Assembly: GCF_000717185.1 (NCBI RefSeq)
Contig: NZ_JNYE01000057.1
Location: 1-53,270, forward strand
Direction: 5' to 3'
DNA length: 53,270 bases
From: Kitasatospora phosalacinea
GTDB lineage: Bacteria > Actinomycetota > Actinomycetes > Streptomycetales > Streptomycetaceae
The notes beneath the pieces were generated by a model. That model saw only the letters and a program-made list of their open reading frames with translations, made no database searches and had not been told where the DNA came from. Positions 1 to 53,270 of this stretch are shown here, piece by piece (positions within the stretch are counted from its first letter, which is position 1; each line of letters opens with the position of its first letter). The position numbers were made by a program, and so were the translations under genes.

Positions 1-98
1 GCCGCTACGAACGCAAGGGCACCCACTTCGCGGCCTTCGCCACCATCGCCGCCACCCTCATCTGCAATCGCAGAATCACCAAATGAGATGACTTCTAA
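1..98 (+). mobile_element. Right end of an IS5-family insertion sequence (partial)
   Basis: The window opens inside an insertion sequence. It holds the last 28 codons of a transposase and then the terminal sequence ending GAGATGACTTCTAA. The same stretch, inverted, reappears at 53074-53270, where it breaks off at the same terminal bases and then diverges. That common break point fixes the IS end at about position 98. The two copies differ in at least one base at the far left edge. The IS end directly abuts the inverted repeat of the next element. Confidence 0.8.
3..86 (+). CDS. IS5-family transposase, C-terminal fragment
   Basis: The frame starting at base 3 reads RYERKGTHFAAFATIAATLI and ends at a TGA at 84-86. 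This is the usual C-terminus of Streptomyces IS5-family DDE transposases. The rest of the protein lies outside the window. The same C-terminus is encoded at the right edge on the other strand. Confidence 0.8.
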   Translation, partial: RYERKGTHFAAFATIAATLICNRRITK

Positions 99-164
99 GA
101 GCTGTCCCGTAATCGATCTTTGAGGGTCGCGGGCGAGACCGGGTCGATCGTCGATTGCGCTGGG

Positions 165-932
165 CTACGCGGCCTGGATGAGGTTGTGCAGGCGGGCGAT
201 GCCGAGCATGGCGTGGTGGACGCCGTCGCCCTTGAGGCGGCAGTCGCGGAGGATCTTCCAGGTCTTCATCCGGGCGAAGACATGCTCGACGCGGGCGCGG
301 ACCTGCTTGTGCTCACGGTTGTGCTCGACCTGCCACTCGACCAGCTCGCCGCCGCGTGGCCTCCGGTGCGGAATGACCAGGCCGGTGCCTGGATAGCCGC
401 CGTCGGCGATGGTCGTCGTCCGGCCGACGGCAGCCTTCGCGCCGGACTCCTCCCATGCCTTGCAGTCGTTCCGGTTGCCCGGCAGGGGCTTGCCGACCGC
501 GACGACCAGCCGGGTGTGGGCATCGATGACGACCTGGTGGTTGGTGGAGTACCGGTAGTTCTTGGACTGCTCGGCGATCGTGTGGTCCCGGGTGGGGACC
601 AGGGTGCCGTCCACGATCAGCACGGTGCCTCTGCGAAACCGGCTCCGTGGCTTGAGCGCGAGCATGGGCCCGACGTGGTCGATGATCCGGCCGGCCGCAG
701 ACTTGGATACCCCAAACAGCGGGGCGATCTGCCGCAGTGTCAGGTTGGTACGCCAGTATGCGGCGACCAGCAGGACCCGGTCCTCCAACGGCAGGCCCCA
801 CGGACGGCCGCGGCGCACGATGTCGGCGCCCTCGCGGCGGAGCATCGTGATCAGCTTCCGGAAGTCGCGCGGGCCCAGCCCGGTGAACGGACCTATCCAT
901 GACGGCTCCGAAGCCGTGATCGCACCAGCCAC
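165..932 (-). CDS. IS112-like IS5-family transposase
   Basis: This is a DDE transposase of about 255 residues with an N-terminal HTH_Tnp_4-type helix-turn-helix (near LTLRQIAPLFGVSKSAAGRI) and a DDE_Tnp_4 catalytic core. The acidic residues are visible in LIVDGTLVPTRD, IADGGYPGTG and ARVEHVFARMKTW. The length matches the usual 255-260 residues, so the enzyme looks intact. The open frame runs further upstream to 1370, but that part has no family resemblance and overlaps the SUKH gene in another frame. I therefore place the start at the GTG at 932, just before the conserved TASEPSWIGPFTGL. Close relatives begin a few residues later, so the start is uncertain. Confidence 0.85.
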   Translation of the reverse strand: MAGAITASEPSWIGPFTGLGPRDFRKLITMLRREGADIVRRGRPWGLPLEDRVLLVAAYWRTNLTLRQIAPLFGVSKSAAGRIIDHVGPMLALKPRSRFRRGTVLIVDGTLVPTRDHTIAEQSKNYRYSTNHQVVIDAHTRLVVAVGKPLPGNRNDCKAWEESGAKAAVGRTTTIADGGYPGTGLVIPHRRPRGGELVEWQVEHNREHKQVRARVEHVFARMKTWKILRDCRLKGDGVHHAMLGIARLHNLIQAA

Positions 933-1029
933 ATCAAGATCATGGCACCCGGGACACGAGCGGTTCAGCTGACCGGTCGAGCAGCAGATGCCGCCGTAGC
1001 TCGGATCGCCCGGTCGGGCGGACCGGCAG

Positions 1030-1593
1030 TCACTTTCGGCCGCTCCAGTCGGCCGCGGACTCCCACAGGGGGTAGTCCTCGCTGCCCAGCAGTTCTTGGC
1101 CCAGGTGGTACTCGCCGATGAGTACCGCGGTGAGGAATGCTGTCGTGCCACCGGGGAAGAGGTCCCACTGCTCCAGGTCCTGGATCCAGACAACGACGGG
1201 CCACCGGTCGGGGTTGGGGTCGGCGGTGAGCCAGAAGACGTAGTTGCCCCGGTTGTCCCCGCCCCAGGGCAACAGGCCCCCCGGAGCCGGGAACATCTCG
1301 TAGGGCGGCCGATCAGAGGTCTCCGGGAACCTCGGCTCCTCATGGACCAGCTCAACCTGCTCATAGGCATCCGCCGCGTAGTCGCTGAACGCCTCGAAAC
1401 CGCCCCTGTCCAGCCGCGGGATGCAGATCCCGAAGTCGAACCTGATCCTGATCTCCCCGTAGGTGTCCACCAGCCACCGGTAGTCGGCCGGGAAGAGCAG
1501 ACCGTTCAGAGCCACCGCGCTCCCCTCCCACGGAACAGGGACGGGGATCGTAGACGGCGCCCCCAGAATCTCACCGAGCCGCTCCACCGCCAT
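1030..1593 (-). CDS. SMI1/KNR4 (SUKH) family protein
   Basis: This 187-residue protein has the SUKH fold signature: a helix ending in FPADYRWLVDTYGEI, then a core with LLPWGGDNRGNYVFWLT and the strand WPVVVWIQD. SUKH proteins are widespread in Streptomyces. Many act as immunity proteins against contact-dependent or secreted nuclease and deaminase toxins, and others have no known role. No toxin gene lies next to it. It sits inside the outer inverted repeats of an IS5-type element, so it may have moved with that element. The ATG at 1593 has a purine-rich GGAAGAGG upstream. Whether it is functional immunity is inference. Confidence 0.8.
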   Translation of the reverse strand: MAVERLGEILGAPSTIPVPVPWEGSAVALNGLLFPADYRWLVDTYGEIRIRFDFGICIPRLDRGGFEAFSDYAADAYEQVELVHEEPRFPETSDRPPYEMFPAPGGLLPWGGDNRGNYVFWLTADPNPDRWPVVVWIQDLEQWDLFPGGTTAFLTAVLIGEYHLGQELLGSEDYPLWESAADWSGRK

Positions 1594-1769
1594 GCCTGCC
1601 AGCCTCTTCCTTCGTCAAGCTGCCGCGACCCGCCAGCTTCCTCAAGTGTGTCAGCAGGTCAGCCCGAACCGAACAGCAACCCGGACAGGCTGGAACGGAC
1701 CACGCCGGATCCCCCTTCGCTGCCCTGCAACCAGCACGATGGAGGCGTTACGGGACAGCCCTTAGACGA

Positions 1770-4700
1770 TCAAGCCGTGTCGGTGGGTACGGACGAGATG
1801 TCGATGACGAGGAATCCCGAGCCGGTTCCTGCAATGAGCAACCCGCCGTGCTCCGCCAGCCCATATACCTGGTCTGCCACAGGAAGCGTGTGGGCAGTTC
1901 CGGTGGCGGGGTTCCAGACCCGCACCACCCCGTCGCTGCCGCCGGTGGCCAGGCGGGGGGTGCCGTCCGGCGCGGCGAACCCTGCCATCGCGTTCAACCC
2001 GCCATCGTGGCCAGTGAGGAGCTGGCCCTCCTGCCTGCCGGTGGTGGGGTTCCAGATCCGCACCACCGTATCCCTGCCGCCGGTGACCAGGCGGGGGGTG
2101 CCGTCCGGCGCGGCGAACCCCGCCACCAACCCCACCCCGCCATCGTGGTCGGCGAGGAGCTGGCCCTCCTGCCTGCCGGTGGTGGGGTTCCAGATCCGCA
2201 CCGTCTTGTCGTCGCTGCCGGTGGCCAGGCGGGGGGTGCCGTCCGGCGCGGCGAACCCCGCCGCCACGTTCACCCAGCCATCGTGGCCGATGAGAGGCTG
2301 GCCCTCCTGCCTGCCGGTGGTGGGGTTCCAGATCCGCACCGTCTTGTCCCTGCCGCTAGCGGCCAGGCGGGGGGTGCCGTCTAGCGCGGCGAACACAGCC
2401 ACCGACCTCACCCAGCCATCCTCGCCGATGAGAGGCTGGTCCTCCTGGGTGGCGGTGGCGATGGCGGGATTCCAGACCCGCACCACCGTATCCCTGCCGC
2501 TGGTGACCAGGCGGGGGGTGCCGTCCGGCGCGACGAATCCCGCCACTGAGCCCACCCCGTTGATGTGGCGGGTGAGGAACTCGCCCTCCTGGGCGCCGGT
2601 GGCGAGGTTCCAAACCCCCACCGTCTTGTCGCTGCCGCCGGTGACCAGGCGGGCAGTGCCATCCGGCGCCGCGAACACCGCCAACGCCCACACCCCGGCA
2701 TCGTGGCCGGCGAGGGCCTGCCCCTCCTGGGTGGCAGTGGCGGGGTTCCAGACCCGCACCACCCCGTCGCTGCCGCTGGTGACCAGGCGGGGGGTGCCGT
2801 CCGGCGCGGCGAACCCCGCCACCGACCCCACCCCGCCATCGTGGCCGGTGAGGGACATAGCTTCCTGGGCGCCGGTGGCGAGGTTCCAGACCCGCACTAC
2901 CCCGTCGCTGCCGCTGGTGACCAGGCGGGCAGCGTCGTCCGACGCGACGAACACCGCCAACGCCCACACCCCGCCATCGTGGCCGGTGAGAAACCGCCCC
3001 TCCTGGGCGCCAGTGGCGGGGTTCCAGATCCGCACCATCCCGTCGCTGCCGCCGGTGACCAGGCGGGGAGTGCTATCCGGCGCGGCGAACCCCGCCACCA
3101 ACCCCACCCCGCCATCGTGGCCAGTGAGGGACATACCCGAATGAGCGCCGGTGGCGGGATTCCAGACCCGCACCGTTTTGCCGCTACTGCTGGTGCCCAG
3201 GAGGGGAGTGCCGTCCGACGCGGCGAACACCGCCACCGACCCCACCCCGCTGGCGTAGCTGATGGAGTCGAGACCTTCCTGGGTGCCGGTGGCGGGGTTC
3301 CAGACCCGCACCGTCTTGTCCCTGCCGCCGGTGACCAGGCGGGGGGTGCCGTCCGGCGCGGCGAACCCCGCCACCGACCCCACCCCGCCATCGTGGCCGG
3401 TGAGGGGCATACCCTCTTGGGCACCGGTGGCGGGGTTCCAGATCCGCACCGTCTTGTCGCTGCCGCTGGTAACCAGGCGGGGGGTGCCGTCCGACGCGGC
3501 GAACACCGCCATCGACCAGACCTGTCCGGTATGGCCGGTGAGGGGCTGCCCCTCCTGGGTGCCGGTGGCAGGGTTCCAGATCCGCACCGTCTTGTCGCTG
3601 CCACCGGTGGCCAGGCGGGGGGTGCCGTCCGGCGCGGCGAACACCGCCACCGACCACACCCGCCCGGTATGGCCGGTGAGTTGAAGGTGGAGCTGCCGTT
3701 GGCGAACGGTGCCGACGGTCAGGGCGTGTGGCCATCCCCGGGAATTCTGGGTTCGGGTTTCGGAAGGTGGCGGGGTGCCTTGGATGTACGTGGTTCCGAG
3801 GCGTCGCCACCACCGGCGCCAGCCGAGGGTGTCGTCGGAGTCGCTCTCGTCGACGGTCTGGTTCCGGAAGAGAACGGTTCCGGCGATGGACGGTGGAAGA
3901 GCATTGGGGGGTAGGCCGTGGTGAAGTGCGTGGGTGGTGATGCTGGTGAGGTCGAGGGTGTCGAGTACATCGGGGTGGTCGGCGAGCATCTTTAGGGCAC
4001 CTGCGGTGTGGCCGAGACGTGCGTGGGCCGCGAGGTGGTGGCGGATGTAGGAGTTGACGTGCTCAAGCCGTGGAGGGCTGTCGCTGTTCGCACTCCAGAT
4101 TGCGAGAGTGTGGTGGGCGTGCCGGGTAAGGGCGGCGGTGATAGCGGCGTGTGCGGTAGAGCTTCCGCGGACGGTGAAGCTCTCAGTGAAGGTACGGTGA
4201 GCCAGGCGGTAGACGCTCTGGCCGTGCTCTTGGTCGAGGACGAGGTAGGGGGCGGCGTCACGGATCAGGCCGGGGATGCTGCCACCAGTGCTGCGCTCAC
4301 CGCTGGGGGCAAGGGCATCGGCTGTGCAGGTCCAGATTCCGTCCTGGTCGGGCAGACCTCGGCCCTGGGCAAGGCCGAGGGCCCACAGGAGGGGGGTGTA
4401 GTGGGGGTTGGTGCGGTGGAGGCGTTCCAGGGCGTGGGTGAAGAGTTGGCGGTGGGTACGGCCGATGAGGGGTGCGGGGTCGGCCAGGAGTGCGGGGTCG
4501 TTGAGGAGTTCGTGGGCGGCGAGGCGGGCGTAGAGGAACTGCTGGGGTTCGGCGCCGGCATGCTGGTGGTCGGTGACGAGGCGGTGCACGGCGGTGGCGA
4601 TGAGGGCGTCGTCCGCGGCGAGGGCGCCGTTTCGTTTGGCGGCATGGAGTTTGGCACGCAGGTATCCGGCAAGGGCCTCCGGGTCCTGTGTCACCTGGAC

Positions 4701-6221
4701 GATTTGCAGGTCGGGCGGTTGGTGTCCGTCGGCGCCTGTGGGCCGGGGCCGGAGGGCGTCGAGGATGTCGGTGTCGTCGGGGGCGGGTTGGTCGGGGCCC
4801 TCATGGGTGGAGCGTCGGGTGCCGATGATCAGGCGGACAGTGGGCAGGGCCGCGAGGCGGCGCAGGATCTGGTCGGCGATGACGAGGGGCTGTTCGGCTT
4901 CGTCGAGGGCGTCAAACAGCAGGGTCAGCGGTTCCTGACGGCCGTGGAGTTCGACAAGGAGGCGGCTGGTGAGATTGGCGGGGAGCTGTCCGGCGGCTGC
5001 CTGTTGAGCGAGGTCGGGGAGGCCAGCAGCTTCGGCGATGAGTTGGAGGGTGCGGGCGGGGGTAAGGCCGGCGAGGTGGGCGGTGAGGTGGAAGGGGCCG
5101 TCGGGGCATGGAATTCCGGCGGGCAGGGGCTGCAGGTGGCCGTGGCGGATCAGGATGTCGCGCAGGCGGGTGTTCGTGTGGAGCAGGATGTGGCCGAGGA
5201 GGGCCGATTTGCCCGCGCCGGCGGGGCCGGTGACGACCAGGGCGCCGCTGGTGACGGTGGTGAGCCAGTGCAGGATCTGGTCGCGTTGGAGTGTGCGGCC
5301 GCGGAAGTACCAGGCGAGTTCGCCGAGTTCGGCGCCGGATGCCTTGGGGAGGAAGTGGCGCTGCTCGTCGGTGGGGAGCTGGTCGATGACGGCCTGGAGT
5401 TCGGCGAGCTGGTCCAGGGGCGCGGTCACGGAGGCGGCGACGTCAGGGGTGAGGCGGACGAGTCGGTCGCGGCGGTCGTCGGTGGTGTCGGCTCGGTGGC
5501 CGGCGAGTTCTTGGTGAAGCTGGTTGCCGAGTTCGGCGAGGCTGATGGCGGGCCGTCCGCGGTAGGTGACGGTCAGGGCCCGTTCCAGGGCGTGGGTGAA
5601 GGTCCCGAGGTCCGCATGCCCCTTGGCAGCCGTGGACAGCAGCAGGTAGCGCTCGGCATCGCCGTACTTGTTGATGAGTTCGCTGTGAACGATCTGGGCG
5701 AAGCGGCGGGAGAAGCAGGCGTCGAGGACGACGATTGCCCAGCTGTCCTCGGCGTCGGGGTGGAGTTGGCGGCTGCCGATCGCGCGGGCGATCTCGTGCG
5801 GGGTGATGCCGTCGTCGATGGGTGCGGGGGTGCGGTGGTGGGCGAGGTTCTCGGCACTCCCGTGGCCGACCCAGTAGAGGACCGTGTTGCCGTATCCGCC
5901 ATCGGGCCGCTTCCAGGTGCCGAGGCGGTCCTCTACTGCCTGCCGGTCGCGTCGATGCCCGGGGACGGTCCACCGGTTGACGTGGAGGCCGTAGGGGGCG
6001 AGCAGGTGCGCAATCTTCCGGACGTGCTCGTCGGTCTCCAGGTCGGGCAGGAGATCGTGCTGGTAGGCGGTGAAGTTCACCGGGAACAGCTCGACCGTGC
6101 CCCCCGTGGTCGAGAACCCTTCGAGCAGGTCGCCGCCCGAGGGCGGCCCGGCCGCCCCCGGGCCGGTACCGGCGGGTTCCGGCTGCTGGGCAGGGATGTG
6201 CGGTGTTCCGGGTGTGGTCAT
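1770..6221 (-). CDS. Caspase-like / STAND NTPase / WD40 repeat protein
   Basis: The 1483-residue protein has three modules. Residues about 40-250 form a caspase-like (C14) peptidase with the catalytic pair His120 (YWVGHG) and Cys169 (VLDACFS). Residues about 300-800 form a NACHT-like STAND NTPase with a Walker A (GPAGAGKS, 332-339) and a Walker B (LLFDALDE, near 434-441). From about 870 to the end come 13 or 14 WD40 units of about 43 residues, enough for two seven-bladed propellers. In known STAND proteins the repeats sense a ligand, the NTPase oligomerises and the effector is released, often in antiviral or self-killing responses. Here the effector would be proteolytic. The gene follows the hydrolase gene by 16 bases and may be co-transcribed with it. 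Its target and trigger are unknown. Confidence 0.88.
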   Translation of the reverse strand: MTTPGTPHIPAQQPEPAGTGPGAAGPPSGGDLLEGFSTTGGTVELFPVNFTAYQHDLLPDLETDEHVRKIAHLLAPYGLHVNRWTVPGHRRDRQAVEDRLGTWKRPDGGYGNTVLYWVGHGSAENLAHHRTPAPIDDGITPHEIARAIGSRQLHPDAEDSWAIVVLDACFSRRFAQIVHSELINKYGDAERYLLLSTAAKGHADLGTFTHALERALTVTYRGRPAISLAELGNQLHQELAGHRADTTDDRRDRLVRLTPDVAASVTAPLDQLAELQAVIDQLPTDEQRHFLPKASGAELGELAWYFRGRTLQRDQILHWLTTVTSGALVVTGPAGAGKSALLGHILLHTNTRLRDILIRHGHLQPLPAGIPCPDGPFHLTAHLAGLTPARTLQLIAEAAGLPDLAQQAAAGQLPANLTSRLLVELHGRQEPLTLLFDALDEAEQPLVIADQILRRLAALPTVRLIIGTRRSTHEGPDQPAPDDTDILDALRPRPTGADGHQPPDLQIVQVTQDPEALAGYLRAKLHAAKRNGALAADDALIATAVHRLVTDHQHAGAEPQQFLYARLAAHELLNDPALLADPAPLIGRTHRQLFTHALERLHRTNPHYTPLLWALGLAQGRGLPDQDGIWTCTADALAPSGERSTGGSIPGLIRDAAPYLVLDQEHGQSVYRLAHRTFTESFTVRGSSTAHAAITAALTRHAHHTLAIWSANSDSPPRLEHVNSYIRHHLAAHARLGHTAGALKMLADHPDVLDTLDLTSITTHALHHGLPPNALPPSIAGTVLFRNQTVDESDSDDTLGWRRWWRRLGTTYIQGTPPPSETRTQNSRGWPHALTVGTVRQRQLHLQLTGHTGRVWSVAVFAAPDGTPRLATGGSDKTVRIWNPATGTQEGQPLTGHTGQVWSMAVFAASDGTPRLVTSGSDKTVRIWNPATGAQEGMPLTGHDGGVGSVAGFAAPDGTPRLVTGGRDKTVRVWNPATGTQEGLDSISYASGVGSVAVFAASDGTPLLGTSSSGKTVRVWNPATGAHSGMSLTGHDGGVGLVAGFAAPDSTPRLVTGGSDGMVRIWNPATGAQEGRFLTGHDGGVWALAVFVASDDAARLVTSGSDGVVRVWNLATGAQEAMSLTGHDGGVGSVAGFAAPDGTPRLVTSGSDGVVRVWNPATATQEGQALAGHDAGVWALAVFAAPDGTARLVTGGSDKTVGVWNLATGAQEGEFLTRHINGVGSVAGFVAPDGTPRLVTSGRDTVVRVWNPAIATATQEDQPLIGEDGWVRSVAVFAALDGTPRLAASGRDKTVRIWNPTTGRQEGQPLIGHDGWVNVAAGFAAPDGTPRLATGSDDKTVRIWNPTTGRQEGQLLADHDGGVGLVAGFAAPDGTPRLVTGGRDTVVRIWNPTTGRQEGQLLTGHDGGLNAMAGFAAPDGTPRLATGGSDGVVRVWNPATGTAHTLPVADQVYGLAEHGGLLIAGTGSGFLVIDISSVPTDTA
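1885..3685 (-). repeat. Tandem WD40-coding repeats (about 129-bp period)
   Basis: Thirteen consecutive units encode variants of SDKTVRIWNPATGAQEG followed by LTGHDGGV and FAAPDGTPRLVT. The similarity is visible at DNA level, not only at protein level. That indicates recent duplication or gene conversion between blades, a pattern seen in highly identical WD40 repeats of STAND receptors. Unit 9 carries a small insertion (ATATQED). The array is fully coding and has no unique spacers. Confidence 0.85.
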
Positions 6222-6237
6222 CGAAGGGCTGCCGGGT

Positions 6238-8091
6238 TCAGGCGTCGGGCGGGATGACGAGGACGAGTTGGGAGATCGGCACGTGGCTGCCGGTGTCCAG
6301 GACCACCCGGTACAGGTCGGGTGCTTCGGCGGTGAACTGGGCGGTGAGGGCTCCGTCCGTGCGGTCGGGGTCGCGGCGCAGGGTGAGGGGGTGTCCTGGG
6401 CGGCCGGTGGTGGCGCTGGTGACGCTCAGCGTCACGCCCGCCGGGCTGTCGAGGCCGGTGGCGTGGAGGGTGAGCGATTCGCCGAACGTCCCGCCGAGTC
6501 GGGGGACTTCGAGGCCCGGGCCCTTGCTGTCGCCGGCCAGACGGGGACCGGGGCGGCGTTCCAGGGCGATGTTGACCACCTGCCGCAGGACATCGTTGTG
6601 GCACGTCAGCGTCCCGTGCTGACCGAAGACGTAGGTGATCGCCCCGGTGCCCACCTGGGCGGAGGGCAGGTGGACGGTGCCGTCGCCCCACGTGTCACGG
6701 CGGAGGGGGATGCCGGTGGCCGGGTCGCGGGCGACTTCGCCATCATCGTCGACGTCGAAGGCGTAGTAGCGGCCCGCGACGAGCGAGAAGTCGGCGCGCT
6801 GCTCCTGCAGGGTCTGCACGGTCGCCTGTGCCTCGCCGACGATCGCCCGGTGCCCCGGCATCACGAACTGGCGCTCCCAGCGGCGGGTGTGCGCGTCGAG
6901 GGAGCGCGCGGCCAGGTAGGTATCGCCGCCGAACCGGGCGACGTCGGCGGGGGTGAGGCGGTCGGCTTCCAGGCCGCGGTCCAGGCACCGGTAGCCGGGC
7001 AGCAGGTCGTGGACGCCCGGCAGCGTCGCCGCCATCGCCTGCACCCGCTCCTGGAGCCACTTCGGCCTGGCCTCGGCGTGCAGGAGGTTGAGCGTGAGGA
7101 CGGCACTGGCCGAGCCGAGGAACGGCGTCCCGACCGTGACCACCGTCCGGGTGTCGGCGGCGAGTTCGGGGTCCTGCTCCAGCGCGGCCTGCACGACCAG
7201 CCCGCCCATCGAGTGGGCGACGAACAGCAGCCTCGGCCGCCGGCCGCCCGGCCCGGACAGCGCTACTGCCCGCTCGCGCCACTTGGACAGGTGCGCGCGG
7301 GCGTAGGAGGCCAGCGACGCCCCGTTGTAGTCGACCGACAGCCGCCAGTCGTACGGGAACGTCTCCACCGCGTCCTTCGCCGGGGTGACCCTCCGCAGGG
7401 CTTTGACGAGGTCGGTGTAGGGCTCGAGACCTTCGAGGACGGGCAGCCACCACGGCTTGGACACCAGCGCGGTTGCCCGGATCCGGGTCAGCGGCGTCCG
7501 CCGGAAGGTCTCGGCGCCGGCGGCCTGCTCCGACTCGTCCGCGTGCAGGCTGCGCAGGAGCCCGTACCCGGCTCTCGGGTTGGTGAGCATCGCCCGGTCG
7601 ACCCCCCACAGCGGGCGGCCCGTCTCGGCGTCGTTCAGAACGCTGCCCATGATGCCGGGCACCACGATGCAGGCGTCCCACGTCCGGTCGTCCAGCACCG
7701 GCGGCACCCCCGTGAACGGCGCCGCGTGCCCGAACCCGTCCTCCCCTACAGTCCTCATGCCACCCGACGATAGGGGAACGTACCTTCCGCTCACGCGGAC
7801 TTCACCGAGAAAACCGCGGCCTGCGGGCCGACTACGCGCCCGGTGGCGGCGTCCTCCCCGGCCTGCGGACCGGACCACGGGGCGGCCCTGGTCGAAGTGC
7901 AGCAGCGCGGCACGGCGGTGGACCTCGGCGGCCAAGCCCGCGTCCGCGCGGTCGGCGGCGCGGCGGGCGAGGACCGCGATCTCCTCCACCCGCTCCTCCA
8001 GCGGCGGCGCCACCCTCGGAACAGCTTCAGGGGTCAGGGGGAAACGGGCGAGCGCGGCACCGAGGGCGCCGACGGGCAGGGGCGCGGTCAC
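6238..8091 (-). CDS. LCAT-like alpha/beta hydrolase (lipase/acyltransferase)
   Basis: The domain from about residue 135 onward resembles lecithin:cholesterol acyltransferase-like hydrolases. It has an oxyanion region VVPGIMGSVL, a nucleophile elbow AHSMGG carrying the catalytic Ser, and a late GDGTVHLPS that fits the Asp/His end of the triad. The GTG at 8091 overlaps the upstream stop as GTGA, which supports translational coupling. The first 110 residues look unlike the rest. Residues 1-70 read like the start of a different helical protein, and the next stretch is arginine-rich and low in order. An internal ATG at 7758 (MRTVGEDG) would give a 506-residue protein of normal family length. A fusion after an internal deletion is possible. 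The substrate is unknown. Confidence 0.75.
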   Translation of the reverse strand: MTAPLPVGALGAALARFPLTPEAVPRVAPPLEERVEEIAVLARRAADRADAGLAAEVHRRAALLHFDQGRPVVRSAGRGGRRHRARSRPAGRGFLGEVRVSGRYVPLSSGGMRTVGEDGFGHAAPFTGVPPVLDDRTWDACIVVPGIMGSVLNDAETGRPLWGVDRAMLTNPRAGYGLLRSLHADESEQAAGAETFRRTPLTRIRATALVSKPWWLPVLEGLEPYTDLVKALRRVTPAKDAVETFPYDWRLSVDYNGASLASYARAHLSKWRERAVALSGPGGRRPRLLFVAHSMGGLVVQAALEQDPELAADTRTVVTVGTPFLGSASAVLTLNLLHAEARPKWLQERVQAMAATLPGVHDLLPGYRCLDRGLEADRLTPADVARFGGDTYLAARSLDAHTRRWERQFVMPGHRAIVGEAQATVQTLQEQRADFSLVAGRYYAFDVDDDGEVARDPATGIPLRRDTWGDGTVHLPSAQVGTGAITYVFGQHGTLTCHNDVLRQVVNIALERRPGPRLAGDSKGPGLEVPRLGGTFGESLTLHATGLDSPAGVTLSVTSATTGRPGHPLTLRRDPDRTDGALTAQFTAEAPDLYRVVLDTGSHVPISQLVLVIPPDA

Positions 8092-10028
8092 CGGCTCACC
8101 TGCCCAGCCAGCTCCACCGTCCGGGCCGGGACGCCTGCCCCAGCCACCGCGGAGGCGACGTCGGCCGCCTGCTCGGGGACGAACGCCCAGAGGGTGGGGC
8201 TGTGGCCGAAACGGACGGCAGCGTCAGCCAGCGCCCACATGCTGAACGCCTGCGGGTAGTTGCCCAGATGGCGGCGGGCGCGGGGGTCGTACTCCTCGGC
8301 GAGCAGCCCCAAGTCGCTGCGCAGCGCCAGGAGGCGTTCGAACAGGGCGAGGGCCTCGTCCTCTCGGCCGACGCTCTCCAGTGCCTCGGCGAGCCAGAAC
8401 GAGCAGGCGAGGAACGCCCCTTCGTGCCCGGAGAGTCCGTCGACGTTCGCGTCGGCGTGCTGCTCGGTGGCGTAGCGCAGCACCAGGCCGTCCTCGGTAA
8501 GGTCGCGCTGGACGGCCTCGACGGTGGCGATGACGCGCTTGTCGTCCGGCGGGAGGAAGCCGACCAGCGGGATCAGCAGCAGGGAGGCGTCCAGGGTCCG
8601 GCCGCCGTAGTACTGGGTGAACACCCCCCGTTCGGTGTCGAGGCCGCGCTCGCACACGTCCGCGTGGATCTGCTCGCGCAGCTCGGCGAGGCGGAGCAGG
8701 AGGGCGGGGTCGGCATCGGGGCGGCGCTCCAGCAGGCACACGGTGCGGTCGACAGCCACCCAGCACATGACCTTGGAGTGGGTGAAGTGCCGGGCGGGGC
8801 CGCGGATCTCCCAGATCCCCTCGTCCTCCTGACGCCAGCGATCCTCCACCTGCCGCACCAGCGCCAGCAGCAGTTCGTCGACCCGGGGGTCGGCCGGCAG
8901 CCCGGCCTCCTCGGCCAGCAGCAGGGTGTCGACGAGCTCGCCGTACACGTCGAGCTGGAGCTGCCGGGCGGCGCCGTTGCCCAGGCGCACCGGCCGGGAT
9001 TCCTCGTAGCCGGGCAGGTGGTCCAGCACCCGCTCGGTGAGGTCGGTGCCACCGTTGAGGCGGTAGATCGGCCGCAGGTGCTCGGGGTCGAGGTGCTTCA
9101 GGAGCCAGTCGCGCCAGCGCCCGGCTTCCTCGGCCTTGCCCACGCGCAGCAGGGAGGCGACGGTCAGCGCGCTGTCGCGCACCCAGACGTACAGGTAGCA
9201 CCAGTTGCGTTCGCCGCCGAGCCACTCGGGCAGGGAGGTCGTCGGCGCGGCGACGATCCCGCCGTCGGGGTGGCACATCGCCGCCAGGGTGAGGGCGGAG
9301 CGCACCACCGCCTCCCGGTAAGGGCCGCGGTAGGTGCACCCATGCGCCCACGCCTCCCAGTGCTGCACGGTCGCGGCCAGCTCGGCGTAGGCGTCCGGCC
9401 GCTCGGGGGCAGCGGCGAGGGCGCCGCGCAGGGTGGGGCCCCAGGTGAGGGTGAACGTGGCGCTCTCACCGGCGGTGAGGGTGATGGTGGCGCGGCACAC
9501 CCGGTCGCGGTTGACCGTGTGGTCGCGGTCGCTGTGCAGCCAGTAGGTGTCGGCCCCGGCGACCGCCTCCAGCCACGGGGCGCCGGAGCTGGCCCGCTGG
9601 ATGACCGGCGCGGTGGCCCCGTAGTCGGCTCTGGGCCGGTAGACGGAGGCGGCGTGCACCACGCCGCTCACGCACTCCACGATCCGCACGATGCGCCGCG
9701 CGACCATGCCAAGCCGGTCGGGGGCGGGCATGAAGTCGGTGACGGCGAGGGTGCCGGTGCCGGTGTCGTACTCGCTGCGCAGGACCAGGGTGTCGCCCAC
9801 GTACTGGCGGCGGTCGGCGACCGGCGGCGGCCCGTCCGGGACGGCCGGCCCGACGCGCCAGTAGCCATGTTCGGGCGTCCCGAGCAGGGAGGTGAAGACC
9901 GACGGGGAGTCGAAGTCCGGCAGGCACGCCCAGGTGATGGTCCCGTCGGGGAGGACCAGGGCGGCCGAGCCGGTGTTGCTGAGGAGCGCGTGGTCCTCGA
10001 TCCGGTACCGAGGCTGGGTGCGGAGCAT
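8088..10028 (-). CDS. Glycoside hydrolase family 15 (glucoamylase/trehalase-like) protein
   Basis: This 646-residue protein has the bacterial GH15 layout: an N-terminal beta-sandwich domain starting YRIEDHALLSNTGSAALV, then an (alpha/alpha)6 barrel. Family blocks include RNWCYLYVWVRDSALT, GIWEIRGPARHFTHSKVMCW with the general-acid Glu, and GHEGAFLACSFWLAEAL with the second catalytic Glu. The Asp usual in RNWDYRY is Cys here. No signal peptide is seen, so it is probably cytosolic and may act on trehalose or small alpha-glucosides. The ATG at 10028 is preceded by AAGGA at good spacing. It overlaps the hydrolase gene by 4 bases. Confidence 0.88.
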   Translation of the reverse strand: MLRTQPRYRIEDHALLSNTGSAALVLPDGTITWACLPDFDSPSVFTSLLGTPEHGYWRVGPAVPDGPPPVADRRQYVGDTLVLRSEYDTGTGTLAVTDFMPAPDRLGMVARRIVRIVECVSGVVHAASVYRPRADYGATAPVIQRASSGAPWLEAVAGADTYWLHSDRDHTVNRDRVCRATITLTAGESATFTLTWGPTLRGALAAAPERPDAYAELAATVQHWEAWAHGCTYRGPYREAVVRSALTLAAMCHPDGGIVAAPTTSLPEWLGGERNWCYLYVWVRDSALTVASLLRVGKAEEAGRWRDWLLKHLDPEHLRPIYRLNGGTDLTERVLDHLPGYEESRPVRLGNGAARQLQLDVYGELVDTLLLAEEAGLPADPRVDELLLALVRQVEDRWRQEDEGIWEIRGPARHFTHSKVMCWVAVDRTVCLLERRPDADPALLLRLAELREQIHADVCERGLDTERGVFTQYYGGRTLDASLLLIPLVGFLPPDDKRVIATVEAVQRDLTEDGLVLRYATEQHADANVDGLSGHEGAFLACSFWLAEALESVGREDEALALFERLLALRSDLGLLAEEYDPRARRHLGNYPQAFSMWALADAAVRFGHSPTLWAFVPEQAADVASAVAGAGVPARTVELAGQVSR

Positions 10029-10063
10029 GGAAGTCCTTGCATGGGCGGGTGGGTGATGGATGG

Positions 10064-10630
10064 TCAGTGCCTGGCTGCGGCGGCGGTTTCGAGTTCGGCG
10101 AGGGCAGCGGAGACGGTGTCCGCGAGGGTGTCGGCGACGGGCAGCCACGGCACGGCGTGGAGCAGCAGCGCCCGGTGGGCCCGCTGGACCGGGTCGGCGG
10201 GGTCGCAGCCGACGACCACCGCCCCGCCCCGCCCGGTGAACAGGCGGGCCTCGTAGCAGTTCCGTACGTGGTGGTGGCCGATCGGGTTCCAGAACAGGAC
10301 GACGCTGGTGCGGTGGATGTTGCGGTCCTGCCAGCCGAGCGGGGTCCACGCCGCGTAGGGGTCGGCGGCGGGGTTACGGGACGGGCGGGGGCTGAGGACG
10401 GTGCCCTCGAAGCCGGCGTCGGCCAAGAGGCGGACAGCCTGCGACTGCCAGTCGGGGCAGTCGACGGTCCCAGCCAGGTACACCGAGGGCAGGCCGTCCG
10501 GTTCGAACTGCTCCGGCGCCTCGATGTAGCGCAGGCCGCGCCGGGCCGTGGCGGGCCCGGCCGACAGCCCGGGCGCGGCCGACGCGAGGCCAGCTCCGGC
10601 GAGCGGCGGGTTCAGGTGATGGGGTGTCAT
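10064..10630 (-). CDS. Nucleoside 2-deoxyribosyltransferase-like protein
   Basis: This 188-residue protein has a Rossmann-like core beginning VYLAGTVDCPDWQSQAVRLL, then NIHRTSVVLFWNPI and an acidic/polar C-terminal helix. The pattern fits the nucleoside 2-deoxyribosyltransferase superfamily, which includes deoxyribosyltransferases and CMP or nucleotide N-glycosidases. I could not assign the catalytic Glu with confidence. The first 45 residues are Ala/Pro-rich and probably disordered. It lies 32 bases after the HTH gene and 35 before the GH15 gene, inside the same minus-strand series. Confidence 0.65.
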   Translation of the reverse strand: MTPHHLNPPLAGAGLASAAPGLSAGPATARRGLRYIEAPEQFEPDGLPSVYLAGTVDCPDWQSQAVRLLADAGFEGTVLSPRPSRNPAADPYAAWTPLGWQDRNIHRTSVVLFWNPIGHHHVRNCYEARLFTGRGGAVVVGCDPADPVQRAHRALLLHAVPWLPVADTLADTVSAALAELETAAAARH

Positions 10631-10662
10631 CTCTTCTTCGCGGGCGAGAGGTATGCGGAGGG

Positions 10663-11595
10663 TCAGTGCAGCGCGTCGACGAGGCCCGTCAGCCGACGGG
10701 TGGTCCGATTCGGCTTGAGGTAGGCGTCGCGGAGCGGGACGGCGTCCTCGGGGATGGCGCGGATCGCCAGCCCGATCGCGACCGCCTGCACAGGGGTGCG
10801 GGCGCCCAGGGCCTTGAGCGCCGCGTCCCGCCGGTCGTTCGCCACGTTGCGGGTGAGACTGAGGCGACGCGCTGCCTCGGCCTGCGGACGGTCGATGCCC
10901 GCAATCAGGACATCGAGATCGTCGGGTCGGGGATCCCTGGGGAGTGCCACGGCCGCTCGCACGGCGATGGCCGGGTCCAGGTAGCCGTCCAGTACGTCGT
11001 GGCACACCAGGTGCGCCGGCCTGCGGCAGCCGCGGCTAGCCGCAACGGAGTAGAGGGCTGCAGAGACGGCGCCCGGGGCGTAGAAGGACCGTTGCGCGAT
11101 CTCCTCCATCGTCCGGCCCGCCACGGCCAGGACGAGCATCGCCTGCGTGAGCGGCGATGTCGGCACGGGGTGCTGGGGCGCACCGATCACCCGGCCGCAG
11201 ACACTGGTCAGCAGCCCCGGCACGGGGACGACGACCTCGGCCGCCTCCTCGGGTAGGACCACCGTCACTGCACCCCACCCCCGCGAAGCCTGCTCCGGCC
11301 GCTCGTCCTCCTCCAGCTCCTCGGTCCACAACTGCTGCAGTCCGCGCCGCTTGTACTCCGCCCGCACCGCCCGGGACTGCTCCGCCCCGTGCAGCAGCAC
11401 GGGAAGGCCGGCCTTGCGGGCGTGCGTCAGGAGCCGGACCAGCGGCGGCAGCCAGACGCGCGAGGCGTGCGGGGCAGCGCTGAGCAGCGCACCGGCGCTG
11501 ACGACCACGCCCGGGTGCGAGCGCAGCAGGTGCCGGAACAGCTCGTCGGACTCGTAGGGTGCGACTTGGACCTTTTCGGCGAAGACCTCTCTCAT
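10663..11595 (-). CDS. Putative DNA-binding protein with HTH-like modules
   Basis: This protein has 310 residues. The N-terminal half (VVVSAGALLSAAP, GLPVLLHGAEQS) looks like a receiver-like alpha/beta domain without a clear phosphoacceptor. Two helix-turn-helix-like stretches follow: TMEEIAQRSFYAPGAVSAAL at mid-protein, and AARRLSLTRNVANDRRDAAL with ALGARTPVQAVAIGLAI at the end. The latter resembles LuxR-type HTH domains. The ATG at 11595 overlaps the upstream stop as ATGA. It is likely a regulator of the surrounding operon, but no ligand or operator is visible. Confidence 0.6.
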   Translation of the reverse strand: MREVFAEKVQVAPYESDELFRHLLRSHPGVVVSAGALLSAAPHASRVWLPPLVRLLTHARKAGLPVLLHGAEQSRAVRAEYKRRGLQQLWTEELEEDERPEQASRGWGAVTVVLPEEAAEVVVPVPGLLTSVCGRVIGAPQHPVPTSPLTQAMLVLAVAGRTMEEIAQRSFYAPGAVSAALYSVAASRGCRRPAHLVCHDVLDGYLDPAIAVRAAVALPRDPRPDDLDVLIAGIDRPQAEAARRLSLTRNVANDRRDAALKALGARTPVQAVAIGLAIRAIPEDAVPLRDAYLKPNRTTRRLTGLVDALH

Positions 11596-11882
11596 CGGTG
11601 CCACCAGCTGGTGGTGGTGCGGGTGCGGCCCTGACCCGGACGGCCGCCATGGGTTTCGTGCTGGTGGTGCGGGGTGGTGAGGGCTTGCGACGTGGCACGG
11701 CGGGAGAGCCCGTCGGCGGTCGCCGCCGCGGTCAGGGCACCGGCCGCGAACAGGCCCAGCCAGGTCGGCTGCGCCCGGTCGCGGTGCTCGACGAGGAACA
11801 TCCCGGCGCTGCCGGTGCCCGTGCCGAGGAGGAAGCAGACGATCGCCGTCACGGCACGGCTGGTGAAGCGGGGCGCTTTCAC
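11592..11882 (-). CDS. Small membrane protein, unknown function
   Basis: This protein has 96 residues and two predicted membrane segments: about 10-30 (AVTAIVCFLLGTGTGSAGMF) and about 42-58 (LGLFAAGALTAAATADGL). A His- and Arg-rich tail follows. It starts with a GTG overlapping the stop of the HTH gene (GTGA), and its own stop overlaps the next ATG, so all three are translationally coupled. I do not recognise the family. Confidence 0.6.
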   Translation of the reverse strand: MKAPRFTSRAVTAIVCFLLGTGTGSAGMFLVEHRDRAQPTWLGLFAAGALTAAATADGLSRRATSQALTTPHHQHETHGGRPGQGRTRTTTSWWHR

Positions 11883-12376
11883 GCGGCACGCGCCCTGTCG
11901 GCGGCGGGCAGCGGCTCGTCGGGCCAGCCCGGGATGACCGCGGACAGTCGCACCACGCCGTTCAGCACGGCCGCGGCGGCGAGCTGGGTGCGGCCGGCGG
12001 CACCGAGCTGCTGGGCGATCGTCTTGACGTAGGTGCGCAGGGTGGCCGGGGCGACGCCCAGCTCCTGGCTGATCTCCAGGTCGTCCGCCCCGGCGACGAG
12101 CGCGTCGAGGACCTGCCGGTACCGAGGGGTCAGGTGCGGGCGTCCGGCGGGCGCGGTGTACGACTGGCCGGCGGCGATCCCGCAGGCCGCCGCCCAGGCC
12201 GCCAGGTGGACGGTGTTCCTCGTGCCGGTGGCAGCGTGCAGGCCGGCGATGGCGGCGTCGACGTTGTCGATGCCGAGCTGGGAGCGAAGAGTGCTGCGGG
12301 TGGTGCCGACGACGACGTGCCTCACCAGGGCGGCCTGGTCGGCGTCGAGGTCGTGGGCGGGCTGTTTGATGGACAC
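11879..12376 (-). CDS. LuxR-type helix-turn-helix protein
   Basis: This 165-residue protein ends in a LuxR-like HTH: HLTPRYRQVLDALVAGADDLEISQELGVAPATLRTYVKTIAQQLGA. An upstream segment (STLRSQLGIDNVDAAIAGLHAATGTRN) resembles a second degenerate HTH. The open frame continues upstream, but that part is arginine-rich shadow sequence. The GTG at 12376 is preceded by AAGGAG at 6-base spacing, so I start there. It probably regulates transcription of the adjoining ligase and transporter genes. Confidence 0.7.
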   Translation of the reverse strand: MSIKQPAHDLDADQAALVRHVVVGTTRSTLRSQLGIDNVDAAIAGLHAATGTRNTVHLAAWAAACGIAAGQSYTAPAGRPHLTPRYRQVLDALVAGADDLEISQELGVAPATLRTYVKTIAQQLGAAGRTQLAAAAVLNGVVRLSAVIPGWPDEPLPAADRARAA

Positions 12377-12402
12377 GAGAGGCTCCTTGCCGAGTGGGGG
12401 TG

Positions 12403-13917
12403 TCAGGCGGTGGTGTCGAGGCGGGTGAGCAGGCGCTCGGCCAGGGCGGGTGCCTGGTGGGTGCCGACGACCAGGACCACGTCGCCGTCCTTCGCGTGGC
12501 CGGTGACGATCTCCTCGGCGCTCTGCTCGCACGGACCGGTGCGGACGGTGTGCACCCGCTCGGCGGGCAGGCCCTTGCGGGCCGCCGCCGCCACCGCCTC
12601 CAGCGGGTCCTCGACGTCGAGCACCGGCATCCCCGCGGCCACCGGCAGCAGCACGGCGCGGTGGCCGCGGTCCAGCGCCGCGCCGAGGGAGTCCGCCTGG
12701 GCGCGGGTGCGGACGTAGCCGTCCGGCTCCAGCACCGTGATCACGCTGCCTTGGCCAGCGAGTTCGCCTGCGGCCTGCAGGTCGCGGGCGACCTCGGTGA
12801 CGTGGCGGGCCCGGGAGCGCACGACGCTGACGCCGCCCCGGGTGCCGAGGTGCTGCATCGACCCCTCGACGCCACCGAAGCGGGCCAGGCGCTGGGCGAG
12901 GGCGTCGGGGTCCTCGCCCAGGACGAGGGCGGTGGCCGCTGCGCAGACGACCGTCACCGCGTGGTGCAGCCCGGTCGCGGGCACCACCGACCGGAACCTG
13001 CTGTTCCCGTGGCGCAGTTCGGCCCAGTAGGTGCCGCTGGTGGTCTTCTCCAGGTCGCTGATCCGCACGCCGCAGCGGGAGGACGGGCCGACGGTGACCA
13101 CCTGCGGGCCCGGCCGGTCGGCCAGCCGCTCGCGCAGGAACACCAGCGGCTTGTTCCACCACGACAGGTCCGGGACGAGGAGGGTGCGCGCGGTGCGGGC
13201 CTGGTGCTCGGCCATGGCCAGCGCCGCGGGCAAGTCCTCGTGGTGCGGGGAGTTCGGGTCGACGGCGGTGATCAGCATCGCGGCGGGCGCCAGGGTAGGG
13301 CGGGAGACGGCCCCGGGGGACAGCCGCACCGGGGCGGTGGGGGACGTCTCGTGGGTGCCGGTGTCGGGCGAGAGGTCGGTGACCAGGCGCGCGGCGCCGT
13401 GGTGCCCGGCCGGTGTGCCGAGGGCGGGGGTGTTGAGGATCCAGCCGGTGCGGCCGTCGTCGAGGAGGTGGGCGAGGGCGGCAGCGGCCGTCGCGGTGCT
13501 GTGGCTGCCCCACACCGCCGCCAGCGTGCCGCCGCCGAACCCGGCACCGGCCAGCGCGAGAGCGTGGGTGCGGGCGAGCACCGGAACCCGCCGCGAGACG
13601 GCCGCGTCCAGCTCGGGGTGCGGGCCGACAACGGCTCGCGACCACACCACCGACCCCAACCCCCCGACCTGCTCCGGCACCAGACGCTCCACCACGCTCA
13701 CCCCGGCCTTCCGGAGCCGGTCGGCGACATGCCCGCACACCTGGTCAGGGCGGGCGCTGCCGCTGACCCGGGCGCCGCGCGCGGCTAGGTGCATGGCCAG
13801 GCCCTCCATACCCGGGTCGATGACGCCGACCAGGTGCACCGCCGACAGGGCGGTGGGAAGGTCGGCGGGGTCGGGCTCCGCACCAGTGGCGGTGGTCAGG
13901 GTGGGGGCGGTGGCCAT
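12403..13917 (-). CDS. MurC-like Mur ligase family protein with degenerate P-loop
   Basis: This 504-residue protein follows UDP-N-acetylmuramate:L-alanine ligase. It has an N-terminal Rossmann domain (VHLVGVIDPGMEGLAMHLAARGARVSGSARPD), a central ATP domain, and a C-terminal domain (VLEPDGYVRTRAQADSLGAAL). In MurC the ATP loop reads GTHGKTT. Here the same place reads GSHSTAT, so the Walker lysine is missing. It may be catalytically inactive or use another mechanism. It is unlikely to be the housekeeping MurC. The ATG at 13917 has GGAGAG upstream, and a TTG four codons earlier is less likely. It lies between the glutamine-synthetase-like gene and the HTH gene. Confidence 0.7.
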   Translation of the reverse strand: MATAPTLTTATGAEPDPADLPTALSAVHLVGVIDPGMEGLAMHLAARGARVSGSARPDQVCGHVADRLRKAGVSVVERLVPEQVGGLGSVVWSRAVVGPHPELDAAVSRRVPVLARTHALALAGAGFGGGTLAAVWGSHSTATAAAALAHLLDDGRTGWILNTPALGTPAGHHGAARLVTDLSPDTGTHETSPTAPVRLSPGAVSRPTLAPAAMLITAVDPNSPHHEDLPAALAMAEHQARTARTLLVPDLSWWNKPLVFLRERLADRPGPQVVTVGPSSRCGVRISDLEKTTSGTYWAELRHGNSRFRSVVPATGLHHAVTVVCAAATALVLGEDPDALAQRLARFGGVEGSMQHLGTRGGVSVVRSRARHVTEVARDLQAAGELAGQGSVITVLEPDGYVRTRAQADSLGAALDRGHRAVLLPVAAGMPVLDVEDPLEAVAAAARKGLPAERVHTVRTGPCEQSAEEIVTGHAKDGDVVLVVGTHQAPALAERLLTRLDTTA

Positions 13918-14002
13918 GCTGCTCTCCAACGTGCTGAACAGGGGGAAGTGGTGTGGTCCGGCCCGGCCGGGCCGCCGGGGAGGTGCGCGGCCGGGCCGGG
14001 GC

Positions 14003-15424
14003 TCAGGACTGGGCGAAGCCGCGGGCGACCTCGGCGGCGCTCACCAGCGGCGCGTGGTGGTCCAGTTCGAAGCGGGACAGGGAGGCCAGGTGTTCGACCA
14101 GGTGCACGCCGAACAGCTCGGCCACCGTCCGGTCCGTCTCGAACTCCTTGACCGCCGAGGCGAGGTCGTGCGGCAGCGGCCACGCCTTCGCCTCCTGGTA
14201 GGAGTCGCCGCGGGCTCGCTCGGGCGGCACCAGGCCGCCCTCGATGCCGTGCCGGACACCGGCGAGGGCGGCGGCCACCGCGAGGTAGGGGTTGGCGTCC
14301 GCGCCCGGCACCCGCACCTCCAGGTGCCGGCCGCTGCCGTGCCCGACCACCCGCACCGCGCAGGAGCGGTTGTCCCACCCCCACGTCGCCCTCCTCGGCG
14401 CGAAGCCGTGGTCGCGGGCCAGGCGCCGGTAGGAGTTGACGGTCGGCGCCCACAGCGGGCCGGTCACCGGCAGGACGTCCAGCAGCCCGGCCACCGCCTG
14501 CCGCCCCGTCTCGGACAGCAGCTCGCCCTCGCCGTCGGGGGCGAACACCGCGCCGTCGCTACCGTCGTCGTGCATCCGGTGCAGCGACAGGTGCAGGTGC
14601 AGGCCCGAGCCGGTCCCAGTGAACGGGGCCGCCATGAACAGCGCGGACATCCCGTGCCGCTCGGCCACCACCCGGGCGGCGTGTTTGAACAGCAGGTGCT
14701 GCTCGCACGCCTGCGCCACCGGCCCGTAGGGGAAGGTGACCTCCACCTGCCCCGGCGCGCCCTCCAGCTTCAACGCCTCCACCGGCATGCCCGCCTCCGC
14801 GAGCACCCGCCGCAGTTCGCCGAGGACGGCGACGACGTTCCCCCGCAGGTCGAGCGCGTAGTCGAGGTTGCCGACCGTCGCCGGGCGCGGGCGCCAGCCG
14901 GAGCGCTCCGCGTCCCGCTCGCTGCCCTCGACCAGGACGAACTCCGTCTCCAGCCCGACCATCGGCACCAGGCCCGCACCGGCGAGCCGGGTCACCTGCT
15001 CCTCCAGCACCGTCACCGGGGACAGCGCGTGCGGCCGGTCCCCGGCCTGCATCGGCCGCGCCCACACCAGCGCCGTGCCCGGCAGCCACGGCAGCACCCG
15101 CGCCCGGCCCAGCTCCCAGGCCAGGTCCACGTCGCCGAACCCCGACGCCCACGACCACACGCCGCCGTCGGCGGGCGTCATGCCCAGGTCAGTGCCCAGC
15201 AGGTAACCGCACACCTCACTAGAGACGATCCCCCGCACCAGGCGCTCGCGCAGAACGCCGGCGTCAAACACCTTGCCCTTCAACCGGCCCTGGGCATCGA
15301 CCAGCGCAACCATCACCGCCTCGACCAGGCCGCCGTCGATCAGCTCCACCAGCCGGGCCTCCGGCCCCTTCGGCGCGGCAACAGGGGTCGTGGAGGAGGA
15401 AGAGGTCCGCATCGCCGGGCTCAT
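14003..15424 (-). CDS. Glutamine-synthetase family ligase
   Basis: This 473-residue GlnA-fold protein shows the main active-site blocks: GLETEFVL (metal Glu), EGAPGQVEVTF, GTGSGLHLHLSL, PTVNSYRRL with WDNRSCAVRV, and LEVRVPGADANPY. The divergent N-terminus and lack of an adenylylation-site block place it with GlnA-like gamma-glutamyl-amine or related ligases, not with assimilatory GlnA. Its ATG overlaps the stop of the amino-acid permease (ATGA), so uptake and ATP-dependent ligation of an amine or amino acid may be coupled. The substrate is unknown. Confidence 0.82.
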   Translation of the reverse strand: MSPAMRTSSSSTTPVAAPKGPEARLVELIDGGLVEAVMVALVDAQGRLKGKVFDAGVLRERLVRGIVSSEVCGYLLGTDLGMTPADGGVWSWASGFGDVDLAWELGRARVLPWLPGTALVWARPMQAGDRPHALSPVTVLEEQVTRLAGAGLVPMVGLETEFVLVEGSERDAERSGWRPRPATVGNLDYALDLRGNVVAVLGELRRVLAEAGMPVEALKLEGAPGQVEVTFPYGPVAQACEQHLLFKHAARVVAERHGMSALFMAAPFTGTGSGLHLHLSLHRMHDDGSDGAVFAPDGEGELLSETGRQAVAGLLDVLPVTGPLWAPTVNSYRRLARDHGFAPRRATWGWDNRSCAVRVVGHGSGRHLEVRVPGADANPYLAVAAALAGVRHGIEGGLVPPERARGDSYQEAKAWPLPHDLASAVKEFETDRTVAELFGVHLVEHLASLSRFELDHHAPLVSAAEVARGFAQS

Positions 15425-16911
15425 ACGACCTGGGCCGCGATCTGGGCCAGGTGCGGGTCGGACACCACCGGCACGTTGAACTTGTCACCGGCCAGCTTCC
15501 ACCACCCCCACGCCAGGGCAAGCACCGCCAGCAGGGTGATCGGTGCGTAGTTGAACGAGTCGATGGTCACCGGGGCGCGCTGCGGCAGGCACACCAGCAC
15601 CGTCAGCACCGCCACCCACGCCACCGCCGCGATCCCCACCGGTCGGCTCCACCGGCCCAGGGTCCACGGCCCCGGGGTGAACTTCTCCGGATACCGCAGC
15701 TTCAGGAAGACCGGGATGACGTACGACGGGGTCATGCCGATCACGTTGACCGCGGTGACTGCGCCGTACGCGGTGGCCGACCACAGCGAGGGCACTGCCA
15801 GGAGGAACGCCACCGCCACCGACAGCCACACCGCCGCGACCGGAGTGCGCTTGGCCGACAGCCTGCGCCACATCCCCGATCCCGGCAGCGCGCCGTCGCG
15901 CGAGAAGGAGTAGATCATCCGGCTCGCGGCAGTGGTCTCTGCGCTCCCGCAGAACAGCTGCGCGCCGATGACGACCAGCAGCAGCGCCTTCGCGCCGCCC
16001 GCGCCGAGCGCGTCCAGGAAGATCTGCGCCGGCGGGGCAGCGGCGGCCACCGTCGTGTCGTAGTCCTGAACCGCGAACAGCAGGCCGCCCAGCAGCACGA
16101 GACCGGCCAGCAGCGACACCCAGATCGAGCGGACGATGGCGCGGGGCGCGGCCACGCGGGCGTCCGTGGTCTCCTCGCTCATGTGGGCGGAGGCGTCGTA
16201 GCCGCAGAACGTGTAGCCGCCCAGCAGCAGTCCGATGGCGCTCGCGTAGATCGGGCTGGACCAGCCGGTGCCGTTCTCGAAGTGCCCGATCACCCAGCCC
16301 AGCTCCTGGTGGCGGGAGGGGACGACGGCCAGCACGCCGACGATCAACGCGACACCGAGCAGGTGCCACCACACCGAGACCGAGTTGAGCACGCTCACCA
16401 CCCGCACCCCGAAGACGTTCAGCAGCGCGTGCAGCAGCAGGACGCCCGCGAAGACGCCCAGGATGAGCCCCGGCGTGGGCACGACGCCCCACTGCAGTCC
16501 GGCGAAGGCGGCGATGAAGGACGCGGCCCCGTAGTCGATGCCAGCGATTCCGCCGAGCAGCCCCAGCAGGTTCAGCCAGCCCGTCACCCAGCCCCACCGG
16601 GGGCCGCCGAGCTGCCTGGACATGTAGTAGAGCCCGCCGGAGGTGGGGTAGGCGCTGGTGACCTCCCCGAGCGCCATGCCGACCAGCAGCACGGCCAGGC
16701 CCACGGCCACCCAGCCCGTCATCATCACGGTCGGGCCGCCGGTTGTCAGGCCGAAGCCGAACAGCGTCATGCAGCCCGACAGAACGCTGATCACCGAGAA
16801 GGAGACGGCGAAGTTCCCGAAGCCGCCCATCTTGCGCAGGAGTTCGGGTTGGTAGCCGAGGGAGCGGAGGTAGTCGTCTTCGGGTTGGAGCTCGGTATTG
16901 GATCTGGGCAT
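15421..16911 (-). CDS. APC-family amino acid/amine permease
   Basis: This 496-residue protein has about 12 hydrophobic membrane segments. The N-terminal FGNFAVSFSVISVLSG and the APC signature near SAYPTSGGLYYMSRQLGGPRWGW match GABA/amino-acid permeases of the APC superfamily. It shares a 4-base overlap with the downstream ligase. This suggests it imports an amine or amino acid used by that ligase, or exports a product. Confidence 0.85.
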   Translation of the reverse strand: MPRSNTELQPEDDYLRSLGYQPELLRKMGGFGNFAVSFSVISVLSGCMTLFGFGLTTGGPTVMMTGWVAVGLAVLLVGMALGEVTSAYPTSGGLYYMSRQLGGPRWGWVTGWLNLLGLLGGIAGIDYGAASFIAAFAGLQWGVVPTPGLILGVFAGVLLLHALLNVFGVRVVSVLNSVSVWWHLLGVALIVGVLAVVPSRHQELGWVIGHFENGTGWSSPIYASAIGLLLGGYTFCGYDASAHMSEETTDARVAAPRAIVRSIWVSLLAGLVLLGGLLFAVQDYDTTVAAAAPPAQIFLDALGAGGAKALLLVVIGAQLFCGSAETTAASRMIYSFSRDGALPGSGMWRRLSAKRTPVAAVWLSVAVAFLLAVPSLWSATAYGAVTAVNVIGMTPSYVIPVFLKLRYPEKFTPGPWTLGRWSRPVGIAAVAWVAVLTVLVCLPQRAPVTIDSFNYAPITLLAVLALAWGWWKLAGDKFNVPVVSDPHLAQIAAQVV

Positions 16912-16989
16912 GGCGAAGCCTCCGGAGATGGGAAAGAAGAGGGGTTGGGCCCGGCGGGGCGGCCGGGTGGAAAGCGCAGCTGGCGGGGG

Positions 16990-17973
16990 TCAGCCGGTGG
17001 CGGCGTACGACTGGGCCTGGGCCTGCCGCAGCAGCTCGCCTGCCCGGTCCGGCGGCGACATAGTCACCCAGGGCTCAGGGGCGATGAAGGGGTGCATCGC
17101 GGTGAACACCTGGGCCGCTTCCCGGGGGCGGCGGCTCGCCCAGAGCGCGTGGGCGAGATGGCTCTCATCCGCCACCGGCCACCGGGCACCCCGTTCGAAC
17201 GCCAGCCGCCAGTGCGAGAACGCGGCCATCACCGCGGAGCGAACGCTCTCGTCGTTCGTCCACTGCAGCAGAGCGGCGCTCTTGCTCTTCGCCCGCCGGT
17301 AGCGATCGACATGCAGGTACAGCGGCAGGGCGTGGAGGGCAGAGCCCTCCGGGGCACCGGGCAGGTAGGCGGCCAGGAACTCGGCCCCCGTCCCGCCCTC
17401 CCCCCGGGCCGCCCAGACGCGTAGCATCCGGTGGAACACCTCCCGGCCCCACGGATCGATACGGCGGGCCTGCCCGAACAGCGCCCACGGCCCCGGCGGC
17501 AGCATCTGGTCGGGCGCCGGAACCCGGTGCTCCGAGCGGAACTGCTTAGGGTCGAGAGATGCGAGGGTGAGCAGACCGAGCCACGGCACGGGGTCGCCGT
17601 CGAGAACAGAGGCCGCCTGCCAGCACCACTGCCGCGCCGTCTCCGCGAGTTCAGCGGCCTCGGGGGAGCCGGGCTGCTGCTGGCCGGCCAGCACGGCACG
17701 GTCCACCATGACACGGGTGCCCAGCGAGATCAGCCCGAAGGCCCCGGGCTCCTCGCGTTCCCACAGGTGGAGGACGTTGTTGTGGCCGGCGGCCACGCCG
17801 ATCACCTGGGTCCGTGCCGCCCACAACCCCGGATCGCCCCAGGTGCGGTGGAGCAGAGCCCTCGTCGAGAACCACCCGCCCCGCCCCAGGTCCTCGACCA
17901 CCGCCCGTAACTCGCCGTCGTGGCCGGCCGGGTGCTGTACGAGCTGAGCGGTACCAACGGTGGACGCTGGCAT
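16990..17973 (-). CDS. Hypothetical protein, helical, actinobacterial type
   Basis: This 327-residue protein is rich in Trp, Arg and Ala (HRTWGDPGLWAARTQVIGVAAG, PGPWALFGQARRIDPWGREV, LYLHVDRYRRAKSKSAALLQW). It is probably all-helical, with a TPR-like character towards the C-terminus. I do not recognise a catalytic motif. The ATG at 17973 has a GGGGGA ribosome site, and a GTG six codons upstream is possible. It is the first gene of the minus-strand series leading into the permease, facing away from the regulator at 18333. Confidence 0.7.
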   Translation of the reverse strand: MPASTVGTAQLVQHPAGHDGELRAVVEDLGRGGWFSTRALLHRTWGDPGLWAARTQVIGVAAGHNNVLHLWEREEPGAFGLISLGTRVMVDRAVLAGQQQPGSPEAAELAETARQWCWQAASVLDGDPVPWLGLLTLASLDPKQFRSEHRVPAPDQMLPPGPWALFGQARRIDPWGREVFHRMLRVWAARGEGGTGAEFLAAYLPGAPEGSALHALPLYLHVDRYRRAKSKSAALLQWTNDESVRSAVMAAFSHWRLAFERGARWPVADESHLAHALWASRRPREAAQVFTAMHPFIAPEPWVTMSPPDRAGELLRQAQAQSYAATG

Positions 17974-18332
17974 GACCTGTTCCCCCTTCACAGTCTGTCT
18001 ATTCCAGCCGCCCGCTACCCTGCGTACCGAAGGTTCGCGCAGAGGGGACGGGGGTCAGCTAGAAGCCCTGCCTGCTGAGCAGACTGGTGGACTACCCGGA
18101 CCACTTCGCGTACTGCGGTTCGGTGATCGGCGACTCACTGTCTCGCCTTGGACAGGTCAGCGCCACAGCGTCCAGGCGTCATCTGGCGGTCATGAAGTCA
18201 GCGACACGTCATCAAGGCGTCATCTCGTCAGTTCGCTCCACAGAGAACCCTTCGGTCGGGTATTGCTAGATCTGGGCTCTCCGCGTGCAAGTGGCGGCCG
18301 GGCCAAGTCGACCGAGGGGCGGAGGCTGCGAC
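17974..18332. promoter_or_regulatory. Divergent intergenic region with CGTCAT repeats
   Basis: This 359-base gap separates a minus-strand gene from the plus-strand regulator. The hexamer CGTCAT occurs at 18177-18182, 18207-18212 and 18218-18223, twice as the longer GGCGTCATCT (18175-18184 and 18216-18225). A further CGTCA lies at 18226. Clustered direct repeats between divergent genes could be operator sites. Clear promoter boxes are not evident. No credible gene is seen in the gap. Confidence 0.4.
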
Positions 18333-19658
18333 ATGGCGGACAGGACGCTACTGGGAGCCCTGATCCGAGACCGGGGCTGGGAACTCTCGGACTTCAATAG
18401 AGAATTACGGGATTCCGGAAACAAGCTGGCACGCGAAACCGGTGACCCTAGATTTCGAGATGTAGAAATGTCAGGGAAGACATTTGGGCGCTGGATTTCC
18501 GGAGACGTGAGGAGGCCCAGCTCTACTTTCTCTCAGCCGATTCAGCAAATATTCAAAAGGAGTATTTCCGAACTCCTGGCCGCGCCATCTGATGAGGTCC
18601 AGGCAGCCACATCCCAGCACGTCCTCGAAAGAGAAATCGCGATGACCGCACGCGAAGCATCTGAACACGCCGCTTCCGTTGCGTCCGTCTTCCTCTCCGA
18701 GCTGTCCATCGATCAGGTCGAAGAAGACGTTCGCCGACTCGCTCGCACCTACAGCAACCGTTCACCGTTCGAGGTGTTCCGCGAAGGCCGACAGCTCCGA
18801 ACGGACGCTGAAACGCTGTTGGACCGCACCCACATCCCCGCGCAGCGACAGCAACTGCTGATCGCGATCGGGCAGACGACCGCACTGCTTGCCATGGCGG
18901 CGTTCGGGGTCGGCGCGATCGGCGAGGCCAACCGGCTCGCTCGTTCCGCCGGAATCTACGCCGAAGCCACCCGCTTCACCCCGCTGGCCGCTTTCGCGGT
19001 TGGATCGCTTGGCATCTTCGCCTACTGGGAGGGCCGTCCGAGCGAAGCGATCCGCTTCATCCGCCAGGCGAAGTCCTTCTCCGGTGTCGGTACCGCCGGC
19101 CAGGCGCGCATCGCCGCGATCGAGGCCAGGGCCTACGGCCACCTCGGTGACCGCCAGAGGGCGACAGCAGCAGTCGAACGCTTCTTCGATGCGGACGCCG
19201 TCGAACACGACGATCTCCACGACGGCGTGGCCGGCGAGTTCCTCCACGGCCCTGACCGGCTCGTCCGTTCGCACGGCACCACATTCGTCCTACTGCGCGA
19301 TGGTGCCCGCGCGCTGGAGCACACCCGGCGAGTGCTGGAGATGCAAGCCGAACTGCCTGCTGCGCAGAGGTCGCCCCGGATTGATGCCGAGGCGCGGGTG
19401 GACCTCGCTGCGGCACTGCTCCTCAGCAGCGAAGTGGAAGAAGCTGCCGAAGTCCTCAAGCCCATCACGGCGATCGCACCCGATCGGCGGACCAAGGGCC
19501 TGGTCGAGCGGGTCGTCCATGTGGGCAGGCTGCTCACTACTGAACCCGTCCGCACATCCCCGATCTCGGCTGCCCTCCGCGAGGGGTTGGAGGAGTACAC
19601 CCGAGCTGCCGCGCCGAAGCAGCTCGGCTGCACCTCGGCTCAGTTGGCTATCGAGTAG
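18333..19658 (+). CDS. Helix-turn-helix / TPR-type regulator
   Basis: This 441-residue protein has an N-terminal DNA-binding-like segment (LLGALIRDRGWELSDFNREL and MSGKTFGRWISGDVRRPS), followed by helical repeats with a TPR rhythm (AIGEANRLARSAGIYAEA, EGRPSEAIRFIRQAKSF, LGDRQRATAAVERFF). It resembles the streptomycete family of XRE/TPR regulators. The ATG at 18333 has GGAGG at 18320. The gene has more A/T-rich codons in its first 100 residues than its neighbours, suggesting a different origin. A strong terminator follows its stop. Confidence 0.75.
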   Translation: MADRTLLGALIRDRGWELSDFNRELRDSGNKLARETGDPRFRDVEMSGKTFGRWISGDVRRPSSTFSQPIQQIFKRSISELLAAPSDEVQAATSQHVLEREIAMTAREASEHAASVASVFLSELSIDQVEEDVRRLARTYSNRSPFEVFREGRQLRTDAETLLDRTHIPAQRQQLLIAIGQTTALLAMAAFGVGAIGEANRLARSAGIYAEATRFTPLAAFAVGSLGIFAYWEGRPSEAIRFIRQAKSFSGVGTAGQARIAAIEARAYGHLGDRQRATAAVERFFDADAVEHDDLHDGVAGEFLHGPDRLVRSHGTTFVLLRDGARALEHTRRVLEMQAELPAAQRSPRIDAEARVDLAAALLLSSEVEEAAEVLKPITAIAPDRRTKGLVERVVHVGRLLTTEPVRTSPISAALREGLEEYTRAAAPKQLGCTSAQLAIE

Positions 19659-19670
19659 GGCGGCATAGCG

Positions 19671-19716
19671 GCAATGGGTTGGGGCGGCCCAGCGTTGGGC
19701 CGCCCCAACCCATTGC
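19671..19716. terminator. Perfect 21-bp bidirectional terminator hairpin
   Basis: Arms at 19671-19691 and 19696-19716 are perfectly complementary over 21 bp with a 4-base loop (GCGT). The hairpin sits between the convergent regulator (ends 19658) and epimerase (ends 19720), so it can stop transcription from both sides. No long U-tract is present, as is common in actinomycetes. Confidence 0.85.
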
Positions 19717-19719
19717 TGC

Positions 19720-20757
19720 TCAGTGGATGGAACCGGCAGCCGCCAAGATTGTTCGTTCACGGTCGACATCGATGCCGATAGCTGCTGCCCGCGGATGCGG
19801 GACTGGCTTGTTGCCGCGCCGGAGCCATTCCCACGTGTCGCGCACCGTCTCCTCCAATGGTCGGCAGACGAAACCGGCCGCGTACGCCGGTTCGGAGTCG
19901 ACCAGCCAGACACCCTTCCCCGTCCGCCACAGGGGCACCTCCGTCCACTGGCGGACGCCCTGCTCCAGCAGCACCTCATCCGGCACCCACTGCAGGACGC
20001 CGCGGTCTCCCGTCACCGCGAGGCAAGCCTCCAGGAAGCTGCCCATCGTGTCCCGGCCGATCGGCGCGGTGGCGTTGTAGACACCTCCCCCCGGCCGGGC
20101 GGCGAGGTCGACGGCAAAGCGTGCGACATCGCGAACGTCGACCGGCTGGATGCCCTTGTCCGCGGACCCCGGTGCCAGAATCTGCCCGCCGCGCCCTGCA
20201 CGCCGAAGCCACCAGGGAAGTCGGCCGACGTACTCGTTGGGCCCGAGGATCACACCGGGGCGAATCAGCCAGGACCGCTCCGCGCCGAACGCCTCGGTCA
20301 CCGCCCGCTCGCCGCCGGCCTTCTGCCTTCCGTAGTGCAAGTTGGGCCCTCGCCAGCCTTCGGGGTTTTTCCCGTACTCGCTATCGGCATCAGCGGGGCC
20401 GTCCAGCAACGGATCGCCCACCTTGAGCGGGTGTTCCGGCCATCCGGCATATACCGACACCGTCGAGACGTAGACGTAGCGGGCCGCGGCGTCCTCCAGC
20501 GCTCTCGTACCCGCGAGCACCACCTTCGGTGGCTGATACGCGGCCGACGTGTCGATCACCGCGTCCCAGGGCCCCTGTTCAGCCAGCCGGGCCAAGTCCT
20601 CAGCCGACGTCCGATCACCGAGCACCTGTCGAACACCGGGAAAGGCCACTCCTGACCGCCCCCGGTTGAACGTCGTCACGCCCCAGCCACGGCCCAGTGC
20701 CTCCTCGACAACGGCCTTACCCAGAAACCAGCCCCCGCCGACCACCAAGATGTCCAT
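19720..20757 (-). CDS. NAD-dependent epimerase/dehydratase (extended SDR) family protein
   Basis: This 345-residue protein starts MDILVVGGGWFLGKAVVEEAL. The first glycine-rich loop reads GGGWFLG where extended SDRs usually have GxxGxxG. A catalytic region YVSTVSVYAG and a YGRQKAGGE block (Tyr-x3-Lys) are present, then GQILAPGSADKGIQPVDVRDVARF. These are typical of NAD-dependent sugar-nucleotide epimerases and reductases. The second in-frame ATG at 20757 has GGGGAGG at good spacing and is chosen over the ATG at 20766, which abuts that site. The substrate is unknown. Confidence 0.82.
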   Translation of the reverse strand: MDILVVGGGWFLGKAVVEEALGRGWGVTTFNRGRSGVAFPGVRQVLGDRTSAEDLARLAEQGPWDAVIDTSAAYQPPKVVLAGTRALEDAAARYVYVSTVSVYAGWPEHPLKVGDPLLDGPADADSEYGKNPEGWRGPNLHYGRQKAGGERAVTEAFGAERSWLIRPGVILGPNEYVGRLPWWLRRAGRGGQILAPGSADKGIQPVDVRDVARFAVDLAARPGGGVYNATAPIGRDTMGSFLEACLAVTGDRGVLQWVPDEVLLEQGVRQWTEVPLWRTGKGVWLVDSEPAYAAGFVCRPLEETVRDTWEWLRRGNKPVPHPRAAAIGIDVDRERTILAAAGSIH

Positions 20758-20876
20758 GTCCGGCATCCTCCCCACAACGGGTACCGGCCGGCCACCCCAG
20801 CCCATCCGGCGACCGCCCGTGGACCGTGTCACGTGGTAAGCCCTGGGACGAGGAGCGTTAGCGCGACCTTGGCTGG

Positions 20877-22202
20877 TCAGGCAATGGATCTGACGGCGTT
20901 GAGGAAGTCGTCGACGCCATGCACCTGCCGGTGAGGCTGGAAGACGGCACTGAGAGTGGTGATCTGCCGCAGGCAGCGTGTGGCACCGATACGTTGGGCG
21001 AGTGCGAGGGCTTGCCGGGCGGTGGCAGCGGCGTGGTCGATCTCGCCCTGGTGGGCCAGGCTCTCCGCCTCGTAGGTGAGGAAGACCGCGCGGGTCTTGT
21101 CACGGCTGGCCGGCAGCAGCCCGGTGCCCAGGGTGATCTGCTGGTGTGCGGGGCCGGGTTCGCCGAGGTCGATGAGACAGCGGCCGGTGTCGATGGCCAG
21201 GTCGGCGGGGCTCATCCACGAACACCAGGACGGTGGCGTGCCGGTGGCGGTGCTCAACGAGTGTTCGGCGGCGTCGATGGCGCGGCGGGCGGCGCGGGCT
21301 TCACCGGTCATCGCGTGGGCGCGGGCCTTACGCAGGCTCAGCAGGGAGCGGGCAGTGGGATCCTGGGTGCGGGTCAGGGCGTGGTCGAGGACTTCGGCGG
21401 CGGGGGTGCCGTGGCCGAGCCACATGCTCTGGTAGGCGAGGTCGGAGAGGATCCCGGCGCCGCGGTCGGTGTCGCCGGCGTGGTGGGCGGCGTGCAGGGC
21501 GGCGTTCCAGTAGTGGGCGGCGGCGGTGTGGTGCTCGTGGTCGAAGCGGATCCAGCCGAGGGTCTGGGCGAGCGAGGAAGCGAGGAGTTGCAGGCGGGTG
21601 CCGACCGGCTCGGTGTAGGCGGCGCCTTCCAGGAGGCCCACGACGGTGTCGTAGTAGCTGTCGAGGAGCTGAGCGGTGTGGCGCCAGTCCGGGGTCGCCA
21701 ATCCAGTGAGCTGCTGGACGCTGCTCTCCAGCCAGCTGACGAACTCGGGCGCGACGGTCTTCCCCTCGGTGGCGGCCTTGGCGAGGGTGGGGTCGAGGGT
21801 GGCCCAGTCAGCGGCGAGGGTGACGAGGACGGCGGGGGCGAGTCCGAGGACAGTACGGCGGTTGAGCATGGCGCGGCGTTGAGCCTCTCTGAGGGCGGCG
21901 ACCGTGTCTCCCGTTCCCAGGAGCATCGGAGGGGTCTCGTTGCCCGGCAGCCAGTAGGGCCAGCCGAGGAGGGGGACGAGGGCGGGGTCGACGCCGAAGG
22001 CTTCAGCCATCAGCTGCTGGGACCAGTCGCTCGGGGGATTCGCGCCGGGCCGCTCCCAGGAGTGCACCTGCTGCTTGGTGGTGCCGGAGCGGCGGTCGTG
22101 GCGGCGCGCGGCAGTCCGCATCGCCGCCGCGAGGTCGGCCAGCGACATGCCCGCCTCGGCCCTGGCCACGGCGATCGGGTGCTGGTGCTGCTGCACGTCC
22201 AC
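20877..22202 (-). CDS. XRE-family regulator with TPR-like C-terminus
   Basis: This 441-residue protein has an N-terminal XRE HTH: VARAEAGMSLADLAAAMRTAA, then TTKQQVHSWERPGANPPSDWSQQLMAEAFGVDPALV. Helical repeats follow, including AAAHYWNAALHAAHHAGDTDRGAGILSDLAYQ and TARQALALAQRIGA. Such proteins are common streptomycete pathway or developmental regulators, often encoded next to the genes they control. The GTG at 22202 faces away from the plus-strand operon that begins at 22369, with 166 bases between them. That gap contains CATGACG twice near 22255-22275. Confidence 0.8.
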   Translation of the reverse strand: MDVQQHQHPIAVARAEAGMSLADLAAAMRTAARRHDRRSGTTKQQVHSWERPGANPPSDWSQQLMAEAFGVDPALVPLLGWPYWLPGNETPPMLLGTGDTVAALREAQRRAMLNRRTVLGLAPAVLVTLAADWATLDPTLAKAATEGKTVAPEFVSWLESSVQQLTGLATPDWRHTAQLLDSYYDTVVGLLEGAAYTEPVGTRLQLLASSLAQTLGWIRFDHEHHTAAAHYWNAALHAAHHAGDTDRGAGILSDLAYQSMWLGHGTPAAEVLDHALTRTQDPTARSLLSLRKARAHAMTGEARAARRAIDAAEHSLSTATGTPPSWCSWMSPADLAIDTGRCLIDLGEPGPAHQQITLGTGLLPASRDKTRAVFLTYEAESLAHQGEIDHAAATARQALALAQRIGATRCLRQITTLSAVFQPHRQVHGVDDFLNAVRSIA

Positions 22203-22368
22203 CCAACCATCTCAGCACCGCACCGGGTGCGTACGGGGCGAAACGCGGCAGGTTCCATGACGCCTCCATGACGGCCGAACCCTTTTATGCCCCAGCACGG
22301 TTGGGCTGTACTCGCTCCTCCGGGCCCGAACCGGCCCGGGGTCGACGAGTGCCGTGCGGAGGTTCGGG

Positions 22369-24267
22369 GTGGACGACAGGACGACGGTCGCGGTCAGCGG
22401 CGCGGACAACACGGGCAAGACCAAGCAGTTGGGCATCATGGCCCGCCGCCTCGGCGCGATGGCCGCGTCGGCCGGACCGCTGGACGCCCACGACGCGCGC
22501 TGGGAGCGGATCGTGGAGCGCGGGATGGGCGCGTGGTGGTGGCAGGACGCGCCGGTGGAGGAGGTCGCCGACGTCCTCGCCTCCTCCTACCTCGCCCGTT
22601 CCCTCCACCCGCTCGCCGAGGGTGCGGCGCTGCGGCTGGTGGACCGGGGCCTGCCGATGCTGGAGGCGTCGCTCGCCGCGACCGCCGCGGTCCGTGAGGA
22701 CCTGGACCCGCGGCGGGCCGCCGACCGGGCCTGGCAGTTGCTGGCACCGTTCGCCGACGACGTGCTCGCCGCCGAGGCGCGCGAACGCGGCGTCCTGCTG
22801 CTGCACGACGAGGACCCGGAGGTCGGCACCCGCCTGAGCCTGTCCCACGAGGCGAGCGTCACCGACACCTACGCCGCCTACCAGCGCCACCTGCACCTGC
22901 AGATCCACCGCCTGGCCGCCGCCGGCCGGTTCGACGCGGTGGTCGTGGTGGCCGGGCGGCCGGTCGTCGCCGTCCAGGACGAGCTGCGCCGTCTGCTGCA
23001 CCCGCACCACCCCGTGGTGCCCGCGCGGTGCCTGCCCGGTGTCGGGGTGGTCGCGCTCGGCGGCCTCTCGGAGAGCGGCAAGAGCACCGCCGGGGAGTAC
23101 CTGCGCACCCGCCACGGCCACGACCGCCTCAAGATCGGCCACCTGATCGAGACGGCCGCCGCCCACGCCGACATCCCCGACCCCTACGCGCTGGCACCGG
23201 TGGTGCGCGCCGAACTGCTGCTGGACGGCCTCGACCGCTACACCGCCGCGCACCACTACCTGGAGCACCTGACCGTCGAGTCCCTGCACGAGCACGACGC
23301 CACCGCCGAACTGCGCCGGATGCTCGGCGATCAGCTGACCGTCGTCTATGTGGAGGCGACGGAGGAGCTGCGGATGCGCCGAGGCACGGCCGGAGCCGAC
23401 GACGTCAAGGTCCGCGACGAGGTCAAGCGTGCCCGTGGCGCGGAGCGGATCCGGGAGATCGCCGACACGGTGATCGACAACAACGGCTCCCGGCTCGCCC
23501 TGGAGCGCCACCTCGACCGCCTCGCCCTGGACGCCGCCTGGCCGACAGTCGCCCCGGTCGCCGCGCCGGTGAACACGCTCGGCCTGCCGGTGCCGCTGGA
23601 GGCGTTCCTGACGGTGCTGCTGGAACGCGCCACCGACGGCAGCGAGCCGCTGATCGACCTGCTGGCCGTCACCGGCAGCGGCGCCCGCGGCAAGTACCAG
23701 CACGGCTGGTCCGACCTGGACGTGTTCGTGATCGCCGACCCCGACCGCACCCAGCTTCTGCACCAGGTCCTGGAAGGCGTGCAGGGCGAACTCGGGCAGG
23801 TGAAGCTGGGCCTGACCGTCCTGTCCCTCGCCGAGTGCCAAGCGGGCGCGGTCACCTCCCGCCTGCTGCACGTGCTCGCCCTGCTCGGCTCCGGCACCCT
23901 CCAACCCCAGTGGGTGCGGCCCGGACTGCTGCTGCCCGCTCCCCGGCCCGCCGACGACATCGCCGCGAGCGTGAAGGCCGGCATCCAGGCCGCCGTCGAA
24001 ATCCGCCGCCAACTCCTCAAGGGCGCACCCGACCTGCGGGCCCTCTACAAGATCACCGCGCTGCTCGCCAAGGTGCTGCTGCGCTTCGAAGGCGTGGAAC
24101 GGGCCGGAGACGAGGAGGCCCTGGCCGACCTCGCTGTCTTCACTGGCACCGAGGCGCCCCTGCCCGCGCGGGCCCGCGACAACCGCGACGCCGCGTGCGA
24201 ACTCGCGCAGCTGGTCCTCAGCCGGTGGACGGCGACCATGCCGACCGCCACCCGGGAAGCGGCGTGA
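22369..24267 (+). CDS. Fusion protein: two P-loop kinase-like domains and a nucleotidyltransferase domain
   Basis: This 632-residue protein has three modules. Residues 1-210 are thymidylate-kinase-like with the P-loop GADNTGKT (11-18). Residues about 225-400 are a second small-molecule or nucleotide kinase-like domain with the P-loop GGLSESGKST and a late IADTVIDNNG. Residues about 420-600 hold a pol-beta-type nucleotidyltransferase signature, GSGARGKYQHGWSDLDVF, with the metal Asp pair in SDLDVF. The GTG at 22369 lies 6 bases after GGAGG (22358-22362), which decides the start. The stop overlaps the next gene (GTGA). The domain set points to phosphorylation and nucleotidylation of a small molecule or RNA end. 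The real substrate is unknown. Confidence 0.78.
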   Translation: MDDRTTVAVSGADNTGKTKQLGIMARRLGAMAASAGPLDAHDARWERIVERGMGAWWWQDAPVEEVADVLASSYLARSLHPLAEGAALRLVDRGLPMLEASLAATAAVREDLDPRRAADRAWQLLAPFADDVLAAEARERGVLLLHDEDPEVGTRLSLSHEASVTDTYAAYQRHLHLQIHRLAAAGRFDAVVVVAGRPVVAVQDELRRLLHPHHPVVPARCLPGVGVVALGGLSESGKSTAGEYLRTRHGHDRLKIGHLIETAAAHADIPDPYALAPVVRAELLLDGLDRYTAAHHYLEHLTVESLHEHDATAELRRMLGDQLTVVYVEATEELRMRRGTAGADDVKVRDEVKRARGAERIREIADTVIDNNGSRLALERHLDRLALDAAWPTVAPVAAPVNTLGLPVPLEAFLTVLLERATDGSEPLIDLLAVTGSGARGKYQHGWSDLDVFVIADPDRTQLLHQVLEGVQGELGQVKLGLTVLSLAECQAGAVTSRLLHVLALLGSGTLQPQWVRPGLLLPAPRPADDIAASVKAGIQAAVEIRRQLLKGAPDLRALYKITALLAKVLLRFEGVERAGDEEALADLAVFTGTEAPLPARARDNRDAACELAQLVLSRWTATMPTATREAA

Positions 24268-25370
24268 ACAGCCCCGGGCAGCGGGTGTTCCGCAAGCGGA
24301 TGCCCCGCGGTGGGGCGATAGCGGAGGAGTTCGGCTGGCGCCAGCTCTCCGGCCGCCTCCAGACCCCGCTCCTGCACGCGCGCGTCCCCGTCGACCAGGC
24401 GCAGGACGAGCTGCTGTACGAGGACGTGTTCGCCTCCGGTCGCGCCCGGCACCTGCTCGGCGACCTCATCTCGGCTGCCGACGACGACCCGACCACGGTC
24501 GGCGCGGTCACCGCCCTGGTCGACGCCGTCTGCGACGACCTGGTCGCCGCGGTGGCCACCAGCGGGCGCACTGCCGCCCTCGCCGAGTGCGTCCCCGGCC
24601 TGTACGCCGACCGCATCCGCCCTGGCGGCCGCATCGACACCTGGTGGCTCGACGACACCTTCGTCCTGGCCACCGCGGACGGCCCCGGCCTGGTCGCCGT
24701 GCGCGACCTGGCCGGGTACACCGTCACTGCCAACGGCACCCGCCTGTCCCTGGAGGTGCCCGCCGCGATCCGCTCCGCCCGCACTGGACTCGATCCGGCC
24801 GGACGCTGGAGTACTGCCCTCACCCAGGGCGACCCCACCGAACCCAACATCGCCGACTCCGCCGCTGGCGGGGCGTGCTGGCTCGACTTCGAGTACGCCG
24901 GCCGCAACACCGTGGCCGGGGAGATCTCCAACCTGCTGTGGTACCTGCTGGCCCTCGGCGGCTGGCTCGTCCCGCTCCACCAGCGCGACACCTACGTCCG
25001 CACCCTGCGCCTGCACCTGCCCCCGGCCGCCACTCCACGCATTCGGCACACCGAGGTCTCCACCCGCCACCGCCACCTCGACATCGACTACACCTGGCCA
25101 ACCGGCCCCGGCCGCCGCGCCGCCCTCACCCGCCTCCTGACCCGCCTGGCCGGCGACCTCGGAGCCGCCGCTGGACTCCCCACCGGCCGCGAACTCGAAG
25201 CCCTGCGCCCGTTCCTGACCACCCGGATCCTCGGTGTGATCCCGCCCGGGCGACTTGGCACCGACGAACTGCTGCTCGTCCTGGCCAAGCTCGCCGAAAT
25301 CCAGACCGCCGCCGACCAGTTCACCCGCACCGACCCGCTGCCCGCCCCCTCCCTGCTGGAGCGATCGTGA
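24264..25370 (+). CDS. Aminoglycoside/choline-type phosphotransferase-like protein
   Basis: This 368-residue protein has the APH/choline kinase core. QGDPTEPNIAD (about residues 188-198) fits the catalytic HGDxxxxN loop with His replaced by Gln. WLDFEYAGRN (about 205-214) fits the metal-binding D-F-D/E block. Family members phosphorylate hydroxyl groups on sugars, amino alcohols or antibiotics. It is coupled to the kinase-nucleotidyltransferase gene upstream and the dehydrogenase downstream by GTGA overlaps. It is probably a biosynthetic or self-protection kinase of this cluster. Confidence 0.7.
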   Translation: MNSPGQRVFRKRMPRGGAIAEEFGWRQLSGRLQTPLLHARVPVDQAQDELLYEDVFASGRARHLLGDLISAADDDPTTVGAVTALVDAVCDDLVAAVATSGRTAALAECVPGLYADRIRPGGRIDTWWLDDTFVLATADGPGLVAVRDLAGYTVTANGTRLSLEVPAAIRSARTGLDPAGRWSTALTQGDPTEPNIADSAAGGACWLDFEYAGRNTVAGEISNLLWYLLALGGWLVPLHQRDTYVRTLRLHLPPAATPRIRHTEVSTRHRHLDIDYTWPTGPGRRAALTRLLTRLAGDLGAAAGLPTGRELEALRPFLTTRILGVIPPGRLGTDELLLVLAKLAEIQTAADQFTRTDPLPAPSLLERS

Positions 25371-26158
25371 CCCTCCTCGCCACCGAACTGCCGCTCGCCG
25401 CCCGCCCCCTGCAAGGCCGCACCGCACTGGTCACCGGCGCGGCCACCGGCATCGGAGCCGCCACCGCCCGCGCCCTCGCCGCGGCCGGAGCCGCTGTCGC
25501 CGTCGCGCACTTCGGCCAGATCGGACAGGCACGCACCGTCCTGGACGCCGTGCGCCGCGCCGGAGCCGACGGCATCGAACTCAGCGCCGACCTCACCGAC
25601 CCCGACGCCGCCGCCATGATGGCCGCCCAGATCCGCAACGAACTCGGCCCGGTCGACATCCTCGTCAACAACGCCGGCGCCTACCCGCGCCTGTCCTGGA
25701 CGGACACCGGCGAAGCCGCCTGGGCCGCTGCGCTGGAGATCAACCTCACCGCCCACTACCGCACCTGCCGGGCCGTCACCCCCTCCATGACCGCCCGGGG
25801 CTGGGGGCGGATCGTCAACGTCTCCTCCGTCAACGCCCGCACCGGACGGGCGTGCCTGACCGCCTACAGCACCGCCAAGGCCGGACTCCTCGGCCTCACC
25901 GCCTCCCTGGCCAGGGAACTTGGCCCGCACGGCATCACCGTGAACACTGTCCTCCCGGGGGCGATCCAGGTCGACGCAGAGAACAACCTCCCCGCGCACC
26001 ACCGCGCCCGGCCCGAGGACCAGATCGCCCGGCAGAGCGTCCCCCGCCGGGGCCAGCCCGACGACGTCGCCGCCGCCATCGCCTTCCTCGCCAGCCCGGC
26101 CGCATCCTTCATCACCGCCACCTCGTTGCACATCGACGGCGGCTGGATGCCCCACTGA
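25367..26158 (+). CDS. Short-chain dehydrogenase/reductase
   Basis: This 263-residue classical SDR has TGAATGIG at 23-30 (nucleotide binding), NNAG at 101-104, Ser154, Tyr167 and Lys171 (YSTAK), and a C-terminal FITATSLHIDGGWMPH. All catalytic residues are present, so it should be an active NAD(P)-dependent oxidoreductase. It is in the plus-strand operon, overlapping the upstream kinase by 4 bases. The substrate is not predictable. Confidence 0.9.
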   Translation: MTLLATELPLAARPLQGRTALVTGAATGIGAATARALAAAGAAVAVAHFGQIGQARTVLDAVRRAGADGIELSADLTDPDAAAMMAAQIRNELGPVDILVNNAGAYPRLSWTDTGEAAWAAALEINLTAHYRTCRAVTPSMTARGWGRIVNVSSVNARTGRACLTAYSTAKAGLLGLTASLARELGPHGITVNTVLPGAIQVDAENNLPAHHRARPEDQIARQSVPRRGQPDDVAAAIAFLASPAASFITATSLHIDGGWMPH

Positions 26159-26190
26159 CCCCTGACCGACCACCACCACGGAGACCACCC

Positions 26191-26628
26191 ATGAAGGAAC
26201 GCGTCCGCGCCATCCTGCTCACCGACCACACCACCATGCTCGTCATCAACCGCATCCGCCCCGGCATCGACCCCTACCAGGTCCTCGTCGGCGGCGGCGT
26301 CGAAAACGAGGACTCGGACCTGGAAGCCGCCCTGCTCCGCGAGATCCGCGAGGAGATCGCCGGCGAAGCCACCGGCCTGAGCCCCTTCCACCAGTTCGAG
26401 AACGACCGTGGCGAGACCGAGCACTTCTACACCGCCCGCGTCACCGCCTGGAACTTCGACGACCGCAGCGGGCCGGAGTTCTCCCGCGACGACCGCGGCG
26501 AGTACCTCCTCGAAGAAGTCCCCCTCACCGCCGACGCGATCGGTGCACTGAACCTGATGCCCCCGCAGATCAAGACCGCGCTCCTGGACGCTCTCGACGA
26601 GGGCACCCTGCTCGCCGCGGCAGTGTGA
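26191..26628 (+). CDS. Nudix hydrolase
   Basis: This 145-residue protein has the core LVGGGVENEDSDLEAALLREIREEI, which matches the Nudix box. The catalytic REIREE is intact, while the earlier conserved Glu is Ser. Nudix enzymes cleave nucleoside diphosphate-X compounds. The ATG at 26191 follows GGAG by 7 bases. It is last in the plus-strand operon and is followed by a terminator hairpin. Confidence 0.88.
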   Translation: MKERVRAILLTDHTTMLVINRIRPGIDPYQVLVGGGVENEDSDLEAALLREIREEIAGEATGLSPFHQFENDRGETEHFYTARVTAWNFDDRSGPEFSRDDRGEYLLEEVPLTADAIGALNLMPPQIKTALLDALDEGTLLAAAV

Positions 26629-26648
26629 AGCGAGCAGCCAACGAGGTT

Positions 26649-26681
26649 CCCGTGTGAGGGCAGGGGCTGTCCTCACACGGG
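26649..26681 (+). terminator. Hairpin terminator after the Nudix gene
   Basis: CCCGTGTGAGG (26649-26659) and its complement (26671-26681) form an 11-bp perfect stem with an 11-base loop, 20 bases after the Nudix stop. It fits termination of the plus-strand operon. Confidence 0.7.
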
Positions 26682-27107
26682 TTCACTTCATCCATGGCCA
26701 CTTGAGCGGGTCGCAGCTGACCGCCCTCGCCGAGATGCTCCAGGCCCTCGCACGCAACTGGTACCCAGAGCTCGCGGGCCTGCTCGACCATAGGAATGAA
26801 GAGTTGACGGGGGTCACCCCTCCGATGGACGCCGGATCCGAACTGCCCAGATAGAAGCCACGTGTCCCGCTCTGGCCTCCCCGGGCGAAAGTGAAGCCTT
26901 CCCCCTACTAGGGGAGGGCTCTTTGCATGTCCCTTGAAAGACATCAGGCAACATGAAGAACTAGTCGGATCATCGCGAGAATCAAGGAAGTTGATTACAC
27001 GCCCGCGGTCGAAGCTACGCTGATTCGCCTGTTGGTCAACTTCTACGTCTGCGGCTTCTCCGGCGCTCCCTGCTCGGGCTGGCCGCGGCACCAAGGACAG
27101 GTGCACC
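26682..27107. other. Intergenic region before the HIT gene
   Basis: I see no certain gene here. A plus-strand frame of 66 codons (from a GTG at 26654 to a TAG at 26854) encodes a helical peptide (LTALAEMLQALARNWYPELAG). Its GTG lies inside the terminator hairpin, so it may be a remnant. A second hairpin lies at 26895-26920. From 26930 the DNA is less GC-rich. TTGATT (26991-26996) and TACGCT (27016-27021), 19 bases apart, could be a weak promoter for the HIT gene. Confidence 0.35.
26895..26920. terminator. Hairpin AGCCTTCCCC / GGGGAGGGCT
   Basis: Ten base pairs, including one G-U, close a 6-base loop (CTACTA). The hairpin is followed by CTTT on the plus strand. It could be a second terminator or the end of a small transcript running through 26682-26890. 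Confidence 0.45.
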
Positions 27108-27476
27108 GTGACGACTTCAGCGCCCCAGGCCCCGAAGGTTTCGGACTTCTACTGTGACGAAGCCCTGAACGGCCGTACGCCGGTGAAGGTGGTGGAGGAG
27201 ACCGGCACGGTGCTGGCGTTCGAGCACACCCGGCCGTCCTACCCGGTGCACATCGTGGTCGTCCCGAAGAAGCACATCCCGTCGCTGGTGAACCTGGGCG
27301 ACGGGACCGAGGAGGACCTGGCCGACGTCTTCCGGGTGGTGCGGACGGTCGCGGCGCGGGTGCGCGAGGAGTACGGAGCGGCGTGCGTGGTGACGAACGA
27401 GGGCGTGTACCAGGAGTCGAAGCACCTGCACGTGCACGTGCTGTTCCGAGGCGACCTTCCGGAGGGCCTGGCCTGA
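27108..27476 (+). CDS. HIT-family hydrolase/transferase
   Basis: This 122-residue protein carries the histidine triad HLHVHVLF near the C-terminus, plus PVHIVVVPKKHIPSLVNL, typical of HinT-like proteins. HIT proteins hydrolyse or transfer nucleoside monophosphates, including aminoacyl-adenylates and AMP-lysine-type phosphoramidates. It starts at a GTG with AAGGA 10 bases upstream. It converges with the MurG-like gene, leaving 12 bases between the stops. Beside an extra aminoacyl-tRNA synthetase, an activity on aminoacyl-nucleotides would be meaningful, but that is inference. Confidence 0.9.
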   Translation: MTTSAPQAPKVSDFYCDEALNGRTPVKVVEETGTVLAFEHTRPSYPVHIVVVPKKHIPSLVNLGDGTEEDLADVFRVVRTVAARVREEYGAACVVTNEGVYQESKHLHVHVLFRGDLPEGLA

Positions 27477-27488
27477 GTCCGGGGCGGT

Positions 27489-28583
27489 TCAGCCGGCGTG
27501 CCGGCCGCGCGGGCGGGCGAGGGCGATCGTCCGGGCGGCGATGTCCCGGGCGGTACGGCGAACGGCCTCGGGGTCGGGGCGGCAGCGGTTGCCGCCGAGC
27601 GCGGGCAGCAGCTGCTCGCAGGCGTGAAGGAGCGGCGTCCCGTCGGCCATCTCCTCGTCGGCGACGACGAGACAGGTGGCGTGCCGGGCGTACGCCTTCG
27701 CGTTGTCGAGCTGGTCGCCGCGGCTGACCGATGCCGGCAGCGGGACGAGGACGGCGGGCTTGGCCAGCGCGTGCAGCTCGGCCAGCGTGGTCGCTCCGGC
27801 CCGGCCGATGACGAGGTCGGCGAGCGTGAGGGCGTCGACCATGTCGTCGTGCAGGTACTCCTGCTGCCAGTAGCCGGGCGCGGAAGCCAGGGCGGGGTCG
27901 AGGTTGCCGCGACCGCAGATGTGGATGACGGAGAAGTGCCGGGTCAGGCCGCCGAGTTGGCGGCGCACGGCCTCGTTGACGCGCTGGGAGCCGCTGCTGC
28001 CGCAGAAGACGAGCAGCGCCGGCGGCCCGGCCGGGATGCCGAGGCGGGCGCGGAAGTCCTCGGGTCGGCCGTCGGCGAGGTCGTCGCGCAGGGGCAGGCC
28101 GGTGACCACCGTCTTGCGGCTGAGCCACCGGGGCAGGCCGGGGGTGTCCTCGGCGAGGAAGACGGTGGTGGCGAAGCGAGCGAGGATGCGGTTGGCCAGG
28201 CCGAGGGTGTGGTCGGACTCGTGGATGACCAGGGGGATGCGGGTGAGCCACGCGGCGATCCCCACCGGCACCGACACGTAGCTGCCCTTGGAGAAGACGA
28301 CGTCGGGCCTCTCGCGCCGCATCGCCCGCCAGGCGGCGAAGATCCCACGGGCGACGGTGAGCGGCATGGCGAGGTTGCTCCAGGAGCGGAAGCGCTGCAG
28401 GCCCGCCGAGGGGACGGCCGCGAGCCGGATGCCGGCCTTCGCCGCGAGGTCCGCTTCGATGCTTCCGGCTCGGCCGAAATACACGAGTTCGCATTCTGCG
28501 CGCACCAGTTCAGCGGCCACGGCCAGGGCGGGAACGACGTGACCGGCGCTCGCACCGCCGGTGATTCCAATTTTCCGATTCAC
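27489..28583 (-). CDS. MurG-like glycosyltransferase (GT28 family)
   Basis: This 364-residue protein aligns in layout with MurG: an N-terminal ITGGASAGHVVPALAVAAEL in place of GGGTGGHV, then DVVFSKGSYVSVPVGIAAWL, VIHESDHTLGLANRILA, and a C-terminal donor-binding block IGRAGATTLAELHALAKPAVLVPLP. MurG moves GlcNAc from UDP-GlcNAc to lipid I. This is a paralogue, since it is outside a division and cell wall cluster and has altered loops. It starts at a GTG. TACGCT about 8 bases upstream, with CTGAC 16 bases before it, may be a near-leaderless promoter. It lies downstream of the tRNA-like gene on the same strand. Confidence 0.85.
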   Translation of the reverse strand: MNRKIGITGGASAGHVVPALAVAAELVRAECELVYFGRAGSIEADLAAKAGIRLAAVPSAGLQRFRSWSNLAMPLTVARGIFAAWRAMRRERPDVVFSKGSYVSVPVGIAAWLTRIPLVIHESDHTLGLANRILARFATTVFLAEDTPGLPRWLSRKTVVTGLPLRDDLADGRPEDFRARLGIPAGPPALLVFCGSSGSQRVNEAVRRQLGGLTRHFSVIHICGRGNLDPALASAPGYWQQEYLHDDMVDALTLADLVIGRAGATTLAELHALAKPAVLVPLPASVSRGDQLDNAKAYARHATCLVVADEEMADGTPLLHACEQLLPALGGNRCRPDPEAVRRTARDIAARTIALARPRGRHAG

Positions 28584-28699
28584 GCGGTGGAGCGTAGCAG
28601 GTTCCCCGGAAAGTCAGGCCCGCTTCGAGAAATCCATCCGCCGCCTTTCCAGGATTAATTGACATCCCCGGAGCGGGGGCGGCGGGCCGGGAAACCCTA

Positions 28700-28731
28700 C
28701 TGCCCCGGGCCAGCAGGCAGGCCCGGGGCAG
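28700..28731 (-). terminator. Terminator hairpin of the tRNA-like gene
   Basis: CTGCCCCGGGCC (28700-28711) and GGCCCGGGGCAG (28720-28731) form a perfect 12-bp stem with an 8-base loop, starting about 36 bases past the tRNA-like CCA end. A second small hairpin (GCCGCC/GGCGGC, 28742-28757) precedes it. Together they would end a short tRNA transcript. Confidence 0.7.
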
Positions 28732-28767
28732 CGCATCTTCGGCCGCCGGACGGCGGCAGCGGGGCAG

Positions 28768-28842
28768 TGGTCGGGCTGGCTGGATTCGAACCAGCTCCTT
28801 GGCAACACTTATGCCATGCTCTATCCGTTGAGCTCCAGCCCG
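28768..28842 (-). tRNA. Free-standing tRNA-like gene with non-canonical anticodon loop
   Basis: On the minus strand a complete cloverleaf can be drawn. The acceptor is CGGGCTG/CAGCCCG (7 bp), the D-arm is GCTC/GAGC with loop AACGGATA, and the anticodon stem is TGGCA/TGCCA with loop TAAGTGT. The variable loop is AGGA, the T-arm is GCTGG/CCAGC with TTCGAAT, and A73 and an encoded CCA complete it. C1:G72 and A73 are hallmarks of bacterial tRNA-Pro and ProRS recognition. However, position 8 is G instead of U, position 33 is A instead of U, and the nominal anticodon is AGT, with G35 kept but G36 lost. Loss of U33 argues against normal decoding. It lies just after a complete extra ProRS gene. A non-translational, dedicated amino-acid carrier is my inference. 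Confidence 0.8.
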
Positions 28843-28853
28843 CAATGAAAGCA

Positions 28854-28883
28854 ACGCTAGCGCATTCCCGAAAGGGCCGTCAA
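28854..28883 (-). promoter_or_regulatory. Promoter of the tRNA-like gene
   Basis: TTGACG (minus strand, 28883-28878) and TAGCGT (28859-28854) are separated by 18 bases. The -10 box ends 11 bases before the tRNA 5' end at 28842, giving a leader of about 5 bases. This is a good housekeeping sigma-factor promoter, and it shows that the RNA can be made independently of the operon upstream. Confidence 0.7.
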
Positions 28884-28925
28884 TACCCAATCGCCAAGCC
28901 ATTTCAACCGAATTTCGGCATGGCA

Positions 28926-28962
28926 ATTCCGGCACTGGGCCTTTCTTTTCCAGTGCCGGAAT
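28926..28962 (-). terminator. Terminator at the end of the ProRS operon
   Basis: ATTCCGGCACTGG (28926-28938) and its exact complement (28950-28962) form a 13-bp stem with an 11-base loop, 20 bases after the ProRS stop on the minus strand. It separates the nine-gene operon from the tRNA-like gene. Confidence 0.8.
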
Positions 28963-28982
28963 CTCCGTGGTCGGCGGTCAGG

Positions 28983-30653
28983 TCAGGCGGCGCTCCTCAG
29001 CAGGGTGTGGAGCTGGTCGGAGGTGATGGTGCTGCGGCGGCCGGTCCAGCGGTCGATAGCCTCCAGCTCCCCGTCGGCGCGCTGGGGGGAGAGCACGAGG
29101 GCGGTGGGAACGCCGAGCGCCTGGGCGTAGTGGAACTTCTCCCCGGCGGGCAGGGGCCGGTCGTCGATGAGCAGACGCAGTCCGAGCTGCTGGAGCCGGC
29201 GGACGGTGCGGTCGGTGCGTTCCTGCTGCTCGGCCTGGTCGGAGCGCAGGACGACGAGGTGGACGTCGGCGGGGCCGGTGCCGGGCTTCCAGCGCAGGCC
29301 GTCGGCGTCCCGGTGGATGCCGGCCAGGGTCTGGATGCAGCGGGTGAGGCCGATGCCGGAGCAGCCCATGTAGGGGGTGCGCTGGATGCCGTTGTCGTCG
29401 GTGAAGGTCAGGCGCATCTTGCCGGAGTACTGGGTTCCGAGTTCGAAGACGTGCGCGACCTCGACGGCTTCGGTCGCCAAGTAGCGGCCGTCGGGGCAGC
29501 GCCCGCAGTGGAGGCCGTCGGCGGCGGTGTGGACGTCGGCGGGGTAGAGGGCGAGCGGCGCGAGGCCGGTGGCGCCGGTCCACGATGCTCCAGTGCGCAG
29601 ACTGTCGGGGCCGTCGGCGATGGTGAAGCGCTCCAGGTGGGTGACGGAGCGGTCGTGGAGGATGTCGATTCCGGCGCAGTCCCAGGGGGTGAGGGTGCCG
29701 GCGGCTTTCCCGAGCAGGGCGGGCAGTTGCTCGGGGTCGAGGAGTTCGACGTGGTGGCCGGGGCCGAGGGCGGCGGTGAGCTTGCGGACGCTGATGGTCA
29801 GGTCGGAGCGGATGCAGACCGCGGTAGGCCGGGTGGCGCTGTCCGGGCCGGTGACGGCGAAGACGATGACGTTGACGACGGGCTCGCTGCGGGGGGCGGT
29901 GCGGGGGAAGGCGGCGGTCAGGACGGTGCCGTCGCCGCGGTGGCCGCAGTGGTCGCAGGCGAGGATGCTGCTCTGGCCGAAGTCGGCGAGGACGAGGTGT
30001 TCGGTGGTGGGGCCGGCGGAGATGGCTCCGCCGTCGGCGGGGGCCTGGAAGACGCCGTGCAGGCCGATGCCGGTGAGGGCGTCGGTGCAGGCCCTGTTGA
30101 GCAGGCGGACCGACTCCAGCATGCCCGCGCGGTTGGGGTCGAAGGTGTAGGCGTCGGCCATGGTGAACTCGCGTCCGCGCATCAGGCCGCCGCGCGGCGA
30201 GAGTTCGTCGCGGAACTTCGTGGTGTTCAGGGCCAGGCGCACCGGCAGGTCGCGGTGGGAGCGCAGGTGGGAGCGGACGGTGGCGGTGGCCATCTCCTCG
30301 GAGGTCGGCGCGAGGCACATGTCGGCGCCGCCGACGCGGGTGGTGACCAGAGCGCCCTCGGCGGTGTAGACCTCCCACCGCCCGGACTCTTCCCACAGGG
30401 TCCTGCTCTGGAGAGTGGGCAGGGCGAGGCTGTTGAAGCCGTTGCGCTCGAAGGCGTCCCGGGTGATGCGGTCGAGCCGGTCGCGCACGCGCAGGCCGAG
30501 CGGGAGCAGGGTGTGCACGCCGGTGGTGTCGGTGCGGCCGACGAGGCCGAGGTGTTCGAGCAGGTCCTTCGTCGGGGCGGTGGGGTCGGTGGCGCGGGGG
30601 CGGGGTGCGGGGAACAGCCGGGAGGTGCGGATCGGGGCCGGTGCGGTGTTCAC
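28983..30653 (-). CDS. proS2-like: Prolyl-tRNA synthetase paralogue (bacterial type, complete)
   Basis: This 556-residue class II synthetase has all ProRS blocks. Motif 1 lies near LLPLGLRVRDRLDRITRDAF, motif 2 is TTKFRDELSPRGGLMRGREFTMADAYTFD, and an insertion domain of about 150 residues resembles the YbaK-type editing domain (RSDLTISVRKLTAALG). The block EVAHVFELGTQYSGKM precedes motif 3, MGCSGIGLTRCIQTL. The C-terminal anticodon-binding domain (DVHLVVLRSDQ, LIDDRPLPAGEKFHYAQ) is present. ProRS forms prolyl-tRNA-Pro using ATP. The catalytic Arg residues are kept, so it should be active. It ends a tightly coupled operon, starting with GTGA overlap, and is followed by the tRNA-like gene. It could be a dedicated charging enzyme for that RNA or a resistance isoform against a ProRS inhibitor. 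Confidence 0.92.
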   Translation of the reverse strand: MNTAPAPIRTSRLFPAPRPRATDPTAPTKDLLEHLGLVGRTDTTGVHTLLPLGLRVRDRLDRITRDAFERNGFNSLALPTLQSRTLWEESGRWEVYTAEGALVTTRVGGADMCLAPTSEEMATATVRSHLRSHRDLPVRLALNTTKFRDELSPRGGLMRGREFTMADAYTFDPNRAGMLESVRLLNRACTDALTGIGLHGVFQAPADGGAISAGPTTEHLVLADFGQSSILACDHCGHRGDGTVLTAAFPRTAPRSEPVVNVIVFAVTGPDSATRPTAVCIRSDLTISVRKLTAALGPGHHVELLDPEQLPALLGKAAGTLTPWDCAGIDILHDRSVTHLERFTIADGPDSLRTGASWTGATGLAPLALYPADVHTAADGLHCGRCPDGRYLATEAVEVAHVFELGTQYSGKMRLTFTDDNGIQRTPYMGCSGIGLTRCIQTLAGIHRDADGLRWKPGTGPADVHLVVLRSDQAEQQERTDRTVRRLQQLGLRLLIDDRPLPAGEKFHYAQALGVPTALVLSPQRADGELEAIDRWTGRRSTITSDQLHTLLRSAA

Positions 30654-31777
30654 GCGGCGGCTCCGATCGCGTCGCGGGTGATCTGGTCGAGGCGGTGGGC
30701 GCTGTGGACGATGCCGTAGCAGGAGCCGTTGGCCAGGCCCGCGGTGCTCAGCTCGGCGCGCAGCGTGCGGTCGGCGGCGAGTTTGTCGATCACCTGGGCG
30801 AGGTCGGCGGCGTCGCCGGGGGTGTAGGGCAGGCCGGCGGAGCCGAGGGTCTGGGTCATCCCGGCGACGTCGGAGTAGATGACGGGCAGGGCGTGGGCCT
30901 GGGCCTCGATGGCGACCAGGCCGAACGCCTCCAGGCCGGAGGTGGTGAACACGAAGGCGTCGAAGTCGGCGAAGCGCTGCCACAGGGCGTCGCGGGGCGC
31001 GAACGGCTCGAAGCGGACGCGGCTGGTGAGGCCGAGTTCCCGGGCCTGCTGCTGGAGGGTGTCCTGCTCGGGGCCGCTGCCGATGACGGTCAGCTCGTGC
31101 CGGTGTTCGGTGAGCGCCATCGCCTCGACGGCGGTGCGGGTGGACTTGTTGGCGTCCAGGCGGCCAGCGTGCAGCAGCCGCAGCGGGCGGGTGTCGGTGT
31201 GGGTGGCCGGGACGGTGCGGGCTGCGCGGGCCAGGGGGATGCCCCAGGGGACGAGGGCCATCTTGTCGCGGTAGCGGTGGCCGGTCAGGTCGCCGATCCG
31301 CTCGGCGAGGGCGTGGTTGGGGGCGACGACGGTGGTCGCGCCCGCGACGATCTCGGTGAGGACGTCGCGGGCGAGCGGGTCGGCGTCGGCCGCGATGACG
31401 TCGGTGCCGTGGGCGATGGCGACGACCGGGGTGCCCTGGGCGGCGCGCACGAAGGCGAGGGAGAGTCCGAAGCCGAGGTGCTGGGCGTGGATGACGTGCG
31501 GGCGGGCCCGGTCGAGGTGCTGGCGGACCTCGGCGGTCAGGGCGTCGACGTAGGCGGCGAAGCCGGGGCCGTAGGGGGCCTTGGTGGCCGCGGCGAGCAC
31601 GGTCTCCTCGAAGCCGTGCTGCCAGGCGGGGTCGGCGGGCGGGAGCGCGAGGAAGGTGGTGCGGGCGCGGTCGACCATCTCCCGGTACAGGTCGGAGCAG
31701 AAGATCATGGAGCCGCAGGAGGGTGCCAGCGGCAGGTCGATGCCGGTGGTGATCCGCGGCCGGGCGGCGGTGCTCAT
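30650..31777 (-). CDS. GT4-family glycosyltransferase
   Basis: This 375-residue GT-B protein has a C-terminal LLHAGRLDANKSTRTAVEAM (donor domain start) and TSGLEAFGLVAIEAQAHALPVI, the E-x7-E motif of GT4 retaining glycosyltransferases. The N-terminal domain has PHVIHAQHLGFGLSLAF and IAHGTDVIAADADPLARDV. The layout recalls MshA-like and other GlcNAc or hexose transferases. Its ATG overlaps the WbqC stop as ATGA, and its stop overlaps the ProRS GTG. Confidence 0.88.
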   Translation of the reverse strand: MSTAARPRITTGIDLPLAPSCGSMIFCSDLYREMVDRARTTFLALPPADPAWQHGFEETVLAAATKAPYGPGFAAYVDALTAEVRQHLDRARPHVIHAQHLGFGLSLAFVRAAQGTPVVAIAHGTDVIAADADPLARDVLTEIVAGATTVVAPNHALAERIGDLTGHRYRDKMALVPWGIPLARAARTVPATHTDTRPLRLLHAGRLDANKSTRTAVEAMALTEHRHELTVIGSGPEQDTLQQQARELGLTSRVRFEPFAPRDALWQRFADFDAFVFTTSGLEAFGLVAIEAQAHALPVIYSDVAGMTQTLGSAGLPYTPGDAADLAQVIDKLAADRTLRAELSTAGLANGSCYGIVHSAHRLDQITRDAIGAAA

Positions 31778-32520
31778 GCGGGTTGTCCTTCCTGCTGGAG
31801 GGAGTGGAGGTAGGTCGTGAGGCCGGTGCGCAGCAGGGCGGAGGTGCCGGCCCAGCCGATCGCGCTGGCGGTGTCGAGGACGGACAGGTTCGGCGTGAAG
31901 CCCTGCTGGGGCCACGCCTGCTCGTAGACCGGATGCCGGGGCAGGTACTCGTTCCAGGTGACGGCGATGCCGTCGGCGGCGAGGTCGGCGGGGTCGAGGT
32001 AGCCGCGGGTGCCGGAGCCGGCCCACAGCTCGTCGGCTCCGGCGGCCTGGCAGATGCGCACGATCCGGCCGGTGCGGTCGGCCGTCGGCTCGATCGGGAG
32101 CCGGGAGGTGAGGGTGAGTCGGGCGGGCGCGCCGAGGGCGGCGACCAGGCCCGTGGCCAGGTCGAGGTTGAGGTCGAGCAGCCACCGGTGCCCGGCGCCG
32201 AGCGCCGGGGCGAGGACCTGCAGTACTTCGTCCAGGTGGCGGCTGCGGCCGTAGGCGAGCCGCACCTGCCGGAGGATCTTGTTCGGGTCGAAGGCGTCGG
32301 CGATCCGCACGTCCTTGATCGGCTGTCCGTGGTTCTTGACCACCGGGACGGTCAGCCACTTCACGCCGTCCGGGGTCTTGATCCGGTTGCGGTTCTGGAA
32401 GCCGCCGTCCTCGTACTGGACGTTGTCGTACAGAGCGACGGTGGAGCACGCGAACAGGGCCTCGCAGAATCCCAACCACGGTGCGAACGGCGGCTGTTCG
32501 ATGTAGAGCCGGTTGTTCAC
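31774..32520 (-). CDS. WbqC-family protein
   Basis: This 248-residue protein starts NNRLYIEQPPFAPWLGFCEALFACSTVALYDNVQYEDGGFQNRN, followed by IKTPDGVKWLTVPV. These are the signature blocks of WbqC-like proteins. The family occurs in O-antigen, capsule and natural-product clusters and is thought to act in N-acylation or glycinylation-type modification of amino sugars, although its biochemistry is poorly known. It lies between the deacetylase and the glycosyltransferase with overlaps on both sides. Confidence 0.85.
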   Translation of the reverse strand: MNNRLYIEQPPFAPWLGFCEALFACSTVALYDNVQYEDGGFQNRNRIKTPDGVKWLTVPVVKNHGQPIKDVRIADAFDPNKILRQVRLAYGRSRHLDEVLQVLAPALGAGHRWLLDLNLDLATGLVAALGAPARLTLTSRLPIEPTADRTGRIVRICQAAGADELWAGSGTRGYLDPADLAADGIAVTWNEYLPRHPVYEQAWPQQGFTPNLSVLDTASAIGWAGTSALLRTGLTTYLHSLQQEGQPA

Positions 32521-33215
32521 CGGTCCTCCTCGGGGGCGAGCAGGGTGATCAGGGAGGTCTCGAACGCCTCGAAGCAGCGTCCGGCGGCGGCACGGACCGG
32601 GGCGAGGCTCCATGCGGCCTCGGCGGCGCGGTGGCGGGTGAAGTCCTCGCCGAGGTACCAGCGGCCGGCCTGGCTGCGGTGGGCGGCGAGGGCCTTGACC
32701 TTGTCGGGGAGCAGGTCGGTGATGTCCACCAGAACGGTGGGGCGGAAGTCGCCCCTGGGGGCATGGGGCTGGCCGTGCAGGATCGTGGCGCAGGTGCCGA
32801 TCCGGGTAGCAGCGTTGACGGCGGCCTGCGCGACGGCGAGGTGGTCCTGGTGGTCAGGCCCGGCGTGCAGGCTGTGGGTGATCAGGACCGTGCAGCCCAG
32901 GCGGGCGAGTTCCACCTCGATACGGGAGACCAGTTCGCGGTCGGGCACCAGGGCGCCGTCGGTGAAGCCGAGGGTGACGAGGTCGATGCCGCTGCCGGCG
33001 TAGGAGGCCGCGGATTCGTCCGTCCGCTCCAGGCCAGTGAGGCTGACGCCTCGGTCCCGGTCGGTGAGGGAGACGCCGTTGACCCCGGTGGTGACAACGA
33101 CGACGGTGACGGCCGCACCCTGCTCCCGGTAGCGGAGCAGGGTGCCGTAGCACATCAGCTCGGCGTCGTCGGGGTGCGCGACCACCGCGACAACCTGCTC
33201 ACGCGGCGGCACCAC
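32517..33215 (-). CDS. PIG-L family N-acetylglucosamine-type deacetylase
   Basis: This 232-residue protein has the zinc motif AHPDDAEL (His14, Asp16, Asp17) and a distal HAGPDHQDH with the third zinc His. The family includes MshB (mycothiol), BtrD-type aminoglycoside deacetylases and teicoplanin deacetylases. The first of two tandem GTG codons (33215) is 6 bases after GAGGAGG and is chosen. It overlaps the end of the upstream dCTP-deaminase-like gene by 17 bases. It probably frees an amino group on a sugar attached by one of the cluster glycosyltransferases. Confidence 0.88.
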   Translation of the reverse strand: MVPPREQVVAVVAHPDDAELMCYGTLLRYREQGAAVTVVVVTTGVNGVSLTDRDRGVSLTGLERTDESAASYAGSGIDLVTLGFTDGALVPDRELVSRIEVELARLGCTVLITHSLHAGPDHQDHLAVAQAAVNAATRIGTCATILHGQPHAPRGDFRPTVLVDITDLLPDKVKALAAHRSQAGRWYLGEDFTRHRAAEAAWSLAPVRAAAGRCFEAFETSLITLLAPEEDR

Positions 33216-33759
33216 GGCAGTCCTCCTCTCGGAAGTCGCGCCAGATCTGCGAGGGCTCGGGCAGGGTGCTGCCCTGGTACTTGCCGCGGTACAGCTCCCG
33301 GCGGCCGGTGGGCACCCAGAAGGTCACCTGGCCGATCCGCTGGCCCGGGTAGACGCGCACGGGCTGCACAGCGTGGAGCTGCAGGGTCAGGCGGCCGAGC
33401 GAGCCGAGGTCGATCAGGTCGGCGGTGCAGTGGACGAACAACCCGGTGCGGGCGGTGGAGGAGCGGGCCCGGATGATCGGCACGAAGTGCTCGGAGCCGA
33501 TCGTCTCGGCGGTGGAGGCGAGGTAGATCCGGCCGGGGCGCAGGACCATGCCCTCCTCGGGGATGGTGGAGCGCGTGAACCGGTTGGGCCGGCGGCAGTC
33601 GAGGGTGCGCCCGCCCCACCAGCGCCGCCGGTACCAGCCGATGTCCGAACTGAGGTGGAAGTCGTAGGAGTTGGGGCTCAGGAGCGAGGTGTCGAAGGGG
33701 CTGATGGTGATCCGCCCCTCCTCGACCTCCGCTCCGATCTGGGGGCCGGTGAGGATCAC
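33199..33759 (-). CDS. dCTP deaminase/dUTPase-fold protein, catalytic Glu replaced by Gln
   Basis: This 186-residue protein follows Dcd: MILTGPQIGAEVEEGRITISPFD, NSYDFHLSSDIGW, a central RARSSTARTGLFVHCTADLID, and GQRIGQVTFW. In active dCTP deaminases the segment after the RSS motif carries an essential Glu (TLEL type). Here it reads GRLTLQLHAV, so the Glu is Gln. The protein is probably inactive alone and may act as a binding subunit. It overlaps its paralogue (33756-34310) by GTGA, which suggests a hetero-oligomer. Confidence 0.82.
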   Translation of the reverse strand: MILTGPQIGAEVEEGRITISPFDTSLLSPNSYDFHLSSDIGWYRRRWWGGRTLDCRRPNRFTRSTIPEEGMVLRPGRIYLASTAETIGSEHFVPIIRARSSTARTGLFVHCTADLIDLGSLGRLTLQLHAVQPVRVYPGQRIGQVTFWVPTGRRELYRGKYQGSTLPEPSQIWRDFREEDCRGAAA

Positions 33760-34310
33760 GCGGCGCTCACCTCCGGAAAGGGCACGGCTGCGCTGCCGGC
33801 CAGGGCGTGGGGAGCGAACGGGGCGGGGTCGCTGAGGGTGCCGTAGTACCCGCCGTAGGGCATGTGGTCGCCGACCGCGTCCCAGAAGGAGACCTGGCCG
33901 ATGACCATGCCCGCGTACACCCGGAGCGGCTGGGTGACGACGATCTCCAGCGTCCAGCGGTGGACCGCGCCGAGCTGGGCGAGGTCGGCGGAGATCTGGG
34001 TGAACAGCCCCAGGCGGCCGACGGAGGAGCGGCCGATCAGGCTGGTGACGAAGCGGTCGGAGCCGATGCGCTCCACGGTCGAGCCGAGGTAGACCCGGCC
34101 GGGCCTCAGCCGGTAGCCGCGGGCCGGGATCGTGATGGTCCGGGTCGGCGGGCTGGTGCGCGGGTCGACGGGCGTGCGGGTGAACACCTTGAGCGTCTCG
34201 CCGAGCCGGTAGCCGTGGCTGTTCGGGTTCGTGTACTGCGGCAGGAACGGCTCGATGGTGATCTGGCCGGCCCGCACCGCGGCAGCGATGGCGGGACCGG
34301 TGAGGATCAC
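33756..34310 (-). CDS. dCTP deaminase-like protein
   Basis: This 184-residue protein is a paralogue of the neighbour at 33199-33759. It has ILTGPAIAAAVRAGQITIEPFLPQYTNPNSHGYRL, the substrate motif IGRSSVGRLGLF, and RWTLEIVVTQP, where the catalytic Glu is present. Dcd enzymes deaminate dCTP to dUTP as trimers. In a secondary cluster it may act on another cytosine or purine nucleotide. It is coupled by GTGA overlaps to the TauD-like gene before it and its paralogue after it. Confidence 0.82.
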   Translation of the reverse strand: MILTGPAIAAAVRAGQITIEPFLPQYTNPNSHGYRLGETLKVFTRTPVDPRTSPPTRTITIPARGYRLRPGRVYLGSTVERIGSDRFVTSLIGRSSVGRLGLFTQISADLAQLGAVHRWTLEIVVTQPLRVYAGMVIGQVSFWDAVGDHMPYGGYYGTLSDPAPFAPHALAGSAAVPFPEVSAA

Positions 34311-35113
34311 CGCACACCGCCCTGCACGTAGGTCTGCCGCAGCAGCCGCCGCCGTCCGGGCTCGATCGCCTCCTGGCCTGCGCCGAGCGGCATCCGGCCG
34401 TGGGCCCAGCGAAGCTGGTCGAAGACGAGCAACTGCCCGGGGCGGAGCCGGACCGTGGTGCGGTGGCGCAGCGCCGCGTCGGCGAGGGCACCGAACGCGG
34501 CGGCCGTCTCCTGCCGGGCCGCGTCGGTGCCCTCCAGCAGTTCGCCGCGCAGCAGGTGCGGGCGCATCTTGCTGGTGAACCGGATCGGCAGACCCGGCTC
34601 CAGCTCCTGAGGCAGGACCGCGAAGCGCTCCAGCGGGTCGCCGACGCCGTGCACCCCCTGGTCGGTCCAGTAGGAGAAGACCGGCTGCTGTAGCAGCGCC
34701 CGTTCGGCGTCGCCGAGTTCGGCGGCGGCCGCCCACAGGTCGGCCAGGGCCGAGGCCCCGCCGCCCGCCGGGTCCTCGCGCTCGCAGTACAGCGCGATGT
34801 AGCGCGGGATGAGGTCGCGGTCGACCAGGTCGACGTGCAGCTGGTTCTCCCCGGTGCCGTGGGTGCGGCCCGGGTCGGCCTCGGTGCGCACCTGGAGGCT
34901 GCTCCAGCAGCCGTCGACCGGGTAGACGGCCAGCACGGGGCCCAGCGCGGACAGCAGGCCGAGCGCGAGTTCCTGGTTGAGCCGGTGGTCGGCCGGGTCG
35001 AAGGCGACCAGCACCCGCCCGTCGCCTTCGCCGGTGATGTGCTCGGCGAAGGCGCGCGGCGCGGTGGGGCCGTCGAGGAAACCGGCGGCGGGCAGCGGCA
35101 GCAGGTCGGTCAC
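34307..35113 (-). CDS. TauD/TfdA-family Fe(II)/2-oxoglutarate-type oxygenase
   Basis: This 268-residue protein has the metal motif LHVDLVDRD (His93, Asp95) and the distal His238 in RWAHGRMPLG. RRRLLRQTYV follows and could supply the 2-oxoglutarate-binding Arg. Length and motif spacing fit clavaminate synthase-like or TauD enzymes, which hydroxylate or desaturate amino acids and related compounds. The GTG at 35113 follows AAGGAGG and overlaps the phosphoesterase stop. It is a typical tailoring enzyme. Proline or a sugar/nucleoside carbon are possible targets, but this is a guess. Confidence 0.82.
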   Translation of the reverse strand: MTDLLPLPAAGFLDGPTAPRAFAEHITGEGDGRVLVAFDPADHRLNQELALGLLSALGPVLAVYPVDGCWSSLQVRTEADPGRTHGTGENQLHVDLVDRDLIPRYIALYCEREDPAGGGASALADLWAAAAELGDAERALLQQPVFSYWTDQGVHGVGDPLERFAVLPQELEPGLPIRFTSKMRPHLLRGELLEGTDAARQETAAAFGALADAALRHRTTVRLRPGQLLVFDQLRWAHGRMPLGAGQEAIEPGRRRLLRQTYVQGGVR

Positions 35114-36312
35114 GATGCCTCCTTGACGTGTTCGGTGAGCAGGCCGCGCAGGGTGCGCGGCGAATCGAGCGCCCTGGCCGGCAGTCCGAGGCGCTCGGCC
35201 AGGTAGGCGGTGGTGGCGACGGTGCCGGGGCGGCTGGCCGTCCCGGCGGTGACGGGGCTCTCCCCCAGGGCCTCGGCCAGGGCGGCGACCTGCTCGGCGG
35301 TGCGCGGGCCGTCCAGGACGACCAGGGCGGTGTCGAAGGGTGCGGCGGCCACGAGCGCCTGCCGGTCGACGTGCCGGGGCAGGCCGGTGCGCAGGGTGGC
35401 GAGGTTGAGGACGAAGGCGTCGGCACCCGCCGCGCGCCGACACCGCTCGGCAACGAGTTCGGCGAGTCGGCGCCGGTTGTCCACCGGCGCAGCCAGGTCG
35501 CCGATCGCCGCGCTGCCCCATGCCCGGAACGCGCCGACCGCCTCCCGTACGTAGGGCGGCACCAGCCCGCGCGGAGCCTCGCGGCCTCCGGTGTACTCCA
35601 TGCTGAACGAGGGCTCGGCCGGGCCGAGTTCGATCCGCAGCAGGCCGGTACCGCACTCGGGCGGCTTGACGACGTACCGCGGCGGGATCGCCCAGTGGCC
35701 CGTCGGGCTGTGGCAGTGCCCGGCCACCACGATCTCCAGCGGGCCGTCGGCAAGCTGGAGCGCCACGTCCGCCTCGAAGCCGCTGTGGCTCAGCCCGACC
35801 ACCACCTCGGCACCCGCCTCCAGCAGCCGGTCCCGCTCGGCAGCCAGCAGCGCCGGGGTCGGCTCCTCGAACACGAACCCGTCCCGCTCGGCGACCGGGA
35901 CCGCTCCGAACGCCTGGGCCCCGAGCACGCCCACGACCCCGATGCGCCGACCGGCCGCCTCCAGCAGCAGCCCCCGCTCCCACCGCCCGGCGAAGGCCGG
36001 CGGCGGGGTCAGGTTCGCGCACACCACCGGCGGGAACCGCTCGGGCTCGTGCAACCGCATCAGGTCGGCCAGGTCGTGGTTGCCGGGCACCACGGCGTCG
36101 TACAGGTCGGCGAGCAGCCGCTCCTCCGTACGTCCCCGGGAGTACTCGTGGAAGGCGCTGCCGCCGAAGAAGTCGCCGACGTCCACGACCAGCGCGCCCT
36201 GCTCGCGCAGCGCCCGGACCTCGGCCAGCATCCCCGTGCCGTCCGGCACGGCAGAGTGGAAGCAGCCCGTCGCCGCCACCGTCACGGTGTTGGTGGCCAG
36301 TCCCCTGTCCAC
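35110..36312 (-). CDS. Metallophosphoesterase / 5'-nucleotidase-like protein
   Basis: This 400-residue protein has the calcineurin-like blocks VVDVGDFFGG, VVPGNHDLADL, GLSHSGFEAD and VVAGHCHSPTG, then a C-terminal 5'-nucleotidase-like domain (VDNRRRLAELVAERCRRAAGAD). In the family the first block is usually NDxHG. Here it is ATGCFHS, so one metal-ligand Asp is replaced by Cys. It lacks an export signal, unlike classical periplasmic 5'-nucleotidases. The start may be the GTG at 36312 (with GAGGTG upstream) or the one at 36321. A role in removing a phosphate or nucleotide from a cluster intermediate is plausible. Confidence 0.82.
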   Translation of the reverse strand: MDRGLATNTVTVAATGCFHSAVPDGTGMLAEVRALREQGALVVDVGDFFGGSAFHEYSRGRTEERLLADLYDAVVPGNHDLADLMRLHEPERFPPVVCANLTPPPAFAGRWERGLLLEAAGRRIGVVGVLGAQAFGAVPVAERDGFVFEEPTPALLAAERDRLLEAGAEVVVGLSHSGFEADVALQLADGPLEIVVAGHCHSPTGHWAIPPRYVVKPPECGTGLLRIELGPAEPSFSMEYTGGREAPRGLVPPYVREAVGAFRAWGSAAIGDLAAPVDNRRRLAELVAERCRRAAGADAFVLNLATLRTGLPRHVDRQALVAAAPFDTALVVLDGPRTAEQVAALAEALGESPVTAGTASRPGTVATTAYLAERLGLPARALDSPRTLRGLLTEHVKEAS

Positions 36313-36314
36313 GC

Positions 36315-36959
36315 TCAGCACCTCGTGATCGACACGACGCGCAGCGGGACGGCCGCCGGGGGCCAGAAGTCGTGGCGGGAGATCCCGTCGACCTCCTCCA
36401 GCCGCAGGCCGGCGCCGAACCAGTCCCCCGCGGCGGTGTGGTCGGCCGTGGCCGCGGGCAGCACGGCCAGGCCGCGCGCGACCTTGGCGGTGGAGCCGAA
36501 CACGTGGGCGGCGATCCCGAAGGCCAGCGGCCAGTCGAACGGGAGGATCGACAAGAACACCGTGCCAACGGGCAGCTCGCGGTCGAGGTCGACCGCCCGG
36601 ACGTCCGACAGGAGCGGCCGGGCCCGCTCTCCGTACGGTTCGAGCGCCGCGCACAGCGCCTCGGCCACCCGCGGGTCCTTCTCCACCGCCCAGATCCGGT
36701 GCCCGGCCCGCGCGACCGCGGCGGACAACGTGCCCAGGCCCGCCCCCACCTCCAGCACCGCGTCCCCGGCCCGCAGGCCCGCCAGCTCCAGCAGCCGCGA
36801 CGCGATCCCGGGAGAGCGCAGGAAGTGCTGGCCCAAGTCCTCCCTCGCCCGGAAGTCGCTACCCCGCAGTTCCGCGACGACCGGACTCTCCCCCGCCGAC
36901 GGCGCAACCGCGCCAGGGGGCACGACCTCCGGGCTTCGCTCCCGGACAGAGATCACCAT
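36315..36959 (-). CDS. KsgA/Erm-like RNA adenine methyltransferase family protein
   Basis: This 214-residue protein has the family start REDLGQHFL (the Q-H-F box), a SAM loop LEVGAGLGTLSAAVARAG, VEKDPRVAEAL, and the motif IV position FLSILPFDWPLAF. Family members N6-methylate adenines in rRNA and usually have N-L-P-F/Y at motif IV. Here Asn is replaced by Ile. It is also short of the usual C-terminal domain. It may methylate a different adenine-containing substrate, or none. The ATG at 36959 follows GAGGAGGAG. It is the first gene of the nine-gene operon. Self-resistance by rRNA methylation is the classical alternative. Confidence 0.78.
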   Translation of the reverse strand: MVISVRERSPEVVPPGAVAPSAGESPVVAELRGSDFRAREDLGQHFLRSPGIASRLLELAGLRAGDAVLEVGAGLGTLSAAVARAGHRIWAVEKDPRVAEALCAALEPYGERARPLLSDVRAVDLDRELPVGTVFLSILPFDWPLAFGIAAHVFGSTAKVARGLAVLPAATADHTAAGDWFGAGLRLEEVDGISRHDFWPPAAVPLRVVSITRC

Positions 36960-37312
36960 GGTTCTCCTCCTCAAGATCTGAGCCGAAGCGCTCCCGAGAG
37001 AGCTGCTCCGCTGCCTGCGGGCCGCATCCGCAATCGCCCTGCAGGCCGGCCGCTCGAAGTCACCCCGACGCCGAACAGCGCCCGTGGCGCGCCAACTACG
37101 CTAAAAAGCAACGATGTTGGGAAACACTCACCGGCAGTACGGGTTGCCGCTCCCAGCGCCGTCGGCAGTGCCGAGCGGGTACCCCACAACACACCCCCCG
37201 GCGGCCGACGGGCAGGGGTCGACGCCGCGAGCGTCGTGAACTCCGCGATGTCAGCGCGAAAAGACGCGAATTGGCGCACGCAGCAGGGGTTTTGACGTAC
37301 CGTCGCCGCGTG
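36960..37312. promoter_or_regulatory. Divergent promoter region between the nine-gene operon and a regulator
   Basis: This 353-base gap separates the minus-strand methyltransferase start from the plus-strand regulator. On the minus strand, TAGCGT near 37099-37104 matches the -10 box of the tRNA-like gene, but no good -35 is visible. On the plus strand, TTGGCG (about 37271) and GACGTA lie about 17 bases apart, close to the regulator start. No gene is seen here. A shared regulatory region is likely given the divergent layout. Confidence 0.4.
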
Positions 37313-38746
37313 ATGACGCTCGGAGAGCCCCAGCCGGGAGGCGAGGCGACGCCTTGCGGCGACCGTCCCGGAGCGGTTCTCGCGGAAGCCCTCAAGTTCG
37401 CGGGCTGGTCGCCCCGCGACCTGGTCCGCGTGATCAACGGACAGCTCACGGGCCTCGGCGAGAGGCGACTCGACCTGACCGCCGCCCATGCCTGGAGCCG
37501 CGGCGCGGTTCCCCGGTCGGAGACGGTGCGCCGCCTGGCTGCCGCCGTGCTGTCGGACAGGACCGGCCGGACCTACACCCAGACCATGCTCTGGGACCTG
37601 CCCGTACCGGCCGCCCGCAGCGACGAACGGACCGTCACCGACGGACTGCTGGGGCGGCGCTCGCTGCCCGCGGTGCTGGCGACCGCTACCGCGTGGAACT
37701 CGACCGACCCCGCCACCCAGGCGACGCTCCGCTCGGCCGGCGACCTGTTCACCGCGGTCTGGGACGCCGACCGGCAGGCGGTCCACAGCACCGGCCGCGA
37801 AAGCGGCACCGACCACGTGCTGCCGCCGATGATGGCTGTCCTGGAATCCCACCTCGCCGACCTACGCCGCCTGGATGACGCCACGGGCGGCGGTGCCATC
37901 TCCCAGCGCTACGTCCGCACCGCGCTGGACGGCGTGCTGTCGCTGCTGCGCAATAGCCGCTACACCCCGGACATCGGCACCCGACTCCTGCGCACCGCCG
38001 CCGGACTCGCCCAGCTCGCCGGATGGATGGCCTTCGACGCGGACCTCTCACCTTCGGGCCAGCGCTACCAACTGCTCGCCATCCGCCTCGCCCGCGCCAG
38101 CGCCGACCACGACACCGTCGCCAACGTGCTCGGCATGCTCGCGTACCAGCACGCGGCGGCCGGCTCGCCGACAGCGGCGATCCGCTTCGCCGAGGCCGCC
38201 GTCGAAACGGCGGCCCGGAGCGTGCCCACCGTCCGTGCCCGCGCCCTAGGCCGACTCGCCACCGCCCACGCCGCCGCCGGCGACATCGACGCCTTCCGGA
38301 CGGCCACCGACCGCTGCCTCACCTACCTCCAGCACCGGCGCGACGACGACCCCCCGGCCCTCTACTACTTCACCGCCGAGCAGGTCGCCGCCGAGAACGG
38401 ACAGGGCCTCGTGGACCTCGCGGCGGCCAACCCGGGCCGGTGCCGTCGTCTGCTGGCCGAGGCCCACGGGCTGCTCGCGCCCCTTACCGCCCACGGCCCC
38501 ACCAGTGGCTACACCCGCTCCGCGCTGCTGCACGGCGTCCACCTCGCCCGCGCCCACCTCCTCGCCCACGACAGCGAAGCGACACTCGACACGCTGGGCC
38601 GGCTGACCTCCTACGTGCCCGAGGTCCAGTCCGTCCGCTGCCGCAACCTGCTGACGGGCATCCGCCGACACGCAGGCAGTCGGATCAAATCCCCCACGGG
38701 AATTGATGCGTTGGGCCAAATCGACAGGGCACTATCGGGCATATGA
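37313..38746 (+). CDS. XRE-type regulator with TPR-like C-terminus
   Basis: This protein has 477 residues. The N-terminal part (AEALKFAGWSPRDLVRVINGQ, AHAWSRGAVPRSETVRRLAAAVLSDRTG) fits the atypical HTH of streptomycete TPR regulators. The rest is helical repeats (LRTAAGLAQLAGWMAFDADLSPSGQRYQLLAIRLARASADHD). It is divergent from the nine-gene operon and is a good candidate for its regulator. Its stop overlaps the acetyltransferase ATG. The ATG at 37313 and the GTG one codon upstream are both possible starts. Confidence 0.8.
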   Translation: MTLGEPQPGGEATPCGDRPGAVLAEALKFAGWSPRDLVRVINGQLTGLGERRLDLTAAHAWSRGAVPRSETVRRLAAAVLSDRTGRTYTQTMLWDLPVPAARSDERTVTDGLLGRRSLPAVLATATAWNSTDPATQATLRSAGDLFTAVWDADRQAVHSTGRESGTDHVLPPMMAVLESHLADLRRLDDATGGGAISQRYVRTALDGVLSLLRNSRYTPDIGTRLLRTAAGLAQLAGWMAFDADLSPSGQRYQLLAIRLARASADHDTVANVLGMLAYQHAAAGSPTAAIRFAEAAVETAARSVPTVRARALGRLATAHAAAGDIDAFRTATDRCLTYLQHRRDDDPPALYYFTAEQVAAENGQGLVDLAAANPGRCRRLLAEAHGLLAPLTAHGPTSGYTRSALLHGVHLARAHLLAHDSEATLDTLGRLTSYVPEVQSVRCRNLLTGIRRHAGSRIKSPTGIDALGQIDRALSGI

Positions 38747-39246
38747 CGCCGACCGGACTCGCCCGCCCCGTTCTCACCACGGCTGCTCTCTGCGCCGTCC
38801 CGTACGACCACCCGGAGGCCCAGCGCCTCACCTCCGCCCTCCACGCGGAGCAACTCGCCCTGTACGGCTTCGCCGACGACCCGCACACCACCGACCCGGC
38901 CCACTTCGCACCGCCGAACGGCCTGTTCCTCATCGCCCACGCAGACGGGCACGATCAGGCACTGGGCTGCGGCGGCTGGCACCTGGTCCAGCCCGGCACC
39001 GTGGAGATCAAGCGCATGTACGTCTCCCCGGCCGCCCGCGGCCTAGCCATCGGCAGCACGATCCTCCGGGCGCTGGAAGACCAGGCGCGCAGCATCGGGG
39101 CACGGCGCGCAATCCTGGAGACCGGCAGCCGAAACCTGGCCGCGCTGGCGCTCTACGCGCACCTGGGCTACGAGCCGATTCCGTCGTACGCTCCCGGCCG
39201 TGACCCGCTGGTGAACCGTGCCTTGGCCAAACAGCTCACGGCTTAG
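38743..39246 (+). CDS. GNAT-family N-acetyltransferase
   Basis: This 167-residue protein has the GNAT core VEIKRMYVSPAARGLAIGSTILRALEDQAR with the acetyl-CoA loop (R-G-L-A-I-G), then ARRAILETGSRNLAALALYAHLGYEPI. It acetylates an amine, possibly a cluster product (self-protection) or an intermediate. It is translationally coupled to the regulator (ATGA). Confidence 0.9.
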   Translation: MTPTGLARPVLTTAALCAVPYDHPEAQRLTSALHAEQLALYGFADDPHTTDPAHFAPPNGLFLIAHADGHDQALGCGGWHLVQPGTVEIKRMYVSPAARGLAIGSTILRALEDQARSIGARRAILETGSRNLAALALYAHLGYEPIPSYAPGRDPLVNRALAKQLTA

Positions 39247-39258
39247 GCTCTCGGCTCG

Positions 39259-39846
39259 TCAGGCTGGCATGGACTGCCAGTCGTTGGAGTCGAGCGCAAG
39301 AGCGGCATCGGCGATCCGCTGGGCCGAGGCGGTGGTGAGGGCTGCGCGGCAGCGGTCGATCTTGCCTTGGACGGCCGAGATGCCTGCGGCGCGGTACTCG
39401 GCGGCGCGCAGCAGGCAGTCGAGCTTGTCGGCGTCCTTGGCGCAGCGGGCCTCGGGGGTGGTGCCCTCCTCGAACTCGGCGATCGCGTCGGCGAAGAGGG
39501 ACTGGATGGCGGGGTGGGCGGCCGCGGTCTGGTCGGCGACGACCTTGCGGGGGTCGTCGGCGGTGACGTACTTGCGGGTGAGGGGGGTCAGGTCGCCGGT
39601 GCGGGTCTCGGGGAGGTCGTGGAGGGTGCCGAGCAAGGCGGTGCGGTTGGGGTCGGCGCCCTCCAGGGCGGCGAGGGTGGCGGCGATGACGGCGACGCGG
39701 TGGCTGTGCTCGGTGACGGTCTCGGTGGCGGTCAGGGGGATGCCGTCCTGCCGCCAGCCGGTGCGGGGCAGGGCGCGCAGGGAGCCGGTCTCGAACAGCA
39801 GGCGGGCGATGCCGGTCGCTTCCTCGGTGTCGATTTGATGTGCCAT
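39259..39846 (-). CDS. HD-domain phosphohydrolase (YfbR-like)
   Basis: This 195-residue protein has the HD motif in TVTEHSHRVAVIAATL (first His) and LLGTLHDLPETRTGD (His-Asp), and a distal KDADKLDCLLRA with the last metal Asp. This matches YfbR-like 5'-deoxynucleotidases and related HD hydrolases. The ATG at 39846 has GGAGGA at 7-base spacing. It adds another nucleotide-acting enzyme to this region. Confidence 0.88.
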   Translation of the reverse strand: MAHQIDTEEATGIARLLFETGSLRALPRTGWRQDGIPLTATETVTEHSHRVAVIAATLAALEGADPNRTALLGTLHDLPETRTGDLTPLTRKYVTADDPRKVVADQTAAAHPAIQSLFADAIAEFEEGTTPEARCAKDADKLDCLLRAAEYRAAGISAVQGKIDRCRAALTTASAQRIADAALALDSNDWQSMPA

Positions 39847-39866
39847 GCGGTCCTCCTGACGCACCC

Positions 39867-40949
39867 TCACCCGTCGGCTCGACCGTAGCGCAGGCGGTCC
39901 AGGTCGCGGCGGGACGTCGGGGAGATCAGGGCGCCGTCGAGGAGCTGGGGCGTGAATGTGTCGAACGCCTGCGCTGCGTCCGGTGCTGCGTGCGGCAGCC
40001 ACGGGTGCAGGTGCAGCAGGGTGCTGATCGAGTGGACGTACAGGTCGACGGTGCCGGGGGCGAGGTGGAAGGAGGAGACGAGGGTGCGGTAGAGGCGGAT
40101 CGGGTCCCAGCTCGCCGGGTCGGGGCGGTGCATGAAGGTGTCGTCGGTGCTGTCGGCCGGCATCGCGCCGAGCCACAGCGCCCAGTAGGCGAGGTTGGCG
40201 AGTTCGCCGTGCTCATCGTCCAGCAGCGCGGTGGAGATGAAGTGCCGCAGCTGGTCGGGATCGCCTTGGCGAGCGGCGACGGTGGCGACGGTGCGGGCCT
40301 CGATGGAGCGGGGGCCGTGGCCGCGTCGGCCGAGTGCGGGCCGCATGCCGCGCAGGGCCTGCTCGGACCAGGCGGAGGCGTCGGGCGCGGTGTCGTACGA
40401 GGCGAGGTAGAGGGCCTGGCGGTGCAGCAGCCCTCCGTGATCGTCGGCGGCGGCGTGCTCGGCGGTGTCGCGCAGGTTGGCGAAGAAACGGGCGCGGTCG
40501 GCCGCGGGCAGCAGGGGGCCGGGGCGGGCCGGGCCGCGCCGGGGCCGCGAGGTGTGGGCGGCCAGGGCCGGCGGCGGGGTGCCGCGCAGCGCCCAGGCGA
40601 CCAGGAGGGCGGAGTCGCGGGGCTGGACCCACCCGGCCAGCGGGTGGCGGCCGGTCTCGGCGGGCGGGTCGAGGACGGCGGCCAGGATGCGGTCGGCGTC
40701 CAGCGCCGGGCCGCTGTGCGCGAGCAGCATCGGGTCGGCGCCGAGCAGGGCCAGGCGGCGGCGCAGGTCGAGGTGGTCGCCCGCGCGAAGGTGGGGCAGC
40801 GGACGGCGGCCGGACTCCCAGCCCTGCACGGTGCCGACGTCCAGGCCCAGAGCCTCCGCCAGTCCCTCCTGGGTGCGCGGGATGCTCTCGCGGGCCAGCC
40901 GAAGAAGGTAACCGGAGACCAGCCCGACCGACGGTGCCTTTGCGGACAT
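39867..40949 (-). CDS. XRE-family regulator
   Basis: This 360-residue protein has the N-terminal HTH LRLARESIPRTQEGLAEALGLDVGTVQGWESGRRPLPHLRAG, followed by a long helical region without clear repeats. The ATG at 40949 follows AAGGAG by 7 bases. The upstream in-frame GTG (40985) lacks such a site. It is encoded between the HD hydrolase and the second MurG-like gene, all on the minus strand. Confidence 0.82.
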   Translation of the reverse strand: MSAKAPSVGLVSGYLLRLARESIPRTQEGLAEALGLDVGTVQGWESGRRPLPHLRAGDHLDLRRRLALLGADPMLLAHSGPALDADRILAAVLDPPAETGRHPLAGWVQPRDSALLVAWALRGTPPPALAAHTSRPRRGPARPGPLLPAADRARFFANLRDTAEHAAADDHGGLLHRQALYLASYDTAPDASAWSEQALRGMRPALGRRGHGPRSIEARTVATVAARQGDPDQLRHFISTALLDDEHGELANLAYWALWLGAMPADSTDDTFMHRPDPASWDPIRLYRTLVSSFHLAPGTVDLYVHSISTLLHLHPWLPHAAPDAAQAFDTFTPQLLDGALISPTSRRDLDRLRYGRADG

Positions 40950-41147
40950 GCCACTCTCCTTCGCACGAAGATTCGCGACTTTCACTCCTGCCTGCCGACG
41001 TTCGCGGTGCTCGTAGTGTCTGTACCTGTCCGTTGGCCGCCACAGAGTGTGCCGTTGCGCACCCGCCTGTCGGCAACAGAGGTAGCGGCACCCTGTACCG
41101 GCGGCGAGTTTTTCTCAGCTTTCTTGATTTCTAGAGTAGTTGGCACA

Positions 41148-42306
41148 TCATGGGCCTGGCCGGGAAATGAGGCCAGCAGCGTCGAGCACCAGGTCGACCA
41201 GGCGCTGAGCAGCGTACGGGTGGCCGTGCTCGCGGGAGCAGGCCGCCATCGCGCTGCGCCGGGCCGAGTCGGCGAGCAGCGGGACCAGCGCCTCCCGCAG
41301 GACGTCCGCGGTGACGTCGCCGGTCAGGGCGACGGCCGCGCCTGCGTCCTGGAGGTGGACGGCGTTGTGGGCCTGCTCGTTGCCCGCCGAGGTGGGCAGC
41401 GGGACGAACACCGCTGCCTTGCCGAGCGCGGTCAGCTCCGCGAGCGTTCCGGCGCCGCTGCGGCTGACCACCACGTCCGCCAGCGCCAGCACGTCCGGCA
41501 GCTCCGCCCCCGTGTAGCCGGTCAGCAGGTAGCGGGCGGCCAGGTGAAGCGGCATCGCATCGGTCGCCCCACGCAGCGTCGCCTCGTTGGCCGGGCCGCA
41601 CTGGTGGATCACGTTGGCGTGCTCCAGACGGCAGGATTCCCAGCACCAGGGCGTTGATCTGCACCGAGCCCTGCGCGCCGCCGGTGACGTAGACCGTCGG
41701 CAGCGAGCGATCGAAGCCGTAGAGGCCCAGCACGGCCACCGCCTTGTCAGCTCGGCCGGCCAGCACCGCCGGGCGTACCGGATTGCCGGTCACCACCGCG
41801 GTGCGGCGGGCGGACGCGGGCAGCAGCGGCAGGGTGGACTCCGAGGAGACCGCGACCCGGGTCGCCGCGCGGGCCAGCACCTTGTTCGCCAGCCCGAGGC
41901 GCACCGTCTGCTCATGAACGACCAGCGGCACCCCGCAGGAGCGCGCCGCCAACCCGACCGGCACGGCCACGTATCCGCCGGTGGCCAGCACCACGTCCGG
42001 TGCGAACTCCGTGATCAGGGTGCGGGCCTGCCAGGTACCCAGCGGCACCTGGCCCATGTCCCGCACGTTCGCCGGGGAGATCATCCTGAGCGGGTTCGAG
42101 GAGCGCCGGACCTTCCCGGTGGCGACCGCCGCGAACCGGATCCCCTCCGCCGGGGCGACCCGCGCCTCCAGACCGGCGGCCGTGCCGATCCACAGCACCT
42201 CCACCGTCCGGCCTTGGCCGGCCAGCCGCTCCTGCAACGCCCGCACCGCCGTCAGCGCCGGGTAGGTGTGCCCGCCCGTACCGCCGCCCGTCACGATCAG
42301 TCGCAA
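41148..42306 (-). pseudogene. Second MurG-like glycosyltransferase, frameshifted
   Basis: The N-terminal part (LRLIVTGGGTGGHTYPALTAVRAL, DVVLATGGYVAVPVGLAARSCGVPLVVHEQ, VYVTGGAQGSVQINALVLGILP) is a clear MurG. The C-terminal part (VIHQCGPANEATLRGATDAM, VVSRSGAGTLAELTALGKAAVFVPLPTSAGNEQAHNA) continues in a different frame. One extra base or a two-base loss near 41625-41635, just after ILP, accounts for it. Both halves keep strong family motifs, so the lesion is recent or a sequencing error. The GGGTGGH loop is more canonical than that of the MurG-like gene at 27489. The start is unclear, and I use the TTG at 42306 directly before the motif. Confidence 0.8.
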
Positions 42307-42689
42307 TGGTCCGCCCTGCCCGCGCGCGCCATGCCCTCTCCCCTCGGCCGCCAACAGGCTGCTCAGCTGACGGCTGATCGGTCCACGACGGAGCAGTAAC
42401 TTTACGTCGCCGATCGGTTTCCGAGAGTACATGCTTCTATTCCGGCTCCACCGGATCCGCCTGACCGGCACAGCCTTCCCCTGCGGCCCCGCCGATCACC
42501 GCGCGGAGACGGGACGAGCGTCTCTGCCGTTCTGCCGCGAGGGTCACCCTGCGGCGTGTGATCGAGATCTCTGGGGCAGAACTCGCTTCTGCAGGAGGGG
42601 TCTTGCTACGTTCCGTGGTCCAACCGAACACAGGTGACCCCGGCGGTGCGCTAACACCCCGGGGTCCGGCAACAGGAGCGATCACTCCC
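42307..42689. other. Divergent intergenic region
   Basis: This 383-base gap lies between the second MurG-like gene (minus) and the Rep-type HTH gene (plus). The plus-strand frame of the HTH protein extends back to 42558, but that extra peptide lacks family similarity. I see no convincing gene, promoter box or terminator. It marks the join between the cluster and the plasmid-like backbone. Confidence 0.4.
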
Positions 42690-43682
42690 TTGCAGATTCA
42701 TCGTAGCGCGCACGCGCGTGCCTTCATCATGCTGCCCAACGCTCTCGTCCAGGACCGGCGGCTGTCCTTCACCGCCCGCGGCCTCCTCGCGGACCTCCTC
42801 TCCCGTCCGGAAGGCTGGTCGGAGGACGCTCAGCAGATCGCGGACTCCAGCATCCAGGGGCGCTCCGCGATCCGCGCGGCGCTGAAGGAGCTGCGGGAGG
42901 CCGGGTACTACCTGGTGGTGAAGGTGCGGATGCCGGACGGGACGATCCGCAGCGAGGCGCACGTGTTCGACGTCCCGCACCGGCCGGGTGCGGAGATCAT
43001 CCGGCAGGCTGTCCAGGAGGAGGCCGAGCGGCAGGCCCGACCGGCTGCCCCCCGTCCGGCGTCCGGTGTACCGGCGTCCGGCGCCCGTGAAGCCCTTCTT
43101 GTAAAAGACGGTGAGAAAGCACCCTCCCCCCTCCCCCCGGAGGCGGCCGACGGCGACGCGAGCGCCGAGCAGCAGCCGACGGCGCGGAGCGCGGGCGGGC
43201 AGGCGGAGCCGGAGGACAGCCCGCCAGTGGAGCCGCTGGACGAGCGGATCCGGGCGGCGGCGCTGGCGCTGCACCGGGCCCTGCGGCCGGAGCCCCGGCT
43301 GCGCCTGGGGGAGGCGGAGGCACTGGCACTGGCCCCGCTGGCGGCGCGCTGGCTGGCGCGGGGCTTCGGCGCGGCGGAGCTGGCGCAGGCGCTGCTGCCG
43401 GGGCTGCCGGAGCGGATCCACTCGCCCCGGGCGGTGGTCCGGACCCGGCTGCTGGACAAGCTGCCGCCCGCCTGCACCCCCGAGCGGCCGCAGGCACCGC
43501 AGACGCACGAGTGCGCCAACTGCGGCGATCCAGTGCCGCGTTCGGGCCTGTGCGGGCCGTGCCAGGGCCGTCCGAAGCCCGTGCTCAAGGTCGGCGGCGG
43601 GCAGGCGAGCACCCCGGCGGGTGCCGCGCGGGCGCGGGCGGGGCTGCGTCCGACGGCGGGCCGGGTGGTCTCGGCGGGCTGA
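42690..43682 (+). CDS. Plasmid-type helix-turn-helix protein (replication/transfer associated)
   Basis: The protein begins LQIHRSAHARAFIMLPNALVQDRRLSFTARGLLADLLSRPEGW and continues with a winged HTH (IRAALKELREAGYYLVVKVRMPDGT). This form is common on Streptomyces plasmids and integrative elements, near rep and mobilisation genes. The middle is Pro/Glu-rich. The C-terminus has a small zinc-ribbon-like C-x2-C-x9-C-x2-C (CANCGDPVPRSGLCGPC). I place the start at the TTG at 42690, where family similarity begins. An upstream start at 42558 is possible. Confidence 0.7.
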   Translation: MQIHRSAHARAFIMLPNALVQDRRLSFTARGLLADLLSRPEGWSEDAQQIADSSIQGRSAIRAALKELREAGYYLVVKVRMPDGTIRSEAHVFDVPHRPGAEIIRQAVQEEAERQARPAAPRPASGVPASGAREALLVKDGEKAPSPLPPEAADGDASAEQQPTARSAGGQAEPEDSPPVEPLDERIRAAALALHRALRPEPRLRLGEAEALALAPLAARWLARGFGAAELAQALLPGLPERIHSPRAVVRTRLLDKLPPACTPERPQAPQTHECANCGDPVPRSGLCGPCQGRPKPVLKVGGGQASTPAGAARARAGLRPTAGRVVSAG

Positions 43683-43691
43683 GCGACGGCT

Positions 43692-43739
43692 TCCCGCCCT
43701 GCCGCCGCGCGACGCTCTCGCGTCGGCGGCAGGACGGGA
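43692..43739. terminator. Long bidirectional terminator hairpin
   Basis: Arms of 16 bases (43692-43707 and 43724-43739) pair with one mismatch. The loop itself forms CGCGA/TCGCG (43708-43712 and 43718-43722), giving a near-continuous 21-bp stem. It lies between the convergent HTH gene and the small membrane protein gene. Confidence 0.8.
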
Positions 43740-43753
43740 GGCGGCGGGCGCGG

Positions 43754-43873
43754 TCAGCCTCCGCCGACCTTGTCGAGCCAGTCGGTGGCAACGACCGCGA
43801 AGCGCGCCCAGAGCAGGATCCCTGCGAGGATGCCCGTGTAGACCAGGGCCCTGATCAGGCGTTCTGGCACCAC
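43754..43873 (-). CDS. Small single-pass membrane protein (39 aa)
   Basis: The GTG at 43873 is preceded by GGAGGAAGGGAG and opens a 39-residue frame. It has a basic N-terminus (PERLIRALVYTG), one hydrophobic segment (ILAGILLWARFAVVAT) and a short polar tail. The frame ends just before the long terminator. Small membrane proteins of this kind are common in actinomycete plasmid backbones. The function is unknown. Confidence 0.6.
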   Translation of the reverse strand: MVPERLIRALVYTGILAGILLWARFAVVATDWLDKVGGG

Positions 43874-43931
43874 GACTCCCTTCCTCCGCGGGCTGGTTGC
43901 TGCGCGGCTAAGCCGCTCGCGCAGTGGCGGT

Positions 43932-44774
43932 TCACCCTGTCGGCGTTACGGGCGACAGGGTGAGCTGGGAGATCTCCTCCGCCGCCCGGCGGGTGTGGTA
44001 GATCATCGGGCGCAGGTCTTCGGGCATCTCGCCGCTGGGGCGGAGCAGGAGGACGGATCCCATGATCCCGCCGTCCCAGAAGGCGGGGGCGGCGACGCTG
44101 TCCCAGCCGGTCATGCACTCCTGGCGGCCGATGGCGAAGCCCATCCGGCGGACCTCGCCCAGCGAGGTGGCGAGGGCGTCGTTGTCGCGGATCACGCCGG
44201 GTCCGGCGGTCGGGGGCACCTCCTCGGCCAGGACCCGGTCCCGGATCTTCTGGGGGAGGTAGGCGAGGATGGCGCGCCCGGAGGCGCCGGTGCGCAGAGA
44301 GCGGGAGACGGAGACGATGTCCTCCGCCGTCATGCCGACCTCGGCGGGATCCCTGTCGCCGATGGCGTAGTCGGTGCACAGGCGGCCGACGCCGAAGGGG
44401 CTGAGGACGTAGAGGAGGGCGAGTCCGCCGGTGGCCTGGTGGAGGGCGACCAGGGTGCTGTGGGTGGAGGCGGCGCCGGGGGCCTCGGCCATGGCGTGGA
44501 GTCCGGCGCGGGCCGTGCCGGTGCCCAGGCGGTAGCGACCCCGGCCTACCTGCTCGAAGACGCCCCGGCCGACGCCGGTCTGCAGGATGCGGTGGACGGT
44601 GGCGTCGTCCAGGCCGGCCTCTTCGGCGATGGCGCGCAGGGAGTGCACGCTGCCGGGGGTGGCGATACGGGTGAAAGCCTGTTGGACGCTGAACGCCTTG
44701 TCGGCGAGCGAGGCAGGCTTGGCGGCCGGCCGGTCCTGGCGGTCGGACGCGGTGGCGGTGATGGCGCTGTTCAT
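43932..44774 (-). CDS. IclR-family transcriptional regulator
   Basis: This 280-residue protein has an N-terminal winged HTH (HSLRAIAEEAGLDDATVHRILQTGVGRGVFEQVGRGRYRLG) and a C-terminal effector domain (VSVSRSLRTGASGRAILAYLP, FAIGRQECMTGWDSVAAPAF), typical of IclR regulators. It lies downstream of the oxidoreductase on the same strand, with 107 bases between them, and probably controls it. Confidence 0.88.
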   Translation of the reverse strand: MNSAITATASDRQDRPAAKPASLADKAFSVQQAFTRIATPGSVHSLRAIAEEAGLDDATVHRILQTGVGRGVFEQVGRGRYRLGTGTARAGLHAMAEAPGAASTHSTLVALHQATGGLALLYVLSPFGVGRLCTDYAIGDRDPAEVGMTAEDIVSVSRSLRTGASGRAILAYLPQKIRDRVLAEEVPPTAGPGVIRDNDALATSLGEVRRMGFAIGRQECMTGWDSVAAPAFWDGGIMGSVLLLRPSGEMPEDLRPMIYHTRRAAEEISQLTLSPVTPTG

Positions 44775-44881
44775 CGAGAACCCCCCAGAGGGATCGTCGC
44801 GCGGCGCTCGGCGGCGCGACTTGGTGGGCCGCGTGCCCGCCTGGTGCGGGCAGCAGAGAAGAGGGAGAAGCCGGGGGTGGT

Positions 44882-45829
44882 TCAGAGGCTCAGGTCGAGG
44901 ACGACCTTGCCGGTGGTGAGCCGGGCTGCGAGGTCGGCGTGGGCCTGGCGGGCCTGGCCGAGCTTGTAGGCCGGACCGTGGAGCGGCTTGAGCCAGCCGT
45001 CGGCGACGGCCGTGAACAGCGCGGCCATCGACTCGTTCAGCAGCGTGCGCGAGGGGTAGAGCGAGGGCAGCCAGAACCCGGTGACGGACTTGGACTGGCC
45101 GACGAGCTGCGCGATGGGCACCAGGCCCTGGGTCCCGGTCACGGAGCCGAAGACGGAGAGGCGGCCGCGGGGCGAGAGGGCGTCGAGCGTGGCGTGGAAG
45201 ATGTCTCCGCCGGTCATCTCCATGGCGGCGGTGACGTGGCCGCCCGCGGCGTCGAGGATGCGCTCGGTCAGGCCCTCGACGGTGGAGGAGTCGACGACGG
45301 CGTCGGCGCCGAGGTCGGCGGCGAGCTGCCGCTTGGCTTCGGTGCCGGCCATCGCGACGACCTTCGCGCCGGTGCGCTTGGCGAGCTGGACGGCCAGGGA
45401 GCCGACTCCGCCGGCGGCCGCGGGGACCAACAGGGTGTCCTCGGCGGTCAGGCGCAGGTCGGTGTGGAGCAGGTGCCAGGCCGTGTTGCCCTGGAGCGTG
45501 AGGGCAATGGCGTCGCGGTCGGCGACGGCGTCCGGGACCTCGAAGGCCAACTTGCGGTGGACGGCAACCTGCTCGGCGTAGCCGCCGCCCTTGCCGAGGG
45601 CGACGAAGCGGCGGCCGTCCTCGCTCTCCCCGAGGACCTCGTTGCCCGGGATGAACGGGCAGGGCATCGGCGCCGGGTACGTGCCCTCCCGCAGGTGGGT
45701 GTCGGCGTAGTTGACGCCGGCCAGGCGGGTGCGGAGCACGCGGTGGCCGGGGGGCGTCGCCGGCCCGGGCATCTCGCTCAGCTCCAGCACCTCAGGGCCG
45801 CCGAACTCGCGTACAACTACAGCTCGCAT
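44882..45829 (-). CDS. Quinone oxidoreductase-like zinc-independent MDR protein
   Basis: This 315-residue MDR-superfamily protein has MRAVVVREFGGPEVLEL at the N-terminus, GVNYADTHLREG, PFIPGNEVLGE, and a Rossmann loop LVPAAAGGVGSLAVQLAK. The catalytic zinc Cys of alcohol dehydrogenases is absent. It is most like NADPH:quinone reductases. Its ATG follows AGGATTG, and the palindrome at 45855-45872 lies just upstream. Confidence 0.9.
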   Translation of the reverse strand: MRAVVVREFGGPEVLELSEMPGPATPPGHRVLRTRLAGVNYADTHLREGTYPAPMPCPFIPGNEVLGESEDGRRFVALGKGGGYAEQVAVHRKLAFEVPDAVADRDAIALTLQGNTAWHLLHTDLRLTAEDTLLVPAAAGGVGSLAVQLAKRTGAKVVAMAGTEAKRQLAADLGADAVVDSSTVEGLTERILDAAGGHVTAAMEMTGGDIFHATLDALSPRGRLSVFGSVTGTQGLVPIAQLVGQSKSVTGFWLPSLYPSRTLLNESMAALFTAVADGWLKPLHGPAYKLGQARQAHADLAARLTTGKVVLDLSL

Positions 45830-45854
45830 CGTTCAATCCTAAATATTGCACGGT

Positions 45855-45872
45855 GGATTCTTCGATGAATCC
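45855..45872. promoter_or_regulatory. Palindrome upstream of the oxidoreductase gene
   Basis: GGATTC (45855-45860) and GAATCC (45867-45872) are inverted around a 6-base centre, about 25 bases upstream of the oxidoreductase ATG. A/T-rich TATTTA at 45845-45840 (minus strand) could be the -10 box. This is a plausible operator, perhaps for the IclR protein encoded downstream. The A/T-rich stretch from 45830 to 46164 otherwise holds no gene I can support. Confidence 0.4.
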
Positions 45873-46164
45873 CTTGGCCGGGAGATTCACCCGAGGGCAG
45901 CGAATATACCCCCGAGAATCACCGACCCCCCTGCCTTTGACAAGGATCTCATCACCCGGACATTCAAGATCAATTAGCGGAAGACATGCAACCCGTAACC
46001 CTGAGTAGCCGATATACTCCGTCACTCACCGCGAAGATTGCAGGTCGAGTGGCATCCTGGAGTCAACTTGTCCGGTTTACGCAGAGTTGGCCAGGCGAAC
46101 CCCATGATCATTTCTCAGTCTCTGAAAAAACCCCATGTCTACTCGCGTAGATAAGTTGAATTCG

Positions 46165-46198
46165 TTGACCGGTATCCATGTGAATACCTAACGTATTC
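46165..46198 (+). promoter_or_regulatory. Promoter with palindromic operator over the -10 box
   Basis: TTGACC (46165-46170) and TAACGT (46189-46194) are 18 bases apart and form a good promoter. The -10 box lies inside the palindrome GAATAC-CTAAC-GTATTC (46182-46198), so a repressor bound there would block it. A second inverted repeat (TCTAC/GTAGA) lies about 20 bases upstream of the -35. The promoter would drive the small peptides and the WhiB-DUF2637 genes. Confidence 0.65.
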
Positions 46199-46242
46199 CC
46201 CAGAGCCAACGGCACACGAACCATCTGAGGAGAGGTCAGGCG

Positions 46243-46332
46243 ATGGCACACAAGCCGCACACCGCCTGCCCCTGCCACGGGCTCTTCGGTCGGCGCGGAA
46301 CGCGTGACGCCTTCGGGTGTCACGACGCGTAG
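46243..46332 (+). CDS. Small Cys/His-containing peptide (29 aa)
   Basis: The ATG at 46243 follows GGAGAGG and opens a 29-codon frame, MAHKPHTACPCHGLFGRRG and on, with three Cys and four His. It is the first frame after the promoter at 46165. Metal binding is conceivable. It could also be a leader peptide. No family is recognised. Confidence 0.35.
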   Translation: MAHKPHTACPCHGLFGRRGTRDAFGCHDA

Positions 46333-46443
46333 CGGCGACCGCCTCACGAGTCGGCCACGTAGAGCGACGGTGTCGCCCGGCCAGCCGATCACCAGCCCCG
46401 GCGACGGCCACGAGCCGTAGCGATCCGGGCGGCGAAGAAGGCC

Positions 46444-46578
46444 GTGAAACGACGAAACGCCCGCGAGCGGGAACTCGCAGGCGTCGGTCGTGCACGCCCA
46501 GTTGTGACGTACAACACACCCAGAGCAGCAGCCCCGCCCTTGGACGAGTCGGGCTGCGCCCTTACAGAAGGTGATTGA
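46444..46578 (+). CDS. Small basic peptide (44 aa)
   Basis: The GTG at 46444, with GAAGAAGG upstream, opens VKRRNARERELAGVGRARP and on, ending 3 bases before the ATG of the next small gene. The basic N-terminus and position in a chain of small frames before whiB are the only support. Confidence 0.35.
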   Translation: MKRRNARERELAGVGRARPVVTYNTPRAAAPPLDESGCALTEGD

Positions 46579-46581
46579 ACC

Positions 46582-46764
46582 ATGGTGACGCTTTCGCGTA
46601 CAGAGCAGTCGGCGGGAACCACCGCCCAGAGCGGTGCAACGGCATCGCTCCCGGCCCACGCCGCCGAGGCGAAGCCGGTCGAGGCGGCCCCGGGGCTCCC
46701 GCACCCGGCCGCAACAGTGCAGGCCGCCCTGCCCGACGGCCGTGGCCGGCACCGCCGCGGCTAG
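46582..46764 (+). CDS. Small Ala/Pro-rich protein (60 aa)
   Basis: The ATG at 46582 follows GAAGGTG and encodes 60 residues rich in Ala, Thr and Pro (MVTLSRTEQSAGTTAQSG). It lies 3 bases after the preceding small frame. Nothing is recognised. The 192 bases from here to the WhiB start hold no clear gene. Confidence 0.4.
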   Translation: MVTLSRTEQSAGTTAQSGATASLPAHAAEAKPVEAAPGLPHPAATVQAALPDGRGRHRRG

Positions 46765-46956
46765 GCCCGCTCGTACGCCGCCTGTCGGCAGCTGCACACG
46801 ACGCCAGCACCACCTGACGGAAGTAGCGGCCCCCGCCGCACGCCCGCTGACCCCTCATCACCGAACTTGCGCCCCCGTGCGGGCCGGCCTCGCCGTGCCC
46901 CCGAGCGCCCCTGCCCCGCGCCCGCTGCCCACCCGCGGCGCGATGGAGACACCCCC

Positions 46957-47601
46957 ATGAACGCCACCGTCCACGTGCTGTACGCCACCGTCCACGAGCC
47001 GGAGCCCGACACCCTCGACGAGCCGGAGATCGACGTCGTCCGCGAACTGGAGACCGCGTTCGTCAGCGGCCTCGCCCGCGGCAGCCAGTACTGGCGGCTG
47101 AAGGCCCTGTGCGCCCGTGACGCCCAGGCCGACGACTGGTTCGCACCGCCGCGACTGGCCGGCCACCGCCGCGCACTGGCCGTCTGCGGGAGCTGCCCCG
47201 TGCGCAGCGAGTGCCTGGACGACGCGGTCGCGTGCCGCACCACGGAGGGCATCCGCGGCGGGCTGACCGGTGAGGAGATCGCCCTTCTCCTCACCCACCG
47301 CAAGGACGATCGGCGGTTCGACCAGATCAAGTTGGTCCTGCAGGGCGAGCTGGTGCCGCTGACCAGCCCCGAGAAGCGGGCCACGGTCCGGATCACGCAG
47401 CTGGTCGGCATCGGCTGGGAGGTCTGGGCCCCGGCGATGGGCATCGGCTACAAGGCCGCGGCCAAGCGCCGCCGGGAAGCCGACAAGCAGCTGACGACCA
47501 TCCCCAAGCGCGACCTCGTCGAGGAGATCGCCCTCGCCGACGAACTGCGCGCCGAACTGCACCAGGAGTTCACCACCGTCACCCTGGCAGCGGCCGCGTG
47601 A
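46957..47601 (+). CDS. WhiB-family iron-sulfur regulator with C-terminal extension
   Basis: This 214-residue protein has the four cluster-binding Cys at 52, 77, 80 and 86 (the last three as CGSCPVRSEC) and the WhiB turn GIRGGLTGEE near 105. WhiB-like proteins bind a [4Fe-4S] cluster and act with the main sigma factor. This one has about 100 extra residues at the C-terminus (VRITQLVGIGWEVWAPAMGIGYKAAAKRRREAD) that may form another DNA-binding unit. Such WhiB proteins are usual on Streptomyces plasmids. It starts at an ATG after GGAG and overlaps the DUF2637 gene (GTGA). Confidence 0.9.
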   Translation: MNATVHVLYATVHEPEPDTLDEPEIDVVRELETAFVSGLARGSQYWRLKALCARDAQADDWFAPPRLAGHRRALAVCGSCPVRSECLDDAVACRTTEGIRGGLTGEEIALLLTHRKDDRRFDQIKLVLQGELVPLTSPEKRATVRITQLVGIGWEVWAPAMGIGYKAAAKRRREADKQLTTIPKRDLVEEIALADELRAELHQEFTTVTLAAAA

Positions 47602-48815
47602 GGATACACCGCCCCGCGGTCTCTCCCTGGGACATCGCCGCGATCGGGCTGCTCGGCACGGCCGGGTTCACGCTCAGCTACGACGCTCTCCAGCAGATGG
47701 CACAGGCCATCCACATCCGCGGCCAACTCACCTACGCGTTCCCCGTCGTGGTCGACGGTTTCATCGGCTACGGCGTCCGCGCCCTGGTCCTCCTGCAGAA
47801 AGCACCCCTGCGAGCACGTGCCTACGTCTGGTCGCTCTTCGCCGGCGCGACCGGCACCAGCGTCTGGGCCAACGCGCTCCATGCCGTCCGCCTCAACGAA
47901 CTCGACCAAGCAGGACGCGCCGCCGACGCCCTGAGGCTGAACGACGTGCCGGTGGCCTTCCTGAGCACGATCGCGCCACTGGCCCTCGCCGGCGCGGTCC
48001 ACCTCGGCATCCTCGTCAACCGCCACAACAACACCGCCGCCCCAGCGGACGAGCCCGAGCCCGCTGTCCCCTTCATGGCCGCCGCCCCGGTCTCCCTCGA
48101 CCGTGTCCCGACCACCGGCCCCCAGCCCACACCTCCGACCATCACCCCCGACCTGGGACGAGCCGCCGCGCAGACCGCAACGGCAGCACTGAGTGCCGCT
48201 CCATCCCTCCTGGCCGAGGCCCGGTCCGCCGAGCAGAAACTCCAGCTGTACCGCCAGTCCGTCCGCAGGCGTGCCCGAGAGGCCGCACGGCGCAGCCGAC
48301 GCACGCAACCGACTCCCCCATCCGACAGGCCCGACGGACAGACAGCGCTGGACGGTCTGCGGACCGAACCTGCGGACCGTACGGACTGGACGGGCGCCCC
48401 GGACCGGACCGAACGGACGGACCAGACGGACCGGACCGAACCCGCGGACCGGACCGGACCCGCGGACCGGACGGACCGGACCGAACGGACGGACCAGACG
48501 GACCGGACCGAACCCGCGGACCGGACCGAACCCGCGGACCGGACCGAACCCGCGGACCAGACGGACCGGACCGACCAGACGGACCACGGATCCTGTGCTG
48601 CTGGCCATCGGGCGCGAAGCGACCAGGGCTGCCGGGCGAACTTCCCGGACCATCGTACGCACAGCTCTCAGGAAGGCAGGCCACCGAGCGTCGAACGAGT
48701 CGCTCGGTGCGGTCCTGGAAGTCCTGCGTGCCGACAAGCCACCCCCAGCACGCCGCCGCTAACACCGCCTCACCCCCTCCTCCTCCACCTGACCTACTGC
48801 CAGGAGCACCCATGA
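47598..48815 (+). CDS. DUF2637 (SpdB-like) membrane protein with repeat-linked frameshift
   Basis: The first 150 residues contain four membrane segments (WDIAAIGLLGTAGFTLSYDAL, FPVVVDGFIGYGVRALVLL, VWSLFAGATGTSVWANAL, IAPLALAGAVHLGILV) of the DUF2637 family, found on actinomycete plasmids. After an Arg-rich segment comes a tandem-repeat tract (48360-48590). Downstream of it, this frame reads as nonsense to 48815. The +1 frame reads PVLLAIGREATRAAGRTSRTIVRTALRKAG and on, ending at 48762, which looks like the family's C-terminal helical domain. So either a frameshift has occurred in or near the repeats, or a shift is needed for the full protein. Confidence 0.75.
   Translation: MRIHRPAVSPWDIAAIGLLGTAGFTLSYDALQQMAQAIHIRGQLTYAFPVVVDGFIGYGVRALVLLQKAPLRARAYVWSLFAGATGTSVWANALHAVRLNELDQAGRAADALRLNDVPVAFLSTIAPLALAGAVHLGILVNRHNNTAAPADEPEPAVPFMAAAPVSLDRVPTTGPQPTPPTITPDLGRAAAQTATAALSAAPSLLAEARSAEQKLQLYRQSVRRRAREAARRSRRTQPTPPSDRPDGQTALDGLRTEPADRTDWTGAPDRTERTDQTDRTEPADRTGPADRTDRTERTDQTDRTEPADRTEPADRTEPADQTDRTDQTDHGSCAAGHRARSDQGCRANFPDHRTHSSQEGRPPSVERVARCGPGSPACRQATPSTPPLTPPHPLLLHLTYCQEHP
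48360..48590 (+). repeat. Tandem repeats in the DUF2637 gene
   Basis: The tract is built from CGGACC-type units. A block containing GAACGGACGG recurs with a 72-bp period (48411 and 48483), and an 18-bp unit, GGACCGAACCCGCGGACC, repeats three times near 48505-48558. Both periods are multiples of three, so copy-number change alone keeps the frame. Slippage inside a unit would not. Confidence 0.8.
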
Positions 48816-49048
48816 GCACCGCCGTCCTCGCTGACCAGGACATCGTCAGCGACTTCATGACCGTTCTCGTCGCCCACCGCCACCTGCAGGCGGCCGCTCA
48901 GCTCGGGGGCGGCCGGTGGAGGGTCCGCCGCACCGGCACCGGCCAGGGCGAGGTCCTCACCGCGGACCAGGTGGAGGAGCTGGTCATGGACCACGTGATC
49001 AGTGCGTTCGCCGCCCGTGGGCTGGCCGATGCGGACGCCGACTTCTAG
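48812..49048 (+). CDS. Small hypothetical protein (78 aa)
   Basis: The ATG at 48812 follows CAGGAG by 6 bases. The product has an N-terminal helix (DIVSDFMTVLVAHRHLQAAAQ), a short beta region (GRWRVRRTGTGQGEVLTADQ) and an acidic tail. It lies between the DUF2637 gene and the mobilisation genes. No family is recognised, but the coding pattern is good. Confidence 0.65.
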   Translation: MSTAVLADQDIVSDFMTVLVAHRHLQAAAQLGGGRWRVRRTGTGQGEVLTADQVEELVMDHVISAFAARGLADADADF

Positions 49049-49127
49049 CTGGCCGCAACCAGCTCGAACTGCCGTCAACCCGCTTCCATCGCAATCGAGT
49101 TGTCACCTACGGCGGAGCGAGCTATCT

Positions 49128-49157
49128 GCTTGGACCGCCCTATCGGACGGTCCAAGC
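49128..49157. other. Candidate oriT hairpin
   Basis: GCTTGGACCG (49128-49137) and its exact complement (49148-49157) flank a 10-base loop (CCCTATCGGA). It sits in the 230-base non-coding gap directly upstream of mobC and the relaxase gene, where origins of transfer of such mobilisable plasmids lie. No nic-site consensus is recognised. Confidence 0.5.
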
Positions 49158-49279
49158 GCTCGCCCCGGCCAGGGGCCGGGAACGGTCCGGATCCGGGCCG
49201 AGCGAGGGCGCTCGTCCCGGACCCGGACCTCGGGAGCCAGGGGGCTCCGCAGGACAGGAACGACAGGAAGAACAAGCCG

Positions 49280-49708
49280 ATGAACGCCGCCGTCGACGCC
49301 GACGACGAGAGCGTCGTGCGCCGTCCGCGCCGACGTCACCACGAACCCACCCAGCGCCAGCGCCGTCTCACCGCCCGATTCAGTGCCGACGAAGAAGCCG
49401 AGATCAAGCGCGCCGCCAGCGCCCGCGCGCTGACGACCGCCCGCTTCATCGCCACCAGTGCTCTCAACGCCGCCCGCAACCTCACCGCCAACGAAGACCC
49501 CGAAGACCGCCGCGACCGCGCCCTCGACGAGCTCGCCGCCGCCCGGCACCAGGCCGCCCGCTGCGGTAACAACCTGAACCAGATCGCCCGGGAGCTGAAC
49601 TCCGGCGGGCTGCCGAGCCCGGCCGACCTGGTCGCTGCCCTGGCCGCCGTCCGCACCGCGGTCACGGCCATCGACACCGCCTCGGCGAAGATCGTGAAGG
49701 AGAAGTAG
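49280..49708 (+). CDS. mobC: MobC-like relaxosome accessory protein
   Basis: This 142-residue protein has an N-terminal ribbon-helix-helix-like part (RRLTARFSADEEAEIKRAASARALTTARFIATSAL) and the MobC block HQAARCGNNLNQIARELNSGGL. MobC helps the relaxase melt and nick oriT. It ends 5 bases before the relaxase start, and the GTG of the next gene uses the AAGGAG inside its last codons. The ATG at 49280 follows AGGAAG. Confidence 0.88.
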   Translation: MNAAVDADDESVVRRPRRRHHEPTQRQRRLTARFSADEEAEIKRAASARALTTARFIATSALNAARNLTANEDPEDRRDRALDELAAARHQAARCGNNLNQIARELNSGGLPSPADLVAALAAVRTAVTAIDTASAKIVKEK

Positions 49709-49713
49709 ACGCC

Positions 49714-51429
49714 GTGGTGCCGAACGTGACCCGGGGCTCGCGGACGTACGGCCTGCTCGCCTACCTCTATGGTCCGGGCCGGCGGGACGAACACACCGAC
49801 CCCCACCTGGTGGCGTCCTGGGACGGCTTCGCCCCGGACCCGGGCCGCGACCTGGCCGCCAACCTCAAGCAGCTCCAGAGCGCCCTGGACATGCGTGTCG
49901 ACCAGCGCGGCAAGCGCCGCGCGCTGAAGAAGCACGTGTGGCACTGCTCCCTGCGGCTCTCCCCCGAGGACCGCGACCTCAGCCCCGAGGAATGGGCCGA
50001 GGCCGCACGGCGGGTCGTCGCCGCCGTCGGCATCGCGCCCGAGGGCGATCCGGACGGCTGTCGCTGGGTGGCGGTGCGCCACGCCCAGGACCACATCCAC
50101 ATCGCGGCCACCATCGTGCGCGGCAACCTGCGCAAGGCCGACATCGAGAACGACTACCGCAGGGCGCAGGCGGAGTGCCGGAAGATCGAGAAGGAGTGGG
50201 GGCTGCGCGAGCTCGACCCGGGCGACGGGACGAAGGCGAAGGAGCCGACCAACCGCGAGAAGCACAAGGCCCAGCGGTTGGACCAGCCCGACACCAGTCG
50301 GCAGCTGCTGCGCGACGCGGTCCGTCAGGCCCTGGCCGGCGCGGACACCGAGGAGGAGTTCTTCGCCCGCCTGGAGACGGCGGGCGTGCTGGTCAACCGC
50401 AAGATCGGGCCGTCCGGCGACACCCTCGGCTACAGCGTGGCCGTCGTCGGCGAGCGCGACGCCGCCGGGAAGCCGGTGTTCTTCGGCGGGTACCGGCTGG
50501 CACCCGACCTGACGCTGCCGAAGATCCGGGCCCGCTTCGGCGCGCCGGGCACCGGGGCCGACGAGGAGCTGCAGTCCCCGGCGGCCGGACGGGCGGGCGA
50601 GCGCCGCTCCGCCCCGGCCCGGGCGCGCTACGAGGCGTCCAGCGCCGCCGACGAGGTCCTCGACGTCCTGGACGGCGAGGACGACCAGGCCGCCGCCGCG
50701 GTCATCGCCGACACGGGCGAAGTGCTGGACGCGCTCGCCGGCACGGCGATGCCCGCGCAGAAGGCCGAGCTCCTCGCGGCCGCCAGGGCGTACGAGCGGG
50801 CGTCGCGCTCGCACATCCGGGCCGCCCGCGACGCGGACTACGGCATGCGCTCGGCGGCCCGGAAGATCCTGGCCAGCGGCTACACCACCAACCGGGCGCC
50901 GGACGCCGCTGCGGCGGCCACCTTGCTGGCCGCGCTGCTGCTGCTGGTGATCGCGAGCAGCCGCTGGCACGCCGAGCACGGCCACCGCCAGCAGGCCGCC
51001 GCCGCCCGCGCCAGCGCCGAGCACCTGCGCGCCGCCTACCGCCAGGCCGCCGCCCGGCCGATGGCCGCCCTCGCGCAGCGCGGCCGGCAACTGCCCCCGG
51101 AGGTGCGCGGGCGCCAGGAGCAGGCCCTGCGCCGGGCTGCCCCCGGCGAGGCCGGTCGGCTGCTGGCCGAGCCGGAGTTCGACGCGCTCGCCGCCGCCCT
51201 GGCCGAGGCCGAGGCGGCCGGCCACGATCCGCAGGCGCTGCTGGAGCGCGCCCGGGCCTGGCGGGAGCTGGGCACCGCGGACTCCGTGACCGCGGTGCTG
51301 ACCTGGCGGGTGCGGCACCTGGCCAAGCTCCCCGTCCCCGCCCGCCGACAGCCGCCCGCCCCTGCCGGCATCCCCGACGCGGCCGCCGTCGCCGGCACCC
51401 GCCCGGCCGACTCGTCCCGCCGCCGCTGA
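49714..51429 (+). CDS. mobA-like: Relaxase / mobilisation nuclease
   Basis: This 571-residue protein is a MOB-family relaxase of the type found on Streptomyces plasmids. The N-terminal nuclease domain has HVWHCSLRLSPEDRDLSPEEW and the three-His metal motif HAQDHIHI (about residues 127-133), then LRKADIENDYRRAQAECRKIE. The catalytic Tyr is probably among those near the N-terminus (TYGLLAYLYG). The C-terminal half is Ala-rich with a hydrophobic segment (AAAATLLAALLLLVIASSRW). It makes the strand-specific nick and pilots DNA transfer when a conjugation system is supplied. Confidence 0.9.
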   Translation: MVPNVTRGSRTYGLLAYLYGPGRRDEHTDPHLVASWDGFAPDPGRDLAANLKQLQSALDMRVDQRGKRRALKKHVWHCSLRLSPEDRDLSPEEWAEAARRVVAAVGIAPEGDPDGCRWVAVRHAQDHIHIAATIVRGNLRKADIENDYRRAQAECRKIEKEWGLRELDPGDGTKAKEPTNREKHKAQRLDQPDTSRQLLRDAVRQALAGADTEEEFFARLETAGVLVNRKIGPSGDTLGYSVAVVGERDAAGKPVFFGGYRLAPDLTLPKIRARFGAPGTGADEELQSPAAGRAGERRSAPARARYEASSAADEVLDVLDGEDDQAAAAVIADTGEVLDALAGTAMPAQKAELLAAARAYERASRSHIRAARDADYGMRSAARKILASGYTTNRAPDAAAAATLLAALLLLVIASSRWHAEHGHRQQAAAARASAEHLRAAYRQAAARPMAALAQRGRQLPPEVRGRQEQALRRAAPGEAGRLLAEPEFDALAAALAEAEAAGHDPQALLERARAWRELGTADSVTAVLTWRVRHLAKLPVPARRQPPAPAGIPDAAAVAGTRPADSSRRR

Positions 51430-51543
51430 CCCGGCCGCCGACGGACGCCCCCTTCGGCTCCGTCGGCGGCCGCACCACCCCGCACCGACCACGGCCGACC
51501 CGGCCTTCCCAACACATCCCTTCCACGCAATGGAGCCGCCCCG

Positions 51544-52812
51544 ATGCGCATCCTCGTCCTGTCCACCGGCAACCCGGTCCTGGAGAACGCCCTGGCCGCC
51601 GACGGCCACACCGTCTTCCTCCTCCAGCCCGTCGGCACCGGCAACGCCGACGACCCCAACCGGTACACGATCACCCACTGGGACAACCTCGACGCGCTCG
51701 CCGAGATGGAGCCGTGGCTGCCGCACCTCGACGCCGTCGCCACCATCGACGAGCAGGCGATCGTCGCCGCCGCCTACCTGCGCGAGCTGCGCGGCCTGCC
51801 CGGCCTGAGCCTGGAGGCCGCCGTCCGCTACACCGACAAGGCCGTGATGAAGACCGCGCTGGCCGCCGCCGACCTCCAGGTCGCACCACACCGCGTCGTC
51901 CACCGGGCCGAGCAGATCCCCGAGTTCGCCGAGGAGTTCGGGTGGCCCGTCGTGGTCAAGCCCCGCGCGAGCCTCGCCTCCGTGAACACCCTCGTGGTCA
52001 ACGACGAGCAGCACCTGCAGGAGCTGCTCGACCAGGGCGCGTTCGACACCCGGGCCACCGACCCGACCGGGCGGTTCACGGCCGGCCACGTCCTGGACTC
52101 CCTCCACGAGGCCGAGGACGGGTTCCTCGTCGAGAAGTACCTCGACCTGGCCGCCGAGCACTTCGTCGACCTGTACGTCTACCGGGGCGACGTCCTCCTC
52201 GCGGTCCCCGGCCGCTACAACGCCCCGCTGCTGACCACCCTCTACGGCACCACCCGCTCCTACGACACCGTCCTGCGCCCGGACCTGCCGGTGCCCCGGC
52301 ACCTGGTCCACCTCGCCCGCCAGGCCGCCGCCGCGCTGGGCCAGCAGACCGGCGTGGTGCACTGCGAGATCCTGGAGACCCGCGACTACCCCTTCTACTT
52401 CATCGGGGAGGTCGCGGCCCGGCCCGGCGGCGGCGCGATCACCGAACTCGCCTCCCGCATGTACGCCTTCGACCTACCGCAGACCCTCGCCGACCTGGCC
52501 TGCGACCGGTTCCCGACTTTCAGGACCACTGCGCGCTTCATGGCGCTCACCGCCGCGATGATCACCGCGCCGCCCGGCAGGGTCGTCCACATTGCCGACC
52601 GCGCCACCATCGAAGCGCTGCCCGGTGTGCTGGACGCCGACATCCGCCTGAGCGCCGGGGAGGCGGTGCCCGAGGGCATCGGCACGATGACCACCGCCGG
52701 CCGGATCCTCTACGGCAGCTGCGACAACGACGTCGTCGACGGGGAGGTGGAGGACCTGTACACCGCCCTCGACCTGCGCGTCGACGAGGACGTCCCCGCT
52801 GCCCGGACCTGA
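51544..52812 (+). CDS. ATP-grasp domain ligase
   Basis: This 422-residue protein has an N-terminal Rossmann-like domain (MRILVLSTGNPVLENALAADGHTVFLLQP) and an ATP-grasp core: YTDKAVMKTALAAADL, FGWPVVVKPRASLASVNTL with the ATP-binding Lys, DGFLVEKYL, and FIGEVAARPGGGAITELAS with the metal-binding residues. Such carboxylate-amine ligases build dipeptides, or amides in natural products. It lies 114 bases after the relaxase and is not obviously part of the mobilisation unit. It may be cargo related to the biosynthetic genes. Confidence 0.88.
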   Translation: MRILVLSTGNPVLENALAADGHTVFLLQPVGTGNADDPNRYTITHWDNLDALAEMEPWLPHLDAVATIDEQAIVAAAYLRELRGLPGLSLEAAVRYTDKAVMKTALAAADLQVAPHRVVHRAEQIPEFAEEFGWPVVVKPRASLASVNTLVVNDEQHLQELLDQGAFDTRATDPTGRFTAGHVLDSLHEAEDGFLVEKYLDLAAEHFVDLYVYRGDVLLAVPGRYNAPLLTTLYGTTRSYDTVLRPDLPVPRHLVHLARQAAAALGQQTGVVHCEILETRDYPFYFIGEVAARPGGGAITELASRMYAFDLPQTLADLACDRFPTFRTTARFMALTAAMITAPPGRVVHIADRATIEALPGVLDADIRLSAGEAVPEGIGTMTTAGRILYGSCDNDVVDGEVEDLYTALDLRVDEDVPAART

Positions 52813-53073
52813 CCGCACCTCTCCCCCACCCGTTCTTCCCCCTGGAGCCTGCCCCCTAATGGGGGTCGAAGCCGGCGGATCGCTGACTGCATGCCGGCCC
52901 TGGAGACCTCGTGTGAGAGCGCGACGGCCGGCTTCATCTCGGCGGTGATCAGCTGACGTCCGGTGAACCATAGCTGCCCCCAGGGCCTTGAGCCCTTCGA
53001 CAAGAGTTGGCTCCGGGCGTCGGCCGATCACCGCCGAGGAACGCGGTCGTGCGGGTGCCCGGCGTCGGGGCCA
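52813..53073. other. Intergenic region between ATP-grasp gene and right IS
   Basis: A short hairpin, CCCCC-TAAT-GGGGG (near 52854-52867), may end the ATP-grasp transcript. Several minus-strand frames cross the region but none shows a recognisable domain or ribosome site. It may hold remnants of a gene broken by the IS. Confidence 0.4.
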
Positions 53074-53270
53074 TTAGAAGTCATCTCATTTGGTGATTCT
53101 GCGATTGCAGATGAGGGTGGCGGCGATGGTGGCGAAGGCCGCGAAGTGGGTGCCCTTGCGTTCGTAGCGGTGGTGGAGTCGGCGGAAGCCGCCGAGCCAG
53201 GCGACGGTGCGCTCGATCACCCAACGGTGGCGGCCGAGGCGCTGGGAGGACTCGACACCACGACGGGCGA
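53074..53270 (-). mobile_element. IS5-family insertion sequence, inverted copy at right edge (partial)
   Basis: TTAGAAGTCATCTC starting at 53074 is the inverted counterpart of the IS end at position 98. The shared sequence runs from here to the window edge and covers the left fragment. Flanking bases differ on the two sides, so these are separate insertions or the two ends of one larger structure. Confidence 0.8.
53086..53270 (-). CDS. IS5-family transposase, C-terminal part
   Basis: The minus-strand frame ending at the TGA at 53086 reads VESSQRLGRHRWVIERTVAW, then LGGFRRLHHRYERKGTHF, and ends in CNRRITK. VIERTVAWL carries the last catalytic Glu of the DDE triad. The N-terminal part lies beyond the window. 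Confidence 0.85.
   Translation of the reverse strand, partial: ARRGVESSQRLGRHRWVIERTVAWLGGFRRLHHRYERKGTHFAAFATIAATLICNRRITK

What the first reader, a model, noticed from the sequence alone, without database searches (positions are those of the whole stretch)
28768..30653. Extra prolyl-tRNA synthetase beside a non-canonical tRNA that keeps proline acceptor identity
Seen: a complete ProRS gene is followed on the same strand, after a terminator, by a 72-base cloverleaf plus encoded CCA. The RNA has C1:G72 and A73, as in bacterial tRNA-Pro, and G35. It lacks U8 and U33, and its anticodon loop is TAAGTGT. Known: C1:G72, A73, G35 and G36 are ProRS determinants, and U33 is needed for the decoding turn. 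Non-decoding tRNA-like RNAs exist in other bacteria, such as tRNA-Other of Bacillus cereus. Inference: the pair charges an amino acid onto an RNA that feeds a biosynthetic pathway instead of the ribosome.
Basis: partly seen in the sequence, partly recalled or inferred. Interest (0 to 1): 0.95.

Follow-up and report, generated by a model that had tools for sequence, protein, structure and literature searches.

The report
Private tRNA pair for metabolite synthesis
A tRNA-shaped RNA that lacks a base normally needed to read codons sits beside its own divergent proline-type loading enzyme in a soil bacterium's operon of metabolite-type genes, and the pair likely carries an amino acid into a small molecule instead of into proteins.

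Summary
In detail: a complete ProRS-like gene (30653-28983, -) is followed by a 72-nt cloverleaf plus CCA (28842-28768, -) with C1:G72, A73 and G35, without U8 and U33. It is a conserved module: in 14 of 14 distinct ProRS-paralogue loci found, the RNA lies just downstream of the gene behind a promoter-like TTGAC-N17/18-TAnnnT (12 of 14 exact in TTGAC), with compensatory stem changes and invariant A33-A34-G35; the anticodon itself (AGC or AGU) is not kept. The enzyme belongs to a separate clade (support 100/100) with class II core residues intact, but with the editing lysine, the G72-contacting arginine and pocket residues changed.

The parts
28768..28842 (-). tRNA-like RNA, 72 nt + CCA; C1:G72, A73, A33, A34-G35-U36, A15, 4-nt variable region
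28983..30653 (-). ProRS-like synthetase, 556 aa, own clade, editing lysine lost
28854..28883 (-). promoter-like TTGACG-N18-TAGCGT, 11 nt upstream of the RNA, counterpart in 14 of 14 loci
   Evidence: own scan with random-position control; not found by the stricter scan
28926..28962 (-). hairpin between ProRS stop and the RNA's promoter, no U tract
   Evidence: sequence; not scored as terminator
28700..28731 (-). G+C-rich hairpin downstream of the RNA, no U tract
   Evidence: sequence
27489..28583 (-). MurG-like glycosyltransferase (GT28), below the murG cut-off
30650..31765 (-). GT4 glycosyltransferase, MshA/BshA/EpsE-like
31774..32520 (-). WbqC family protein (PF08889), predicted BshC-like fold; candidate aminoacyl transferase/ligase
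32517..33200 (-). PIG-L deacetylase, best NCBIfam match BshB1 (below cut-off)
33199..33759 (-). dCTP deaminase-like 2
33762..34310 (-). dCTP deaminase-like 1
34307..35113 (-). TauD-family dioxygenase, clavaminate-synthase-like
35110..36288 (-). metallophosphoesterase, weak 5'-nucleotidase (NadN) similarity; start uncertain
36315..36974 (-). small RrnaAD-type (KsgA/Erm-like) methyltransferase; start uncertain
27108..27476 (+). HIT-family protein, convergent, conserved neighbour
20877..22202 (-). XRE-type regulator; homologue lies directly upstream of the operon in several relatives

Best explanation
The ProRS-like enzyme and the tRNA-like RNA occur together in all 14 distinct loci found and are predicted to form a private pair: the enzyme would load an amino acid (likely proline or a small relative) onto an RNA that likely does not decode, and the charged RNA would donate it to a small molecule. 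Shown: conserved linkage, operon content, RNA structure and its lost U33, retained synthetase core, lost editing residues, and joint absence of both parts from one operon. Inferred: a GT4 enzyme attaches GlcNAc to an acceptor that the dCTP-deaminase-like, nucleotidase-like and dioxygenase genes suggest is a modified (deoxy)nucleoside; PIG-L frees the amine; the amine is then acylated by the amino acid from the private RNA, as MshC and BshC acylate GlcN conjugates with cysteine. The leading candidate for the transfer step is the WbqC protein with its BshC-like predicted fold. The order of steps and the amino acid are not known.
Against: No charging or expression data. WbqC is retained in L063, which lacks the pair, and WbqC of pair-less and pair-bearing loci differ consistently at only 2 conservative positions, so WbqC need not use the charged RNA. 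Foldseek alone gave BshC only E 0.099, prob 0.82, and no match at E <= 0.001; sequence profiles show no WbqC-BshC similarity (0 of 68 members hit a BshC model). R144 is lost in 79 of 79 although the RNA keeps C1:G72. The host's own housekeeping ProRS also deviates at two of the compared pocket positions (208 V, 445 S), so pocket changes alone do not prove a changed amino acid. 2 of 14 RNAs lack an encoded CCA, one of them in a decayed locus.
Confidence: 0.6

Rival explanations
1. The pair makes a charged RNA for the pathway, but WbqC activates and attaches its own amino acid with ATP, and an enzyme not identified here uses the charged RNA for a second acylation.
Against: No other gene of the conserved operon looks like an acyltransferase.
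Confidence: 0.2
2. The charged RNA donates its amino acid to a cell-wall precursor handled by the MurG-like enzyme, as Fem-type transferases do, perhaps for self-protection.
For: A MurG-like GT28 gene follows the RNA in 12 of 12 longer loci examined (searches lists) and pseudo-tRNAs for peptidoglycan exist in staphylococci (recalled; mentioned in PMC3399842).
Against: MurG-like also stays in L063 without the pair; no Fem-type transferase in the operon; dCTP-deaminase-like and dioxygenase genes are unexplained.
Confidence: 0.1
3. Regulatory RNA or stress sensor, like tRNA-Other of Bacillus cereus, with the synthetase setting its charge.
For: tRNA-Other is a pseudo-tRNA outside translation with regulatory effects (PMC3399842 passages).
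Against: Fixed place inside an operon of enzymes and joint absence with its synthetase from one operon; no complementary target looked for here.
Confidence: 0.08
4. A recoding pair: the RNA decodes ACU or GCU with proline or another amino acid.
For: ARAGORN calls anticodons AGU or AGC.
Against: A33 in 14 of 14, anticodon not conserved among orthologous loci, A15:A48 instead of a Levitt pair in the 10 without an extra base.
Confidence: 0.05
5. ProRS copy as self-resistance to a ProRS inhibitor, with an unrelated relic tRNA beside it.
For: Duplicate synthetases serve as self-resistance in other clusters (recalled).
Against: The copy is very divergent, lost R144 and editing residues, and the RNA is kept structurally in 14 of 14 loci.
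Confidence: 0.05

Closest known systems
Aminoacyl-tRNA-dependent natural product biosynthesis (valanimycin VlmL/VlmA, PEARLs, cyclodipeptide synthases; names partly recalled, review PMC12945691 seen as listing and find result only)
   Same: Amino acid of a charged tRNA likely goes into a small molecule; paralogous synthetases can sit in clusters.
   Different: Those use host decoding tRNAs as far as I recall; here the cluster carries its own likely non-decoding tRNA. 'dedicated tRNA', 'tRNA gene', 'tRNA-like' and 'pseudo-tRNA' occur 0 times in that review.
tRNA-Other of Bacillus cereus
   Same: tRNA-shaped RNA outside translation that can be poorly charged in vitro (PMC3399842 passages).
   Different: Trp anticodon and lysine, island-flanking, no dedicated synthetase gene beside it in the passages seen; here C1:G72/A73 with a ProRS paralogue inside an operon.
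Bacillithiol and mycothiol pathways (BshA/B/C, MshA/B/C)
   Same: GT4 + PIG-L deacetylase + BshC-fold protein; MshC is a synthetase paralogue (recalled).
   Different: All matches are below family cut-offs; WbqC is half the size of BshC and has no sequence similarity to it; extra nucleoside-type genes and a private tRNA.
Bacterial ProRS (prokaryote type with INS domain)
   Same: Class II core, INS-type insertion and anticodon-binding domain.
   Different: Below the proS cut-offs; editing K279, R144 and pocket residues replaced.

Membership tests
Decoding tRNA | Cloverleaf matching the tRNA covariance model | tested here: met
   52.3 bits vs gathering 29; only 1 of 7 relatives at gathering with fast filters
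Decoding tRNA | U33 in the anticodon loop | tested here: not met
   A33 in 14 of 14; U33 in 47 of 47 parsed host tRNAs
Decoding tRNA | Conserved anticodon among orthologues | tested here: not met
   AGU in some loci, AGC in others
tRNA-Pro | C1:G72 and A73 | tested here: met
   14 of 14; determinants A73, G72, G35, G36, G37 listed in PMC9976931 (passages)
tRNA-Pro | G35 and G36 | tested here: not met
   G35 14 of 14, position 36 C or U in 14 of 14
Housekeeping ProRS (TIGR00409/PRK09194) | Score over curated cut-off | tested here: not met
   285.2 vs 306.7 and 329.8 vs 558
Housekeeping ProRS (TIGR00409/PRK09194) | Catalytic core residues | tested here: met
   T109, E111, R140, C445 in 79 of 79
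Housekeeping ProRS (TIGR00409/PRK09194) | INS editing lysine K279 | tested here: not met
   0 of 79; 39 of 40 housekeeping
Housekeeping ProRS (TIGR00409/PRK09194) | Charging of a tRNA with proline | not testable with these tools
   needs in vitro aminoacylation
Bacillithiol-type pathway | BshA, BshB equivalogs | tested here: not met
   BshA 56.2 bits vs 273.7, BshB1 53.9 vs 182.5; related superfamilies only
Bacillithiol-type pathway | BshC homologue | tested here: inconclusive
Aminoacyl-tRNA-dependent biosynthesis | Enzyme that uses charged tRNA as donor | not testable with these tools
   WbqC is only a candidate
Pseudo-tRNA (tRNA-Other type) | Absent from polysomes, chargeable | not testable with these tools
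   needs RNA work

The most novel reading that the evidence does not exclude
A private, non-decoding synthetase/tRNA pair whose charged RNA is the amino-acid donor for a BshC-fold (WbqC) enzyme that acylates a glucosamine-nucleoside conjugate. It would be a genetic code-free tRNA channel for one metabolite, and would suggest that BshC-type enzymes, whose cysteine-ligation mechanism was still described as unknown in the 2015 review seen, can take their amino acid from RNA.
Probability: 0.3. Interest if true: 0.95.

Novelty: new variant of a known kind. Interest (0 to 1): 0.82.

Why it matters
Charged tRNAs are known donors in natural product synthesis, but a cluster that brings both its own synthetase and its own non-decoding tRNA would be a ready-made orthogonal pair evolved for chemistry instead of decoding. 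It gives a test bed for how a tRNA is kept away from the ribosome, a possible source of new orthogonal pairs, a marker for mining unknown metabolites, and a handle on BshC, for which a 2015 review says that activity was never shown in vitro and the ligation mechanism is unknown (PMC4360819, passages).

Tried and rejected
Decoding tRNA or recoding pair: rejected on A33 in 14 of 14 and the unconserved anticodon. Chance tRNA-like sequence: rejected on 14 of 14 linkage and covariation. Other Rfam matches at 28000-31000 (ZTP riboswitch, CRISPR repeat, Plastid-ycf2 on the opposite strand and others) are all far below their gathering scores and dropped. The + strand ORF 35128-36981, first kept as a gene of unknown function, is antisense to the annotated phosphodiesterase and MTase of the plasmid relative and was dropped. 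WbqC-BshC kinship by sequence: not found with one BshC sequence or with Pfam. A specific sequence change in WbqC of pair-less loci: only two conservative columns. Literature searches for the system listed no paper that describes it; only listings were seen for most.

Limits of counts: searches scored 3 first-look candidates per genome and seven, so rates are lower bounds. Residue counts used window plus P0001-P0066 and P0068-P0079 (79); P0067 and P0080-P0083 were dropped as partial. At H371 (recalled as E. coli H369) the printed counts cover 78 of 79, none His. One search used a wrong frame for the host housekeeping ProRS and was redone. E. coli numbering of C443 and H369, VlmL/VlmA, MshC and staphylococcal pseudo-tRNAs are recalled.

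Full report
Observation. The ProRS-like ORF (30653-28983, -) and the tRNA-like RNA (28842-28768, -) are as described. ARAGORN calls the RNA tRNA-Thr(AGU); the Rfam tRNA model gives 52.3 bits (gathering 29). The host genome (8.6 Mb, 340 contigs; likely Kitasatospora, inferred from relatives) has a normal ProRS at C2:89055-90731 with 555 bits, while the window copy stays below the cut-off. The host has tRNA-Pro with UGG, CGG and GGG anticodons, and Thr and Ala tRNAs. Of 47 distinct host tRNAs that could be parsed, 47 have U33, and C1:G72 with A73 occurs only in the three tRNA-Pro; one further C1:G72 case is a Trp-type tRNA with U73. The nearest host tRNAs match 58-60 positions of the 75.

Conservation. 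A genome-contig scan gave 7 Streptomyces loci plus one distant MAG locus without a tRNA. 7 of 7 have a tRNA-like RNA downstream of the ProRS gene. Further loci came from a plasmid (L049) and from whole-genome searches. In all, 18 locus records hold 14 distinct RNAs, the repeats being the same places in two collections. In 14 of 14: C1:G72, A73, A15, A33, A34, G35, U38; position 36 is C or U and 37 is G or A. U8 is missing only in the window and G167. An encoded CCA is present in 12 of 14; MnatMP-M17 and the decayed G339 locus lack it. Covariation: 5 pairs changed on both sides, 8 cells, 99.3% paired, against 0-1 pairs and at most 48.3% when slid. One anticodon-stem mismatch lies in the G339 locus, whose ProRS has an internal stop and partial coverage, so RNA and gene decay together there.

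Expression unit. A TTGAC-like hexamer, 17-18 nt spacer and TAnnnT lie 11-21 nt upstream in 14 of 14; 12 of 14 have TTGAC exactly. Of 2,800 random 120-nt stretches from the same loci 0.7% reach the lowest observed score. The stricter scan reports no promoter and no terminator. Hairpins flank the RNA in the window, without U tracts.

Rarity. The paralogue is in 4 of 394 sampled genomes of the family, 7 of 392 of the genus of G339 and 1 of 35 of the genus of G118. WbqC of this type is in 4 of 394, 6 of 392 (all six among the seven with the ProRS, the seventh being the decayed G339) and 3 of 70 of the host genus. The exact anticodon-arm pattern is in 3 of 317 family genomes (G000, G167, G118), each with the ProRS paralogue; four single-mismatch hits contain no tRNA by ARAGORN.

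Operon. By tblastn with the annotated plasmid relative, the order MTase, phosphodiesterase, TauD, DCD1, DCD2, PIG-L, WbqC, GT4, ProRS, RNA, MurG-like is found in the window, L001-L007, L049 and L051; L050 was cut by the fetched stretch and L052 is decayed. HIT follows convergently. The two dCTP-deaminase-like proteins, a phosphoesterase with weak NadN similarity and, in L063, a YfbR-like deoxynucleotidase suggest nucleoside chemistry; this is inference.

Joint absence. G187 (contig of 30424 bases, the length given for Kitasatospora aureofaciens P0177 and P0241) has the operon from PDE to GT4, MurG-like and HIT, with an FGE-sulfatase-family gene between GT4 and MurG-like, no ProRS hit, no MTase hit, no tRNA by ARAGORN or by cmscan to E 0.5, and no pattern match in the whole genome. 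This is one locus. Five WbqC proteins on FGE contigs without a listed ProRS form, with two unassigned ones, one branch at 100/99, so the pair was gained or lost few times.

Enzyme. The ProRS clade is one side of a branch at 100/100 among 37 rows. T109, E111, R140 and C445 (Aeromonas numbering) are kept in 79 of 79. K279 is gone in 79 of 79, R144 is S (62) or A (17), H208 is kept in none, F210 is H in 79, Y446 is S in 79, E218 is Q in 77 and kept in one. In 40 housekeeping rows R144, H371 and Y446 are in 40 and K279 in 39. R144 contacts G72 in E. coli ProRS (PMC10164551, passages). So the enzyme looks active, unedited and re-tuned; which amino acid it takes is open, and mischarging-prone ProRS chemistry (Ala, Cys) leaves cysteine as one candidate (inference).

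Judgement. Pair for non-ribosomal use: well supported by comparison, untested at the bench. Feeding this operon's metabolite: likely. WbqC as the user: plausible (about 0.3-0.4), weakened by L063. No listing describes such a pair, within an open-licence library only.

Noticed in passing
host genome G000:C16:65006-66757: Three tRNA genes called Ser(GCU), Gly(GCC) and Trp(CCA) share a similar body, and the Ser one has no long variable arm; they look like a second, odd tRNA set.
   Followed up: no
L063:6509-7261: FGE-sulfatase family gene between GT4 and MurG-like in the pair-less locus; on three other contigs FGE and ProRS occur together.
   Followed up: partly
window 36315-36974: Small KsgA/Erm-like methyltransferase accompanies the pair and had no hit in L063; it could be self-protection or could modify the RNA.
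   Followed up: partly
L049:25634-26638: A second amino acid--tRNA ligase-related gene beside an LD-carboxypeptidase and two radical SAM genes near the plasmid operon.
   Followed up: no
window 12403-16911: Mur-ligase-like, glutamine-synthetase-like and amino acid permease genes in a row.
   Followed up: no
window 41131-42471: A second, weaker MurG/GT28-like gene.
   Followed up: no
window 39867-40985: HTH regulator 65% identical to the one next to the operon in L063, so the window carries counterparts of both regulator types.
   Followed up: no
proteins P0027, P0028, P0033, P0058, P0162: Source names of several pair or WbqC proteins include plant-pathogenic Streptomyces such as S. turgidiscabies, S. 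ipomoeae and S. scabiei.
   Followed up: no
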